This document shows positions 1 through 64,000 of a stretch of DNA of 64,000 nt, one piece after another; the first letter of the stretch is position 1; each line of letters begins with the position of its first letter. The DNA is from Symbiodinium sp. CCMP2592 (lineage: Eukaryota > Sar > Dinophyceae > Suessiales > Symbiodiniaceae): positions 865,824 to 929,823 of the forward strand of contig CAJNDT010000613.1 in assembly GCA_905221615.1 (NCBI GenBank), read 5' to 3'. The position numbers and the translations under genes are program-made. Under the pieces are notes generated by a model. The model was not told the origin of the DNA, searched no databases, and worked only from the letters and a program-made list of their open reading frames with translations.

Positions 1-98
1 ACTCAGTCGTTATTGCCAACTTCTCTTCCGGCCTTCTGTGGGTAGTTACAGCAGCAACCGTGTCGTCGGCCTCGAAAGGCTTAAAATCAGAAGCACAT

Positions 99-207
99 AT
101 GGGAGTTTCCGAATATTCGGGTACCTTATTTTGCTGTCCTTATACCAAAGATCCAATGACAATTTAGCGTGCCACATTACTTTCCTCTGTTTTCGGTAAC
201 TCCCATA
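99..207. repeat. Hairpin element, family A copy 1
   Basis: Left arm begins GGGAGTTTCCGAATATTCGG and the right arm ends TTTTCGGTAACTCCC, which is its imperfect reverse complement. Family A arms read GGAGTTTCCGAAAAT inward from both ends and enclose a centre of about 60 bp. This copy is the most diverged of the four. Confidence 0.7.
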
Positions 208-481
208 TCCATGATTGCCAACGGCTTTCCCTGACCCTTTTCCCGCTCCATGTGCAGTTTAGGGTTTAAGGCTTAGGGTTCAAAGTTGCCGCAGCCCATG
301 AAGCAACCCTTGTAGAACGTATTTATGTAGCATGGACCTTTATGTATTATTTAAAACATATAAACATAGATAGGTATTCGTATTTAAAACAAAAGGGATC
401 GCCAAATAATACACAAAGGTCCATGCCACATACCCTTATAGAATCTCTATAGATCCGTTTAAGGGGAGCCTTTAAAGGGAC

Positions 482-508
482 CCTTATAACTAGCCATGAA
501 CCTCCAAG
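482..508. repeat. Solo arm of hairpin family C-prime
   Basis: This is a single right arm (ATAACTAGCCATGAACCTCC AAGT) of the family seen complete at 6292 and 8615. No matching left arm lies within 300 bp, so it is a truncated or decayed copy. Confidence 0.5.
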
Positions 509-1128
509 TCGGGATCTGGGTTGGCTGAGGCCTTGGCCGAAGCACGTGCTGCCGAACTCCGCGAGGCAGTTCACAGGGTCAGGACTGGGCTTGAAGAGTT
601 TAGTAGTTTAGGGTTTAGGGGATTGAAGGGATTGAAGGGTTTAGTGTAGTTTAGGGTTTAGGGTTTAGGGGATTGAAGGCTTTAGTATAGTTCAGTAGTT
701 TAGGGTTTAGGGGATTGAAGGGTTTAGTATAGTTTAGGGTTTCGGGGTTAAGGAGTTCTTCTGGGTTTTTTGATGTCATCTTGTCTTGTGGGATTTTGGG
801 GTTAGTTCTGTGTTCATACTGGTACGGGGCTTGCTGGGCTTTCCTAGCTTGTAGATGCGTAAAACATCCGTAGACTCCCACTGTTGGTCACAAGTTTTGC
901 TATTGGGTTCGACCTCCGAGCTAATGTAGTCCTTATAGTATCCCCTATAGATCCCTTAAAGGAACCGGAAACCCTAAAACCCTAAACCCCTAAACCCTAA
1001 AACCCTAAACCCCTAAACCCTTATAGTGTAGGAGCCTGATTAAGAAGCCTTGGGCCTTTGTTAGGGTTCCTGATATGAATCCTACTGTTTTTGGGTTCTA
1101 AGCCCTGGGTTTCATAAACATCAAAGGG

Positions 1129-1235
1129 GAAAAGGAGGGATCCTTATAATGGGGACCCCTACCCTATAATGGGCTATATAATGGCTATATTAAGGGTCTA
1201 CACCTAGGGGTCCTTATTAAAGGTCCCTCCTTTTA
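1129..1235. repeat. Hairpin element, singleton type K
   Basis: The left arm runs AAAAGGAGGGATCC...GGGGACCCCT and the right arm AGGGGTCC...GGTCCCTCCTTTT. The arms pair over about 28 bases with small gaps, around a centre of TATA-rich sequence. No second copy was noticed. Confidence 0.6.
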
Positions 1236-1327
1236 CCCTTGGATCCTACATTAGCCCATTGACTGATCTTACCCTAAACCCTAAACCGACATTAGCCCAT
1301 TGATTGATCTTTGAAGCCCAAGGTCAT

Positions 1328-1475
1328 ACTGCAGTCAGCCTTGTCCTTTTTCATGGTTCCCCCAACAGAATAAACAGACCGGCTAGTAGACCTTCTTAAA
1401 TAGTTCCTATTAAGGGATATAGGTATAGGGCTCTGTCTATTATTTCTAACAGGACAAGGGTGACTGCAGTCTCAC
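1328..1475. repeat. Hairpin element, singleton type L
   Basis: ACTGCAGTCAGCCTTGTCC at the left pairs with GGACAAGGGTGACTGCAGT at the right with about one mismatch. The loop is about 105 bp, longer than in the other families. Confidence 0.6.
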
Positions 1476-2487
1476 TCTCAAACGGTGATATACCTAGGCA
1501 ATAATCCCAACGAAGCCCGACATCCTGAACCCTACATGAACCCTAAATGCTAAACCCTGAACCTTGTAAACCCTAAACCTCATGAAACATCAAGCCTTAT
1601 TGACCTTAAGCCGTATAAAGCCCTGAACCCTAAATTTCAGACCTGCCTCAGCCAAGGCTGAGGGGCTTTGCCCTCAGTCCCGAAATGCCTGCTGCTCGGA
1701 AAGCGTAACATTATGCAAGCCTGGAGAATTTTCAACATTATACCTTTTGAAGTCTGCGTTTCAACATTATACCTTTTGAAGTCTGCGAAATAGGCGAGGA
1801 ACATTGTTCCTTCGGATTCCTTAAGATTATAGATACACGGTATAGTATACCCCGAAAACCTGTGTCTAAATATTGAGGCCCCTCCCCGAACCCCAAAGAC
1901 TGTTGGTGAGGCCGACATCGTTTTTACCACATGCGTGCCACGGCCGCCCTGGACACTCTTGGTTAGTGAGGTTCTCGTTCCTATGGCTTGACAGGGGGTT
2001 TTGAGGATCAGCAGATTGTAGCTTCTGCGTTTTCCTCGCTGGGTCAAAGTACTGCGACATACTGCGACTATGAGTTATTGGTGGCTGGAGGCGCCTCCAG
2101 AATTAGGGAGAATGCTCAGGTGTCCTGCCGCCGCATGGCCGTGGTCCAGGCGTTGGCTGAGGAGCCGGAGAGGAAAGTTGCACAATCACAGAGTATGGAT
2201 GTTGCACTGACCGTCAAGCGGCTTCAGTCATTTATATGGAACGCACAGGCAACGCTGACAAATGATACAAGTTGAAAGTGAGCGCAGCCATCGTGTATGG
2301 AAGCCAACATGATGCAGTCTCGGGTTCTCGAAACGATCACGTGCGTAAGGTCAGGGTGTGAGGAACAGTGCTTGAAATACACCGAGACTTAGACTAGAGC
2401 GAGGAGGCGACAGCTAAAAGCAACCAGCCGGTTCATCGTCACCAAGCCACCAAGCGGCGTCTTGCAAGCACTGCAACCATGACCGGC

Positions 2488-2594
2488 CGAGAGAGCCCAA
2501 TATCCCTTAATTAAGCAATATACCTTAAATTATAGGGGGCTTCATATCATGATTTAAGCCATATTCCTTAATTAAGGGGTATTGCGCTCTCTGG
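2488..2594. repeat. Hairpin element, family G copy 1
   Basis: Arms GAGAGCCCAATATCCCTTAA and TTAAGGGGTATTGCGCTCTC are near-complementary. The copy at 6785 shares the CAATATCC..AAT core but has different outer bases that still pair with each other. Confidence 0.6.
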
Positions 2595-2705
2595 GGGTTA
2601 GGCTCAACAGCGCACAAGGCCGCAAAAGCAAAAGCGCACACAAAGTAGACCCGAAGCTCTTAACCCCTAGCCCTCCAAACTCCTGGGCCTTCAGAGGTGT
2701 TCGGG

Positions 2706-2815
2706 CTACTGTAGGGGTCTTAATAATCACCTATACTAATTCTAGGGGTTCCTTATCATTTTTATACTTATAGTAAAATTAGGCCCCAAACCCTAGTCTA
2801 GTCATTACGGCCCCA
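2706..2815. repeat. Hairpin element, family F copy 1
   Basis: This has the family F pattern: an outward TAGGGGyCTTAATAATxA arm, a centre with GGGGTTCCTTAT, and a far arm close to TAxTxATTACGGCCCC. The family is AT-richer and more diverged than families A-C. Confidence 0.5.
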
Positions 2816-3117
2816 CTATCACTTCCAGGTTTCGGGCTGAACCTGCCCCGCCCCTTTGGGCTGGCCTGAAATCAAAGGGAGCAGGACACGACCAGGGCAG
2901 AGGTGGGAATTGAGGGCGTAAGCCCTAAATCCTCAAAGGTAATATTTTGGGTGGTAGCCTGTGTAAGCTCACAGCGGGCGGGAAAGAAACAGAAACCAGT
3001 TTGTAATTGTTTGGTGGTGGATCGCACTCCCATGCTACGTAGATATGCCGCCCCCCACACCCCTGGGAGTGTTGGGGCGCCATCCTACATAGAAAATACT
3101 GCCGCTGCGCGGCGAGA

Positions 3118-3352
3118 CGCCCTAAACCCGAAACCCTAAACCCGAAACCCTAAACCCGAAACCCTAAACCCTAAACCCGAAACCCTAAACCCGAAACCCT
3201 AAACCCTAAACCCGAAACCCTAAACCCTAAACCCTAAACCCTAAACCCGAAACCCTAAACCCTAAACCCTAAACCCGAAACCCTAAACCCTAAACCCGAA
3301 ACCCGAAACCCTAAACCCTAAACCCGAAACCCTACCCGAAACCCTAAACCGT
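3118..3352. repeat. Interstitial telomere-like array (CCCTAAA/CCCGAAA)
   Basis: About 235 bp of uninterrupted heptamers in which CCCTAAA and the variant CCCGAAA alternate in blocks. It is the longest such array in the window. CCCTAAA is the complement of the TTTAGGG telomere unit used by plants and dinoflagellates. The variant is spread through the array rather than confined to one end. Confidence 0.9.
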
Positions 3353-3439
3353 CTGGAACTGTGCCAGGAGGGAGCTCAAGTCTTCTGGCAGGTGATCGTT
3401 GATGAGGCCTTTCTTTCAAAGGGTCCATGTACCCAAATA

Positions 3440-3541
3440 GGTGGTTGTCAACATTAGGGTCCCTTTTTGGGTCCTTATTATAGTACGGCACCGAATATAT
3501 TTAGGGTTCCACAAAAGGGACCATAATTTTGACAACCACCC
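3440..3541. repeat. Hairpin element, family B copy 1, with flanking duplication
   Basis: Ends are GTGGTTGTCAAxATTAGGGT and ATAATTTTGACAACCAC. The octamer CCAAATAG flanks both ends directly, as expected of a target-site duplication. The centre carries the family B word TAGTACGGCACC. Confidence 0.75.
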
Positions 3542-3611
3542 AAATAGGTTACCTTCAAGGGCTCCTACAAGGGTTCTATAAGGGTACCACAAGGGTTTAG
3601 TGTTTACGGTT

Positions 3612-3709
3612 TAAGGGTCCATGTACCCAACTAGTACATACTTTGGGGCCAATGTACCAATATGGGGCGCACTTTAAGGCCAAAGTATATTCGGGTACAT
3701 GGACCCTTA
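3612..3709. repeat. Hairpin element, family D copy 1
   Basis: TAAGGGTCCATGTACCC at the left pairs with GGGTACATGGACCCTTA at the right, perfectly over 17 bases. The inner arms (ACTTTGGGGCC / GGCCAAAGT) extend the pairing. Confidence 0.8.
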
Positions 3710-3999
3710 GGGCTGGCTCCTTGAGATCATCATGGCTTGAGGGCTCATGGATCAACAGTTCCTCTAAGGGTTGCTGTAGAAGCTACCATACAGGTTCCTA
3801 GTCGGGTTTAGGGCTTTACGGTTAGGGATCCTGGTGGTTCAGGCTTTTGAGGTTGTGGGTTCGGCGTTAAGGGGTCCCGTGGCAGGGGCTGTAGTGTAGA
3901 GGCTCGAGTTGGGTGTGCTTCTCTAAACACGCTCGAGAAGCTGCTAAACCCTCAACCCTAAACCTACATAAGAGCCCCATTAACGTACTATAACAACCC

Positions 4000-4113
4000 T
4001 ACTTGGAGACTCATGGGACTTAGTAAGTAAGGTTATAAGTACCTTAACTGAGGTTATAGGTATAGTTACGCTAATTATAACCTCAGCTACTAAGTCCCAT
4101 GACCCTTTCAGTA
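4000..4113. repeat. Hairpin element, family C copy 1
   Basis: TACTTGGAGACTCATGGGAC at the left faces CTAAGTCCCATGACCCTTTC at the right. The family consensus is TACTTGGAGGATCATGGGAC TTAGTAAG with its reverse complement. The centre is GGTTATAAGTACC-like. Confidence 0.75.
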
Positions 4114-4199
4114 AACCCCGAAATCAGATCCCTGGAGCCTCCGCCCACAAGCCCTCACAGTAGGCCTTCCCGTACCCAATATGTAGAAATCGTCTAGAA

Positions 4200-4450
4200 C
4201 CCTCATATAAAGCAGACTTGCTATAGAAACCTTATGGAACTCTTCTTCGAAACCTTAAAGGAACCCTTATAGAAACCTTATGGAACCCTTGAAGATCCTA
4301 AGACCTTAAGGAACCCTTATAGAAACCATTTGGAACCCTTATTGAAGCCTTAAGGAACCCTTATAGCACCATTACAAAAAACCTTTCAGGAACCCTTAAA
4401 GAAGCCATAACCGTCACAGAACTTTTGTAGAAACCTCATGGAACCCTTAT
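4200..4450. repeat. Imperfect direct repeats of an AACCCTTATAGAAACC word
   Basis: About ten degenerate copies of a 24-30 bp unit with GGAACCCTTATAGAAACCTT as its core follow one another head to tail. The unit resembles words found between hairpins elsewhere in the first 15 kb. Confidence 0.6.
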
Positions 4451-4451
4451 T

Positions 4452-4552
4452 GGGTTGTTGTCAATATTAGGGTCCCTTTTTGGGTCCTTATGAAAATACG
4501 GCACCTAATATTTAGGGTGCCCAAAAAGGGTACATAATTTTGACAACCACCC
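4452..4552. repeat. Hairpin element, family B copy 2
   Basis: A family B element (GGGTTGTTGTCAATATTAGG ... ATAATTTTGACAACCACC) directly abutting family C copy 2. The same B-then-C junction recurs at 9889/9891. Confidence 0.75.
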
Positions 4553-4553
4553 T

Positions 4554-4667
4554 TACTTGGAGGATCATGGGACTTAGTAAGTAAGGTTATAAGTACCTTA
4601 ACTGGGGTTATAAGTATAGTTACCCTAATTACAGCCCTACTTACTAAGTCCCATGATCCTTTCAGTA
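4554..4667. repeat. Hairpin element, family C copy 2
   Basis: Full family C copy with arms TACTTGGAGGATCATGGGAC and CTAAGTCCCATGATCCTTTC. It is followed by the word CCCTATAxACCCCCTATTATAG, which also follows the copy at 9891. Confidence 0.8.
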
Positions 4668-5274
4668 GACCCTATAAACCCCCTATTATAGAACCCCTAT
4701 AGATCATAGATCCCCTTTAAAGGAGCCCTTTAAAGTATAACCCTAGGTTACTAAGTCCCATGATCCTTTAAGTGGCGTTATAGGTCCCCCTAATATGGGT
4801 TATAATTATGGTTACCCCACTTAAAACCCCACTTCTCCCGCCACGAAGCCGAAAAAAACGTCCAGGCAGGTCAGGCCACGGAGCCCGAAGCGCTCTGCCC
4901 TCCGAGCCGCGCTTTGCCGAGGGGGGCTTTTTGAGGTCTTAGGGTTTAGGGTTTATAAGGTAAGGTTCAGGGTTTAGGGTAGGGTTTAGGGTTTAAGGTC
5001 TTAGGGGTTCGGGGTTTAGGGTTTGGGTTCAGGGTCTAGCGTTCAGGATTTATAGGGTTTAAAGTATATTTAGGGTTTAGGCTTTCAGGTTCAGTTTTCA
5101 ATTCGCGAGCCCTGAAAATTCAAGCCTTGAGTTTCCTTCCGACTGGGAAATGTAGGATCAGCAGTTTAGGGTTTAGGGTTTAGGCTTGAGGGCAGTTTAG
5201 AGCAGAACCCTAAAGAAACGATAGGGCCGATGGAAAGACTCTGGAAGCCTTGATAAAGCCCTTCAAGTCATATT

Positions 5275-5384
5275 TGGGAGTTTCCGAAAATAGGGGGTTA
5301 CCTTTATTTTGGGGTCCTGATAATCAGGATCCTACTGTTTAGGATACCATATTAGGGTCCCCTATTTTCGGAAATCCCCATTTA
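5275..5384. repeat. Hairpin element, family A copy 2
   Basis: GGGAGTTTCCGAAAATAGGG at the left and CCCCTATTTTCGGAAATCCC at the right pair over about 20 bases with one mismatch. Confidence 0.8.
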
Positions 5385-5560
5385 TGTAAGTAGTGAGACA
5401 ATGATAACATAGAACTCAAGAGTTGGTGTTGGGTTCTTCGCGCCAGGCCCGTTGACGTTTGCGAAGAGTGCCAAGCAGATCTGCCTCTTCGGAGTCCTGG
5501 CTGCATGATTTAGCCCTAAGGGTCCTTCTGGGATGACGATTCTTTCAGGGGATACTATTA

Positions 5561-5636
5561 ATTTGAGGATCATGGGGCTTAGTAACTAAGGTTATAAGTA
5601 CCTTAATTGGGGTTATGAGTATCTGAACTTCCAAGT
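5561..5636. repeat. Shortened hairpin element, family C copy 3
   Basis: The family C left arm and centre are present, but the right arm is reduced to CTTCCAAGTAG. This is probably a partial deletion derivative. Confidence 0.5.
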
Positions 5637-5662
5637 AGACCCTCAACCCTATAAAGGGAACT

Positions 5663-5747
5663 CCAGAAAGTTGGAACATGGATTAATGGTAGGATCCCTT
5701 ATAATTTACCTTAAAGGGGTTATGATAATGATATTCCAACTTTCCGG
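5663..5747. repeat. Hairpin element, family E copy 1
   Basis: CCAGAAAGTTGGAACATGG at the left pairs with ATATTCCAACTTTCCGG at the right. Family E copies also lie at 5903, 16602 and 62671. Confidence 0.7.
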
Positions 5748-5760
5748 CTTCTACTGTAGC

Positions 5761-5869
5761 CCTAAGGGTCCAATGGACCCAATAATTAGGTACTTGGGTT
5801 TCGGATAGTAGTTATGTAGCTCAATATGTAGGAGAGTATATGATTATTATGTACTTGGACCCTTAGGGT
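5761..5869. repeat. Hairpin element, family D copy 2
   Basis: CTAAGGGTCCA at the left and TACTTGGACCCTTAG at the right are the terminal arms. The left arm has gained a second GGACCC word. Confidence 0.6.
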
Positions 5870-5902
5870 AGCGCTTCAGGGTTTTGGGGGTTGAGTTTAC
5901 AG

Positions 5903-6016
5903 TGAAGCCCAGAAAGTTGGAACATGGGTTAAGGATGACACTTAGTGCTAGGATTCCCTAGACTTTACTTTAAGGCTATGGGGATGATGATGTTCCAACT
6001 TTCTGGCTTCTACTGT
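5903..6016. repeat. Hairpin element, family E copy 2
   Basis: The left end ACAGTGAAGCCCAGAAAGTT and the right end AACTTTCTGGCTTCTACTGT are complementary with one small bulge, and an internal ATG/CAT extension also pairs. Confidence 0.75.
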
Positions 6017-6291
6017 GGAGGTTTAGGGTTGAGCTTGAGGTTTAGGATTTAGGGGTTTACTGTTTAATTGATATTCACGGTTCAGTTTAAGGCTTGCGCC
6101 CTACATACACATTTCCCTGTGCATCCATCTCTTACTATTCAGTTCTAAGTTCTGAATCCCTTCCATTAGTGACCAGATACTCTTATTTATAAAGGATACC
6201 GGGAGGGTCCTGGAACAGCAAACAAAGCCACCCTTGTCATGGAGACTCCCAAACTTCGGTTTAAGCCCGAAACGCTTCAACTCTTGCAGAC

Positions 6292-6407
6292 TACTTGGAG
6301 GTTCATGGGTAGTTATAAGTGGGGTTATGAGTAGGGCAACCATAGTTATGACCCACATCAGGGGGCTTGCTATACCCCACTTATAACTACCCATGAACCT
6401 CCAAGTA
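6292..6407. repeat. Hairpin element, family C-prime copy 1
   Basis: The arms TACTTGGAGGTTCATGGGTA and TACCCATGAACCTCCAAGTA are perfect complements, and inner GTTATAAGTGGGG / CCCCACTTATAAC extends them to about 35 bp. It differs from family C by paired changes (GGATCATGG versus GGTTCATGG, each with its own complement). Confidence 0.85.
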
Positions 6408-6784
6408 ACCCTAACTCCCAAAGATTTAAACTAAATTAGAACCACAAGTACGTAGCACAGATTTTGCGTGCCAGCATACATAGCTACCATTACGGGCCAC
6501 ATTGCTACACCCTTATTAACCCTTAAGGTCCATGTACCCAAGTAGTACGTACATCTGTTGCTTAGTATATACTCTGGCCTCAAAGTACCTAAATTGAGAC
6601 CACCTGAATGCCACAGTATATACCCCTAAACCTTAAACCCTAAACCCCTAAACCCCTAAACCCTAAAAAACAGAAAACTAGACCCCCAACCCCCACAGCC
6701 CTAAACCCAAAGCCCTAAACCCTTATAGTAATCTAGTTCCCTTTCAGGAACCCTAAACCCCCCAAACCCGCAAAACCCTAAACC

Positions 6785-6916
6785 CAGAGACTCCAATATC
6801 CTTTAATGAAGGAATATTCTTTAAATCATATTATGGATCCTACGATAGTTTAAGGAATCTAAGGATCCCCTAAATGAACCCTAGGTATCCCTTTAAAGGG
6901 ATATTGGAGTCTCTGG
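6785..6916. repeat. Hairpin element, family G copy 2
   Basis: CCAGAGACTCCAATATCCTT at the left pairs with AGGGATATTGGAGTCTCTGG at the right. Compared with copy 1 the outer arm bases differ on both sides yet stay complementary. Confidence 0.75.
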
Positions 6917-6947
6917 GAACCCAGAGTTGAGGTAGTTCTCCCTTAAA

Positions 6948-7062
6948 GGAATCCTTATAGATCCCTTAAAGGAACCCCTATAGATCCCTTAAAGGAACCC
7001 TTATAGATCCCTTAAAGGAACCCTTATAGATCCCTTAAAAAAGAACCCTTATAGATCCCTGA
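6948..7062. repeat. Tandem 25-26 bp repeat (CCTTATAGATCCCTTAAAGGAA)
   Basis: About four and a half head-to-tail copies of a unit built on CTTATAGATCCCTTAAAGGA. Single copies of the same word occur next to hairpins throughout the first 25 kb. Confidence 0.75.
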
Positions 7063-7295
7063 AAAGATCCCCCAAAACCCAAAGTCCCAAAGTTGAGGTG
7101 ATAACCCTTAAAGGAACCCTTGTAGATCCTTTTAAGGAACCTTAAAGCCCTCCCTAAACCCCCAAAACCCAAAGTCCCAAAGTTGAGGCGATCACCAGCA
7201 GCTTCGGCCCATCCTCAAGAGCCAGCTTACGGAGGCCCTTTTTTTTCTCTTAAAGTCCCGGAGAGCTTTCTGCACACGCTATGTAAACAGGGGAG

Positions 7296-7352
7296 GGTTT
7301 AGGGTTCAGGGTTTAGGGTCTAGGGTTTAGGGTTTAGGGTCTAGGGTTTAGG
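7296..7352. repeat. Telomere-like TTTAGGG tract with TCTAGGG variants
   Basis: About eight heptamers, TTTAGGG with TCTAGGG variants, in the orientation opposite to the array at 3118. Confidence 0.8.
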
Positions 7353-7588
7353 GTATGAGTGGTATGCCAGCTAGAGCCGGCATCAAACTCATGCTCATCT
7401 CTATCGCAACAGCCATGACCCCAGCAGCACGACTGGCAGAGCCATCAACGCCCACCAGCACCACCACGACGACGAGCATCGTGAAGATGATGGTGATGAT
7501 GTTTGTCGGCAATGAGGACGATGGGTCTAACTGTTGGTGATGGTGCCGGATGTCCAGGAAGAGGATGAAGATGATGATGGAACATATG

Positions 7589-7690
7589 GGTGGTTGTCAA
7601 AATTAGGGTCCCCTTTTTGGGTCCCTTATATAGGACGGCACCTAAAATTTAGGGTTCCCAAAAAGGGACCATAATTTTGACAAGCCACCC
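7589..7690. repeat. Hairpin element, family B copy 3
   Basis: GGGTGGTTGTCAAAATTAGG at the left faces ATAATTTTGACAAGCCACCC at the right, where one inserted G interrupts the arm. It sits in GAT/CAT-rich low-complexity sequence. Confidence 0.8.
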
Positions 7691-8614
7691 ATATATGGTG
7701 GACATGACTATCGTGGTGATCATGAGCGTCATCAGAAGAAGCAGCAGTATTGCCGTCGTCAGAATGACTCAGTCACCGTCATCGCCATTGCCAGCACCGC
7801 CTTCACGCCTATTGTTCACCAAGTTTTTCTTCCACATCTACCTCATCATCGCCATCATCACCATCATCCCTATCTTTACACCACTACGGCAGCTTCATTA
7901 CCAGAGCTGGGTCAGCATATCATCATCATCGCCACCATGACGCTGCGTACTTGTCTCTTCCTCCCAATGACATCAGATGTTGAGCTTCTTCCTCTGCGTC
8001 CTTGAACCCGATGTCAAAAAATCCTCACTATCCCCCACACCTCGAGATCCACAAACCTGAGGGGCTCTGAAGAGCACCAAAAAGCAACTTCTTAGTCTGG
8101 TTCAACAACTTTGAAAAATCACCCGATGGCTAAGAACTCATGAGTTCATCAGATCAAGCTCCGTACGAAATCCTACCAAAACCTTTTTTATCTGCAGGCC
8201 GCGGATCCCTTCCGTACCTGCAGTCCAGGGTTTAGGAGTTTAGGGTTTGCGACCGAACTCCTACGGTTATACTAAGACTCCTACTAATGGATACAAGGAG
8301 GGCCTTATCTTATGCCTTAGATCCCCAATACCTAACCTTTAAGCTTTTTGGGTTCTTATAGTTTAGCAGGAATCGGAAAGTTTGACCGTTTATTTCTGTG
8401 GCTTGTTGGGGTAGTAAGAGCTTCCTAAACCGTGGAGAGCCCGTCTAGAAGCGTTGCAGGAAGCCTCACAGACTCCGCATATGAGGCTTCCCGGTTAAGT
8501 GTGTCTTCCAGGTGATTGTGATTTCCCACGGTTTTGGGTTTAGGGGTTTAGGGTGTGATTTCCCACGCCCCCAAAGCCTGAAAACCCCTACATCCCATAC
8601 TTGAACCCGAACCC

Positions 8615-8728
8615 TACTTGGAGGTTCATTGGTGGTTACAAGTGGGGTTATAATTCCCTCAATATGGGCTATAGTTATGGTTACCCTACTTACAACCCTA
8701 CTTATAATTACCCATGAACCTCCAAGTA
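8615..8728. repeat. Hairpin element, family C-prime copy 2
   Basis: Arms TACTTGGAGGTTCATTGGTG and TACCCATGAACCTCCAAGTA are near-complementary. The centre matches the copy at 6292. Confidence 0.8.
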
Positions 8729-9505
8729 GACTCTAAACCCTGAACCCTTGTAGAATCCCGACAGATCCCTTTAAGGGGACCCTTGAAAGGAACCCGTATA
8801 CCTACCCATGAACCCTAACCCTACACGCTACGCCCCAAACCCAAATACAAGGTCACATGAGCGTTTTCATATCCCGAAGCACACTGAAAGAACCCTTATA
8901 GATCCCTTTTAAGGAACCCTTTAGGGAACCTAAACCTAAGCCTTGTAATATTCAAATCCTTAAGCCGCAGGGAGCCGGCTTGGCGATTTCCCTATTCGAG
9001 CGCTTGGTACTCCAAGGCCAAAGCTTAGGTTTTAGTGCTTTGGGGCCTTTGGGATTTAGGGTTTAGGGTTTCAGGGTTTCGTAGGGCTTTAGGGATTTGG
9101 GTTTGGGGGTGTAGGGTTTTGGGTGTTGGAGTTTGAGGGTTTTTGGTGTAGGGTTCAGGGTCTAGCGGTAGAAGATGAAGCCCTCAATTTTAAAGCACAA
9201 GAGATGGTGGGTTAAGGGTGGGATGGTGGTTGTGTGTTCTTGGTGAGGGCTTTCTATTTTGTTGAGGGGGGTATTTTGAGGCTGCCGAGGGTTAAGTTCG
9301 TCGCAGTAGCAATTAGGTTGATCAGGCGGGTTAAGTATGATTTTCGTGCGGGGATGATTCAACTTGGCCTATGAAGTTGTTGAAACTCCCAGTTGTTGGC
9401 CTACTCTTGAGCGATTTCCGGCGCTGACCGTGAGGTTTGAGACATCAGCAGTCGAGTGAGGCCCCCCATACTAATTCCGACGGCCCCTACATTATAGAAC
9501 CCGAC

Positions 9506-9610
9506 TACTTAAAGGATCATGGGCCTTAGTAACTATGGTTATAATCAGGGTAACTATACTTATAACCCCAATGATGGTACTTATAGCCTTACTAAGTCCC
9601 ATGATCCCCC
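9506..9610. repeat. Hairpin element, family C copy 4
   Basis: ACTTAAAGGATCATGGGCC at the left and TACTAAGTCCCATGATCCCC at the right form the arms. The right arm also begins a second unit (9589-9721) that matches one arm of the large inverted repeat at 23.6 kb. Confidence 0.7.
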
Positions 9611-9819
9611 ATTATAGAACCGCTATAGATCCCTTTATAAGGATCCCTTTTACTCTCCCTTTCTTATAGACCCCTATAGTGCCCTTAAAGGAACTACTAA
9701 GTCCCATGATCCTCCAAGTATAGATCCCTCTTAGATCCCCTTTTAAAAGGAAACCCTTCTCAAGGAGCCCCACCCCTCGCTTGCCGTCTATGTGAGGTTC
9801 ATGGGTACTTCGTAAGTAG

Positions 9820-9889
9820 GTCCTTATTATAATGCGGCACCTAATATTTAGGGTACCCCAAAAAAAGGCCATAATTTTGACAACCACCC
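9820..9889. repeat. Truncated hairpin element, family B copy 4
   Basis: The right arm (ATAATTTTGACAACCACC) and the centre (CGGCACCTAATATTTAGGGT) are intact, but the left arm is missing. It directly precedes a family C element, as copy 2 does. Confidence 0.7.
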
Positions 9890-9890
9890 T

Positions 9891-10004
9891 TACTTGGAGG
9901 ATCATGGGACTTAGTAAGTAAGGTTATAAGTACCTTAACTGAAGTTATGAGTATAGTTACCCTAATTATAACCGCACTTACTAAGTCCCATGATCCTTTC
10001 AGTA
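9891..10004. repeat. Hairpin element, family C copy 5
   Basis: Full family C copy. The join to family B and the sequence following the element both match 4552-4700, so the two loci are copies of one composite. Confidence 0.8.
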
Positions 10005-10271
10005 GACCCTATAAATCCCCTCTTTTCATAGAACCCCTATAGATCCCCTTTAAAGGAGCCCTTTAAGGAGCCCTAGTCACTAAGTCCCATGATCCTTTAA
10101 GTAGGTGAGGTTTCAGGGTTATTGGCCTCCGCTCCGAGCTCTGCCGAAAGTCTGCCGAAGTGTTGAAGTGTGATGGACTACTTGGAGGTTCATGGGTAGC
10201 TATAAGGGTTCCTTTAAGGGTCCCTTTAAAGAGATCTAGAGGGATTCTATCAGGGTATAGGATTTAGGGCC

Positions 10272-10462
10272 TACTTGGAGGTTCATGGGTAGCTATAAGT
10301 GCGGCTACACGGGGTTAGGGTTCCTTTAAGGGTTCTATAGGGCTTTGGGATAAGGGTTTAGAAGAGTTATAAGTCGGGTTATAGGTCCCTTTAAATGGCT
10401 TGTAGCTGTAGTTACCCTACTTATTAGAATCCCACTTATAACCACCCATGAACCTCCAAGTA
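10272..10462. repeat. Enlarged hairpin element, family C-prime copy 3
   Basis: The terminal arms CTACTTGGAGGTTCATGGGT and CACCCATGAACCTCCAAGTA pair as usual, but the centre is about 75 bp longer than in other copies and holds extra TTCCTTTAAGGG words. A partial copy of the left arm lies at about 10175. Confidence 0.7.
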
Positions 10463-10545
10463 GGTCTTTCATACAAAGCCATGCAATCCCCAGAGAGCTG
10501 TCTTAGGGTTTAGGCAAAACATAATGTCGTGTGACCATCTGTCCC

Positions 10546-10625
10546 GAAGGGTCCACGTACCCAAATGACATATATATATATATATATATATACATATACA
10601 ACAGATATGTAGATACATAGATTAC

Positions 10626-10684
<59 letters not shown>

Positions 10685-10779
10685 TGTTTGTTTGGGGGCG
10701 CAAAGTAGCCAAATACGGATAAAGCCGCTGTATCTTCTATATATATATATATATATATATGAGTACAAGGACCCTTAAT
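10546..10779. repeat. Hairpin element, family D copy 4, expanded by TA microsatellites
   Basis: The ends AAGGGTCCACGTACCC and GAGTACAAGGACCCTT are family D arms. The interior has been replaced or expanded by three (TA)n tracts at about 10568-10592, 10626-10682 and 10740-10760. Confidence 0.6.
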
Positions 10780-11082
10780 CGGGTATGACCCTCACTCACC
10801 CTGTTACATGCCAAGTCGCTTGGCAGGGAATGCCCTGCAATTCTTGGCGCTGCAATACCGACGCCTGAAGCAATATCTCGCACTTTCCGATCAATGTTTC
10901 AATCGGGTGCCGTACTATGTTGGGGACCTAAGAAGGGGACCCTACTTTAGAGAACGACCCATGTTGTAGAACAGGCTCTAAACCCCAAGTTGCACTAAGA
11001 AGGAGGCCCAGTAGTCTTTAGAAGCATAAGCCCGAAATTGCAAAACGCCACAACTGTAAACCGGAAAGCTCTAAGCCCCTAC

Positions 11083-11203
11083 GGGTCCATGTACCCATGT
11101 AGGACATACTTCGGCCCTAAAGTACCTATCTATATATATATATATACATATATGTAGTGACTACGTTGCAATGTATTTTCTATGTGGATGCATGGACCCT
11201 TAG
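11083..11203. repeat. Hairpin element, family D copy 5
   Basis: GGGTCCATGTACCCATG at the left and GATGCATGGACCCTTAG at the right form the ends. A short (TA)n tract lies in the loop. Confidence 0.6.
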
Positions 11204-11648
11204 GGAGCTGTATCAGGGCCAGAGGATTGCAGGTCGAACTTGGGGATCCTTCCGCCTTTCGGGAAGGGAAGTGTCCGGGATTTTCAGGGTTTAAGGCTTA
11301 GGAATTACAGGGTTTCAGGGTTTAGAGGGATTTTTTGGATTGCAGCTTGTTTGTTGAGAGAACCAGGGCTCGGGGCGACGCCTTTCTGGCGATGTGCGAC
11401 TTTCTGCATTACGGCTTCGGGTCAGTGCATCAGGGCTTAACAGCCCCCCGAGTGTGGAGAGTTTTGCTGCGGATGGAGTGCTTGAAGCATGCAGGGGCCT
11501 TGGCCTAACTGCTACGATACCACGAGCATGTACAGCATGGCGCAACGCTGCTTCGGGTGTAGAGTTCAGGGCTTTAGGTTAGATCCCTTCCGGGGCGCAT
11601 TTTGCTGGTGAGAGTTTGATATCCCTGAGTCCTGATAATTAAGGGCTG

Positions 11649-11732
11649 TACTATAGGGGCCCTAATAATTACCAATTATAGTATAATGGGCCCCCCAAAA
11701 CCCTATTCTAATTATTAAGGCCTCTGTAGTAT
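11649..11732. repeat. Hairpin element, family F copy 2
   Basis: TACTATAGGGGCCCTAATAATT at the left pairs with the right arm ending ATTATTAAGGCCTCTGTAGTA, with two mismatches. The loop contains TATAATGGGCCCCCC. Confidence 0.7.
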
Positions 11733-12292
11733 TCCCCTCACCATATGTATCCTCTGCCCAGGCTTCTATACTACTCCAGATTGAAAGCTACAAGCCATAA
11801 AGCTCCAAGTCCTCCCTAAGTCCTGAGCCCGAACAGTCAACTCAACTAGCTCACAAAAGGGAGCCAACCTGCTAAGAGTAAATGTTGGCCCTAACCACAG
11901 CCTCCAGACTTTAAAGCCCTTGTTATGAGATGCTTGGAGGGACCCTGACCCTAAAGCCCTAAACCGTTATAAACCATAGACCCTAAACTCTAGACCGTTA
12001 TAAACCCTAAACCCTCATAAACCCTAGACCCTTATAAACCCTAAACCCTTATAGCAATCCTTATACTCATCCTTATAGATCCCTTTAAGGAACCCTAAAA
12101 CCCCCCAAAACCCCCAAAACCCTAACCCCTTATAAAACCTCCGAAGACTTCAAGCTGGGATCCGAGGAATGAACCCCGGCATCAGCTGGTTCCCTTCACA
12201 TCAGTTCTACGGAGGCTCGTGGGTTGATAATGTAAACTATGTATCCAGGGTTCCTTTAAGGAGTTACTTTAAGGGTTCTATAAGGGATTTAT

Positions 12293-12424
12293 AGGTTTTA
12301 GGGTTTAGGGTTCCTTTAAAGGTTTAGGGTTTAGGGGGTTTAGGGTTTAGGGATTTGGGGTTTAGGGATTAAGGCTTTAGGGGTTTAGGGTTTAGGGATT
12401 TAGGGTTCAGGGTTTAGTTTTAAC
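12293..12424. repeat. Degenerate TTTAGGG tract
   Basis: About fifteen telomere-like heptamers with variants such as GATTTAGGG and GGTTTAGGG, in TTTAGGG orientation. Confidence 0.75.
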
Positions 12425-12870
12425 GGGTTCCTTTAGAAGGACCTATATAAGGGTTAGGTACTATAGGGTTTGGTGGGGATGGTATCAATCCTAGGTTTCC
12501 TTTAAAGGGATCTAGGGGTTAAGGGTTCAGGGTCAAACTGTGCTTGTCGGAGGTTCAGGGTTTAGCGGTTTTGGGATGATGGATTGGGATTTGTGCTTGA
12601 AGAGAAACGCACAGGTCTATGTCAAGCCCCTCGCAAGCATTCCTAAACCCACTTCAACATGGATAGGGTCTGTAAATGGCGCCCATGACACTTTCAGAAT
12701 AGGCAGCCCAGAAACAAATCAATCCCAGCCACAAATTTGCTATCGCAATATATACCTCGCTGCCTACCAAGTTCCTCAGACTTTACGCCGCTAAAGCCCA
12801 AAGCCCTGAACCTTCCAGCTCCTTAGAAATGAGGCACCGGGGAGCTTTTCATACCCCTAAACCCTGTCTA

Positions 12871-13097
12871 GAACCCTTGACAGTACCCTTATAGTAACCG
12901 ATTAAAGGATCCCATTAAAGGGTTTCTAGAACCCTTACAGTACCCTTATAGTAACCCATTAAAGGATCCCTTTAAAGGGTTTCTAGAACCCTTGTAGTAC
13001 CCTTATACTAACCCATTAAGGGAGCCATTTAACGGATTTCTGGAACCCTTATAGTACCCTTATACTAACCCATTAAAGGATCCCTTTACAGGGTAAC
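12871..13097. repeat. Four tandem copies of a 57-58 bp unit
   Basis: Units start at 12871, 12929, 12986 and 13043, each opening GAACCCTT and containing AGTACCCTTATA and CATTAAAGGATCCC. Divergence between units is modest. Each unit carries a short palindrome around GGATCCC. Confidence 0.85.
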
Positions 13098-13256
13098 CCC
13101 CCATAAACCCTAAACCCTAAACCCCCCCAAACTTCAGAGGCCGTTTGCTGGACGACATGTTTGTGCAGCAGCAGCCCACCGGACTTCTCGAGCATCCGGC
13201 GCAGGCTCTTTGGGAATTGGTTTTGGTTTAGGGGTTTGGGGTTTAGGGTTTGGGGT

Positions 13257-13363
13257 GGATACCCAGTAGTACCCTAATTCCCTTGTTGTAGTCCTAGGTT
13301 CCTTACATTTACAGGTACCCAATTTCAAAAGGGAGCCCTTTGTATTCCTAGGTTACTGGGCAT
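13257..13363. repeat. Hairpin element, family J copy 1
   Basis: Ends GGATACCCAGTAGTACCCT and AGGTTACTGGGCATCC pair imperfectly. The internal GTAGTCCTAGGTTCC and TATTCCTAGGTTACT words are shared with copy 2 at 13617. Confidence 0.65.
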
Positions 13364-13616
13364 CCTAATTGGTGATTCACATCGTGGCACTGACTAGGCT
13401 TCATAGGTTTTGAAGTCAGGCTAGGGGCTCAGGGTTGTTACTAGGGATGAGAGGTTCACGAGTTGGGTGTTTGAGGGGTTTGGGTTTTGGGGATCTATGG
13501 ACGGCTGTGGAGCTTTTGAAGCGGTGTGCGTGGTTTTGAGGGATCGTGGGACCCACTTGGCTAACAACCTGCGGCCGCGGCCACATTCCCTGACTATTGT
13601 TTCATTTATTGTTTAA

Positions 13617-13735
13617 CTAGGATGCCCAATGCTACCCTTATTCCCTTTTTGTAGTCCTAGGTTCCTTATAAAGTTACCCAATACCCGAAATGGGAGCCCT
13701 TTTTATTCCTAGGTTACTGGGAATCCTTGTTAATA
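13617..13735. repeat. Hairpin element, family J copy 2
   Basis: AGGATGCCCAATGCTACCCT at the left, and a right end of CTAGGTTACTGGGAATCCTT. It lies 254 bp from copy 1 in the same orientation. Confidence 0.65.
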
Positions 13736-14057
13736 TACAGCTCCAAAGACTGTTGAAATCGTTTCCTGGTTGAGGGACTGTACTCATAATGAGGATGATA
13801 TTCGGAGATCCCAGGCCCGATTTTGTTTGAAAAACCCTGTTGGTGTCCCGTGCTGTTCGAGGGTTTAGGGTAGGGCGCTGATACCCTAAAACCCTAAACC
13901 CCTAAGCCCCTAAGCCCCTGAACCCCCTAAACCCCTAAGCTCCTAAGCCCCTAAGCTCCTAAGCCCCTAAGCCCCTAAACCCTAAACCCCTCAACTCTAC
14001 ACCCCAATAGTTCTTCTTGTCGGAAAGCTTGAGTTCAAGATCTCCAAGGGCCCCCTC

Positions 14058-14141
14058 TTATATTGGAACCCCTATAGATCCCCCTTTAAAGGAGCCCTTT
14101 AAAGTATATCCCTAATTACTAAGTCCCATGATCCTTTAAGC
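14058..14141. repeat. Solo family C right arm with upstream leader word
   Basis: The block CCTATAGATCCCCCTTTAAA...TACTAAGTCCCATGATCC occurs here and at about 4686-4773 and 10025-10101. In each case a right arm stands without a left arm, so this half-element is itself a repeated unit. Confidence 0.6.
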
Positions 14142-14583
14142 AGTCTTGAGCTGGAGCCCCAAACCCTCGGAGGCCCGTAACAACACCTCGTGCACAAGCT
14201 TTGAGCTTCATAGAAGGTAAACCTTCGTTATACAAAATGAACATGGGGTGTAGGATTTGGGGCGCCGGAATATAGGGGCCTAGATAATTACCAATACTAT
14301 GGTGGGGGTTCCTTATTATGATTCTAGTATAATATACCGGGTGTAGGATCTGGGGCGCCATAATCTAGGGGGCCTAAACAATTACCAATACTATTGTGGG
14401 GGTTCCTGATTATACTTACAGACAAAATATACCCCAAAGCCCTTCTCACATCTTAAGGCCCCTATATCGTGGGGTTTGAGGACCGGTTTAGGGTTTAGGG
14501 TTTAGGGTTTGGGGTTTAGGGGGTTCCAGGGTTCCGGGCTCCGGATTTCAGGTTTGAGGATCTCATCAGCACGCTTTTGTTGC

Positions 14584-14697
14584 ACTTTGAAGGATCATGG
14601 GACGTAGTAACTAGGGTTATAATTAGGGTAACTATACTTATAACCCCAATTAAGGTACTCATAACCTTACTTACTGAGTCCCATGATCATCCAAGTA
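14584..14697. repeat. Hairpin element, family C copy 6
   Basis: AAGGATCATGGGACGTAGTA at the left and TTACTGAGTCCCATGATCAT at the right. The centre is in the opposite orientation to the copy at 4554. Confidence 0.75.
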
Positions 14698-15502
14698 GGG
14701 TTGAGGCATTGAGAGTGCACAGGTTTGCCAGTGTTTGCAGATTGATTCTTTCAGGAATGTGGTGCTTAGCCCAGTATGTCACAAAGTCGACAAGATCAAC
14801 GGGGTTCGTCAACAGACCATGGAAGCGGATGCGCATGCGGGTGTGTGGCAATGTGTCCGTGGAAGGAAAAGGACGCTGGAAGCAGCATCATCAAATCCTG
14901 GACGGAGGTGTGCGGAGTTAGACAGGTGTGGCAATGTGCATCGCGCTAGGCGGGTAGGCATCCATACAAAGCAAGCACTGACATTATTGATGTTGGCTTT
15001 GATGCCAGTGGTTTGCGTATTCTGAAACAGAAACGACGAGAAAGCTTACGAGCGTGCCTCACCAAAGCGAGGGCCCCCCCCCTGCACTCACATTTTGATC
15101 TGTATGATTGTCTGATTCAGTCTATGCTTTTTTTTCGAGACACTCCGTTAAGCAGTCGGTCTAATAGCCCGAAGCAGCGTGATTGCACAAGCATGAAGGC
15201 CGATAGATAGTGCTTCAAGTTTTCAGAAATCCCAACAATATCCGATAGACGTTATGTGACACGGCGCATAAGCAGATACAAGTGTCGCGCATGCCGAGAA
15301 GTGAATGAGCGTGTCTTGAATTTGTAAGCTGTGACTGAGAGACAATCTCATCGAAAGCATCTTGAACTGTCATGTTCGGGCAAGTTTGCGAGAGTCAATA
15401 TGTAGTCCCGGAAAGTTTGGCTGCCCATCGTGCTGTCGCTTTGCAAGCTCTAAGAAACCGTCCTGGGCATAGTTCGTGCGAGATTTTTCTTCTAACAACT
15501 TG

Positions 15503-15533
15503 GCATATATATATATATATATATATATATAGA
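15503..15533. repeat. (TA)n microsatellite
   Basis: A clean TA dinucleotide run of about 30 bp in otherwise non-repetitive sequence with no recognised gene. Confidence 0.9.
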
Positions 15534-16601
15534 TGAGAACACACGTTATCATACACGTTTGAAAGGAGTGGGCAGAGCTGCTGCCTTGCCCAGAACCTTC
15601 CAGCAACGCTGTCCAAACCTGTTCCGCACTCGCCAATCAAGCACCAGCAAATCGAAGCGCTTTAATCAGGTTGAGGCAGGCTTGAGACTTGAGCACGTAC
15701 CACGTTGTAGGGTTTCGCCCTACCAATGTAGACACGAGGCATACAACGGCTTCGCTTCAACGTTTTGATCGACCATAGCCATCCTCGCAAACCCAACATG
15801 GAACTTTGGGACTTTCGGACTTGAAACGCTTCCTTTGCAGACGAGTAACCCCTAACCTGAGGCCGGACGCTCAGTGCCTATGTTGGCTTGGGAAGTCGAT
15901 GCCGTCGGTGCAGCATCAGGCACGGGGAAGGGGTTGGGGCCTGGTCATGTTCGATGACCCTCTTTTTCTGGCAGCATTTGTTTGGTTGGTTCGAGGGTTC
16001 GGCTTTCGGGTCTCAGGTTGGAGGGTGTAGGATCAGTTCGTGAACCTTGAACCCAGAACGTTCATTGATGGCGCATGCGTCAGCACCTAGCAGAAGACCC
16101 CAGGTGAGCGCGTTAGCCACACACGCACCGTCGACAACAGCGCTGGGTCGCGCATGCATGCTGGAGAGGCTGGGCGGCTTTGAGCCTTCACGATCCCGAT
16201 CGATCTCGGAATCAGTCCCGTTGAAAGCGTAGGGGATGATGTTTTGTCCTTTAATGGGGGTATCTGGAAGCCAAGCTGTCGCATGCTCTACTCTTCTGTA
16301 TGACGATCTCTTGTTCAAATTGGGACGAATAATGCCCAACATAAGGAATTGGCACGGCTGGGGAGTTTTGGCGGGTTTGCTCCGATTGAGGAGATGCAAT
16401 GAAAACATGATATACAGTGCGATTTCAATGTTTAGGGCGCCGACGGTCCCTGACAGGCTCAGAGTGCTGCACGCTTGGCGGAGCAGTTGGCAAAGATCGC
16501 CGGCCCTGCTTCGGTCGGCATCCTCTGTGCCATGCCGAAAGAACAGAACACGTTTTTTGTTGGTACAAGTCGTCCTTATTCGTGGTCGGTATATTTTAGA
16601 A

Positions 16602-16691
16602 ACCAGAAAGTTGAGACATGATTACCCTAATGCTCTTAAGGTAAAGTATGTTCCTGCACTAATCTTCCTGAGCCTACGTTCCAACTTGCTG
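16602..16691. repeat. Hairpin element, family E copy 3
   Basis: CCAGAAAGTTGAGACATG at the left and TTCCAACTTGCTGG at the right are diverged family E arms. Confidence 0.6.
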
Positions 16692-17140
16692 GGGGTTCAC
16701 TACATGGGGGAGAGTGGAAAGCCTCGGTGGCTTTACGGTGCAAGCTCTTTCGGAGAGTTGTACCATGTTGTACTGTTGGCTATTAAGCATCCTTCAGCTT
16801 GGGAGTCTGTGTTGGATTCCCTTTTTTGAGAATTCCTACAACAGGGATTCTGAAGAGGAAGACGATTGTTTGGGGATAAGAGCTTCAGGATTGTGTTTGG
16901 GCAGGGCATTCGCATCATGGAGTTTGATCCAAGCTCTAGTGTAAACAAAACTAGAAGTCCCTGCAGATCTTTAATCTATACAACAATCCGCGAAAACTTT
17001 CAACTGAATCTTCTGCGTACAACGATGTAATCCTGCCTTGTATGTCCCACTCTTCCCGCCTTTGAGAGGTATACTGTATCCCACAATTTGAGTTTTTCTG
17101 CCGCAAATTGTTCCATGTAGCTTTTAACACTAATTAAACT

Positions 17141-17243
17141 GGGAGTTTCCGAAAATTAGGGTTACCTTATATTGGGGGTCCTGTATGAAAAAATCCTACT
17201 ATTCAGGGTACCATATTCGGGTCCCCTATTTTCGGAAACTCCC
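17141..17243. repeat. Hairpin element, family A copy 3
   Basis: GGGAGTTTCCGAAAATTAGG and CCCCTATTTTCGGAAACTCCC are almost perfectly complementary terminal arms. Confidence 0.85.
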
Positions 17244-17646
17244 ATACAGCACGTAACATGATTGTACCCCAATTCAGACTGGGCCCAGTCTTCTCGAAAG
17301 TTCGCACCCGAAGTGGGCACCACGCCCTGAACTCTGAATCTTTGACTAGGTGGCAATTTGGGAAACTTGTTCATGTCCGTTTATGGTTCCTAAAAAAAGG
17401 TACCTGTTCATAAAGGCTTTTCAGAGCCCCAAAACTACAACCCAGTTGAAGCCATAAACCTAAATCCAGAAAGCGAAGGGATTGACCTGAACCTCAAACG
17501 CCCTGGAGCCTAAAGCCAAGGTCGCACCGCTCTAAACAGAAACCCTTGTAAGACAAACAACATTACAGTACCACCGGCATGTTTGGGAACGTGTTTAAAT
17601 TCCCATACGTGCCCCATAGCAATCCGACACAGCTCTTCTGAAACCG

Positions 17647-17836
17647 AAAGGGTCCAAGTACCAATCTAGTAAGTGCTTAGTAGGTACTCGGGACCACCAA
17701 AAATATGGGTAGTTCTCTAAATGAGGCTCCCTTTGGTGGTTCTTTTTACACTAGTGCCGTACTAGTTTGGGGACTTGAAAAGGCACCCCAATTTAGAGAA
17801 CTACCCATATACTAAACAACTACTTGGACCCTTTGG
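17647..17836. repeat. Hairpin element, family D copy 6, hosting a nested hairpin
   Basis: CAAAGGGTCCAAGTA-type ends: AAAGGGTCCAAGTACC at the left and CTACTTGGACCCTTTGG at the right. Compared with copy 1, CATG has become CAAG on the left and CTTG on the right, so pairing is kept. A second hairpin (17704-17809) lies inside. Confidence 0.75.
17704..17809. repeat. Hairpin element, family H, nested in a family D copy
   Basis: ATGGGTAGTTCTCTAAAT at the left pairs with AATTTAGAGAACTACCCAT at the right. A half copy (TTTAGAGAACGACCC) with the same preceding words lies at about 10915-10973. Confidence 0.75.
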
Positions 17837-18011
17837 GAAACCCAGCCGAGGCTGGTACCGGGCACAGGTTGCGGCCATTTCGGAGGAGTTGTGTCTCGGA
17901 TTGCAGGTTTTAGGTTACTAAGATAAGGGCCTTAATCATGAGAATAGGGTTCCTTTAAAGGGTTCCTTTCAAAAGTGGTCTATAGGGGTTACTGTAAAGG
18001 TTACTATAAGG

Positions 18012-18130
18012 GTTTATTATAGGGGCCTTCATCATTAGAATAGGGTCTTGGGGCCCATTATACCCATTATACCATAATTACAATAAGGGCCCCTCAAGAT
18101 AGTTTCGGTAATTATTGAGGCCCCTGTATT
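18012..18130. repeat. Hairpin element, family F copy 5
   Basis: ATAGGGGCCTTCATCATTAG at the left and TAATTATTGAGGCCCCTGTA at the right form the arms. The loop holds several TACCCATTATACC words. Confidence 0.65.
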
Positions 18131-18198
18131 AGGGCTTCAGCGTTTACGGGTCCCGGGATTTGAGGGTGCTTGGGGTTTCGAGGGTTGTTAGCCGCCGG

Positions 18199-18250
18199 GT
18201 TTAGGGTTTAGGGTTTAGGGTTTAGGGTTTAGGGTTTAGGGTTTAGGGTT
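18199..18250. repeat. Pure TTTAGGG array
   Basis: Seven perfect tandem TTTAGGG heptamers, the cleanest short telomeric array in the window. Confidence 0.9.
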
Positions 18251-19050
18251 CGTTGTGGGTTTGTAAAACACTGTGATTTGGATTTAGCGTCTGGCACCCA
18301 GCTTTTTATTTTCGGACATGATATTTCCTGCTGTTGGCTCGACGGATTTGGTTGAAGCCGCATCTCATCGTCCACGAGGGATATGACGAAACCACCATCC
18401 AGGGAACGGGCACTTCCAGCCGCTGGCGGCACTCCACGCTTGGGGACCATGCCGTGAGTGCATACTAGACAGTGGTTGAGTTCCGAACTTTACTTAGGTA
18501 CCCTTCTGAATTTATTGTACATGAGGTGCGTCCGACTCGGACTCTGGACCTCATGAAACAAAAGTATACTTTTTAGGGGGTTTCTTATTACAGTTATGGT
18601 ATAATGGGCACCAAAACCCTATTCTGATCATTATAAGACACCTATATTAGGTTTCAGGATGTTGGGAACAAGGCTCAAGTCGGAGAGCGGAGAAAGTCAG
18701 GCTCGGCTCGTGCGGATTTCATGGTTTTTTTCACGACTGCTGCCAGGTGCTGTCCGGGAATCCATGTGGGAAGCGCCGGAGCCCCAATGTGCCCAAGGGC
18801 GGGGCCGTTAGAGATTCATGGGGAAGTCTGGGTTTGAGGGGATCAGACTTTTGGGTTTGGGGAGAACGGCTCTTCAGCGACGCCAAATCTCCTCTTCTTC
18901 ATCATCCTCATAGTCGTGATCGTCATTGTCACCAGCATCATCAGCAGCAAGGTCATCAGCACCATTGATATCAAAACCCCACGCACGATATTTTTTCCAA
19001 AAGTCACGACAAGATCCTGATGATGAGTTTGATCAGCACAAGCACAATCT

Positions 19051-19152
19051 GGGAGTTTCCGACAATTGGGGGTACCTTATTTTGGGGTTTTTATAGTAAG
19101 TATCCTACTATTTAGGGTACTATGTTCGGGTCCCCTATTTTCGGAAACTCCC
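19051..19152. repeat. Hairpin element, family A copy 4
   Basis: GGGAGTTTCCGACAATTGGG and CCCCTATTTTCGGAAACTCCC form the terminal arms. Confidence 0.8.
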
Positions 19153-19415
19153 ATCTCAGTTTCTGGAGCTCGGAGTTTACAGGGCTTCGGCTTTGTGTTT
19201 CGGGTCTGAGGGTTAATATAGCACGTAAGGGTTCATGGATCAGGGTTTAAGGGCCTTTGGAGTTTAGGGCTTAAGGTGGGTTGAAGTTGTGGGTAAAGCT
19301 CCGTACTGGAAGGCTGCATAAGCGGTGGACACATACTTGGAGCAGTTTGCAACGGCGAAGAACCGGCTAGCAAGGTGCCAGAAAGCCCAAAGTTTGAACC
19401 CTAATCCATACCCGG

Positions 19416-19520
19416 TATTGTAGGGGCCTCAATGATTAGAATGGGTTTTGGGGGGTATCATACTGTAGTTAATACGAGGAGCCCCCAACACCCGATTCTA
19501 ATTGTTAAGCCCCTACACTA
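19416..19520. repeat. Hairpin element, family F copy 6
   Basis: GTATTGTAGGGGCCTCAATG at the left faces ATTGTTAAGCCCCTACACTA at the right. The loop contains GGGTTTTGGGGGG against CCCCCAACACCC. Confidence 0.7.
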
Positions 19521-20711
19521 CTTTGGATCAGCTTGCTAGCCAGGCCTAATGGGTGGCAACTCGAACTTCAGCCAACATACGGAATGCAGCCTGAGGCCAA
19601 TTTCTCAACCTCCCCTAGAGCCCCAGTCTGAAACCTTGGGCCGCGAAACCTTCCGCCCCTAAATTGGGGATTTGTTAGAGTAGTTTTAGTTACCATAAAC
19701 GGGATTTGTAGGCACAATATGTTGCTCCCATAATATGGTAGACTAAACTTCTTAGCAAGAGCACGGCAAACTGGCCCCACACATCGCCAACTCAGCCCAG
19801 ATACCCAGCATGCTCGCTCTGTATGTCCATTAATGCCCCTACATGTTCAGCCCGCAAAGGTTCAAACACCAAGCTCGAAACTGTGGGGTTTAGGGTTTAT
19901 AGGGTATGATTTCGAATTGTCAAACTGTCACCTGGCAACCGAGATTCAGAGTTCAGAAGCAAGTAAACCATTGTGCATTTGCATCAATCAAGCCCTCGTC
20001 ACCAGAAACACTCAGCCAATGTTTTGTTGACACTGCATTCTGAATTACAAAGAAGCCCCGGATGCATACTATAAGGGCCTGCCAGTATTATTTCTCAGGG
20101 TTTCTTCTTGTAATCATGGAACAATACACTCTAAACCCTATTCTACTTAATGAGGCCCCTATATCAATGATCTTTCCTATAGATCTACTATAAAACATTG
20201 TATATAAGGGAACCCTAAAAGGGAATTTCCATCGATCGAGTCGGCGACCGTTACAACCTCCCTCCTTGGAAATCGAGGTCGCCACGGCGCAGGGCAGCGA
20301 GTGGGACTACGTCTTGCTGAGCACAGTGAGGCCATCGGTCTTTGTTTTCGGAAGCGACGGGTTGGAACGTTGACAACAGATCAGACCGCAAACGAGTATG
20401 ATGCTAGCAACTTCACTACACGAGCAAGGTCAACTTACTGGTTGCAAGTGCAAGAACGACCTTAAGGGCCAGAAATCCACACATGAGAGCCCCAATCTTC
20501 AGGCCTTCTTGTGCGGAAGTGACAAAACTAGCCCAAATCTATATCCTTCCCCCGGGCTCCAGTTTAGGTTACAAGCCATGTTTTTTGTACCACAGTCACC
20601 CATCATTTACTTGGACTTAGAGTAGGCCCTTACTCCCTTTTTTAGGGTTCAGGTTCCCTTATAAATAAGCCTCTTCAATCCAAAAAGGGCACCGTTTTGG
20701 GGGTTAATCAT

Positions 20712-20795
20712 TATTATTACTATTACTAGTACTAGTACTAGTACTATTACTAGTACTATTACTATTAGTATTACTAGTACTACAGCTACTACTAC
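20712..20795. repeat. Degenerate (ACT/ATT)n trinucleotide tract
   Basis: About 80 bp of TACTATTACTAGTACTAGTA-type triplets. The same tract style flanks the long TAG array at 47.5 kb. Confidence 0.8.
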
Positions 20796-20975
20796 TATCT
20801 TGGTGTCTAGTTTAGATAGCCGGAGCCCTGGGGTTTTCTGCTCCTTCTGGAGGCGCGGCGGCGCAGCTGTGAAAGGACGCCTCGGCCGCTGGGCTGGCTT
20901 GGAGCAGCATCTTCCGTGCCTGCTTCGATGGTGTTGCTGGTGATGGGCCCGATGTTGACGGTGATGTTCAAATTC

Positions 20976-21060
20976 CGAAAGGGTCCAAGGTGTAGTACCG
21001 TATACATTGTTGTGCCCCAACCTATAAGTACTGAATTTCTTGGTGCCTGGACCCTTTGGC
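20976..21060. repeat. Hairpin element, family D copy 7
   Basis: CCGAAAGGGTCCAAGGTG at the left and CCTGGACCCTTTGGC at the right form the ends. This is one of the shorter family members. Confidence 0.6.
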
Positions 21061-21239
21061 ATGGGGTTAATTGATCCTCATCGTCGTCATCAGCAGCAGG
21101 AGCACTGACTAGCATGCGCATTACACCACAATCATCCTACGACGATCTTGTGATGCCGACGGATGCCGATGGCAAGCGTAACTATTGGTCACTATTGCCA
21201 CCTATGGTAGAGGACTCTCAGTGATGACGAAGAAGTAAT

Positions 21240-21334
21240 TAGCCCTAATATAGAGGCCTTGATTAATGCCTATAGTAATGTGGGGGTTCCTGATTGAATA
21301 GTCCCAAACACCCAACTCTAATTGTTAAGGCGCC
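21240..21334. repeat. Hairpin element, family F copy 8
   Basis: CTAATATAGAGGCCTTGATTA and TAATTGTTAAGGCGCCTATAG form imperfect arms around a GGGGGTTCCTGATT centre. Confidence 0.6.
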
Positions 21335-23450
21335 TATAGTAGCCTTAAACCCAAACCTTCAAAAGCCCAAAAGCCTCCTTGTGCGTCCGTGCCTTGTCTT
21401 CGTTCTTCCGTTGTGGCATATTCGAGTATAGTCCCGTGGCCTACCATTATGGTATCATCCTGTCGGGCCATTAGCGGATTCTATTATGGTATGGTTCTAT
21501 GGGGCATATAAGTATAACGTAGAAGGAATCCTCCTGCCGAGGCATCGTTGCAGATCCGCACATTCTCAACGTTGCCCTGACTCGTGCTCGGCGCGGCCTC
21601 GTCGTCCTTGGCCACGAAGCTACGCTGCTTGCTTTGCAGTAAGGGCTATGGTCCTAAGATAAAGGCCCCAAACATGTTTAAGAATATTGCAAGTGTGGCA
21701 CGTATGTAGCGACAACAAGCTGCATTGCATCCAATAGTCGAAGGTTTGCAGGCCTTGCTCACAGGTTGAGTTGGCGGCAACTGTAGCAACTCCAGAACGC
21801 GACACAGCGTTAATCTCCAATGTAGTGTCTTGATCAACAGATCAAGTATGCCACCTCAGCTTTCTATCACCAAGGCCAGACATGCAGCAATCGTAGCAGC
21901 GGCCGCCATAGTATAACCAGCCTGCCATTAAGGGCACCTGCCACCACCCAAAACCCCTCCCTGAGCCCCTAATCATCCTGCATTATCCATAATGAGGAAT
22001 ATAGCATAATTCCCATAGTTTAGGGTCCCTAAGGTAATGCAGGATTTATATCATCAACAGAAAGACTCGAGACCCGGGTCACAGTCAGGGCAAAAAGTCA
22101 AACACGGCAAAAGGCATTCGTTACCATGCACCAGGAGCTGCGGCATGGTGGAGCCCGGAATCCAAAAACAACAAAACCCTAAGGGTCCATTTCATCATTA
22201 TTTATGGGTTTTGGTACACAAGGCCCCGTATTCCTACAAGAAGGAGTACTTGGAGCCTTACGGAAATCCCTTAAAACCCCGAAACCCTAAACCCTCGATC
22301 CCTCAAGGCAGGAAGGCTTTCCATGCCCAGGTTATCGCAAGATCCGAACTGGAAGGCATTCTTCGATCACTGCCGGCAGACGGCGGCTCGGACGCTTTCA
22401 GGTCAGGTTCGGATTGCAGGCTTAGGGTTTAGGGGTTTAGGGGCTTAGGGTTCAGGGAGGGGTTTAGGGCTTTGAGGTTTAGTGGTTCAGGGTTTAGGGC
22501 GGGGTTTAGGGTTACCGGGTTGAGGGATTTAGGGTTTATGGGCTTGGGGTTCGGATTGCAGGATGTTGTGAGCTTCTTCAATATCGGCATACTCGATTCG
22601 CAGGTCTTGTTGCAAGCACAAGAGTTAAAGGCCTCCAAAATTAGGATGAAGACGGGTGTGGTAATCCCAAAATCGAAGTCCCTACATACAGTATCCTTAG
22701 TCCTCCCTACCTTCATCCCAGCTTCTGAGGCCACCAACAGAAGTTTCAGAGCAAAGTCGGCTCAATCTGGTGAGCCCTCACACCCTGCGCGGGAATTAGC
22801 TCGTAATGGGGTTGGATGAACTCGGTGATTCCGACCACCCCTTAACGCACAGTCCACATGGCTTCGGGGTCTTTATAAGTACTAAGGCTACATTTGTATA
22901 GCAAAATCCCAAGCCCTCGCGCCCGATCCGATTGGCTGCTGTAAGGATGTGCAGATACGAAGAGCCTTGGCGGCGTCAGCTCGGTATTTGCAGAATGGTC
23001 CAGCTTGGGCAAGAAACCCTCAGACTTCAGACGCCTCAGTTCTTTCAGCCCTACACGCTTGAACCCTGAACCCTAAGATTCCTTCAACACCGATGCCCAA
23101 GATCATGTTTGAGGATCCTGGGACCAGGATCCTGATGCCCACCGAACAGGTAGCCAGATGGATGGATAGATGGACAGATACTTTAGATAGAGAACCTAGA
23201 CCCTCCATCTACCCTCTATTAGACCCTAAATGCCCCTTATTTGGGACCATATACCCCTATTTGAGGGTACAAGGAGGGTCCTGGAAGTGTTTCGGAAGTT
23301 CAAGCTTAGTTTCCTGCATAAGGGTAGAGGTTCCAGCAATGCACCTCCACCAGAAGATAGTGTGTGATGTTTGCAGTTTGGCCCACCGTCGCGTGGCCCT
23401 ACACCCGAAGCCCCCAAAAACCCGCAAAGCCATAAACAACTTCAAAAGCC

Positions 23451-23567
23451 CACTTAAAGGATCATGGGACTTAGTAACTACAGGCTTATAATTGGGGTAG
23501 CTATACTTATGACCCCAATTAAGGTACCTGCAACCCTACTTACTAAGTCCCATGATCCTCCAAGTAG
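23451..23567. repeat. Hairpin element, family C copy 7
   Basis: CACTTAAAGGATCATGGGAC and CTAAGTCCCATGATCCTCC form the arms. The centre is in the same orientation as copies 4 and 6. Confidence 0.75.
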
Positions 23568-23620
23568 TACCCTGAGCCCTAAACCCTATGGATCCCTTTA
23601 ATTAGCCCTTTAAGAACCCT

Positions 23621-23904
23621 TACTAAGTCCCATGATCCTCCATTATAGAACCCTTATAGATCCCCTTAAGGATCCCTTTAAGGACCCCTATAGTACCCTT
23701 AAAGGAACTACTAAGTCCCATGATCCTCCAAGTAAAACACGCAAGCAGAAAGCTGCCTCCGGCCAAAGCTCCTGATACATGGCCTTCTACTTGGAGGATC
23801 ATGGGACTTCGTAGTTCCTTTAAGGGTACTATAGGGCTCTATAATAAAGGGCTCCTTAAAGGGATCTATAAGGGTTCTATAACGGAGGATCATGGGACTT
23901 AGTA
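23621..23904. repeat. Large inverted repeat built from family C arms
   Basis: The segment 23621-23734 (TACTAAGTCCCATGATCC ... CCTCCAAGTA) is matched in reverse complement by 23788-23904, with about 53 bp between. The interior words (TAGATCCCCTTAAGGATCCC against GGGCTCCTTAAAGGGATCTA) also pair. A single unpaired copy of one arm is at 9589-9721. Confidence 0.8.
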
Positions 23905-23997
23905 AGTAAAGTTATAAGTACCCTAATTGGGGTCATAAGTATAGTTAGTTACCCTACAATATAACCTTAGTTACTACGTCCCATGATCCTTTATGTA
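23884..23997. repeat. Hairpin element, family C copy 9
   Basis: GGAGGATCATGGGACTTAGT at the left and ACTACGTCCCATGATCCTTT at the right. Its left arm is shared with the right end of the large inverted repeat, so three arms lie in a chain. Confidence 0.75.
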
Positions 23998-24092
23998 CAG
24001 CGGGCCCAGCAAGCAGACTAGGGCTACATGGGGCATATTCTGCCGTAGCTAGAGAGGGACGGAGGGACTGCACGGAGGCGTTTTTCTATGTG

Positions 24093-24191
24093 GGTGGTTG
24101 TCAAAATGATGGTTCCTTTTTGGTACCCTAAATATTAGGCGCCGTACTATAATCGGGACCCAGAAAGGGACCATAAGTTTGACAACCACCC
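24093..24191. repeat. Hairpin element, family B copy 5 (inverted)
   Basis: GGGTGGTTGTCAAAATGATGG and CCATAAGTTTGACAACCACCC form the arms. The centre (AATATTAGGCGCCGTACTAT) is in the reverse orientation relative to the other B copies. Confidence 0.8.
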
Positions 24192-24297
24192 ATGTTCCGA
24201 CACGAAGAAACCCTCAATTTCACCATGTCTTTCTGGCCTGAAAGGTTGTAGAGTTCACCGGCCACAAAACACGGCCATGATCCCTGAAAGCCAGACT

Positions 24298-24432
24298 TTA
24301 GGGTTCCGGGGTTTAGGGGTTCAGGGGTTTAGGGCTTAGGATTCAGGGGTTAAGGGTTTGGGGTTTAGGGGTTTAGGATTTAGGGTTTAGGGGTTTAAGG
24401 GTTTAGGGGATTAGGGGTTAGGATTTAGGGCC
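24298..24432. repeat. Degenerate TTTAGGG tract
   Basis: About fifteen telomere-like words with GGGG and ATT variants, one of the longer degenerate tracts. Confidence 0.75.
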
Positions 24433-24891
24433 CCGTTAGGGCTTTGAAGGGTTTTTCGATCCGAGGTCCGCCCCTGATCAGCACGCAGCCGGAGATCTTG
24501 GAGGAGCTTTTCCCAGGAAATAAAAAAAACAGAGAATATTACCAAGACTGTTTTGGGGGTTCCTTATTACAAGTACAGTATATATATATATATATATACC
24601 ACAATTCCTTATTCTCACTAATATAGGGACCCATAGGTGTTTTTGTTGCTTACCTGATCGCCGAACAAGGCTTCCTGTTTCATTCATGTACCCACATAGT
24701 AAGTCGTTCGGCCCTAAAGCATTTATATCCATGGGAAAACTTCAAGGCCAAAGTGTGTACTATCTGGGGTGACCCCTAAACCCTAAACCCTAAACCCTAA
24801 ACCCAACCCTAAAGCCCTAAACCTTAGGACCTCGGGTTTGGGAGCGCTGATTTTGTAATTAGGCATCCTCTAGGGTTGATGGGGATAGGTT

Positions 24892-24990
24892 AGAAGGGGC
24901 CCCCACCCTGTAATAGTGACTATAAGGATCATATTAGGGCCCTACTATATTCCTATTATACCACTATTACAGGGTGGGGGCCCCTTTTAA
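24892..24990. repeat. Hairpin element, family I copy 1
   Basis: AGGGGCCCCCACCCTGTAAT pairs perfectly with ATTACAGGGTGGGGGCCCCT. The second copy at 51995 has CTG and CAG in the positions where this copy has GGG and CCC, again complementary. Confidence 0.85.
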
Positions 24991-24999
24991 GGTGTAGGG

Positions 25000-26813
25000 T
25001 TTGGTATCTAGGAAGTTCAGCGGCTGCAGCTTTGGAGTTCAGGGAGTTTAGGGCTATTCAATGTTTAGGGGGTTTAGGTTTTTTTGGAGTTGACGCTTTT
25101 TGGGAGTTTAGTTTAAAGGTGTTGCACAGGGGATTAGAGATGAGGAAAGATTCTTCGTTTCTTGACGTTCATGAACATCTTGCGGAGGAGGCTCGAGATC
25201 GCTTCAGGAGCTGTTGAAGTTTTCAAAATTGTCACGCTGTTGCTTAATCTCCGATCCTACCGGAGCTCCAGAATTTTGGAGCTCTTGGTTCCTTGCAACC
25301 CCGAAGCCCTAAACCCCAGACCTGAACCCAACACCCCAAAATGCATGAAGTATATCACCACTTTCTCCGAAGGTTTGGCTCAGCAGGTATAATACGCGCC
25401 TTACTGTCTACTGTCGATGTCTGTGAAATCCTTGTTCCTGGTGCCCCGTTGGCTTTAGCCTGCGGCTTTGGGGCCATGTGTCTCGTCTTCTCACGAAAAG
25501 CTCGTAAGATCCCATAGATTTCAATTTGATGGAGTGCCGTGTTTTGTTCCCGTAACTCGCTCTCGGGCCCAACGAGCCTAGGAGGGTTGGGTTTCAGCAG
25601 CAACAATCATACAAAAACAACAACTTTTATACTTCCGGTTGTGATCCCAAAACCCTTGCAATAGTCTCGCATCAGGGCTTCACAATGCAAATATCTTAAT
25701 CATCAGCCTGCGTGAGTTGTTGGGTTGTTTTGCTTAATCTTCTTAGAGCATATCACACGGTGTCTGACAGAATCCTGACTTCCCCATTAGTTCTATTCGC
25801 AACCAGCCTTTGTCAACACAAATTGAAACACAAACTCACCAATCAATCCCACAATCCCTTCCCCCTTCATGCTCCCCGTCCCCAAAAGCAGCTTAAGCAC
25901 TGTGCGCCCTAGAAAGCCCCACACAATCCCTCGCAGAATTGGGTTGCTGTTAAGGAACTTAGTTTAAGCTAGTGGAATAGGGACATATGTAGTTTTGTTG
26001 TGTTTTGTTGTAGCCACTTAACTTAAAACCCCCGAGCAAGAACCCAGATAATCTCTGTACAGTCCCACTAGAGACAGCCTGCCGGCTCAGGCTGACGTTG
26101 CATGCGAAGCTTTTGATCTTCCACTTAGCAGCCCTGTTCGGCAGCACTGAGCGTTGCTTGGATGATGAAAGCTACCGTCTAAGGTGCCGCCGGGGGGAGG
26201 ACTTCTTAGGGTTTGGGGATATGTTACACAGACACATAATATTTTCATCCAAAGCTCAGGTGATCACCCGAACTTAAATCTAATCCGGGACTCAACCCTA
26301 CTGTCATCTTGGCTGTTACTGTAGTTGTAAGAAGTAGCAAAAGATTGGGATATCAGCAAGCGCAGCAGTGAGGAGACTAATCACTGACATGTCGTCGTTA
26401 CTACTGTTATCACTAGTGTCCTTTTTCCAGTTATTGAGATTATGATTTGATCCGAAGTCCAAATTAGCCAGAACCCCAAACCAGTCTAAGCCAGAGACAA
26501 GCCTGACAGTATCTGACAGTAGTTCGTATGAAAGGGTTCGACTCTCTAACCCCTCGTATCAGCCCCTTCATAATCCCAACAACATGCTGAGATAAGGGTC
26601 GAAGACTGCGGGGAGATTCCCTATCAAGGGAGGGTCCCTACTGAAAGGCTCGACGTTGAGAACATAGTCCTCAGTGTTCTATGCAAATCAGTAACCTGCT
26701 ATGGCTCAGATATGAGTAAGAGTTAAACCCTAAATCCTAAACTCTATACACCCTCATATACCCCTATTTAACCCCTTAATGGGACAAACTCTAGCAAACT
26801 ACTTTGTGGGCAC
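25000..26813. other. Unique sequence with no recognisable feature
   Basis: About 1.8 kb almost without heptamers or hairpins. Open frames are all under 85 codons and none resembles a known protein. It separates the repeat-dense part from the retroelement. Confidence 0.5.
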
Positions 26814-27076
26814 GTGAAAGGGGGGGTTTTAAAGGCGTGCCTCAACCTGATCCGGCTCGCCTGGTCCCGCAGCCCCCTGGTCTCCTCTAAACCCTGGAAG
26901 CTCCGTGCTTGGGCCACAGCCTGTACAACAATTTCAAGTGCTGTAATTTTAACGCTACGCCGCCCGCCTCGGCTGTGTAGCGGCAGCAGTCGATGTTTTT
27001 TTTATGCTAGGGCGGCCTGTCAAACCCCAACCTTTACACGGTTGTTGATACGAAGTGCGAGGAGAACGGGTACAAA

Positions 27077-27153
27077 GGGGGTGGAGGGGGGGGGGGGGGG
27101 GGGGGAGAGGGGGAGGGGGGGGGCAGGAGGAGAAGGGGGGAGGGGGGGGGGGT
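27077..27153. repeat. G-rich homopolymer tract
   Basis: A stretch of about 77 bp that is almost pure G on the + strand with scattered A and one C. It lies about 280 bp upstream of the retroelement leader hairpin. Confidence 0.9.
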
Positions 27154-27355
27154 GAAACCATAAACCTCTAAAGGGGTAGCTCTAACAGGTACCTACAGCA
27201 ATGGCTGCATGCTCATACATATACATTCCGCTGCCCATTGGCTCACAGTGGTTTTACCATATTGAGACAAGACAAGCTCTCCTTGCGTAGCAAGACAAAA
27301 CAACTACTGTCCGTGTGCAGGGCGCTGCCCTTTGATCCTTAGGGAATAACTGGTC

Positions 27356-27393
27356 ATACACCTCCTCACAAGGAGTATTCCTTGGGGGTGTAT
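27356..27393 (+). promoter_or_regulatory. Leader stem-loop of the retroelement
   Basis: ATACACC (27356-27362) pairs with GGTGTAT (27387-27393), and inside it CAAGGA pairs with TCCTTG around a GTAT loop. Such stable leader hairpins next to the primer site are common in retroelement RNAs. A role in packaging or priming is inference. Confidence 0.6.
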
Positions 27394-27406
27394 CGGCACA
27401 GTTTTC

Positions 27407-27424
27407 TGGTAGCGGAGCCCGGAA
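27407..27424 (+). promoter_or_regulatory. Probable tRNA primer-binding site
   Basis: TGGTAGCGGAGCCCGGAA begins with the TGG that complements a tRNA CCA end. It resembles the initiator-methionine type sites (TGGTAGCAGAG, TGGTATCAGAGC) used by many copia elements. It lies 96 bp before the Gag start, and CA at 27399-27400 could be the last bases of a 5' LTR. Which tRNA matches is not established. Confidence 0.5.
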
Positions 27425-27502
27425 AGGGCCGCCCGCCTCACAAAGTCCGCTACAGCGGTCGGCCTCGCCGAACGCTTAACCAAGCGGATAAGAGGCAGCA
27501 CA

Positions 27503-30500
27503 ATGTCGAGCTCGCATAGCGAAGCCGACGGCAGTTCCCAATCCTCCGGGGGATATGAGAACGAAGAGACCTCCCAAGGTCCAGCTACTTATGTCGCACA
27601 GTCATATGCAACATCTGACCGCATGCTTGCATCATTAGGCATAACGCCCAAGATCGCGCCTGCCTATGATGGCACCACCTCGTGGTTTGAGTATGAACAG
27701 TTGATTGACGACTGGTGCGACATAACAACGCTGGATGACACCAAAAGAGGTCCGTCTCTCAAGACGAGGCTCTCCGGATTGGCCGCAGTACAAAAAGAAT
27801 CACTCAACCGAGAAAGGCTTGCAGCCCCAGATGGAGTAGATTACTTCAAGAAGAAGATGCGTCCATTTTTCGTGAAAGGAGAACAGTACGTTTTCCTGTG
27901 GCGTTTCCTCGGCCTATTCAAGGCATGGAAGGGCAACCAAGACTTTGTGACTTGGATTGCTAAGTTTGAGATCGTGCTACAGCGCGTGAAAAACTCATGG
28001 ATGGATCTCTTACCAGAGATAGCTCTGGAAGATGCCCATCCAGATTTCATGCAGGCTGTGCAGGCAGATCAAACCTTCTTGCGCCTACAGGATGCAACCG
28101 AGAGAGACACATACGCCGCACGTTTCTTCGAAACATGGAACAAGGAACGCCTTGATAATCATCGAAGAGCGTTTCCTCTAAATGATAATCTCCTAGCTCT
28201 TCTCTTCCTAGTGCAGTCCGACCTAAATGAGATGCAACGTGAGAGGTTGGTAACAGCATTGACCAACCAAGGTCACCGAATTGAGACCTATACGTACCCT
28301 GTGGTACGGCAGACCATGTTCGATCAGTTCTCAACGACCAGAACTGGTCTGCAGGATCCCAACATTCGGCACTCTTCTCACAAGAAGGACCGCCATGGAA
28401 GGAGAGACCAACGCCGCAAACGCGGAGGTCGAAACTTCCTCATCCTCGATCAGGGTGAATACGACGGAGTCGATGGATTCTGGCTCCAAGACGAAGACAC
28501 CCTTGAGGAAGGCTTTCTTGCCGCCGAGGATGAAGAAGCTGTCTTCTGGACAGTTGACGACCATGAAGCCTTCGTTGCAAGGAGATTCAAAAAGGGAAGA
28601 AGACCAAGAATGCGTCCCGGATCACCGGGAAGAGCAAAGGGTGGCAAGCGAAAAGGACGTGGCCGTTTTAGGTCATACCGCGGAAAAGGGAGAGCCAACC
28701 AGGCAGAACATGATCCAACTGATTCCAGCTATTTCGGTAAAGGTAAAGGAAAGGAAAAAGGAAAAGGTGGAAAAGGCAAAGGAAAAGGAAAGGACAAAGG
28801 AGATAAAGGAAGCTCCTTCAAGGGTACAAAAGCAAAAGGCAAAGGTAAGGATACAGCTAAGTCTGCCTCCTTACAAGGAGACCAAACTGGATCTCCACAG
28901 GCCTATGAAAGTTCCACCGCACCGAGCTGGGATTCATGGTATGAGGACAGTTATTATACTGACTCCAGTTGGAATTATGCCGCTTATGACGATCAAACGT
29001 CTTATACATACTATGCATCACAAGCCTCACGAAGAAAGACACGGAGAAAGAAGAGAAGAAATCAAGCAGGATCATCAGGTAGAGGCACAGATCCGAGCGC
29101 GCACCAAGAACCCGTGTACAACTCATCAGTGAGTTACGTGCCCCAGGTCTCTGAACCATCCGAGGGGCAAGGTGTGGAGACTGCAACAGCAGTGTTTCCG
29201 TTGCAGCACACCGTCCTATCTGCTCTCACAGAGCGGATCAATCTTGATAAGAGCCCTACCTTTGTCATACTTGACTCAGGTTGTACTAGGGCTATGGGTT
29301 CCCGCTATGCGGTGAACAGGCTTATCAAGGCCGTGAAGCAACATGCCCCAGGCATGATTGATTTCACTTTTTCACCTTCGAACACGAAGTTCTCTTTCGC
29401 AGATAGTGAAACAGCTCTTATCAAGGAGCGTGTAACTCTATGGTTCAACACAACTCCAAGAAGAGATACAACCATAGAAGTTTTGGATCAGGGAAGAGTC
29501 CCCATTCTGTTCTCCATCGAACAGATGAGGAATTTAAGAATGACTCTCGAGTGTAGTCCCACAGCTGACCTAGCAACGTGTGAAGCTTTTGGTTTGTATA
29601 AAACCCCTCTTCCGATTAGTACCAATAACCATTTGGTATTGGACCTTTTAGGCTTCACTTCCACCAGGAAGTATCTCCCTAAGTCAGGTACGTCGTTCAG
29701 TGCGACGGAGACTGCTCTAGGAGCCAAGAAGCCTTATACTAGGATACCGGAAGGTCGCTGTCCAGCCTGTGCCGGACAGAAAAAGGCTCACACGTACCTC
29801 AAGGGTTGCGACAAAGCACCTGAGGGAGCAGCTGATCCACCACCGAAGAGGATTTCAGGTAAAAAGAAGCCTCTTCCATCTGATCCGGCAGAATCATCTG
29901 CCAAGAAACTTGATCCACCAGAACCATCTGGTGATGCTCCTGAGCCTTCCGGACCATCGGAACCATCATCAGGCTCTAGGGACAAACCTGCAGAATCCTC
30001 TGCACCACATGAACCTCCAGAAGAAGAAAGACTTGAGGTCCCACCTGCGAAGATAAAGACTCCAAAGGGTCTTAAAAACCTTCTGAAGAAATCCCGCAAA
30101 TATGCGGTTAAATCTCCTGTTGAAGAGAAGTCTAAGGTCCCAGGAGCTGATGACGGGACGGAGGTAAGACCACTTGAGTCAAGAGAATACCCGGCTCCTG
30201 GTACAGACTCACCTACAGGTGAAGAGATTGTCGCAGAACCATCGCCATCTCTTCCCATTGCTCTTCGCAGGATTCATGAGAAGCTTAAGGACCCTGTAGA
30301 ACTCTATAAGCTTCACCTTAAGCACCGTCATATGAGTACGGATCAGTTCAAGCGACGCACAAAAGCCTTACAGATCCCAAAGGAGATATACGAGCTATAT
30401 GACCAACTGGTCAAAAAGTGTTCAGCCTGCCAGGAACATGTGAGAGCTCCTTCAAGAGCGAAGATTTCTGGTTTAAGATCAGAGACTTTCGGTGATCTCA

Positions 30501-31987
30501 CCTTCGTAGATCACGGTGAGCTTCCAATTCCCGGCAAGGATAGTCGCTTAGTATTTCTTATTCTCTATGATGGAGCAACAAACTTGTTGACTGCCGAAGT
30601 AGTCCAGGATAAAGAAGAACATACTACAATGTCGATTATGAATGACTACTTTGAGAAATTTCAGATCAACCCAAAGGTTGTAGTTGGAGATCAAGCATTC
30701 ATGACTCCAAAAATGGAGGCTTATTACAATCGGCAGAATATCAAGCCTGTGGCAACAGGACCTGGAACACCATGGCCCAACAGGGCCGAAGCTGCTGTAA
30801 GATTGCTGAAGCATCAGATTAAGCTCATACTTCAGATCCTGAAGGATGGTGACCCGCAGTATAACGGAATCACCATGAAGTATGGCAACCTCGTTCGCCA
30901 AGCATGTTTGGCAAGAAACTCTTCGATTACCTACGGAGGAGTTACTCCTTTAGAAATGGCCTTTGGAAGGCGTCCTCGAGATGTTATAACACCAGAGAAC
31001 GCTGATCCCAATCAGTTGACAGGTAATCCAACTGATACGGAAGTCACTGCGAGAGCCATTAAGGAGCTTGCCAACAGGGCTTACCAAGAGGCACGCCAAT
31101 CTGATGATCTGCGTAGAGATCTTGCAGCCAGACTGTCAATGACCCAAGGACCTTTCTCTTTGGGAGATAAGGTTTTCTACTGGTCAGAAGATAAGTCTAA
31201 GATTGGATCCACTGGGTCCAAACATGGATCTTGGCTAAAAGGAAAGGTGATCTCCGAACTCGGAGGATCCATGGTAGGTGTGGATCTTGGAACACGCATC
31301 GTCCGCGTCAATATCTCAAAACTGAGGAAAAATTATGACATAACATCTGATGTGGAGATTCCTCTCGCGCCTGATGAGGAAACTCTGACGTCAGAAGGTT
31401 CTGACCACGCAAGTTGCATGGTCACCTTCGATGCTTCCCTGCAGTCGACAGACCTAACGGTTCCACATCAAGAGTGTCACTGGCAGGTCACCAGCACTGG
31501 GAAGATTGACTTCCTAGAACTCTACGGCGGATCTCCCCGCATGAGTCACAAAGCTGCCCTGTCAGGTCTGCGAGTAGGTCAGCCAGTCGATTTGCGTAGC
31601 GGTCTAGATCTTGAGCAACCGCAAGGTCGCTCCAATCTTCTTAGGATCATCAAGGAACAAGAACCTACTATTATTGTTATGTCACCGGACCATTCTCAGT
31701 GGTCTAGCTGGTACTCACAGTGGAAGAAAGGCTCTGCCAAGAGACTTTCTGTTTTAAAATTCTGTGAATCGGTCGCAGACCACCAAATGAAGCTCGGACG
31801 TTACTTTGTTCTTGAGAACCCATACTATAGCAGGCTCTGGTCTTCACCAGAAGCAAAACGCCTGTTTTCAAATCATAAGATCAGCTATGAGGTCTGTAAC
31901 CTACAGGCCTATGGCATGAAAGATCCAACAGGATACTATGAATCGAAATCCTCGATTTTATGCACAACTTGCCACCGCAAGTTTTAA
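27503..31987 (+). CDS. Gag-protease-integrase-methyltransferase-like polyprotein (copia)
   Basis: A 1494-residue frame from ATG. Residues 1-280 are a Gag-like helical region. Residues 360-450 are very basic and rich in Gly-Lys repeats (FGKGKGKEKGKGGKGKGKGK), probably the nucleic-acid-binding part in place of a CCHC knuckle. The protease has VILDSGCTRAMGS (D591-S-G). The integrase zinc site uses H938/H943 and C973/C976; its catalytic triad is most likely D1003, D1063 and E1096 (WPNRAEAAVR). A basic C-terminal integrase region ends near 1276. Residues 1335-1475 resemble a methyltransferase: FLELYGGS (motif I), IVMSPDHSQW where a Pro-Cys motif is expected, and FVLENPYYSRLW (ENV-like). The frame then runs into a stop at 31985; the pol protein continues in another frame. 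It is probably the first part of a longer polyprotein. Confidence 0.85.
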   Translation: MSSSHSEADGSSQSSGGYENEETSQGPATYVAQSYATSDRMLASLGITPKIAPAYDGTTSWFEYEQLIDDWCDITTLDDTKRGPSLKTRLSGLAAVQKESLNRERLAAPDGVDYFKKKMRPFFVKGEQYVFLWRFLGLFKAWKGNQDFVTWIAKFEIVLQRVKNSWMDLLPEIALEDAHPDFMQAVQADQTFLRLQDATERDTYAARFFETWNKERLDNHRRAFPLNDNLLALLFLVQSDLNEMQRERLVTALTNQGHRIETYTYPVVRQTMFDQFSTTRTGLQDPNIRHSSHKKDRHGRRDQRRKRGGRNFLILDQGEYDGVDGFWLQDEDTLEEGFLAAEDEEAVFWTVDDHEAFVARRFKKGRRPRMRPGSPGRAKGGKRKGRGRFRSYRGKGRANQAEHDPTDSSYFGKGKGKEKGKGGKGKGKGKDKGDKGSSFKGTKAKGKGKDTAKSASLQGDQTGSPQAYESSTAPSWDSWYEDSYYTDSSWNYAAYDDQTSYTYYASQASRRKTRRKKRRNQAGSSGRGTDPSAHQEPVYNSSVSYVPQVSEPSEGQGVETATAVFPLQHTVLSALTERINLDKSPTFVILDSGCTRAMGSRYAVNRLIKAVKQHAPGMIDFTFSPSNTKFSFADSETALIKERVTLWFNTTPRRDTTIEVLDQGRVPILFSIEQMRNLRMTLECSPTADLATCEAFGLYKTPLPISTNNHLVLDLLGFTSTRKYLPKSGTSFSATETALGAKKPYTRIPEGRCPACAGQKKAHTYLKGCDKAPEGAADPPPKRISGKKKPLPSDPAESSAKKLDPPEPSGDAPEPSGPSEPSSGSRDKPAESSAPHEPPEEERLEVPPAKIKTPKGLKNLLKKSRKYAVKSPVEEKSKVPGADDGTEVRPLESREYPAPGTDSPTGEEIVAEPSPSLPIALRRIHEKLKDPVELYKLHLKHRHMSTDQFKRRTKALQIPKEIYELYDQLVKKCSACQEHVRAPSRAKISGLRSETFGDLTFVDHGELPIPGKDSRLVFLILYDGATNLLTAEVVQDKEEHTTMSIMNDYFEKFQINPKVVVGDQAFMTPKMEAYYNRQNIKPVATGPGTPWPNRAEAAVRLLKHQIKLILQILKDGDPQYNGITMKYGNLVRQACLARNSSITYGGVTPLEMAFGRRPRDVITPENADPNQLTGNPTDTEVTARAIKELANRAYQEARQSDDLRRDLAARLSMTQGPFSLGDKVFYWSEDKSKIGSTGSKHGSWLKGKVISELGGSMVGVDLGTRIVRVNISKLRKNYDITSDVEIPLAPDEETLTSEGSDHASCMVTFDASLQSTDLTVPHQECHWQVTSTGKIDFLELYGGSPRMSHKAALSGLRVGQPVDLRSGLDLEQPQGRSNLLRIIKEQEPTIIVMSPDHSQWSSWYSQWKKGSAKRLSVLKFCESVADHQMKLGRYFVLENPYYSRLWSSPEAKRLFSNHKISYEVCNLQAYGMKDPTGYYESKSSILCTTCHRKF

Positions 31988-32208
31988 TTCCTCTCCAGAG
32001 GCATTCTGCCAAAACGAAATCTCCAACATCTCCACCAGGAGACGAAAAGGGTATTCAAGGCTACGGTCTTAAAACGAAACTCGCACAAGTGTATCCTTAT
32101 GAATTCTGTGAGACCTTTGCCTCGTGTTTGGCAAGATTCCTGAAAGCGAGATGCGTATGCATCTCATCTGTCTTTAGTCACAGACATACTAGAATACTCT
32201 GGAGATGA
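31960..32208 (+). pseudogene. Frame-shifted linker piece of the copia polyprotein
   Basis: This frame carries the sequence expected to follow the methyltransferase-like part (MHNLPPQVLIPLQ, then GYGLKTKLAQVYPYEFCETF). It is one frame away from both the upstream and downstream coding segments. The first shift lies between about 31934 and 31975. The second lies just after 32140, where the downstream frame opens. It is therefore a decayed part of one polyprotein and not a separate gene. The recognised patch is about 60 residues, and no catalytic motif falls in it. Confidence 0.65.
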
Positions 32209-35095
32209 ATGCCTCCAGGGACTTTCGGAACTTCTTGATCAGGAGTATTCGCTTTTGACAACAAATCCTCTCAAGGATTCAAAACTCCTGCAAGATCCGA
32301 AAATCAGATCACTTGTTGCTAGAGTAAATTCTTTATCGAGTAAAACTGAATTACCATTGCATCATTCCAAACCATCACCGTCCCTTGATGCCTTGGTGTC
32401 AGACATTACTCGCCTTAGATCAAGACTCTTACCAGGGTCTGGTTTCGAACAGTGTACTCTATACAGAGGTACATTTGGAACAGTCAAAGCACTCACCAGT
32501 GTAACTGATGGCGTTCTTGTCTTTTGGAACAAGAAGAAGCCCAATTCGACTATGACGTGTTGCTTGCCGCACCAGGTTTCCTGGAACAAAGTACACCCAT
32601 CAACCTTCTCGGGGGTGCTCTTCCAGATGACAGGCGGCAAGACTTCACCGTCCGTGCGAACACCGCCGGATGTTATCATGTCGGACGAAGAGGTTTCGCC
32701 GTCAGACCCGTCAGAACCCATGAGCACTAATCGCTCACGGATCACATCTGACGATGTCTCTATGCCGGAACCAGATCAGCCGATGCCTCCCGGCACGCCG
32801 CCGTCGCGTCCTCCTCCTCCCATACCTCCACCGCGACTACCGGCCGTTTCCTCCGATGAGCCCGTGGCTCCTGCTCGGGCTAAGCCTCGCGTGCATCCGC
32901 CTCCTCGCGTTCCGTCTCCTCGGCGTCTGGGGGGTGATGTGTCGCCAAGGTCTTCATCGGAAAGGAAAGTTTCGCCGCACAAACAGAAATCACCTTCACA
33001 GGTGCCGACACCAAAACCTAAACCGAAGGCACATCCACAGGGACCCATTCTTCCGTTACAACAAGATGAAGAAGACACTGAAGAAGAACTGGTCCCAGAC
33101 GACCCCGGACAACCGTCCGCTCCTCCTCACACTTCTGGTTCACCAGAACCGGAGAGCGATGCCGAGTCAGAAAACACAAGGTATTACTCTGATGAGGAAG
33201 GTGACTTGGTCGTAGATGAGAAGGACTGGGTCCTTCTCACAGAAGAACAGAAACTGTGTAGTAACACAGGTTCTTTCTCCATGCCTCGGTACATGCATGG
33301 CGGACCCGTAGACATCAGAGAGGTAACATCAAGAGTGAGGTCAGACCGAACACGGTATAAACCCACCAAAAGGTTCCGATCTGACATTCGTGAAGAGTAC
33401 GATCTTCTCACGGAAGAGGACAAGGCCTTATCCCTAAGTTCCCCCAGGAACTCAGCGAATCTAACCCAGAAGGCACAACGGAAGGAGGCAACCGCCAAGG
33501 AAAAGCGTGAGATGAAGAAACAGTTTGATGAAGCGAAAGCAGCAGAATATCAGAGCTGGTTAGACAATGATGTCTTTGAGCTCGTCGATACACGGAACCT
33601 CGGAAACATCCGAAATTATGTCACTGGTCGATGGGTCCTGACTCTAAAAAGAGACAAGGACGGAAACTTCCTTAAGTGCAAGGCCCGATGGGTCCTGAGA
33701 GGTTTCCAGGATCGACAGAAGGACATTCAGCAAACTGATAGTCCTGCTGCGAGTCGCCCAGGTTTCCGCTTAGCGATTCAATTAGCAGCTAACAAGCTGT
33801 GGAATCTGACACACATCGACCTAAAGACTGCTTTCCTGCAGGGTGAAGCCTATGATGAGTCGAGAGACATAATCTGTCAGATTCCTCCTGAAGCAGGTTA
33901 TCCTTCCTACATTGCAGCGAGGATGAAGAAACCCGCTTATGGACTTAACGATGCACCTCGAAGATGGTGGAACATCGTTGATAAGGCACTCCTGTCTTAT
34001 GGCCTGGTGCCAACCCGTGCGGATCGCTGTACATATGTTCTGTATGGTAAGAAGTCTGCAACAGCAGATGCTGAGCTCAAGAAGTCTCAGCCAAAGACCA
34101 TGGAATCAGCGATTGACTATCTCCTAGATCCCATAGCAGGCAACAATGCCAAGGGTAGACAGGTACATGGAGTAGTCTGTTTGCATGTAGATGACCTGTG
34201 CATGGCCGGTGATGACACCTTTCGTAAGGCCGTGATTGAATCGATCAAAAAGGAGTTTGCAGTAGGTTCTGAAGACACGAATGATATTATGTTTGTAGGA
34301 CAGAGATTAGTCTGGAAGGATGCTACAGCATCAGTGCCAGCACATATCTCAGTAAATCAGAACCTAGCTGTTGAAGCTCTAGAAGAAATTGTTTTTGATA
34401 AGAAGCTCAACAATGAGCAACAATGCACACCACAGCAGCACACTGCTTACAGAAGTGTTTTAGGACAGATCAACTGGCTACAAAGCCGGACTCAAGCTCA
34501 CATCTGTTATCGCTTCAGTCGGTGTGCGAGCAAGGCTGCCAAGCCTACTATCGGTGATATTCGAGAATTGAACAAGCTTGTTAGGATTTTGAAGTCTACC
34601 GAAGTAGAATTGCGTTTTTGGCCGCTGAAGGGAAATCTCAGAATCCTCGGTTACCCTGATGCTTCCTACAGGAACAATGATGACAAATCATCTCAGAGAG
34701 CACATGTTATTTTCCTTGCTGAAGATCGAAATCCAAAGCTAAAAGGAATGAAACAATCAGCAGCAGCTGCTTCTTCCAAGAAGAACGATTTCTCTGAATC
34801 CTCTATTAAGGAAACATCCTCGAGAGGTAGCCTGGTGGATTATGAGTCTCACAAGATTACGACAACCACAATGTCCACAACAGTGGCAGAGCTTAACGCA
34901 CTGATGCGTTGCTTTGGTACTTGCCTGTTCCTCAAGGGACTTTGGGCAGATCTCTCATCAGAGACCGTACCCATACATATCAGAACAGATGCGAACAATC
35001 TTGTGACAACAGCAGGCACGACACACCTTCCAGAGCAGAAGGAAACTCACCATCTATACAGATGCTTCGTAAGGAATCCAACTCTGGATCTTTAG
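32144..35095 (+). CDS. Copia reverse transcriptase and RNase H (frame-shifted segment)
   Basis: The open frame begins after a stop at 32141 with no ATG at its head, as expected for an internal part of a polyprotein. Numbering below is from the TTG at 32255. A Pro/Ser-rich acidic linker (about residues 140-320) precedes the RT. RT motifs are THIDLKTAFLQG with D522, then LHVDDL with D646-D647 (copia elements more often have YVDD). RNase H shows GYPDAS (D802), AELNAL (E879) and RTDANN (D912). The end of RNase H, which should read into LRKES, is lost by a shift near 35045-35060, so this frame stops at 35093. Catalytic residues of both enzymes are present, yet the copy is not translatable as one protein. 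Confidence 0.85.
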   Translation, partial: KRDAYASHLSLVTDILEYSGDECLQGLSELLDQEYSLLTTNPLKDSKLLQDPKIRSLVARVNSLSSKTELPLHHSKPSPSLDALVSDITRLRSRLLPGSGFEQCTLYRGTFGTVKALTSVTDGVLVFWNKKKPNSTMTCCLPHQVSWNKVHPSTFSGVLFQMTGGKTSPSVRTPPDVIMSDEEVSPSDPSEPMSTNRSRITSDDVSMPEPDQPMPPGTPPSRPPPPIPPPRLPAVSSDEPVAPARAKPRVHPPPRVPSPRRLGGDVSPRSSSERKVSPHKQKSPSQVPTPKPKPKAHPQGPILPLQQDEEDTEEELVPDDPGQPSAPPHTSGSPEPESDAESENTRYYSDEEGDLVVDEKDWVLLTEEQKLCSNTGSFSMPRYMHGGPVDIREVTSRVRSDRTRYKPTKRFRSDIREEYDLLTEEDKALSLSSPRNSANLTQKAQRKEATAKEKREMKKQFDEAKAAEYQSWLDNDVFELVDTRNLGNIRNYVTGRWVLTLKRDKDGNFLKCKARWVLRGFQDRQKDIQQTDSPAASRPGFRLAIQLAANKLWNLTHIDLKTAFLQGEAYDESRDIICQIPPEAGYPSYIAARMKKPAYGLNDAPRRWWNIVDKALLSYGLVPTRADRCTYVLYGKKSATADAELKKSQPKTMESAIDYLLDPIAGNNAKGRQVHGVVCLHVDDLCMAGDDTFRKAVIESIKKEFAVGSEDTNDIMFVGQRLVWKDATASVPAHISVNQNLAVEALEEIVFDKKLNNEQQCTPQQHTAYRSVLGQINWLQSRTQAHICYRFSRCASKAAKPTIGDIRELNKLVRILKSTEVELRFWPLKGNLRILGYPDASYRNNDDKSSQRAHVIFLAEDRNPKLKGMKQSAAAASSKKNDFSESSIKETSSRGSLVDYESHKITTTTMSTTVAELNALMRCFGTCLFLKGLWADLSSETVPIHIRTDANNLVTTAGTTHLPEQKETHHLYRCFVRNPTLDL

Positions 35096-35370
35096 ATGAC
35101 CTAGCTCATGTAAGCTCGAAGTACTGCCTAGCTGATGCATTAACAAAGCATTCGGCGCAACCTGATGAGCTTATCAAGGCTCTGGAAACAGGAAATTTAC
35201 CAGAAACAGACATTCATCCACCCTTCCGTGAACTTCTTCAACATAAAGCTTTCACTGTTCGGTGGATCATAGACAACCTTAAGAATGCCGCTACAGCGGT
35301 AGCCTTCCTTGGAATCGATGTCTCAACAGAGATCTACCGATTATTTTACTGCCAAGGAACATGGTGGTAG
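35050..35370 (+). pseudogene. C-terminal tail of copia RNase H in a shifted frame
   Basis: IQMLRKESNSGSLDDLAHV, followed by a CLADALTK motif, is the ending typical of Ty1/copia RNase H regions, where strand transfer and template switching of the polyprotein finish. It continues about 70 residues beyond that motif before a stop at 35368. The piece is one frame off the RT segment, so a one- or two-base indel near 35045-35060 separates them. No ATG of its own is required. Confidence 0.7.
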
Positions 35371-35594
35371 TCTTGTTTGCTGGTAGCACAACCATGTGCT
35401 GGATTTTCTATTTAGACTGTTTTTCCGTCTAAAAGAAAATTTGTGTCTGCAGGCTGCGTTTTCATCAAGATCGGACATGTTCATGAGAACTATATGTTCT
35501 GTATCATCCGCAGCCGCTTTCAGCCTCGAGCCTCACAGCAATCAGCTTTTGAGCTAACCAAGCATTCCTGATCCTGTTTGGTCATCGTGCCGTA
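35371..35594 (+). other. Spacer between pol and the first extra ORF
   Basis: 224 bp without a long open frame. It has a small hairpin (TAGAC...GTCTA with loop TGTTTTTCC) followed by an A-rich run, then a pyrimidine/TG stretch ending in TCTGCAG|GC at about 35450 that looks like a 3' splice acceptor. A spliced subgenomic RNA for the downstream ORFs is possible, but no donor was identified. Confidence 0.4.
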
Positions 35595-37421
35595 ATGAGC
35601 ACACGATCAAACTTCCGTAGCCGTGATGGACACGCCCTACCCAGGGCAGTACAGGCGTACCATGAGCGACATCCACACATGGATAGCTCGTACCCCGAGT
35701 CTCGTCGGGAAGCATCACGTCGACACACCGAACACGGTGGACACCGATTTCACAAACGTGAGAAAAATCACGAGCCTCCATACATTTACATGGGTCACCA
35801 ACAGGTGTTCAATCCGCATCCAAGAGATCTTGCTGAACTGATCTCACGATGTGGCCATGCGAGTCGAGCAAGGCTCACTCCAATCTCCAGACATGGAGTC
35901 AGGCTCTACGAAGGAGTCCTTCAAGGACCATGGGACAACAGTCCCCTCTTATACTGGGATAACAACGTGGGTAATCACGCTCGTGATCCACGCCAGTTTT
36001 GTACGATGCTTGCACATCACCTTCAGACAGGCCTCCCACCGGAGGTAAAACAATGTGTGAGTCTTGATGCATCAGGAGAATATGACTATTCCTCCTCAGT
36101 GCCAAGACTGGCAGAGGTAACAGGTCTCTCACCAGAGATGTGCTTCCACATTCTTTCCAAGACCAACAGAGTCGGAAGGTGGTTGGCACACTCAACAAGA
36201 CACCTTCAGAACCAGCGCCCAGATCTCTTTGCTGGCCAACACAATTATCTTCTGGACATGTCCAAGTTGGCCGATGCAGAGCTCGCACAGTATACACCAC
36301 AAGAGATCGCGCTTGGTGTCCTCCTCAACACTAAGTCCAGGTTCGTGGTCACTATGGTTTATAACCAAGATGGCAAGGCCGAAACCACAGATGCCGCCGT
36401 TACCATCCCACCGGATGCAAATGTGCTGACCATGACCAAAGTTTTCCTCTCGGCAGTGGGAGGACACGGTTCACGACGAACTCTACCAAGAGCTGAAGAA
36501 CCAGATCCTGAAGAAGAGAGACCAAGGTCACACATGACCATCTCAGACTTCATGGCAACGGGGAGCAATCCTGTGCAGTCCCATGCACAGCGTCTCTCCA
36601 CTAACGCGCCAAGGCCCGTAGGCATGGAAGATTTTGTTCGACAGAACAACCCTTGTTACATCATGCATGCCACGGACTTACAGGCATTATCCTCAATCCT
36701 GAGGCATGGTCTGGTACCATCAAACCTCCTATCGCAGGTGGTTACCTCACCAGGTCTTCAAGCTCTCGTGAATGAAAACAGTCGTTCCAACAGGGACACT
36801 GTTCAGTTTTCAACGCTAAACCTGGCGAATCCTAATCCGACTTTGCTGCGTGCCAACAAGGCACTGCTTCTAGTATTCGACGCAAATAACGTAGTGAACG
36901 AAGTCACAAACATGTGGCAGTCGCAAGCAGGGATGTTTGCTACACCAGAGGTAGTGCATGCCCGTACTCTTAGCGCCGTATTCGCACCCTCTGAACCACT
37001 CTGGGTATCATCGCAATACGATGAGCTCAAGAGCATCGGACCATGGTGGGCAGACCACTGCTCCGAACAGATGCCGTCAGCGACTTACGAGTCGAAGAAA
37101 TGGTGCGCAAATTACGGCCAAGAGATCGAATCGACACTTCGTAAGGTGTCAAGGCGAAATCTGCCTCCAGAGCCTCCCAAGGCTAGATCTTCTCACAAGA
37201 AGTCTTTCTCTCTGCCAAATACAGAGGCTGACACAGCTCCAAACCTGGAGCAAACCGCTTCTGCAGGTGAGGTACCTCCGAAAACGGAGACTACTGCAAA
37301 GGAGATCCATCCGAGATCCAAGCTCGCCCGGCAGGCCGAGGCGACAAGGATCCGGACAGTCTTATGGGACAGCTCTGGAACTCCGACGGCACCAGAAGCG
37401 CCACTGAAGTTCTTAAGATAA
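35595..37421 (+). CDS. Extra ORF 2: Tpt1/KptA-like (RNA 2'-phosphotransferase fold) protein
   Basis: 608 residues from an ATG, no introns. Residues 133-220 resemble the N-lobe of Tpt1/KptA: FCTMLAHHLQTGL where the family has an LSRLLRH-type motif (here Ala-His), then LSPEMCFHILSKTNRVGRW matching the T.e.l..iv..n.K.RF segment, then LFAGQH near the family IRAxQGHS. After an insertion (about 220-350) residues 354-465 resemble the ADP-ribosyltransferase-type lobe: YIMHATDLQALSSILRHGL (family YHGT...I...GL), NRDTVQFS (family R.HVHLS) and KALLLVFDANNVV. In the known family this enzyme removes a splice-junction 2'-phosphate from tRNA using NAD+. Here the first Arg of the Arg-His motif appears replaced, so activity is uncertain. 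The C-terminus is Ser/Thr/Glu-rich. The stop overlaps the start of the next ORF. Confidence 0.55.
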   Translation: MSTRSNFRSRDGHALPRAVQAYHERHPHMDSSYPESRREASRRHTEHGGHRFHKREKNHEPPYIYMGHQQVFNPHPRDLAELISRCGHASRARLTPISRHGVRLYEGVLQGPWDNSPLLYWDNNVGNHARDPRQFCTMLAHHLQTGLPPEVKQCVSLDASGEYDYSSSVPRLAEVTGLSPEMCFHILSKTNRVGRWLAHSTRHLQNQRPDLFAGQHNYLLDMSKLADAELAQYTPQEIALGVLLNTKSRFVVTMVYNQDGKAETTDAAVTIPPDANVLTMTKVFLSAVGGHGSRRTLPRAEEPDPEEERPRSHMTISDFMATGSNPVQSHAQRLSTNAPRPVGMEDFVRQNNPCYIMHATDLQALSSILRHGLVPSNLLSQVVTSPGLQALVNENSRSNRDTVQFSTLNLANPNPTLLRANKALLLVFDANNVVNEVTNMWQSQAGMFATPEVVHARTLSAVFAPSEPLWVSSQYDELKSIGPWWADHCSEQMPSATYESKKWCANYGQEIESTLRKVSRRNLPPEPPKARSSHKKSFSLPNTEADTAPNLEQTASAGEVPPKTETTAKEIHPRSKLARQAEATRIRTVLWDSSGTPTAPEAPLKFLR

Positions 37422-40400
37422 CGACAGGTCACAAACCTCCAGAACCTGTTCAGGATACTTCTGCCAACGTAGTTCCTCCCAAGGAAGAATCTTCTGGAAC
37501 AGAGACGGAACCTGAGGAACCAGATCCTAACCAGGATTGTGACGAAGAATCAGACGTTGAGTCGGCATCAAGCGAAAAGAGCGAAAAGAGCGAAAAGAGC
37601 TCAAAATCTTCGTCATCCTCAGAACTCCGAGTTGATGTTAATCCGTCTCACAAGACGAACTCTGCACCTGCAGCGTCAGAGGAGAAGAAAGAATCTCCCA
37701 CGGAAGAGATCACAGAGAAACTTGAGAAGGTCAAACTTGACCAACCAAAGCCTGAAACAGAATATGTTCAGAGTTCAGACGAAGAGCCAAGGAAACCAAA
37801 ATCTCCTAAAAAGGAGAAGGAAAAATTCCTAGTTCTCTTCGATCCTGAAACAGAAACTTATTATCGAGTCAACAGAAGCAAGCTCAACCTCGAATACGAG
37901 GAGCCTGCTGATGAGGAAGACCTCGTAAGAGAACATGAGCGCATCAGCGCTCGAATTCGAGAAAATACCAAGCACCGAATCTCGAAGTCATCGTCTAACC
38001 CGGCTATGCAACAGGAAATGCAAGAGAGAATCTGGGTTAGTCGATGGAATCGAAAAATCCGAAGTCCACTCATGATCAAAGATTCTGAGGCTCCTGACGA
38101 AGAGGAGTGGGACAGACCCAGAGAGTCGGCATCTTCCTCCTCTGCACCTCCTAACAAGGAGAGATTTGTAGGAGTACGCAGGACAGCCATGAGCCTTAAC
38201 CAAAGGATACGAATGTTGCCTCGACCAGACAATCCTCTCTGCGATCTCTGCAAACAGCCTACAGGCTATTTTTGCTATTCCTGTGGTACGATTGTATGTG
38301 CAGACTGTCGACTTACCCCACAGGGTAAACAACGGATGTGCGAGTGCGTCTTGCCAATCGATTGCCTTGAGACCTCCAAAGTGAGAGCAGGAATGACCTC
38401 AGAAGAGCGTCAGTTTTTATACGAGGCCATCCTCACACATGAGGACGTAGATTTGGCAGTCCAGAAAATCAACATGTATTGCGACCACGCAAGAAGTCTG
38501 TTCGAAAAGGACCATCCAGGCGTTGATCCATGCAGCCTTGATGATATTAGGAACAATCCTCCGAATACGTATGACAGCTCCACAGAGGCTCCAACCCTGG
38601 AGGAATATAAGAGCATTAACAAGAGTCACATCAACATCAAGGACTCTAGAACAAGCCATCCGGCTTCTTTTCTCTCTCTTACTGGCTACGAAGACAAACT
38701 GGTGCTCGACGCACATTACGAGATAGTTCGCAATAGGATGGCCGGTGTTAACGAGAAGAGAGAATACATTGAAGGCTCAAACCCAGACAGCGTATCGCTA
38801 AACCTAGTGGTATTCAACTGGGGAAATATGGATCGAGCGCCGGTGCCCGCAGGGAATCCCAAAAAGAAGCTCAAACCTGAGAAGGGATTCGATTATCACC
38901 CTCTTATTGACATGTGCTTCAACAATTCAGCTCATATTACCCTCGTACTCGAGGCAGGAGCACTTGCGTCAGAGTATTCGATCGCAACCATGCGACAACA
39001 TGAATACAGGGGGATGCTAATCCATTCTCCTCCCAAGGAGCCTGAGGCACCCTCGATGTATATTGGAGTCAAGGGTGACCCAACAACAGACATCGCTCTC
39101 GTCCATCACTTTTACCGTCATCGAACAATGAAGCCTAAGAATGGTGGTCCCAAGAAGCGACTGTGGGCATGCCACGGTGCGGTATGCCGCCTCACCTTTG
39201 GGTACCACAGTACCATACCAGAGGCAAAAGAATGGGTCCACCCATATTCTGGCCAAAGGATGACGAGAGACGAGTTCATGCAGATTATCGGATATGACCC
39301 ACTCAAGGGCAAAAATCCTGACAAGGATGGACCCACTGATGGCTCTTACCTCTCACCAGAGGCGTGCCTGACACTGTCGAACCTCGACCCCTCGCCGGTT
39401 CTCTGTGAATGGAACGGCCATGTCGAGGGTGATGAGCCACCAGAGGAAGACTTTGAGTCATACGCAGAGATCTTCTCACAAGAAGCATCGAACGATCTTG
39501 ACGAGATGTGGTGTACAAAAGGGCCTTACAAGGTCATCACCATCGCGATCGTCCATTTCAACTCATTCATGACTCATAAGGAAGAACAGAGACGCGAACT
39601 GGTGAACGCGTTCCTCAACGAGATTCTCCCTTTTAAACCGGATGTAATAGCGGGAGATCTCAATAATATTGCGTCGAGGCTCACCTTAAAAGGTGGAGAC
39701 GTTCACCCGCGAAACAGTTTGTTTTCTCTATACCTGGAGAAGAAACTTGCAGCATTCAACAAAATAGCAGGAAGGCACTCACAAGTGCGACATCTTTGCT
39801 TGAACAACTCCGACCAGCACAGACTGGCACGTGCAGATCGTCTACCGGCGGACCCGGCGAAGAAAGTTGCTGACCTTGACTGTATCAACAGTTATATCCT
39901 TGACTGGAGTAAAACGCCGCACACGGCGTCACCTAGTCCAAGAGATGTTACACCTGCCGCCGAAAGAACATACTGGGAGCGAATCTCAGATATGTGGCAG
40001 GACATGAACAATAACAGGGATATTGATATCCGTCTGTTTGTCTCAGTCAAGCAGTACTATTCAACTTTTTCTAACCTTGACCTATGGTTGAGTCCCTCTG
40101 ACAAAGATTGGCACAGCCCTTTGGGCTTCACGATACAACCAATCCTTACAAAAGGGAAACACAACCGGTCAGATGCCCAGGTTCAGAAGATCGCTGACAA
40201 GCGAAAGGCTTACAAGCAGCGTAATGCTGAATACTGGGGTTACAACGATTCATTCGTTTACTCATCCGGCAACAGCTGGTACGACAAATCGCAACCATCA
40301 GGTAGCCATCACAGATACGGAAGATTCTGGGAATGGCCACAGCCTGAACGTCCCAGCGAGCCTGAAGGTCCTCCTCCAAGAAGGAACCAGGAATCATCGT

Positions 40401-42517
40401 CCTCTTCACAACAAGATCTACCAAGATCAAGGTCCAGGCCTCAAAGAACCAATATTGTTGACAAGCTCAACATGTCTTTGGAAGAGCTGGATGGACTAGA
40501 AGAAGAACCGTCACCAACAAAAAGTGACATCGAAGAACACGAAAGAGAAACATCAAACTTGATGTCTGCTCAGAGAGATGAAGAGGAACAAGAGGACGAA
40601 TCCTCCAGCCGGAGGAGAAGAAGGAAGGCATCGCGTCCACCGTCTGCTCCGAGCGGCAAGGCACTCAGAACAGCTGCTACAGCAGCGGGGTTGTCGGGCT
40701 GGTTCGGACACCGCAACCGAGGTGGAGCGAACGCAGAGTCTATCAAGACTGATGAAACTTCACTTCCAAACTCACTAACCAGTGAGCAGGACTTCTCCGT
40801 CTTCAGCATCGCGTGGAATGTGTTTCTGCTGCTAATGGGCTTACACTGGATGTGGAAGCAGATTACCAGGCCTCCTATCAGATGTATGGAGCGCCAACAA
40901 CCAAAATCAAAAGCAGCAGCGAACCAAAGAGTTCCATTCCTCGAACCCGAGGATGAACCGCAGACGCGTGAACCTTTAGGACCCAACAGGGTCAATTCCG
41001 GAGAAACAACTGATCTGCGACCTATCTGGCATACTTCCCGAAGCGAAGTCTACCATCTCTCAGACAGCTGTTACCAGCTCAAGCAAGCAAGAGATGTTTG
41101 CAGGAAGGTGCTGTGCAAAAACTGCCTCCATGCAGTACAAGTTGCGGAGATTCGCAGGAACGATCCTTTCCAAAGAGGTGATACACGTCCACGTGGCACC
41201 GAAAGAGACATTGAGCGCTTCCAGACCTACGATGATGCAAGTACCACTCCTCATATGACACAATTATTCAAAGATGCCTTGCATGCACAAATGGCCGAAG
41301 AAGCCATGCAGATTACCTATACATCGATCCCCAAGGGATCCTCGGCAAGAGCCAAAGGCACATCTGCACTTTCAAGTGCTGCATCGTCGTCAGCGCCCAA
41401 GGCAATGCCACCAGGGCCTAACAAGGCAAACATGTCACCTCCACCTAAGAGTCCTCCGCCAAAGGCGAAAGGAACAGTACCTTCAGATCCTCCAAGACCA
41501 AAAGGTCCTACCAGAAGAGGAGGTCAAAATCGGCGCATTCAACGAAAGGCAGCTAGAGAAGCCCACAACAGTGGACTCTGCACCTATGCAGACGCTGCAC
41601 TTAACGAAGCCAATCAAGGCCAGGCAATTAACGTTACGTGCCGAAACATGGCAGCAAGACACGTCAGCTCTATCGATGCAACGGTAGAAGCAGCCGGCCA
41701 GTTTACACAACGCGTGCTACAGCACGTAGAAACATATGATGAAGAGGAACCGTGGAGCACGGAGTTCCTACCAGTCGTGGAAGTCCTATTCAGGAACTTA
41801 AGCGGCGACGAAACAACTGTCATACATGACAATCAAACGGTAACTATGCCTCTTGCGAAATACACAGACCTCCTCAGAATCGCACAATCATTGCGAAGCT
41901 CTATCCAGAGAGACAAGGAGGAAAGGAAGGAACATCTTGACACCATCCAAGATACTCTATCCAGAGTGGAAATCCTTCTAACAGCACTGAAGGACTCAAG
42001 GACAGTCTTTAACCAATTGGTCCATTCCTCACTAGAGATAGAGCGAAGAAATAACAATCTCAAAAATGTCCTCGAGACACTCTTTGACGACCAAAGCTCT
42101 GAGGAAGACCAGTCAGAATCTGACAATGAAGAAGTCCTAACTCCTTCTGCAGCACAGTATTGGAATAGCCTTTATGCCCACGCCTTATCTCCTTCAGGAG
42201 ATGAAAGTGAAAGATCATGGGCGTCCTCAGACGGACAGCTTGAAAGAAGAAGGGCTGAACGGGCAAAGGCTAAGCAGCCACAACCGGCTAAAGCCAAGGC
42301 AACTCCAGTCAGCTCACAAGCTGCGCCAAAGGCCGAGCCAAAGGCGACAACATCCAACCATGGATATGATACTGCAGACGCCGCCTTCACCAGGGCTGAG
42401 AACAGACTACTCGGAATCTTTTCAAGTTCCGAAGAAGATCACTCAGACCCGGATGAGCCACATCCGAACGTCTATGCTCGAGCCTATGATCCAAACCTGG
42501 ATCCGAATCTGAGATAA
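37364..42517 (+). CDS. Extra ORF 3: 1717-residue protein with EEP nuclease-like core
   Basis: The longest frame in the window. Residues 1-260 are acidic and disordered. Residues 293-334 hold a CxxC-CxxC-CxxC-CxC cluster (CDLCKQPTGYFCYSCG onward) like a B-box or other treble-clef zinc finger. Residues 478-920 carry the full motif set of the endonuclease/exonuclease/phosphatase fold: VVFNWGNMDR (N485), TLVLEA (E530), IVHFNSF (H731, N733), DVIAGDLNN (D765, N767) and a terminal SDKDWHSPL (D913, H917). These correspond to the metal-binding and catalytic positions of the family. A Ser/Arg/Glu-rich linker follows, then a hydrophobic segment at 1145-1163 and a YHLSDSC...LCKNC zinc site (H1231, C1236, C1251, C1254). 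The rest is coiled-coil-like and acidic. The open frame extends upstream of the ATG to 37271, overlapping ORF 2 in the -1 frame. The substrate is unknown. Confidence 0.6.
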   Translation: MGQLWNSDGTRSATEVLKITTGHKPPEPVQDTSANVVPPKEESSGTETEPEEPDPNQDCDEESDVESASSEKSEKSEKSSKSSSSSELRVDVNPSHKTNSAPAASEEKKESPTEEITEKLEKVKLDQPKPETEYVQSSDEEPRKPKSPKKEKEKFLVLFDPETETYYRVNRSKLNLEYEEPADEEDLVREHERISARIRENTKHRISKSSSNPAMQQEMQERIWVSRWNRKIRSPLMIKDSEAPDEEEWDRPRESASSSSAPPNKERFVGVRRTAMSLNQRIRMLPRPDNPLCDLCKQPTGYFCYSCGTIVCADCRLTPQGKQRMCECVLPIDCLETSKVRAGMTSEERQFLYEAILTHEDVDLAVQKINMYCDHARSLFEKDHPGVDPCSLDDIRNNPPNTYDSSTEAPTLEEYKSINKSHINIKDSRTSHPASFLSLTGYEDKLVLDAHYEIVRNRMAGVNEKREYIEGSNPDSVSLNLVVFNWGNMDRAPVPAGNPKKKLKPEKGFDYHPLIDMCFNNSAHITLVLEAGALASEYSIATMRQHEYRGMLIHSPPKEPEAPSMYIGVKGDPTTDIALVHHFYRHRTMKPKNGGPKKRLWACHGAVCRLTFGYHSTIPEAKEWVHPYSGQRMTRDEFMQIIGYDPLKGKNPDKDGPTDGSYLSPEACLTLSNLDPSPVLCEWNGHVEGDEPPEEDFESYAEIFSQEASNDLDEMWCTKGPYKVITIAIVHFNSFMTHKEEQRRELVNAFLNEILPFKPDVIAGDLNNIASRLTLKGGDVHPRNSLFSLYLEKKLAAFNKIAGRHSQVRHLCLNNSDQHRLARADRLPADPAKKVADLDCINSYILDWSKTPHTASPSPRDVTPAAERTYWERISDMWQDMNNNRDIDIRLFVSVKQYYSTFSNLDLWLSPSDKDWHSPLGFTIQPILTKGKHNRSDAQVQKIADKRKAYKQRNAEYWGYNDSFVYSSGNSWYDKSQPSGSHHRYGRFWEWPQPERPSEPEGPPPRRNQESSSSSQQDLPRSRSRPQRTNIVDKLNMSLEELDGLEEEPSPTKSDIEEHERETSNLMSAQRDEEEQEDESSSRRRRRKASRPPSAPSGKALRTAATAAGLSGWFGHRNRGGANAESIKTDETSLPNSLTSEQDFSVFSIAWNVFLLLMGLHWMWKQITRPPIRCMERQQPKSKAAANQRVPFLEPEDEPQTREPLGPNRVNSGETTDLRPIWHTSRSEVYHLSDSCYQLKQARDVCRKVLCKNCLHAVQVAEIRRNDPFQRGDTRPRGTERDIERFQTYDDASTTPHMTQLFKDALHAQMAEEAMQITYTSIPKGSSARAKGTSALSSAASSSAPKAMPPGPNKANMSPPPKSPPPKAKGTVPSDPPRPKGPTRRGGQNRRIQRKAAREAHNSGLCTYADAALNEANQGQAINVTCRNMAARHVSSIDATVEAAGQFTQRVLQHVETYDEEEPWSTEFLPVVEVLFRNLSGDETTVIHDNQTVTMPLAKYTDLLRIAQSLRSSIQRDKEERKEHLDTIQDTLSRVEILLTALKDSRTVFNQLVHSSLEIERRNNNLKNVLETLFDDQSSEEDQSESDNEEVLTPSAAQYWNSLYAHALSPSGDESERSWASSDGQLERRRAERAKAKQPQPAKAKATPVSSQAAPKAEPKATTSNHGYDTADAAFTRAENRLLGIFSSSEEDHSDPDEPHPNVYARAYDPNLDPNLR

Positions 42518-42883
42518 GAAAATTCTCAGAGTTTCACAACAGTGAATCACAAAGCTCTAACAAGAGCACAATGAAGGGCTGCATAATTCGGTAGAAGAAC
42601 ATTACCAGACCTGATCCTGTACAGATGATCTCTCTGACTAACATGCATGAGTGTGTGCAAAAGGAGTGACCTCAACAGTGTACTTCAGTGCTATACATAG
42701 CATAAACAATATGCTGTTTTTATCACGAGTCCAAACTCCGCAACTGTGACAGTGGGCATAATTCAGGGCAACACAGAAGGGGGCAACACTTTGGAAAGGC
42801 AAGACCCGACCCTTCGCCCGAAGTTCGTCGAACCCCGCCGGCGTTCGCCGAACCCTCGCCGAACACCTCCCCTCCTTCGAACC
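42518..42883. other. 3' flank of the retroelement ORFs
   Basis: 366 bp with no long frame. ACAGAAGGGGGC at about 42773-42784 could be a polypurine tract, and the next 100 bp are CCGAA/GCCG-rich. No repeat of the leader region (27180-27406) was found here, so a 3' LTR is not supported. Confidence 0.35.
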
Positions 42884-44250
42884 TTTATTATTAAATTCTA
42901 ATATTATTAATATTAATTAATACTAATAATACTAATAATAACTAATTAATATTCATTTAATTATAATTAATATTAATATTAATATCAATAATACGAATAC
43001 TAATATAATACTAATAATACTAATACTAATATAATAATACTACTAATAATAACTACTAATACTAATATTAATGCTAATACTAATTTGTTTAATACTAATA
43101 CTAATTAAATCCTAATACTAATGTTACATAAATTATTATTATACTTAAATTTATTTAAATACTAGTACTTATGATACTGATATTTCAATATAATTTGTAA
43201 CAACAGAACTAATAATACTAATACACTAATTAAATTAGTAATTAAATATTACTAATACTAGTATTATTAATGATGTATTAAATACAAATATTTATTAAGT
43301 CTCATATTAATAATTTTAGTAATATTTATATTCAAAAAATACAAAGGTGAAATTACAATGAATGTGAAAAACTAATAAACTAAAAAGTATTAGCAATAAT
43401 GTGCATACTTTAACCTTATCACGAATGGCTCATAGTATAATAGATTTGCATTCGAAGCCTGAATGGCTTGTATTCTTAGTCATAGATGAATAATATGGGA
43501 ACCCTGTCATGAACAATTAACTTGCAGAATACTTGTTAGTGTGCTGTTCAGAGTTACTAATTGATAATCAATGTCCATACAGGCCATTGTCAATAAAGTA
43601 TATTGTTTGTTAGCTATTTCTTATTATTCAATTTGTGATACTATCGCTAGTGGTAACAATTTAAACAATAATTTTTAAATAACTCATCATCAGCACACTA
43701 TTTCTCACAGGGGCCTGCCTATCACCGGTACGATCCCAATTCATATTCTAATAGTATCAATAATAAAAAAACTCAGTTTCCTGATTGCTTAATTTGGACG
43801 CAGAACATGTGTGTCCTGGATATGCATCTATTTTCTTTGAGTGGTTCTGTATAATAATTAAGCAGCTTTATGAACTTGTGTATGATATGATGTCAACACT
43901 AATCAAAACATACTGCCGTATAAGTGATGAATAATTAAATACACACTTTGACTTAGCTAGATTCGTGGTTTTGCCTGTTGTTACACTGAATACTGGCTAA
44001 CAAGAACAATAGTACTATTTTATAATCAGCAGGTTTCAGCAAGATTGAGTACAATAATATCACGATCATCCCTCTGCTTGTAACCAGAAAGAATAAACAA
44101 CAGTTGAGTCGAAAGAACAAACTTGACAATAGTGTAGCCAGAGGCTTAGGCAATTACATTGTTACTAACTGTTAGCAGCATAAAGAATGTAGTTAATAGC
44201 AACAACAAATATGAACACATATAGATACTCACCATCATCATCGTCATCAT
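42884..44250. repeat. AT-rich tract of TAATACTAAT words
   Basis: From 42884 to about 43330 the sequence is almost entirely A/T, built from TAATA, ACTAAT and ATTAAT words in no strict period. The remainder to 44250 is AT-rich but non-repetitive. I see no gene in it. Confidence 0.8.
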
Positions 44251-44576
44251 AATCATGCGTGCTGCTGTGTCTTTTTGTTTTGGGAAGGGGGGAAGGTTCA
44301 GTCAGGGCAAGACTTCGGCTTCGCTGCAGTTGGGAGGGTTTGGGGTTTGCGAGTCTTGCAGGGTTTGGCCCGAGTCCATTGTAAGAACCCTATTCCCAAA
44401 GACCCGAAAGAAAAGAAACCAACCCCACCATGCAGCCCTCCTGAAGCCGCAAGCCCAGCCCAAGCAAGAGAGCATTCACGTCTTGGACAAGATCATGGTG
44501 ATGCTGGGAGCCCGGGCAAAGTACTCAGTGAGGGTTTCCGGGTGAGCGCCTAAGGATTCGGGTTAGGAGTTAATGG

Positions 44577-44876
44577 GCCGACCGTGAGGTCGTGCCCGGG
44601 TCTAGGAGTAAGATTTACGCTAGCCGGGTCGACCGGGAGGTCGCGCCCGTTTTTGCAAGACGTCCATCGGACGCCGGCCGTGAGGTCGTAAGAACAGCGG
44701 CTGGGAAGCCGAGTCGTAATACGGCAAGAATTAGCAAGACGTCCATTTGGACGCCGGCCGTGAGGTCGTACGAGTAAGAGATAGCAAAGTCACTATATGG
44801 AGAGACGGTAGGGAGTAAGGTGTAAGATCAACAGACGTCCATAGGATGCCGACCGGGCGGTCGCAAGATTAGAAAG
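44577..44876. repeat. Five dispersed copies of a CCGRCCGKGAGGTCG dyad motif
   Basis: Copies at 44577, 44623, 44655, 44733 and 44833 share CCG(A/G)CCG(T/G)GAGGTCG. In three of them it is preceded by ACGTCCAT..GGACGCC, a small hairpin (GTCC/GGAC) joined to the motif. Spacing is 32-100 bp. No coding frame explains the conservation. Confidence 0.75.
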
Positions 44877-45677
44877 GAGGGTCAATGCAGAGTAAGATTA
44901 TTCTTCCAGCAAGCAACTAGTTACGTCGTATTGAACTGATATTATTGGCCATTGGTTGATGGTTGTTGGGTTGAGTAGTCAGTGTTACAGTGTATAATAA
45001 GACTGTGATGTGTTTCTTGATGTGGGAATTTCAGGGCAAGACCTAACCCTGCCGAGAGCGTAAGAACCGATGACGAACGCCCCCTGATAAATACGGAGCT
45101 TCCGCAAGCTTTGAATGTAAGTCGTAAGTGTAAACCGAACCACCCTCTCCCGCGCAAGATTCCGATTTGCTAGCTGCCCGAAGCCATCAGACTTGAACTC
45201 TGCCTGACCTCAGACCCAACTCCGAGCCCTAAACCGGGACCAATCTCCAAACAGGCAAGAACATTTGTAAAAAATGTTAGACATTAGTTAGAGACTTGCC
45301 CAAGGCAATCAATCAATATACAAAATTCAAATCAATTAATAATAATATACAAAATTCATGCTAAGTGAATTGCCAGATTGACTACCGAGGCCAGACCTCC
45401 GCATGCCTCGTCGTGCCAGATTTCTAGCAGGAGGAGACCCGGGTGGTTTGGTTTTCTGCAGTGGGCTTTTGATCAGATCAATAATCGAATCAGCGGTTGT
45501 TGACCATTTGTCAGATTTGGCTTCACGTCAAGGTTGAATTGAGTCAGCAAGAACAGTGCGTCCGCAGTTGACCAGGTTGTCTCAGTCAGACTCAGAAGCA
45601 TAATTAATTAATTATATTTTTTACAACGTAGAGTGAGTGAAGACGAGTAGACACTGACACGTAGTAGCTCCGCTTCC

Positions 45678-46001
45678 ATGGCTGACCAGTGGCAAGATCA
45701 GCAGTGGAATGACCGTGCCACGCGGTGGAATGAGTGGCAAGATGACCAGTGGCGGTGGAATGAGTGGCAAGATGAGCAGTGGCGGTGGAATGAGTGGCAA
45801 GATGAGCAGTGGCAAGATCAGCAGTGGAATGACCGTGCCACGCAGTGGAATGAACACCGGCACTGGCCCGAGCAGCAGGGGGGCGACGAGGACCGGAGCA
45901 AGAAGAAGAAGAAGAAAAAAAAGGGGGAAGGCGCCGTACTCCGACACACGCTTAAACGGTTTGGCGTGACTTGGCATCTTGATAATAAAACTAACCTTTA
46001 A
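45678..46001 (+). CDS. Trp/Gln-repeat protein, probable first exon
   Basis: From the ATG at 45678 the frame encodes MADQWQDQQWNDRATRWNEW and then three near-identical decapeptide-like units WNEWQDEQWR (10 residues, 30 bp DNA units). A second QWNDRAT block and a run of nine Lys follow. The composition is dominated by Trp, Gln, Asp, Asn and Lys; no known domain is recognised. The last residues before the stop at 45999 are ordinary and AT-rich, so the real exon may end by splicing near 45930-45960. Similar QWN...EWYR wording recurs in the patch at 50211, which suggests one gene spread across 45.6-51.05 kb. Function unknown. Confidence 0.5.
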   Translation: MADQWQDQQWNDRATRWNEWQDDQWRWNEWQDEQWRWNEWQDEQWQDQQWNDRATQWNEHRHWPEQQGGDEDRSKKKKKKKKGEGAVLRHTLKRFGVTWHLDNKTNL

Positions 46002-47448
46002 GACTTACTTGTTAAAGATTAGTATTATATTATTCAGTCGTCACATCCATGGCTGGACTCAGGTAGTTGGCACGCAAGAGTTATATTGCAGGCAACGAGC
46101 TGCACGGCAAGAGGTCCTCAACAAAGCCAAGGCTCCTCAAGTGGTCGTGGCCAGATGTAAAGCAGAGCCAAGCAGACCACTCGTGGCCAGATGTAAAGCA
46201 GAGCCAAGCAGACCAGAGGACAGACCAGAGCCCGTGGAGCCACAATCAACTTCGCCAGCACAGGTGAACATGCCTTCCCAGCCTCTGCCTGAGCCAGAGC
46301 CTGCGGCATTGCCCCGCCAGCCAATTGGACCACCCGTCAGCTTTGGCCCCCCAGCAAGGCCGCAGCCAGAACAAGCACTGAAGCCACAAGCAAGTCAAGC
46401 CACAGCCGCAGCAAGTCCAAGGAGACCACCTGAGAGCCTTTTAAACCCAAGGCATTCAGCAAGACCAGAAATGCCAATGCCACGAGCAAGTCCAGCCACA
46501 GCCGCAGCAAGCCCACCACCAGCAGGGCTGCAGCACCAAGCCCAAGCCCCGCTAACTCCGCGGCCAAAAGGACGGCCAATGCAAATAACTGAGCCAGCAC
46601 AGCAACAGCAAGAGCAGCAGGTCCAACAAGCCCCGCCAACTCCTCAGACTCCCCCCCCCTCCTCGCAGCGGCCGCAGCAAGTGGCACAGCCACGGCAACA
46701 GCAACCAGCCCCACAAACTTCAGCTGCACAAACTCAGCAAGGGCTTCTAGCAGCACCGCCGCAGGTCCCAGAAATGCCGCCACCGCGGTGGCAGCCGTTG
46801 CGACAGCAGCTGCAGCAGGGAGCCCCGCCGCAGCAAGAGCAGCCGGCACCCGTGAGCCAGCCGCCGCTCAACCGTCAGCAACAGCCGCTACAGCAGAGAA
46901 CATCACAGCAAGAGCAGCCCGCGCCCGTGAACCAGCCGCTCAACCCTCGGCAAGAGCCGCTGCAGCAGAGAGCCCCGCCGCAGCAAGAGCAGCAGCCGCT
47001 CAACCCTCAGCAACAGCCACTGCAGCAGAGAGCCCTGCAGCAAGAACAGCAGAGAACATCGCAGCAAGAGCCCGCACGCGTGAACCAGCCGCTCAACCCT
47101 CGGCAAGAGCCGCTGCAGCAGAGAGCCCCGCCGCAGCAACAGCAGCAGCCGCTCAACCCTCGGCAACAGCCGCTGCAGCACAGAGCAAGACCGCAGCAAG
47201 AGCCAGCGCCCGTGAGCCAGCCTCTGAACCCGTTGAACGTGCCATTCGGCTTTCCGATGCCGCCGCTGGCGAATCCGTTGCTGCCGCCGCCACCGCTGCC
47301 GTTGCCGGTTGTTCAAGGGCAAGAAGTGGTTGAGCAGATGGCTTCGCTGCTCAAGGTTACGACAGCAATGCTGCTACTCAACCGCAATTTGCATGTGTGT
47401 GATGGTTCGGTATGTGTAATTTCAATCAGTAGCATCATGGAGTGGTAG
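45979..47448 (+). CDS. Pro/Gln-rich repeat protein exon
   Basis: An open frame of 489 residues, of which the part from about 46060 looks coding. It begins with a 36 bp direct duplication (VARCKAEPSRP twice), then becomes Pro/Gln/Ala-rich. Between about 46790 and 47220 it repeats a 25-30 residue unit of the type NPRQEPLQQRAPPQQEQ five or six times with varied trimming. It ends in a hydrophobic stretch (about residues 455-475). No catalytic domain is seen; such regions are usually disordered scaffolds. The first ~27 codons lie in AT-rich sequence and are probably intron. Splice ends are uncertain: AG at 46061 is a candidate acceptor. Confidence 0.45.
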   Translation: MIIKLTFKTYLLKISIILFSRHIHGWTQVVGTQELYCRQRAARQEVLNKAKAPQVVVARCKAEPSRPLVARCKAEPSRPEDRPEPVEPQSTSPAQVNMPSQPLPEPEPAALPRQPIGPPVSFGPPARPQPEQALKPQASQATAAASPRRPPESLLNPRHSARPEMPMPRASPATAAASPPPAGLQHQAQAPLTPRPKGRPMQITEPAQQQQEQQVQQAPPTPQTPPPSSQRPQQVAQPRQQQPAPQTSAAQTQQGLLAAPPQVPEMPPPRWQPLRQQLQQGAPPQQEQPAPVSQPPLNRQQQPLQQRTSQQEQPAPVNQPLNPRQEPLQQRAPPQQEQQPLNPQQQPLQQRALQQEQQRTSQQEPARVNQPLNPRQEPLQQRAPPQQQQQPLNPRQQPLQHRARPQQEPAPVSQPLNPLNVPFGFPMPPLANPLLPPPPLPLPVVQGQEVVEQMASLLKVTTAMLLLNRNLHVCDGSVCVISISSIMEW

Positions 47449-47548
47449 TAGTAGGACTAGTACTAGTACTAGCACTAGTAGTAGATTTAGTTAGTTGTTG
47501 TTGTAGTTGTAGTTAAAGTAGCAGTAGCAGTAGCAGTAGTAGCTTTAA

Positions 47549-47956
<408 letters not shown>

Positions 47957-48355
47957 CGAAGTACTCCTTCTAGTACTAGTACTAGTACTACAACTCTACA
48001 CATATTTGTTTTATACACACAGTTGCGCTACAGCTAGCAATCGTTTCTGCTGTAAGAAGCTGATAAAAAGCAACAGTTGTCGTTGCCCAACTCCGCCCAA
48101 GGTCTGACTCGCAAAAGAACTATTTCAATGCCGAGCAGTGCAGGATGGAAGAGGCAAAACGCGGTGCCAAGAACGAAATTCGGGCTCAGCAGGCCTGGAC
48201 ATGTCAAAGAAAAACCTCCGAGTAAATGCCAGCAGCCGCACGAAGTAGCAGTAGTAGTAGTAGTCGTCGTCGTCGTCGTAGTAGTATTAGTAGTCGTACT
48301 AGTACTAGTACTTACTCGTGGTCGTCCTCGAGTTTGAGCACAGTTCCCTGATCAG

Positions 48356-48754
48356 GTGAGTCTGCAAGAGGACAGAGCCCGGGAAGAGCTGGCGAAGGCG
48401 AAGACAATGCTGGAGGCTGCATTTAACGCTGCTGGCCAGAAGAGGCCAGTCAGCCAGACGAGTCCGTTCGATCCGATAATAAGAAAACGAGCCCCATCAC
48501 CGGCGCCAGAGAAGAAGGAGAAGCCGGCGGAGCTAGAGACGGAGACGGAGGAGATGAAGGGCGGCAAGAAAAGGGGCAAGAAGCAGCGCTCGGACAGGAA
48601 GACGAAGAAGGAGAAGAAGGAGAAGAAGGAGAAGAAGGAGAAGAAGGAGAAGAAGAGCAAGTCCTCAAGAAGAACTCCCAGTCCTTCCCTGACCTCGAGC
48701 AGCATCAGCACGCACATGCGGAGACTACGAGATGGGTCGAGTCGCAAGAAGTAA
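48356..48754 (+). CDS. Lys/Glu-rich exon with KKEK repeats
   Basis: The frame opens at GTG right after CCTGATCAG, which fits an AG|G splice acceptor rather than a true start. It encodes a short helical Leu/Ala/Glu region, RKRAPSPAPEKKEKPAE, an acidic stretch, then five tandem KKEKKE units (AGAAGG DNA repeat, 48605-48655) and a Ser/Arg tail (SRRTPSPSLTSSS) before a stop at 48752. The composition resembles nuclear, RNA-processing-type disordered regions, but no domain identifies it. It is likely the last exon of a transcript, or an exon of the same gene as the neighbouring patches. Confidence 0.4.
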   Translation: MSLQEDRAREELAKAKTMLEAAFNAAGQKRPVSQTSPFDPIIRKRAPSPAPEKKEKPAELETETEEMKGGKKRGKKQRSDRKTKKEKKEKKEKKEKKEKKSKSSRRTPSPSLTSSSISTHMRRLRDGSSRKK

Positions 48755-49386
48755 GATTCAATTCAAGAAGGACACCGCAAGAATCGAGGCTAGCTGAGAT
48801 AGTTAGTAAGACAAGCCAAGGTTCATGCTACATGGTTTTGTTTAAAAATTATGGCGCGTGTGACGACATCGCCTTGGTTCCATCCGGTGTCCTTTTCATT
48901 TTCTCTGCTTTGCTGATCGCCAGACATCTCCAGACAGCAGCTGGAAAAAGAAGCCACTTGCCAGGCTGTTAAACGTCCATGAGCTAGAGTCTTTCTGGTT
49001 GGCCCAATCAGCAAGAGCGAAGAAGCATAAGCAGCATGCCCAATAAGCCAAGCGACCCACTCCAGGAGCTTCTTCACTTCGGGCCGCTGCTGGCTCGGCA
49101 CCGACATGCAGGCCAGAACCGGGCAAGGCCGCAGGCTGCAGGGTGCGGGACAGCTTCAAATCATTTATTAGCCCCGCTCTTCGGTCACTGTCCCAAGGTG
49201 ACAGACATCCTCGGCAAGAGACGACTTGGAGGCCAGCCCTGCACATAGAAGCAGTAGTCAGTCAGCTTTGAGTTTCTGGATGCATGCATGAGTCTTGAGC
49301 GACATGTGGGCCTTGAATTTTTGATCTCAAGCAAGAAAGTGAATGGGTGTCAGAAGCCGCGGGCAAGAAGAGTCGCCCGCGCTGCC

Positions 49387-49560
49387 ATGGCCGAAGAGCC
49401 AGAGCCCAAGAAGAAGGTGCCAGACGTGGTCTGGCGCTGGCGCAAGACACTGGCCAACTGCCTGGGTGGCCTCAAGCCGCCTTATGGAGAACAAGGCCGG
49501 CTGCTCTTGAAGGCGCTAGAGGTCTGCAACTCGACTGCAACATATCAGATTGCTACATTT
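49387..49560 (+). CDS. Coding patch MAEEPEPKKKVPDVVWRWRK, probable exon
   Basis: From ATG 49387 the frame reads an acidic-basic leader, then VVWRWRKTLANCLGGLKPP and an ordinary mixed sequence to a GTAAG donor-like site at 49561. The same frame stops 30 bases later, so splicing is likely. Codon use is GC3-rich like the patches that follow. The next coding-like patch (about 49649-49804, YKSAQECDKFVTQELLFLSP onward) is Trp- and Leu-rich and of similar style. No family is recognised. Confidence 0.4.
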
Positions 49561-49648
49561 GTAAGACTCGACCGTTCTCTCCCTGCGTACTGAGACTGGG
49601 ATGAGCTCCCACGAACGACCCGGCCGACAAGCAGTTGGCCACTGCCAG

Positions 49649-49804
49649 ACTACAAATCGGCGCAAGAGTGCGATAAGTTCGTGACGCAAGAGCTGCTGTT
49701 TTTGAGTCCGGATCTGGCATGGGTGATGCTTCAACTCCAGATAGATATGCCGGCGTGGGCCGTTCCTTGGCTGCAAGAGCTGAAAAAGTTGTATTGCAAT
49801 TCAA
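49649..49804 (+). CDS. Coding patch following a CTGCCAG acceptor
   Basis: After an AG at 49648 an open frame encodes YKSAQECDKFVTQELLFLSP and then MLQLQIDMPAWAVPWLQELK, amphipathic and globular in character. It could continue to about 49843. Together with the preceding exon it suggests a small alpha-helical domain. Exact splice points cannot be fixed by eye, because the candidate introns nearby would be only 20-90 bases. Confidence 0.35.
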
Positions 49805-49983
49805 GCGAGAATGTTTCTTGCGCAATCCCAGGCGGTCTTGGCGGTAAGATCCCACCCTTGCCAGAAGCGCGCGAAGGCGTTCGCCAAGGAGCTCACGCAC
49901 AAGTTGCTCCGAGACTTAGCGTGATTCATCTAGCCAGTAAGGTTTTTTCAGGCTGCAGTGTGAGAGTCAGACTTGACTGATTG

Positions 49984-50109
49984 CTGCGAGGCCACTGGCT
50001 CGCCTTCAACAAGGCACACGTCTATCCAGACGTGTTCAGATTTTGCGTGGCCTGGGCGCATGAGAAAAACTACCTCCTCAGCAGCTTCTTCGCAAGAGAG
50101 ACATGGTAG
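49984..50109 (+). CDS. 41-codon coding patch ending in a stop
   Basis: The frame gives LRGHWLAFNKAHVYPDVFRF followed by CVAWAHEKNYLLSSFFARE and a stop at 50107. It is rich in aromatic residues and reads like a folded segment rather than noise. It is too short to stand alone and is probably an exon whose true 3' end is upstream of the stop. No family assignment. Confidence 0.35.
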   Translation: MRGHWLAFNKAHVYPDVFRFCVAWAHEKNYLLSSFFARETW

Positions 50110-50210
50110 TGGTGTCCAGTCAGCCAGTCAGACAGTCACGTCAGTCAGTCCGATCTCTGTGTGTGTATGCGCATAACGTTGCAGATTTGCTTTGACCCTG
50201 TGCGATCCAA

Positions 50211-50408
50211 GTGGCGGGGCACCCGCAGCAGTGGAACTACGACAAGTCAGAGTGGTACAGGGTCCCGAAGGAGGACAAGCCGGTCCAGACGGATCTGGAA
50301 CCGAGCTATTTGCAAGAAAACCCGTACCGCAAGAAGCCACCTCCGCCTGCGGGTCGTCCCCCCTGGGGTTACGGTTCGAATGCACAGGCGCCTGAGGGCA
50401 GTGATTGA
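50211..50408 (+). CDS. Coding patch with QQWNYDKSEWYRV, probable exon
   Basis: The frame opens after CCAAG with GHPQQWNYDKSEWYRVPKED and continues through a Tyr/Pro-rich region (NPYRKKPPPPAGRPPWGYG) to a stop at 50406. The Gln-Gln-Trp-Asn start echoes the first exon at 45678, which supports a common gene or a shared repeat origin. No domain is recognised; Pro-rich and Gly-Tyr segments suggest a disordered linker. Confidence 0.4.
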   Translation: MAGHPQQWNYDKSEWYRVPKEDKPVQTDLEPSYLQENPYRKKPPPPAGRPPWGYGSNAQAPEGSD

Positions 50409-50494
50409 AGCTAGCTGGCTGCGGCAATATTCTTCAGTGTTGGTGTGTCAGAGAATGACTCATTGGCAACAATTTATAGCATCCCCCCATTCAG

Positions 50495-51053
50495 GTGCCG
50501 CAAGACCAGGCTGCGGAAGCGAAGGCCAAGGCAACTTGCAATGCAATTTGTGGAAATTGCCCCCACTGTTCACTTCACTGTTCACGTGGTGTCCCAGCAG
50601 CCAAACTTCTCCAGTGCCGCTGCTCAGGCGTCGTCAGAGCAAGACGCAGCCACTTGGTCTGCAAGTACAGTATTAATTATTGGTGTTCCTCGATTCTGAC
50701 AATGACAATCTTGTCGCTGCAAAGGCAAGACCAAAGCAGCCCACCACTCCTAAGGACAATGACAAGGTGACTTGCATTGCAAGATTTTGCTTGGTGAGTG
50801 CCTGCTATTGATCATCGTTGCTGCTCAGGGGCCGTCAGATCAGCCTGGCACGGGAAAGGCCGAGACGACTTGTGCGGCAACAATTATTTGTAGCACGTCG
50901 TCTGGATGAGCTCTTTTGTGACGGCGGCACTTGTTCAGGCGCCATCACAGCCGCTCGCCGCGCAGAAAGCCGCCACTCCCAAGGGCAAGGCGACTTGCTT
51001 GCTCCGCAAGAAACCCGAGTTTCTTATTCGGTCCCTGAGGCTCCGGGTTGAAC
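50495..51053 (+). CDS. Series of short duplicated exon-like modules
   Basis: Five coding patches in a row share a plan of Ala/Gln/Pro-rich start, Lys/Ala middle and a Thr-Cys (or Thr-Trp) end: VPQDQAAEAKAKATC (50495), AAAQASSEQDAATW (50615), VAAKARPKQPTTPKDNDKVTC (about 50710; last residues CIA), AAQGPSDQPGTGKAETTC (50822) and VQAPSQPLAAQKAATPKGKA (50936). Each follows an AG-ending, pyrimidine-poor stretch, and non-coding gaps of 60-130 bp separate them. The last continues to a stop at 51051. This looks like tandem exon duplication. The modules are too small for a fold; function unknown. Confidence 0.4.
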
Positions 51054-53321
51054 CTATTTGCTAACATGCCTATGTGGGCCCCTGGGCCCTACATGGCAAT
51101 GTCAGCCCCCTGGGCCTACACGGGAAATCTTCCATCAGATCAGGTGGTCTTCTATCAGATCAGGGGGTCCCAGAGTCCCCCCAGGGCCCCCAACCCCCAC
51201 CCATGCAAATTCGAAGCCATCCGATACCACAGAAATACATCATATCATCCAACGTACCACATTCAAACCACAGTGAAGTGCACGTGCACTGCGTCCATGT
51301 GTGCCAGTGCTGTGGGAGTGTTGCCCGACAGTGATTTGGGAGACCATGCTGTGATGTGAATGTGGATGTGTACGTGCTTAAACACATAAACAGGTGCACA
51401 TATATTTTTTTATTTGTGTATGTATGCATAGTATGTATGTGGGTATGTCCATATATAGTCTGTATATATGTACACATGTATGTATGTATGCATATATGTG
51501 TGTGTATGCCTCACTAGCACACACCCTAGACCCGAACAACCTAAACCATATAGTATGTATGCATATATGTGTATGCCTAGCTAGCACAACACCCTGAACC
51601 CGAACACCCTAAACCATAATTTGCTGTGCCTTTGGGCTTTAAGGGTTAGGGCGTTACAAGAGGTTAAGGGTGTTAAGGGGTGAGTTTTAATCGATATGAA
51701 ATATTATTTGGGGCACTATGCTGGTTTAGGGTGTTAGTTAGGGTGTAGTGCAGGGTTTAAAGGTGTCAGTGTGCTAGGGTTGTCAAGGTGTGCTCAGGGT
51801 GGTACCTGAAACTTGGATTGAATTCGTCGAATCTACCAAGCCTCCAAAACCTGCAGCTTGAAAGCAGCACTGAGCCCAACCACAACATTATGACACAATT
51901 TCCCATTCACTAGTAAAACAATAGATTTGCCTGGACAAAACTCCAATTCCCGATTCCAAACCAATCCGAATCCGCGAGCTCCTGAACAATAATAATTTAG
52001 AAGCTGCCCCCACCCTGTAATAGTCACCATAAGGATACTATAAGGTTATTAATTATTTATAAGGGCCCTATATTATATTCCTAGTATAGCACTATTACAG
52101 GGTGGGGGCAGCTTCTAAATAATAGTATAAATTCCATGTTAAATCTCAGATGCAGAGATTGCCTTCGCGCTGCTGGGAATCGAAGGGTGCAAGTGGGTTT
52201 AGGGATAATAGGGTTTTTATTTATTTAATTTTATTGGCTTGAAACCTTGCACTTGGGATGTGCAGCTGCAGGCTTCCAAGCACCGATCGGGAAGCAGCGA
52301 TCTCCAAGATATATGCTACATTGCTACATATTAGCCCTCAAAACATATTTAATTGGGGTTGAGTTTATATATATATATATAGGTATATATAGGTATATAT
52401 CCGAGAACCAAAATCTTTAGGATGCTATGTTCTTGCCATCCCCACAATTGCAATGGCAAACCTGGAGCCGTGAAACTGCTTTAATTTGTGGCATATCGGA
52501 TCCTGTATAATTCCAACTCAGCAGGATATCGATAATCATAGTTTAGATCTTACAGTTGCAATTGCAAGGGTTCAGGCCCCTCGTGTTTACACTATGCATG
52601 TAAAGAAATTAAACTGCAAGGGTTGAAGCCTCTACATGTCCCAACGTGCTATCCATGCATGCTATGCATCTGTATCACAAACACTTAGCCGGGATCTTTG
52701 TTATTCAAGGTTGCCTTTGAGGGAATGAAGCTAAACCCATAACTTGTTAGTTACGGATTCCTTTTAAAGTAATTGAGGGAATGAAGCTAAACCGTAACTG
52801 AACACCTTTGAAATCCAAGCCCCCCAACCTTACCAAACTCCGAAGTAAACCTCTAATCCGACAGCGCTCCGATCAATGGCCGTTTTTTCCTCGTGCTCAT
52901 CGAGATCATGACGACTGAGGCCGGGATCTTAATTTGCACTGGGTTCTACATATATCTTTGGTTTACAGCATGGGTTGGAAGGTGGTGATGTGGCGGCGCA
53001 CGTGATGTGTGCAGTGGCCTATGCCACGGCCTGAGCAAATCACGATTATCGATTTTAGTTGAAGTTGCACAAGCATCGGCCTAGGTTCTGATGGTGCTCC
53101 TCGAGATCTACACACCATGCAGAGGGCTTCTATCTACAGTTCGGCACTCAACAAAACTGAAATTCATGGGGCTACTTAATTCGAGTCTGATTTTAATCCG
53201 AGGTCGATTTGGGAGTCTTGCTGGGCCCAGTGATCGGGATCGACCTCGATCACGATCGAGGTCGCGAAAACGTGCTTCAAGGCTGGGTAATCGACTGCTT
53301 TACAAGCCTGCTAGTATATGT
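51054..53321. other. Intergenic or intronic tract with microsatellites
   Basis: It contains GGGCCC-rich dyads (51070-51190), a TATG/TACA microsatellite region (51390-51520), a short heptamer-like patch (51620-51790), one family I hairpin (51995) and a TA/GGTATA tract (52366-52400). A direct repeat of GAGGGAATGAAGCTAAACC lies at about 52720 and 52774. No gene is supported. Confidence 0.5.
51995..52128. repeat. Hairpin element, family I copy 2
   Basis: AGAAGCTGCCCCCACCCTG pairs with CAGGGTGGGGGCAGCTTCT, and pairing continues into TTTA/TAAA outside. Compared with copy 1 (24892), the GGG to CTG change on the left is matched by CCC to CAG on the right. Confidence 0.85.
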
Positions 53322-53384
53322 ATGGCTGGGGAGGACAGCAGCATCCAGCAGCACTACGACCCCTGCAGCTGCAAGCTCAGCAAG
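53322..53384 (+). CDS. Short exon MAGEDSSIQQHYDPCSCKLS
   Basis: ATG at 53322 starts 21 codons ending in AAG, directly before GTGGG, a donor-like sequence also seen after the exons at 53585 and 57100. The peptide ends HYDPCSCKLSK. A second exon-like segment 200 bp downstream encodes nearly the same peptide, which supports coding. It may be the first exon of the gene that extends to about 62 kb. Confidence 0.4.
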
Positions 53385-53584
53385 GTGGGCTGGCTACTCT
53401 TAAATACATTGCACATAAAACAAATAAATAATAAGTATGTATCTATATATATATATATGTGCATACATATATGTATATATGTATGTATACATATACAATA
53501 TATATATATATATATGTATTTATATATTTATTTTTATACATATACATATATCTCTCTGTGTGATTCAAACTGTCAGATACACTT

Positions 53585-53638
53585 TTGGAGGACACCAGCA
53601 GTCTTCACCACTACGACCCCCGGTGCAAGTGCATCAAG
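53585..53638 (+). CDS. Duplicate of the preceding exon (LEDTSSLHHYDPRCKCIK)
   Basis: Eighteen codons encode LEDTSSLHHYDPRCKCIK, matching (G)EDSSIQQHYDPCSCKLSK position by position, including Glu-Asp, Ser-Ser, His-Tyr-Asp-Pro and a CxC-type pair. It ends AAG|GTGGG like its partner. A (TA)n-rich stretch separates the two copies, as expected for an intron after exon duplication. Confidence 0.4.
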
Positions 53639-53833
53639 GTGGGATTTTAAGCTTCCATTGAATGTTCCAACCTTTCATGTTGGCCAGGCTTGGAACTCAC
53701 GATGCTGCTCCCGGTGTGCCCTGCTTTGCTATTTGGTGTGTGCATGTGCGTGGGCATGGCTGTGATCAGATGCACACATATGCTTTTCGATTCTGCTGCA
53801 AGCATGCATACACATTCAAATGAAGCTTTTTGT

Positions 53834-54066
53834 TTCAAGAAGCACAACGTGTTGCAACGATGGCCGACTGCCATGCGCGCAGACTTGCAGCAATGGAGCT
53901 GAACGAAGCCTCGACAGTGGCTTGCATTGCGATTCGAACATGTATATGCCTATGTAGTACACCCCTAGCCGCTGGGATTCGAGCTCAGGAGTCTGGTGAC
54001 ATCAAGCCGGACTCTTGGCAAGCAAGGGCCATGCTTGAGGACCCTCGGCATGACTATCATGTATGA
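53834..54066 (+). CDS. Coding patches VATMADCHARRLAAMELNEA and GIRAQESGDIKPDSWQARAM
   Basis: One frame carries two stretches of ordinary protein-like sequence (about 53842-53940 and 53976-54060) joined by a less convincing TGTATATGCC stretch that may be a short intron. The first is Ala/Met/Glu-rich and helical. The second is acidic and ends DPRHDYH before GTATGA, a donor-like word. No family is recognised. They continue the exon series that begins at 53322. Confidence 0.3.
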
Positions 54067-54111
54067 ACGATACGATGTAGATATGGTGTGATTGCAACTG
54101 TGCTGCTATCA

Positions 54112-54188
54112 GGCCCTCATTCTGGATTTCCTGGATGACAATGCCCTCAAGAGGCTTCGTGACACCCAGGCCGATGGAATAACGGGTT
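54112..54188 (+). CDS. Exon-like patch ALILDFLDDNALKRLRDTQA
   Basis: Preceded by TATCAG, the frame encodes ALILDFLDDNALKRLRDTQA and a few more residues, an amphipathic helix-like segment. Codon use is GC3-rich. Its end is not fixed; the frame remains open to about 54240. Confidence 0.3.
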
Positions 54189-54522
54189 CATTCGTTAAGA
54201 AACCTTGTGCAGTGTAATCTAAATTCGGTGTCCATGTCTGCTGCATCTGGGATTGCAAGTTGGTATGTGTGCGTGTGTGTGGGTTAAAAGCAGGGAGCAG
54301 GATTGGGTGTGCATGCAAACTTCGTGCATGTTCTGTACATGGGTTTCTAAAATTCTAAAGATCTAGAAGGTAGCTAGTTTTCGTTTGAGTTGCAGGAGAA
54401 GCGCATCTTCGAGATTCACGCTGATGGGCTGCAGACGGCAGGCTCTGTAGCTTGGCCCACTGCAAGCTTGTGATTTTAACTGCCACGCATGCTATATAAT
54501 ATTGTATCGCATGCAAGCTCAG

Positions 54523-54639
54523 GTAGAAGCCAACGATGTGTTTCTTATGCACTTTTATGCCACCTTCGGGGGAATCGGGTTGCCCCCCGGCCGTATCTGG
54601 AAGGACCATGGACCCCAGCTTCAAAATAAAACCCCATAA
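54523..54639 (+). CDS. Exon-like patch VFLMHFYATFGGIGLPPGRI
   Basis: After AAGCTCAG the frame reads VEAN, then DVFLMHFYATFGGIGLPPGR, then IWKDHGPQLQNKTP and a stop at 54637. The Gly-Ile-Gly-Leu-Pro-Pro turn and the aromatic-rich lead look like globular protein. No match is recalled. The true exon may end before the stop. Confidence 0.35.
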   Translation, partial: VEANDVFLMHFYATFGGIGLPPGRIWKDHGPQLQNKTP

Positions 54640-54661
54640 TTCCGAGTCGACAAATCATTGC

Positions 54662-54745
54662 AGGACACCTTTCGAGCTGTGGCCACTCGATTCGGGCTGT
54701 TTCCTCCGAAAACTACAAAACGTGTCATCAAGGCCGGGTGGTTAC
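54662..54745 (+). CDS. Exon-like patch DTFRAVATRFGLFPPKTTKR
   Basis: After TTGCAG the frame gives DTFRAVATRFGLFPPKTTKR, then VIKAG. It is basic and globular in style. It likely joins the preceding patch across a short gap of about 50 bp. No family recognised. Confidence 0.35.
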
Positions 54746-55581
54746 ACAACTGTACATATTACATAGCATCTGTGTATATATTATGTTGATATTCCTACAT
54801 TACATACACATATACATATACATACACACGAACTTGAACTCTCTTGTGATGCACACTCATATTCTTTGATTTTCGGTATGAGCTATATACATTCGAAGAA
54901 CTGTACAATAGCTCATATATCATGGCATGTAGTGCCACCTCATATCGAATAGCGCCGCATGCACAGCTGCAGGTTGATGGCGGAGCGAGGGTGAACCCAT
55001 GCTAGTAGTATTTCTTGAAGGCTCTCCTTTCCATTCAGGGCTAAGGAGCATATGAGTCGGACATTTTTTTCCCTCCTACCTAGCAAGGACGAAGCTAGGT
55101 TTAGGGGTTATAGGTGTGCCTCCGGTCAGCAGGGTAGGGATGTTTTAATCATCAGATCATTGCTAGAATTTGGTGTTATATTAGGTTTAGCGTCGGGAGC
55201 TTGTATATATGTTATAAACCCTAAACCCTAAACAAGGTAGTGCAGTTTGAAATAAACTACCAGCAAGACACCTGACTGCCTATGCTACAACAAAACCCTG
55301 ACACCAGTTCTGCTCTGAATTCGATCATTGCAGATTTTGCTATTTGTTCTAGATTGTATCATTGGAGGCAAGTGTGTAATAGCTGATAGAACATCCAGCA
55401 AAAACTGCTACATATAAATATATATATATATATATACTACAGCTAGAATATGTACTACACTATAACAACATTTATTCATATCCTTGTAACCACTATCGGA
55501 GCAATAACTATAAGCTACATTTGAACAACAACGGATACAACCCAAGTAAACCTCAACTAACATCGACAGGATTGGGCTGGC

Positions 55582-56073
55582 TTGACTGGTGGAGCTGGAC
55601 GAGCCATCGCAGCTCATGGGTTCAACCTCTCCATCCGGTCAGAGAACTCCAGGCCTGGACCGGCAAGTGAGAGAGCAGCTTATCGTTGCATTGTGGTTTG
55701 GATGCTTAGGAGTTCGAAGATAGCAAAGCTGAAGTACGTGATCAGACGTGCAATGGAAGGCCAGCGGTTGCAATTGCTCGATCGGGATTGTCTACATGTA
55801 TATGTATTAACTTTCAGACTGCACTGCCCTGTGCTTGCAGCTGCGAACGTGACCCTCGAGAGTGTTGCGAACCACATGTCTGCATCACCGGATGATGCTG
55901 AAGCTAGCCAGCATATATACCCAAACCCCAAAGCCGTATCAGCCCCTAAACCCTTTATCTTGAATCCGAGGCTTCGCTCAGTTCCGGAGCCTCCTCGGCA
56001 TCGCTGCCCCTGTCACCCAGCAAGACGAAGGCCTGCAGGGCACGGGCTAGCTGCGCACGGTCATCATACATGA
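55582..56073 (+). CDS. 163-codon open frame, partly coding-like
   Basis: The whole frame is open, but only parts look like protein: the start (TGGAGRAIAAHGFNLSIRSE), LKYVIRRAMEGQRLQLLDRD (about 55729-55790) and AANVTLESVANHMSASPDDA (about 55838-55900). The rest contains a TACATGTATATG stretch and a Pro-rich end that resemble intron and degenerate heptamer sequence. I read it as up to three exons and fortuitously open introns. Function unknown. Confidence 0.3.
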   Translation: MTGGAGRAIAAHGFNLSIRSENSRPGPASERAAYRCIVVWMLRSSKIAKLKYVIRRAMEGQRLQLLDRDCLHVYVLTFRLHCPVLAAANVTLESVANHMSASPDDAEASQHIYPNPKAVSAPKPFILNPRLRSVPEPPRHRCPCHPARRRPAGHGLAAHGHHT

Positions 56074-56771
56074 TGCTTTCATGAAGGTAGGCTGTGGAGG
56101 CAGGTTGACATTTCAATTTTGGGCTTCAATTCAAGCTCTCCTTTAAAGGCCATAGAGACTTGTCAATAATATATTAAGCTTAAGATATATGGATGTGTAT
56201 ATATAGATGTACATAACATACATACATACGTATACAGACAGAAAATACCTATATACATATATATATATATATATATAGCCTTGTAGACATCTGCATGTGC
56301 ATATATATATATATATGCGTGTATATGATAGATAGCTAGATATAGTATCTAGGTCGATAAAGATATAGTTTATATCATAATATTAGTTTGCTCCACAAAT
56401 AGACACATATGTATAGGTCTACATCTAGGCAGCGAGACACACACACATACTCATATATGTGTATGTATATATGTAAATGCTCAGTACAAACTTGTAAATG
56501 TATATTCCTATATATACATATACACACATATACACACCTATACAGGTTTGTTCCCATATAGGTTTGGATATCCCAGAACCCCTGTGACCAGTAAATATAG
56601 CACACTATATTAAATATTAGCATCTCCGTATTTCAATACCTGGCCTTGTGCATTTGTGTACATATATATATATATATATATGTGTAGACACATAACACAC
56701 ATCGTAGAATCTAGCTACATGCCATATAGCAAAGCAGAATGATACGTGAGCATTATTTAATGCTTTGGCAG

Positions 56772-56918
56772 GACACTGCCATGCCCCGGCTGACTCCTTT
56801 GGTGGATCCGGACAACATGGAGACCCAGGCCTGGGATATGGATCTTGGGCTATTTGATGGGCCAGTGCATTTCGATGAAGCTAGCTCGCATTATATGGTG
56901 GATCCATCCAGAGTTTAA
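56772..56918 (+). CDS. Acidic exon DTAMPRLTPLVDPDNMETQA
   Basis: Following TTTGGCAG, 48 codons encode DTAMPRLTPLVDPDNMETQA, then an acidic Asp/Leu/Phe-rich segment (WDMDLGLFDGPVHFDEA) and a stop at 56916. Acidic low-complexity segments like this often precede the methyltransferase-like core in dinoflagellate gene models as I recall them. Its exact splice donor is not clear. Confidence 0.4.
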   Translation, partial: DTAMPRLTPLVDPDNMETQAWDMDLGLFDGPVHFDEASSHYMVDPSRV

Positions 56919-57099
56919 TTAATTGGTCAGCATTTAAATGCCGGTGCATGGCTGATAAGGCAAATGAAAATGATGAGACGAATGCGATTGTGGGTGACCT
57001 TGAAAAGGAGTTGGAGGCTGTAACTGAGCTGGCAAATTTCCATGAGTGTAGCATACATAGAAGAGTGTTCAGGCTTGAACATGCTAGCTCACTAAGTTG

Positions 57100-57297
57100 A
57101 TGGACAAGGGAGCTGGCAGTGACTTGACGGTGGAGCTGCCGAATAAAGAAAGGACACAGGCCTCAAAGGACCATGTGCCATTGTACTTGGAGAAGGAGAA
57201 CTCTCCAGTTGATGAGAGCCGGCTCAACGAGCTGCTGGCAAGCGGTGTTGCTGCAACGGCTGGTGTGGATGCTGATTGGCTTGAAGCTCAAGCCAAG
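57100..57297 (+). CDS. Exon 1 of the AT-hook exon pair
   Basis: ATG at 57100 starts 66 codons (MDKGAGSDLTVELPNKERTQ onward, ending DWLEAQAK), an acidic helical region. The exon ends AAG|GTGGGG. The next exon begins in phase at 57379 after TTCTGCAG, so an 81 bp intron (57298-57378) joins them cleanly; without it the frame stops at 57316. This is one of the best supported splice structures in the window. The product of the pair is probably nuclear (see 57379). Confidence 0.55.
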
Positions 57298-57378
57298 GTG
57301 GGGGATTCATTAGCCTGACAACTCCATTAATGTCACTTTCGTGTAGACTGCAGAGTTTCTTTGTTGTGGATTCTGCAG

Positions 57379-58101
57379 GTCCGCAGAGCCCGGAGGGAAG
57401 TTGCTGGTGATGGGGGGGCGCAGGAGCCCCCACAGAAGCGCCCCAAAACCAGAGGCAGGCCTAAGAAGGCAGCAACAAAGCCGGTGGAGAGTGGTGCCCC
57501 ACCGCCGATGGAGAGTAGTGCCCCGCAGCAGCCGATGGAGAGTAGTGCCCCACAGAAGCCGATGGAGAGTAGTGCCCCACGGCAGCCGATCGAGGAGGGT
57601 GCCGCAGAGCCGATCGAGGAGGGTGCCACAGAGCAGTCGTCGATCGAGGAGGGTGCCGCAGAGCCGATCGAGAAGGGTGCCACAGAGCAGTCGATCGAGG
57701 AGGGTGCCACAGAGCAGTCGATCGAGGAGGGTGCCGCACAGCCGATCGAGGGTGCCCCGTCGCAGTCGATCGAGGAGGGTGCCCCGTCGCAGTCGATCGA
57801 GGAGGGTGCCCCACAGCAGCCGAGCATGGTGACTGGTGGTGCAGTTGGTCTTCCCATCAAGACGAAGAAAGGCGAAGTGTTGCCTGAGGGTACAGCTGCA
57901 GCAGAGCTCATGGCACAGTGGCGCTTGACAGCAACTTGCCCGTCAAGACACCCTGCATATATCCTTCGGTTCACCGTGGTGTTAGTGTTGGTTTGTGTGC
58001 TCTGTATGACATCGGCACACAGATGCATCTCAAGGTGCATATCTACACATGTGATAATGTATGCACACTGTAGCTATAACAGTGGTTGCCGAAGTAAGTG
58101 A
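57379..58101 (+). CDS. AT-hook and SIEEGAPSQ repeat exon
   Basis: After TTCTGCAG the frame encodes VRRARREV, then KRPKTRGRPKKAATKP, whose RGRPKK is an AT-hook core that binds the minor groove of AT-rich DNA. Next come three MESSAPQQP-type units and about eight SIEEGAPSQ / PIEEGAAE units (27-33 bp DNA repeats with GATCGAGGAGGGTGCC). The repeat length variants differ by in-frame trimming. After about 57840 the sequence is ordinary (VGLPIKTKKGEVLPEGTAAA), and from about 57930 it drifts into intron-like TG-rich DNA, so the real exon probably ends near 57930-57950. Confidence 0.5.
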   Translation, partial: VRRARREVAGDGGAQEPPQKRPKTRGRPKKAATKPVESGAPPPMESSAPQQPMESSAPQKPMESSAPRQPIEEGAAEPIEEGATEQSSIEEGAAEPIEKGATEQSIEEGATEQSIEEGAAQPIEGAPSQSIEEGAPSQSIEEGAPQQPSMVTGGAVGLPIKTKKGEVLPEGTAAAELMAQWRLTATCPSRHPAYILRFTVVLVLVCVLCMTSAHRCISRCISTHVIMYAHCSYNSGCRSK

Positions 58102-58127
58102 TCTCAGTTTTGGCTCTGACACACAAA

Positions 58128-58143
58128 TGTTCACACACACACA

Positions 58144-58179
<36 letters not shown>

Positions 58180-58202
58180 CATATATATACATATGTATGT
58201 GT
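58128..58202. repeat. Compound (CA)n(CT)n(TA)n microsatellite
   Basis: Three dinucleotide runs follow one another, CA then CT then TA, between the AT-hook exon and the patch at 58418, probably within an intron. Confidence 0.9.
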
Positions 58203-58417
58203 ATATGTATATAGGCACACACATGGAAGATTTAGATTTCTATTTATATGTACATAAATAAATAATATACATATATATATATATACATACATAATATTTA
58301 TCTATCGACATATGTGTGTACATGCACCCTATGCATAGGGTCTAAATCAATAATGACAATAAAAACATAAAGATGTGTGTATGCGCATGGCCAGAGCTCA
58401 GGCACCAAGCCTACTGC

Positions 58418-58552
58418 AGGCTGGTATTCCCTTGCCAGCTGGCTATGGTGTGGAGAGTGAAATGTTGCACAAGAGCTACACGATCAAGTATGACGGCCCT
58501 GGCGACCACAAAAACATATCTACGATAGGTGTGCTGTGGCCTGGCATGACAT
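58418..58552 (+). CDS. Exon-like patch AGIPLPAGYGVESEMLHKSY
   Basis: After CTACTGCAG the frame gives AGIPLPAGYGVESEMLHKSY and TIKYDGPGDHKNIS before weakening; the stop is at 58550. It reads as globular protein and continues the exon series. No family recognised. Confidence 0.4.
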
Positions 58553-58608
58553 AGACCTGTATGTATGCACCAATCATGTAAAATGATAATGCACTTCGGT
58601 GCCGATCT

Positions 58609-58806
58609 ATGTGTGCTTACGGCTGTCATGCAAAACCGAGGTGGGCCAACGGCCAGCTTTACGTCAACAGAGTGATGAATGCCAAAGCTGCTGGGGATGC
58701 GAATGTCAACATCAACAAGAAGAAGGGGGCCACGGTGAACGCCCGTAAGAAGAAGGGCTGGCTCCCCGTATTCGAGCTTGCGAAGCAGCTCGGAGGCTGG
58801 CCATAG
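58609..58806 (+). CDS. Basic exon with KPRWANGQLYVNRVMNAKAA
   Basis: The convincing part starts at about 58627 (CHAKPRWANGQLYVNRVMNA) and continues through NINKKKGATVNARKKKGW to a stop at 58804. It is strongly basic, with two KKK clusters that could act in nuclear import or nucleic-acid binding. The exon boundaries are not certain. Confidence 0.4.
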   Translation: MCAYGCHAKPRWANGQLYVNRVMNAKAAGDANVNINKKKGATVNARKKKGWLPVFELAKQLGGWP

Positions 58807-58900
58807 GCCAATGAGGTTTGCTACAGAATATGTGTTCGTAGGCACATAGAAGGCAAACATCTAGTGTGCATGCCAAGGGCAATGCTTCTATTTTGTGCAG

Positions 58901-58978
58901 ATGATTTCCAAATTAGTTATGGCTGCTCATGCTAGTCAGAATCGAATGAAACTGATCGAAGAAGTGCAGCGAGCAATG
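58901..58978 (+). CDS. Exon-like patch MISKLVMAAHASQNRMKLIE
   Basis: After TTTTGTGCAG an ATG frame gives MISKLVMAAHASQNRMKLIE, then EVQRAM, and runs into a (TG)n microsatellite. A helical segment of 26 residues, probably an exon whose donor lies at GTGTGT. No family recognised. Confidence 0.35.
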
Positions 58979-59457
58979 TGTGTGTGTGTGTGTTTTTGAA
59001 TGCTGGGGCTGGTCTTGCACTTTGCCTGCACATGCTGTTGATGCATACATACACATGTTCCTGCATGTCAGGCTGTTTTTCTTGAAAAGGGTTTGCCAAG
59101 CTAGACGACAGCTGGACTCCTGTGTGGAAATGCCGAGTGCCCCTGCGCGGGTACTGTTGAGTGCCCGGACCTCTGCAACCCTTGTGCTACTTGGAGCACC
59201 AGCCCTCTTGCAGCCTGTATGCAAACCAGAGACAGTGCATGTTGGTTTGTTATTGCCGTGTGTGTGTGTGCATCTCGCACGTACTGTGATGATATACCCT
59301 GAGGCTGCACCTGGCTGATTACATCGGACAGCTGAGTGAACAAAACCCAGCGGTACCCTGGAGTAGAGACACTTGCCTTCACACACATCAGGTGCATGTT
59401 GAGATATAGCTCGACAGATTTTCTGATATGTGAGACAGGAAACAAAACACTGCCCAG

Positions 59458-59583
59458 GACATCCAGCTGTTGGAGCTTTTTTCTGGTGAGAAGGTCATCA
59501 CCGGTGCCTTTCGAGAGGCTGGTCTTAAAGTGCATCTTGGATGTACCGATCCATATAGCATGTGTGCTTTGAGTGATGTCTAA
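59458..59583 (+). CDS. Methyltransferase-like gene, exon with LLELFSGEKVITGAF
   Basis: After ACTGCCCAG the frame reads DIQLLELFSGEKVITGAFRE, then AGLKVHLGC. LELFSG followed by a helix and a second strand is the SAM-binding motif I arrangement of C5-methyltransferase-like folds, and the same wording opens a family I recall as abundant in dinoflagellate gene sets. The exon most likely ends near the AAA|GTGCAT at 59529-59530 or somewhat later, before the in-frame stop at 59581. The next exon is at 59733, past a TA-rich intron. Confidence 0.6.
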   Translation, partial: DIQLLELFSGEKVITGAFREAGLKVHLGCTDPYSMCALSDV

Positions 59584-59732
59584 ACAGTTCATGAAAATTG
59601 TACAGTGTTGCTGGTCGGCAATTTGTATATGTAAACACATATGCATATATATATATATATGTGAACATACATATACATATACATATATATATATATATAT
59701 ATGATATGAGTGTGTGACACATCGAAGCTTAG

Positions 59733-59864
59733 GCAGTGGTATGATGTGATCGGCCGTGGGTCGAGCAATGATATTCTGACTACAGCTGGCTTTTTGACGG
59801 CCCTGAGAGATGTCCTGCGGCTGGCTAAAGGAGCTTTGCTCTGGATAGGACTACCTTGCTCCTC
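59733..59864 (+). CDS. Methyltransferase-like gene, exon ending in the Pro-Cys motif
   Basis: After AAGCTTAG the frame encodes QWYDVIGRGSSNDILTTAGF, LTALRDVLRLAKGALLWIG and LPCSS. The Pro-Cys at the end of a hydrophobic strand corresponds to motif IV (catalytic Cys) of C5 methyltransferases, if the family has that chemistry. The splice is well determined: the exon ends at 59864 within the second Ser codon, an intron 59865-60069 begins GTCCCT and ends TTTCTAG, and the join yields PCSSWVWVSSGT, the continuation expected for this family. Confidence 0.65.
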
Positions 59865-60069
59865 GTCCCTCGGCTTAATGTGCATATACCTGTGTGTGTG
59901 CATGCGTGTGTATGTGTGCGTTTGTGAATGTACATGTACATACATGTTCTATGCTGGATTATGCTGGTGTACATATATTACGGTGCATGTGGGTATAATG
60001 TTTTGTTTACATGTTTTGCCACTCCTGTACATGTCATGTACATGCTTGGTCACTGTAGCGCCTTTCTAG

Positions 60070-60132
60070 GTGGGTTTGGGTATCCTCGGGGACACATCAA
60101 CGACATCTTTCTGTGCTTGGAGATCAGAGACA
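60070..60132 (+). CDS. Methyltransferase-like gene, exon WVWVSSGTHQR
   Basis: Joined to the previous exon it completes PCSSWVWVSSGTHQRHLSV, then LGDQR. The in-frame TGA at about 60134 shows that the exon must end shortly before it; the exact donor is not canonical GT as far as I can see, and dinoflagellates are known to use GC and GA donors as well. It was found by following the expected motif order through a different reading frame from the longer open frame here. Confidence 0.6.
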
Positions 60133-60195
60133 CTGAGCTGCACCTGTTGGGGTTCAGTTGTGCCGGATTGTGATCTTGACTTACTGAAGTTGCAA

Positions 60196-60285
60196 GGTCA
60201 AGATATGGTAAGGCAAGGAAACGAGATTGCCGCCCGATGTGCCCTACTGATACTGATGGCCGTGTCTTTGGGTGTGCACTACGTG
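60196..60285 (+). CDS. Methyltransferase-like gene, exon VRQGNEIAARCALLILMAVS
   Basis: Following TTGCAAG the frame reads GQDMVRQGNEIAARCALLIL and MAVSLGVHYV. A GN..A.R.a.L..L helix before a buried strand is what the family shows between the Pro-Cys and EQP motifs. The exon ends at 60285 (GTG|GTGACT). Confidence 0.6.
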
Positions 60286-60357
60286 GTGACTTGCTGCAAT
60301 AAACATGCTGGTGATACGTATCGGCCGATGAAAGCCCTAGTGCAAATCACATCTGAG
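60286..60357 (+). other. 72 bp in-frame intron
   Basis: The intron begins GTGACTTGC and ends ATCTGAG before GTGGAACAG. It is a multiple of three and free of stops, so the genomic frame reads straight through it, but removing it restores HYVVEQPYSS, the usual family wording. The exon ends share a GTG on both sides, a common dinoflagellate intron signature. Confidence 0.55.
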
Positions 60358-60483
60358 GTGGAACAGCCATATAGCAGTGTGGTTCTCTCGTTTCCGTACA
60401 TCCACCACATCCTCACCTGCCCCTACACTGCTGCTTCGATATGCTACCAGGACTTGTGCCCTGCTTCAATGTACAGCCGTTAA
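60358..60483 (+). CDS. Methyltransferase-like gene, exon with EQPYSS
   Basis: VEQPYSSVVLSFPYIHHILT is the EQP block, corresponding to the ENV motif (motif VI) of C5 methyltransferases in position and pattern. The remaining 20 codons to the stop at 60481 (CPYTAASICYQDLCPASMYS) are less conserved-looking and may include intron, since the next coding patch starts at 60538. Confidence 0.55.
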   Translation: MEQPYSSVVLSFPYIHHILTCPYTAASICYQDLCPASMYSR

Positions 60484-60537
60484 ATTATACCTACTCCACA
60501 TGTGCAGGCAAACTACACTGGAGGCTTTCTTGTTTAG

Positions 60538-60640
60538 ACATCCATGTATGAGCTGAGTTACATGGCGAACTATGGGCACTGGGCCCAGAAGCGGAGCTGG
60601 TTGATGGGGACCCCGAGGCTTGGATGCAATTGGGAGCCCT
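60538..60640 (+). CDS. Methyltransferase-like gene, exon YMANYGHWAQKRSWLMGTPR
   Basis: After TTGTTTAG the frame reads TSMYELSYMANYGHWAQKRS, then WLMGTPRLG. In the family as I recall it, a strand ending in MGxFG and a Lys-rich turn follow the EQP block; YMANYGHWAQK matches that spacing. The end is uncertain, and the frame stays open to about 60665. Confidence 0.5.
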
Positions 60641-60984
60641 ATATAAGCGACTCACATCATGTCTAGCTTATACCACACACACACACACTGGTATCTGACT
60701 CCCAAATCAACAAACTTCCCACGATCTTGCTAAGCAATACGATTCCCCGGCTGCAGCCCCAAAGTCCTGACCAATAAAACCCATGAGCCCCTGAACCACT
60801 GAATCCCAAACCCCAACCCTTACCCCCCTATTAGAGCTGAACCTCTAAATGTAGCCCCTAAATGAATTCCAAAACCCAAACCCCAGATGTAGCCTGAGCA
60901 ACACTTCCACACACAAGCCCCGATGCATTAATGCGTTGATTCCAGAAACATACATAACTCAGGACATGGATCCGATCCTTGCAG

Positions 60985-61125
60985 AAACGCCTTCGACCTG
61001 AAGTGAGAGCCTCCTTGGCGTCAAGCACAGAGGCTAAGGTGGTAAGCAGGAAGAAGGTGATTGTGAAGGATGGTACCATAGAGAAGACTACGACTAAAGT
61101 GTCCGAGGCCAAGCTATTGGATTGA
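60985..61125 (+). CDS. Basic C-terminal exon KRLRPEVRASLASSTEAKVV
   Basis: After ATCCTTGCAG 46 codons encode KRLRPEVRASLASSTEAKVV, SRKKVIVKDGTIEKTTTKVS and EAKLLD, then a stop at 61123. A basic, Lys/Val-rich segment of this kind follows the methyltransferase-like core in related gene models as I recall them. It may be the last exon of one isoform, or be spliced further to 61449. Confidence 0.45.
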   Translation, partial: KRLRPEVRASLASSTEAKVVSRKKVIVKDGTIEKTTTKVSEAKLLD

Positions 61126-61448
61126 TCCCCAAGTCGGTAGTCGAATATTGAATTATTCAATCTTAAAAAGCTCGAGGTCTGGCGCAGCAAACCTGAAGGC
61201 CACCGCAGCCTATCCGAAGGAGTTCGGGGCCTTCGTACTGGAGTCGTGGCTGTCCTCTCCACAGGCCTGGCTGGGCTGGGCTTTGCACATGCTGCAATTG
61301 CAATGAACATGGTCACGATCTCTAAGTTATATTCAACAGTCACGCTGCATATGATTCCCAGAGCCTTGTGTCAAGAAGCAGCAGGTGCAGCCGTTTCTAG
61401 CTCAGGGCCTCGATTAGCTTCAAGTCTAGCTGTGCGCTGCGGTGTGTG

Positions 61449-61622
61449 ATGACAAAGTCTCTTCAGCAAATGAAGAAGATGCTGGAGCCATACTGCGTTG
61501 GGGGTGTTACACGACGACAAAATGCAGACGATGTTCTGTTCCTCCATTTCTGCTTCCACCGCAAGTACACCGAATCTTATCTTTCGGATTTGGCTAGCAA
61601 GCTGATGAAGTCGGATGCTTGA
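61449..61622 (+). CDS. 57-codon exon-like frame MTKSLQQMKKMLEPYCVGGV
   Basis: From ATG 61449 the frame encodes MTKSLQQMKKMLEPYCVGGV, then a Cys/His/Phe-rich stretch (DDVLFLHFCFHRKY) and a helical end (LSDLASKLMKSDA) before a TGA. GC3-rich codons and a sensible hydrophobic pattern favour coding. It is probably an exon in the same series; no family recognised. Confidence 0.4.
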   Translation: MTKSLQQMKKMLEPYCVGGVTRRQNADDVLFLHFCFHRKYTESYLSDLASKLMKSDA

Positions 61623-61695
61623 TATGACACAAGTATGTCTTTGCCCATTGATGTTGAAAGTTAGAGTGGTTCATGGTGTGATGTTGGCCTTGCAG

Positions 61696-61823
61696 CAAAA
61701 CCTGCTACTACTAAGGACAACCAGAGCAAATATGCACTGGGGAAGACAATCTCCGAGGCTTTGGACAAGTTGCAGGAGCTGAAGAAGCAAAGGGCAAGGG
61801 GACGAGGAAACCAAGGAAGATGA
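61696..61823 (+). CDS. Basic exon-like patch KYALGKTISEALDKLQELKK
   Basis: After GCCTTGCAG the frame gives KPATTKDNQSKYALGKTISE, then ALDKLQELKKQRARGRGNQG and a stop at 61821. It is a coiled-coil-like helix followed by an Arg/Gly tail. An alternative frame would continue past 61823 after a shift, so the end could be spliced. Confidence 0.4.
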
Positions 61824-62080
61824 AGCCCGGGGTGAGGTCCGAGCCAACATACGTTCCCATAGTTTTTTGGACTTGCATTACAAATTCACAATTCAGCTAA
61901 AGCACAGAATGTGCTGCAGCCTACTCGGACGCTTTGCATGTACAGCGCTGAGCTAGCTAGCAGCTTAAGGAGTGCCATCGGCATTGCAGTCTGAAAAGGC
62001 CATAACATTACTGCATTACCGGCTAGCCCTCATGATCATACTGATGTGTAAAGTTATATTAATTGCAACAAAACATCACG

Positions 62081-62236
62081 ATGGATCAGGTGGGCAAGCC
62101 TCCGCATCTTGATCTGCCGCTGGATCTTTCATCTGCAGAACCTGCAGCTGCTTGGTGCATCGTATATGTCGACAGAGAGAGAGTAAAGCAGTGGGTTGCT
62201 ATATATTACACTAGATTCGGTTCGTTGGGTTTCTAA
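62081..62236 (+). CDS. 51-codon open frame MDQVGKPPHLDLPLDLSSAE
   Basis: An ATG frame with MDQVGKPPHLDLPLDLSSAE, PAAAWCIVYVDRERVKQWV and a stop at 62234. The first 35 codons look coding. It may be a terminal exon of the preceding series or chance. No family recognised. Confidence 0.25.
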   Translation: MDQVGKPPHLDLPLDLSSAEPAAAWCIVYVDRERVKQWVAIYYTRFGSLGF

Positions 62237-62670
62237 GTTTCACGTGTGGGAATCTGGGACGATATAGGGCTTTGAGGATTTCGGATTGTCGGTCTTTTGT
62301 AGGGGTCTCGGGATGTGGAGATGTAAGTGTATTCCAAGCTTAAGGGATTTGGGGTCTTTAATCCGGCTTTGGGATTTCGGGCTTCGGGACTTCGGGTCTT
62401 GTGGTGTATGTTTTAATGCCAGAGGCCTGGGAAGCTAGGTGCTCAGCTTGTTTAATTTGGGTTTGGGACTCAGGCTGGAGGCTTTAAGCCCAAGGGAGCT
62501 TGAGTATAGGTCATGCATATGGTAAAGCCCTTGGGGAATATTGGGTAGTTCACTAGCCAAGTACATCAACCCCAAACCCCAAACCAATTAAAGGCCCTGC
62601 CTCCACCTCTACATAAAGCCACTGGGCCAACAAAGCCGACTCCTGCTTATGTATCTCTATATATATATAT

Positions 62671-62783
62671 AGTAGAATCCAGAAAGTTGGAACTTCATTA
62701 TTATCTCCAAGGTAAATTTAAAGTATAAGGGATCCTAGCACCAATCCTCTCAAAGTCATGTTCCAACTTTCTGGCTTCTACTA
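62671..62783. repeat. Hairpin element, family E copy 4, inside a TA microsatellite
   Basis: AGTAGAATCCAGAAAGTTGG at the left pairs with CCAACTTTCTGGCTTCTACT at the right, with (TA)n directly on both sides. This shows that the families of the first 27 kb also occur at the far end of the window. Confidence 0.85.
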
Positions 62784-63429
62784 TATATATATATATATGG
62801 CTAGAACAGACTCGTCCCTACAAATACAAATGTGGACAAGAACTTCAGCACCCCGAAAACGAATGCATTCGAACCCGACTTAGCTAGTCACATAAAGCGT
62901 CAGAAACAAAACCCAGTGTGAACCCTAAACCCTAGAACCTGAAATTAAGAAGGGGTCTCAGACTTTTGGGGTTTGTTATCGGAGATAGGCTTCGGAGTCG
63001 TGAATGATCATCTGCAGTTACAGTTGGGGAGGCTGCGTGATTCGATTTCCTATCCGGAGGAGTTTCAAGTTGGCAGGTTTGGAATGCGCTGCTGGATTTC
63101 GGGATCAAATTAACGTTTCTGGGGTTCTGGTCCTGCTAGGTAGGATAATGCGGTCTGTATGTTGCACTCTGTAGATTATTCTGCACATATACAGTAGCTA
63201 CCAGCATGTACAGACACAGGGCCGAATGCAAGCTTGCACATTTACTTCGAATTCTGGCTTTGGTTTTATAAGATTATGCCCTGATTTCCTCATGTCCGAA
63301 CGCATCCCGCTAAAACCCTAGACTACACTCCAGATAATCGTAACCCAAGCCCCAATCTAATCCGGGATGGGCGGCAGTCTGTGCCCTGGACCTGAAACAA
63401 TCTTAGGTTTTATGTATTACAAACTATTA

Positions 63430-63487
63430 GGACCCTGAGAAGCCCCGTATTGTAGAAGGGACCCTGAGAAGCCCCGTATTGTAGAAG
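63430..63487. repeat. 29 bp perfect tandem duplication
   Basis: GGACCCTGAGAAGCCCCGTA followed by TTGTAGAAG occurs twice in direct succession without mismatch. Confidence 0.9.
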
Positions 63488-63701
63488 CCGAGCAAGCTGC
63501 CTGTCCTGCTGAATCGAGCTCGAGGCACCACCCCTGCAATGCTTTGGGATTTGTTATCTGTATGCATGCTCCTATAGTGCAGTTAGTGGGTGTGGTATGT
63601 ATGTATATGTATGCATGTAAGGAATGCTAACATGTCTGTATTCGTACATGCTATATATGTCATAATTAGAATGATTTTCGCCGTATACATTGTGGCATAT
63701 A

Positions 63702-63736
63702 GCTACATATATATATATATACATAGTAGTCTATAC

Positions 63737-63773
<37 letters not shown>

Positions 63774-63776
63774 CAT
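63702..63776. repeat. (TA)n microsatellites
   Basis: Three TA runs separated by CATAGTAGTC and CA steps, with another pair at about 63853-63870 and 63881-63896. Confidence 0.9.
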
Positions 63777-64000
63777 ACACCATGTCTTGCACTGCACATG
63801 TATGCTTTAAACATGTGTCACATACATATGTGTGTAGGCCTGCCTGCCTGCCTATATATATATATATATATGGGTCGATCATATATATATATATATACAC
63901 ACCTACTTGAGTACCATACACCCGATAAGCTACGAGGTCTTTTATTATGAGTAACACCCCTACATTAAACATCGCCCCAGGCACAGCCGATGAAGTGGAG

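Follow-up and report, generated by a model that had tools for sequence, protein, structure and literature searches.

A probable Ty1/copia LTR retrotransposon of about 15.9 kb from Symbiodinium, with a large accessory ORF and oriented insertions beside G runs

The window, a stretch of 64,000 nucleotides of Symbiodinium sp. CCMP2592 DNA, very probably holds a damaged copy of a Ty1/copia LTR retrotransposon of about 15.9 kb that has been active recently and is present in high copy number in Symbiodinium, an assessment that covers both the identity and the structure of the element. The layout of the family is LTR(248)-gag-pol-ORF B-LTR, with a total of about 15.9 kb. We rated the Ty1/copia machinery as known, the accessory ORF as unusual and the oriented target preference as striking. 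The initial annotation had placed the start of the element at 27356, which we corrected to 27153, the first position of the 5' LTR. The ends and their surroundings are as follows:

27077..27152, no strand: target tract rich in G, upstream of the element and directly adjoining the LTR
27153..27400, + strand: 5' LTR, 248 bp, TGAAACC...GGCACA; the same LTR was found as the 3' LTR in copies C1668, C5149 and C4944
27407..27419, + strand: primer-binding-site-like stretch TGGTAGCGGAGCC, placed just after the 5' LTR and read from the sequence
42762..42762, no strand: point where the window copy departs from the family, homology to other copies ending at 42761/42762

The LTRs are direct, 248 bp long and bounded by TG...CA, and near-identical LTR pairs were found in the family copies read. 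The homology of the window ends 56 bp short of the 3' LTR present in three other copies; the 3' LTR is missing from the window copy. One initiator-tRNA pattern searched in the genome for TGGTAGCGGAGCC gave 0 matches, and an Rfam search of the window likewise returned 0 matches.

In the host genome, 680 5'-LTR/leader junctions and 350 3'-LTR junctions of the family were detected. The reversed-pattern control yielded 0 junctions against these 680, so the family signal exceeds chance. Among 100 listed 5' ends, 65 were paired with a 3' end, located 15.2-15.7 kb downstream in 48 cases; one alone was closer than 10 kb (9.3 kb), and no recurrent short form terminating after RNase H, which would have spoken against the initial annotation, was detected among the 100. 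The RT, Tpt1 and EEP probes each gave matches at 99-100% for 40 out of 40 scored, the window itself being counted. In copies C4944, C1668 and C5149 ORF B is enclosed by the LTR ends; it is located 3' of pol in the diverged copies C913 and C1170 and also in C625. Since 48 sampled copies keep a constant spacing that includes ORF B, and ORF B lies inside the LTR ends, the extra ORFs are part of the element. The proposal that they belong to, and travel with, a copia-like element of ~15 kb is thus strongly supported.

The gag-pol frame, ORF A, is interrupted in the window copy and was delimited as follows:

27413..31987, + strand: ORF A part 1, 1524 aa, with gag, protease, integrase and a methyltransferase-like stretch; its 3' end lies at a private break
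30503..30772, + strand: integrase core, rve residues 1031-1120, E 0.017, under the cut-off
31499..31984, + strand: methyltransferase-like stretch, SPDHSQWS at the site of the PC motif in C5 enzymes, by sequence
32144..35095, + strand: ORF A part 2, 983 aa, reverse transcriptase and most of RNase H; RVT_2
34897..35370, + strand: ORF A part 3, 157 aa, end of RNase H; the window copy has it in a different frame

These ORFs, like those of ORF B below, were found where the initial annotation had put them, and the domain order is the copia-type PR-IN-RT-RH. In the Pfam scan of the window copy RVT_2 was significant (E 1.3e-17, above the cut-off). The rve matches to the integrase were sub-threshold (E 0.017-0.032), the window copy having 0.017; the protease motif VILDSGC lies at 29264 in part 1. 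ORF A is open from 32100 to 35368 in all nine other RT loci, taken as the best-scoring ones, integrase is found upstream of RT in one frame in copy C4944, and gag-pol reaches up to 2,652 codons in other copies. The pol breaks of the window are damage private to the window copy. The methyltransferase-like stretch is devoid of the catalytic PC motif, and its methyltransferase identity is unconfirmed: PF00145 was not matched and no Pfam support was obtained at E<=10 with 3 relatives, nor did a comparison with dcm give profile support. As a separate observation, other copies carry breaks of their own, and many have broken frames.

Downstream of ORF A, the following features of ORF B were delimited:

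35553..37421, + strand: ORF B part 1 (window ORF2), 622 aa, from MSTRSNF at 35595
36171..37028, + strand: Tpt1/KptA-like domain, both lobes, by HHalign against 9 KptA
37271..42517, + strand: ORF B part 2 (window ORF3), 1748 aa between stops
38228..38311, + strand: B-box/FYVE-like zinc finger, zf-B_box E 1.9e-4, below the cut-off (21.9 of 24.1 bits)
38777..40158, + strand: EEP-like core, with NWGNM, LVLEAG, VHFNS, GDLNN, DCINSY and DWHSPL; motif order by eye
40793..40849, + strand: hydrophobic segment of 19 residues with a mean hydropathy of 1.56, a possible membrane anchor

ORFs 2 and 3 had been annotated as separate. We rejected their reading as two genes, as they form a single frame in 7 of the 9 other Tpt1 loci; their split is damage of the window copy. 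Other copies encode two ORFs, gag-pol and an ORF B of about 2,320-2,400 codons. The whole 4.6-kb EEP piece is open in 4 of 9 other EEP loci, and 12 of 22 near-full-length matches have no stop in ORF B. A candidate ORF B start, ATGGTGGTAG, overlaps the ORF A stop and has a hydrophobic N-terminus in copies C625 and P0003; this upstream extension is broken in 17 of 18 young-family loci (two loci being from one copy). The window copy, L061 and P0003 all carry the hydrophobic segment.

A Tpt1/KptA-like domain in ORF B is supported by profile comparison. HHalign against 9 KptA gave a probability of 88-90%, the reversed control 0.1-0.4%, and the confident local part corresponds to the NAD lobe; against E. 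coli KptA alone the value was 13%. In the Pfam scan the Tpt1 match of the window copy fell below the threshold (E 0.009), and 4 of 8 members were matched with a best value of 1.7e-4; the KptA HMM run on the members gave a best E of 1.5. The catalytic residues of Tpt1/KptA are Arg-His-Arg-Arg. Like these enzymes, the ORF B domain has both lobes alignable, an R-H pair (TRH aligned with LRH), H-x-T and the NAD-lobe block. Unlike them, it has a long inter-lobe insert, sits in a 2,300-residue protein and appears to have its third catalytic Arg replaced (LSAVGGH against IRAVQGHS); the fourth Arg was placed by eye only, and the catalytic set appears incomplete. KptA-like genes were found in 94 phage records. 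No ORF B relative was recovered from viral contigs with the KptA query, nor by scanning them with two short peptide patterns alone.

The zf-B_box profile matched 3 of 8 members. The EEP-like core is suggestive only. HHalign against ybhP-type EEPs gave 39.8%, or 31.6% with yafD added, with controls up to 0.7%, and in global mode the value against ybhP-type EEPs was 0.1%. There was no Pfam EEP match at E<=10 in any of the 8 members, no NCBIfam or PHROGs EEP match, and no signal above controls against ExoIII; with 80 close relatives kept, ExoIII was too narrow as an EEP yardstick, ybhP-type relatives being better. Three extra enzyme-like modules had been annotated; the Tpt1-like one is upheld by its profile, the EEP-like one is no firmer than a suggestion and the methyltransferase-like one could not be confirmed. 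PDB sequence searches gave no significant match, AlphaFold yielded no usable model (mean pLDDT 31 and 42, from shallow alignments of 8 and 9 sequences) and Foldseek with the better of the two retrieved nothing at E<=0.001.

Between diverged ORF B subfamilies the dN/dS ratio was 0.07-0.11, with dS partly saturated, which indicates selective constraint on ORF B; we regard it as a conserved accessory protein and not as passive cargo. In ORF B of the young family the ratio was higher, 0.30 and 0.45, and pol there gave 0.20, values that speak less clearly for constraint. Protein divergence is faster in ORF B than in pol, and dS between families was 2.5-2.9 for ORF B against 0.85-0.95 for pol, one pol segment being at 1.75. 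Because ORF B and pol differ in divergence depth, lineages may have exchanged ORF B.

We also analysed the insertion sites. G runs adjoin all 14 insertions whose flanks were read, a chosen sample made up of the window copy and 13 other copies, and in all 14 the G residues are on the coding strand of the element. Three copies have identical 5-bp flanks (TGGGG, AGGGG and GGGGG), apparently target duplications of that length. Eight more copies with standard LTR ends were read and all eight have GGGGG at either end, C114 and C294 being omitted from this count for their variant LTR starts; these duplications are weak evidence alone since they are located inside G runs.

The element would move by the ordinary LTR cycle, through RNA, particle, cDNA and integrase. 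Among the possible roles of ORF B, the one that we favour, though tentatively, would be an action on nucleic acids, either in the particle or within the integration complex: the zinc finger and the EEP-like core might help to select G-rich target DNA, or to open it, in a single orientation, and the Tpt1-like domain might modify the end of an RNA or protein in an NAD-dependent way. A bolder version, in which a recruited giant ORF B directs strand-oriented integration into G runs (perhaps G-quadruplexes) by combining the integrase with a LINE-like nuclease and constitutes a putative exchangeable targeting module between lineages, seems to us distinctly doubtful. Alternatively, ORF B could be an envelope-like third gene and the element a copia-type retrovirus-like one, its Tpt1-like and EEP-like parts being remnants or structural. 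ORF B does sit 3' of pol, in the env position, extra 3' sense ORFs of plant elements are interpreted likewise in the available part of PMC7264820, and the hydrophobic N-terminus following ATGGTGGTAG in C625 and P0003, the hydrophobic segment towards the C-terminus in three copies and the faster protein divergence would all fit. However, the upstream extension carrying this N-terminus is broken in nearly all young-family loci and the ORF B domains look like intracellular enzymes; we consider an envelope-like gene unlikely.

We find it rather improbable, too, that ORF B is an RNA-end-healing module whose Tpt1-like and EEP-like parts shield tRNA primers or genomic RNA from host cleavage. Parallels are known in phage KptA occurring with RNA ligases and in the ANGEL2-type EEP cyclic phosphatases, and the aligned R-H pair and the phage KptA-like genes speak for such a module; but the third catalytic Arg is not aligned, no ligase was found in the Pfam scans and the initiator-tRNA pattern for the primer-binding-site-like stretch was without a match in the genome. 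Finally, the differing dS of pol and ORF B between families could point to a separate element inserted by chance beside the copia element. This is very hard to credit, given ORF B within the LTR ends of three copies, the constant end spacing in 48 of 100 sampled ends and the position of ORF B 3' of pol in C913, C1170 and C625.

Compared to known systems, the element shares with Ty1/copia the RVT_2 domain, the PR-IN-RT-RH order, TG...CA LTRs and 5-bp target duplications, and differs in its size of about 15.9 kb, its second ORF of 2,300-2,400 residues and, in the copies read, its oriented insertion into G runs. Heat-activated copia of S. microadriaticum was reportedly described by Chen in 2018. 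LTR elements that are large, recently active and equipped with extra enzymes serve as natural experiments in function recruitment by selfish DNA, and the present one is a good test case for the acquisition and use of such enzymes; with a conserved ORF B, hundreds of copies and predictable sites in those read, the role of ORF B and the steering of an LTR integrase become testable. Our literature search found no paper joining endonuclease/exonuclease/phosphatase with an LTR copia retrotransposon, and none of the papers listed for KptA or Tpt1 with a retrotransposon was relevant by its title and the start of its abstract.

Sireviruses are copia elements of plants, marked also by conserved non-coding motifs. 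They often have an envelope-like gene, are described as plant-specific in the available text of PMC3599292 and, like our element, carry a large ORF 3' of pol. Our element differs in its host, Symbiodinium as judged from protein hits, and in an ORF B with a Tpt1-like domain and possibly an EEP-like one. SymbioLINE-Dnmt and SymbioDIRS-Dnmt3 are likewise Symbiodinium retrotransposons with enzyme domains past the usual set, but their backbones are LINE and DIRS and the key residues of their DNMTs are conserved (de Mendoza 2018, PMC5890265, available part), whereas here a copia backbone carries a methyltransferase-like stretch without PC motif or Pfam support. According to the same part of that paper, the DNMTs of Symbiodinium retrotransposons sit in LINE and DIRS elements, and LTR Copia is without any DNMT domain, so that the methyltransferase capture mentioned in the initial annotation does not carry over to this element. 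The family described here adds to the account of Symbiodinium copia, characterised in that part of PMC5890265 just by its lack of a DNMT domain.

The element, a ~15.9-kb Ty1/copia LTR retrotransposon, comprises ORF A (gag-pol, including a methyltransferase-like stretch) and ORF B, a long second frame with a Tpt1/KptA-like domain, a zinc finger and an EEP-like core. The window copy starts at 27153, and its ORF B lies in two pieces, ORF2 (35553-37421) and ORF3 (37271-42517). A repeat search across 20-50 kb of the window returned no LTR pair. The ends were defined from short stretches near the expected termini of three other copies, on contigs C1668, C5149 and C4944 of the 1.098-Gb assembly (5383 contigs, the window being G000:C613:865824-929823). 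A 248-bp LTR (window 27153-27400) recurs at the 3' ends of these three copies, 99.6% alike. Within each copy, the two LTRs match at 100% over 248 bp in C1668 and over 249 bp in C5149, and at 99.6% in C4944; these insertions are therefore recent. Their target-site flanks are duplicated, as TGGGG (C1668), AGGGG (C4944) and GGGGG (C5149). The window copy has no 3' LTR: its homology ends at 42761/42762, 56 bp short of where the LTR begins in C1668. On C5149 (L042 1356-2501), a second element starts ~190 bp downstream of the 3' LTR, in the same orientation and again beside a G-rich stretch.

Allowing at most 2 mismatches, the 5' LTR/leader junction was detected at 680 places in the genome and the 3' junction at 350, with 0 for both reversed controls. 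The first 100 of the 680 5' places (to C736) were compared with the first 76 of the 350 3' places (to C726), a pair being a 3' junction downstream on the same strand, at most 60 kb away. As a result, 65 of the 100 5' junctions were paired and 35 were not. The spacing was 15.2-15.7 kb in 48 of the 65 pairs, 9.3 kb and 10.5 kb in one each, and wider in 15, for which nesting or mispairing is possible. No class at ~8 kb, the spacing expected for a form lacking ORF B, was observed among the 65 pairs. The initial annotation had proposed that the extra ORFs travel with the element, and the spacings bear this out, a short form ending after RNase H not occurring as a class. Since pairing measures spacing and not content, ORF B was also read directly between the LTR ends of C4944, C1668 and C5149. 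First-look candidates numbered 778, 790 and 754 for the RT, Tpt1-like and EEP-like probes, and the 40 scored per probe, window copy included, were all at 99-100%.

The window ORFs were present as first annotated. Among the best-scoring, not randomly chosen, loci, the RT frame (32100-35368) is open in 9 of 9 other loci, ORF2 and ORF3 form a single frame in 7 of 9 other Tpt1 loci (exceptions L013 and L014), and the whole 4.6-kb EEP piece is open in 4 of 9 (L021, L023, L026 and L028), with breaks in the other five. C4944 is open over the window's 31.99/32.14-kb break and has its own near 28.85 kb, and C1668 has one near 30.5 kb. Frames of 2652 codons hold 25 of the 150 scored methyltransferase-like matches, most of the remaining ones lying in shorter frames. 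Searching with P0003, a related protein, yielded 22 near-full-length ORF B matches, 12 stop-free and 10 with one TGA. In the two of these ten that were read (C4944 and C3411), the stop falls in an upstream extension of ORF B, which runs from ATGGTGGTAG, a sequence overlapping the stop codon of ORF A, as far as MSTRSNF. Over 18 loci of the young family, formed by the window copy and near-identical copies (17 copies, C3411 being counted twice), this extension carries a stop in 16, is open in 1 and is frame-shifted in 1. ORF B may therefore start at MSTRSNF, or at the overlapping ATG in some copies.

The later part of ORF B had five protein matches; of the three that are named, two are from Symbiodinium sp. 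CCMP2592 and one from S. microadriaticum, which places the host in Symbiodinium. P0003 (1900 aa) is a single protein with Tpt1-like, zinc-finger and EEP-like parts; its identity to the window is 54.6% in the Tpt1 part and 67.6% in the EEP part. In P0006 (S. microadriaticum), an RVT_2 part is joined to an ORF B part, possibly through a gene-model join. P0007 (Symbiodinium sp. CCMP2592, named BSL3) joins an annotated phosphatase with pieces of the element's gag-pol and ORF B; the cause is probably a faulty gene model or the exonisation of a copy.

Diverged copies in the same genome, C913 and C1170, contain ORF B with pol immediately upstream; in C625 ORF B likewise lies 3' of pol. The main pol segments are 92-97% (C913, the last residues lying outside the alignment) and 89-95% (C1170, whose pol has a rearranged stretch as well) identical to the young family. 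The ORF3 part of the window ORF B has 70% identity to C913 and C1170, with dN of 0.215-0.218, dS of 2.5-2.9 and a ratio of 0.07-0.09, which is rough as dS is near saturation. Between C913 and C1170, ORF B dS is 0.80 and the ratio 0.11. Ratios within the young family are higher, 0.30 and 0.45 for ORF B and 0.20 for pol. Given the low ratios between diverged subfamilies, ORF B is conserved as a protein over the long run. Pol compared between the same families gives dS values of 0.85-0.95 for three segments and 1.75 for a fourth, and ORF B seems to have a deeper genealogy than pol. Our reading is that ORF B may have been exchanged between lineages by recombination; alternatively, the deeper divergence would reflect differences in rate and not exchange.

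Pfam detected RVT_2 in the window pol ORFs (E 1.3e-17), rve weakly (0.017), and PTS_2-RNA in ORF2 under the cut-off (0.009). PTS_2-RNA was matched in 4 of 8 members (best 1.7e-4), some of the 8 not spanning the region. Using HHalign and nine KptA proteins (E. coli and eight from plasmids and phages), the Tpt1-like domain reached 86-90%, against 0.1-0.4% for reversed controls, the confident local part being the NAD lobe. In the long alignment TRH coincides with the catalytic LRH, NTKSRF with DKKRF and MHAT with YHGT; the third catalytic Arg appears to be missing, LSAVGGH being aligned to IRAVQGHS. E. coli KptA alone gave 13%, yet ranked best among ten targets, and members scored weakly with a custom KptA HMM (best E 1.5).

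In ORF3, zf-B_box was found under the cut-off (1.9e-4) and no EEP family matched the window copy at E<=1. The EEP-like motif order was recognised by eye. Against six ybhP-type EEP sequences HHalign gave 39.8%, centred on VHFNS...GDLNN, and 31.6% with yafD added, versus 0.1-0.7% for controls made of reversed or unrelated sequences. In global mode the value was 0.1%, and when E. coli sequences were used singly as targets, ExoIII scored below some decoys. The methyltransferase-like stretch had no PF00145 match at E<=10 and reached 0.85% with dcm, a decoy attaining 1.2%; the relative P0009 has ECTAW at the position of the element's PDHSQW. AlphaFold models were unusable.

Ten further copies, chosen by hand among those with clean spacing and each lying on the + strand of its contig, were read over 60 bp at each end. 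G runs flank both sides in all ten, and GGGGG occurs on both sides in 8 of 8 with standard LTR ends, which is nearly automatic inside G runs; C114 and C294, with variant LTR starts, were left out of this duplication count. Together with C1668, C5149, C4944 and the window copy (5' flank only, its 3' end being lost), G runs are present at 14 of 14 insertions, always with G on the element's coding strand. In the background (window 0-26 and 43.5-63.9 kb), 30-mers with at least 60% G make up a fraction of 0.0006 (~1 of 1547), and those with at least 60% C are equally frequent. Two copies have TGGGG and AGGGG, which argues for genuine duplications and for G runs that belong to the target DNA and not to the element. 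In C4944, C1668 and C294 the G run that closes the 5' flank is short, at 4 to 8 G. Just 5' of the LTR, window 26944-27063 is 75% alike to the C4944 flank (L043 853-960); the G runs may therefore follow another repeat. Outside the element, the window also contains an (AGT)n array of ~171 units (47441-47956).

The element thus has LTR ends, target-site duplications, further copies and a conserved ORF B, and would move by ordinary LTR retrotransposition. Heat-activated Ty1-copia elements of S. microadriaticum are cited in PMC11453091. We favour ORF B as a putative accessory factor acting on nucleic acids, perhaps for target choice. An RNA-repair module, for which the KptA-like alignment speaks and against which the apparent lack of the third catalytic Arg speaks, is a less likely reading, and an envelope-like gene is about as likely as that. 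Among the papers listed (several lists being capped), judged by title and abstract beginning and mostly outside the subscription literature, none describes an LTR element with a Tpt1-like or EEP-like domain, which makes this a weak negative.

Finally, another copia family of the same genome (loci L185 1-1870, L186, L002-L004, L006 and L007) carries the pentamer ACTTT at scattered positions, with 58 occurrences per 1870 bases in L185 versus 2.4 in block shuffles and spacings of 9 bases and up. The window element has no such enrichment (13 in 15360). Similarly, ATTG is over-represented in L001, of a third copia family on C361 (78 versus 13.9 expected), as if scattered motifs were family-specific, judging from the three families compared. 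As far as its 3' region was read, the ACTTT-rich family contains further ORFs of 153 and 233 aa (L185) and 351 aa (L186).
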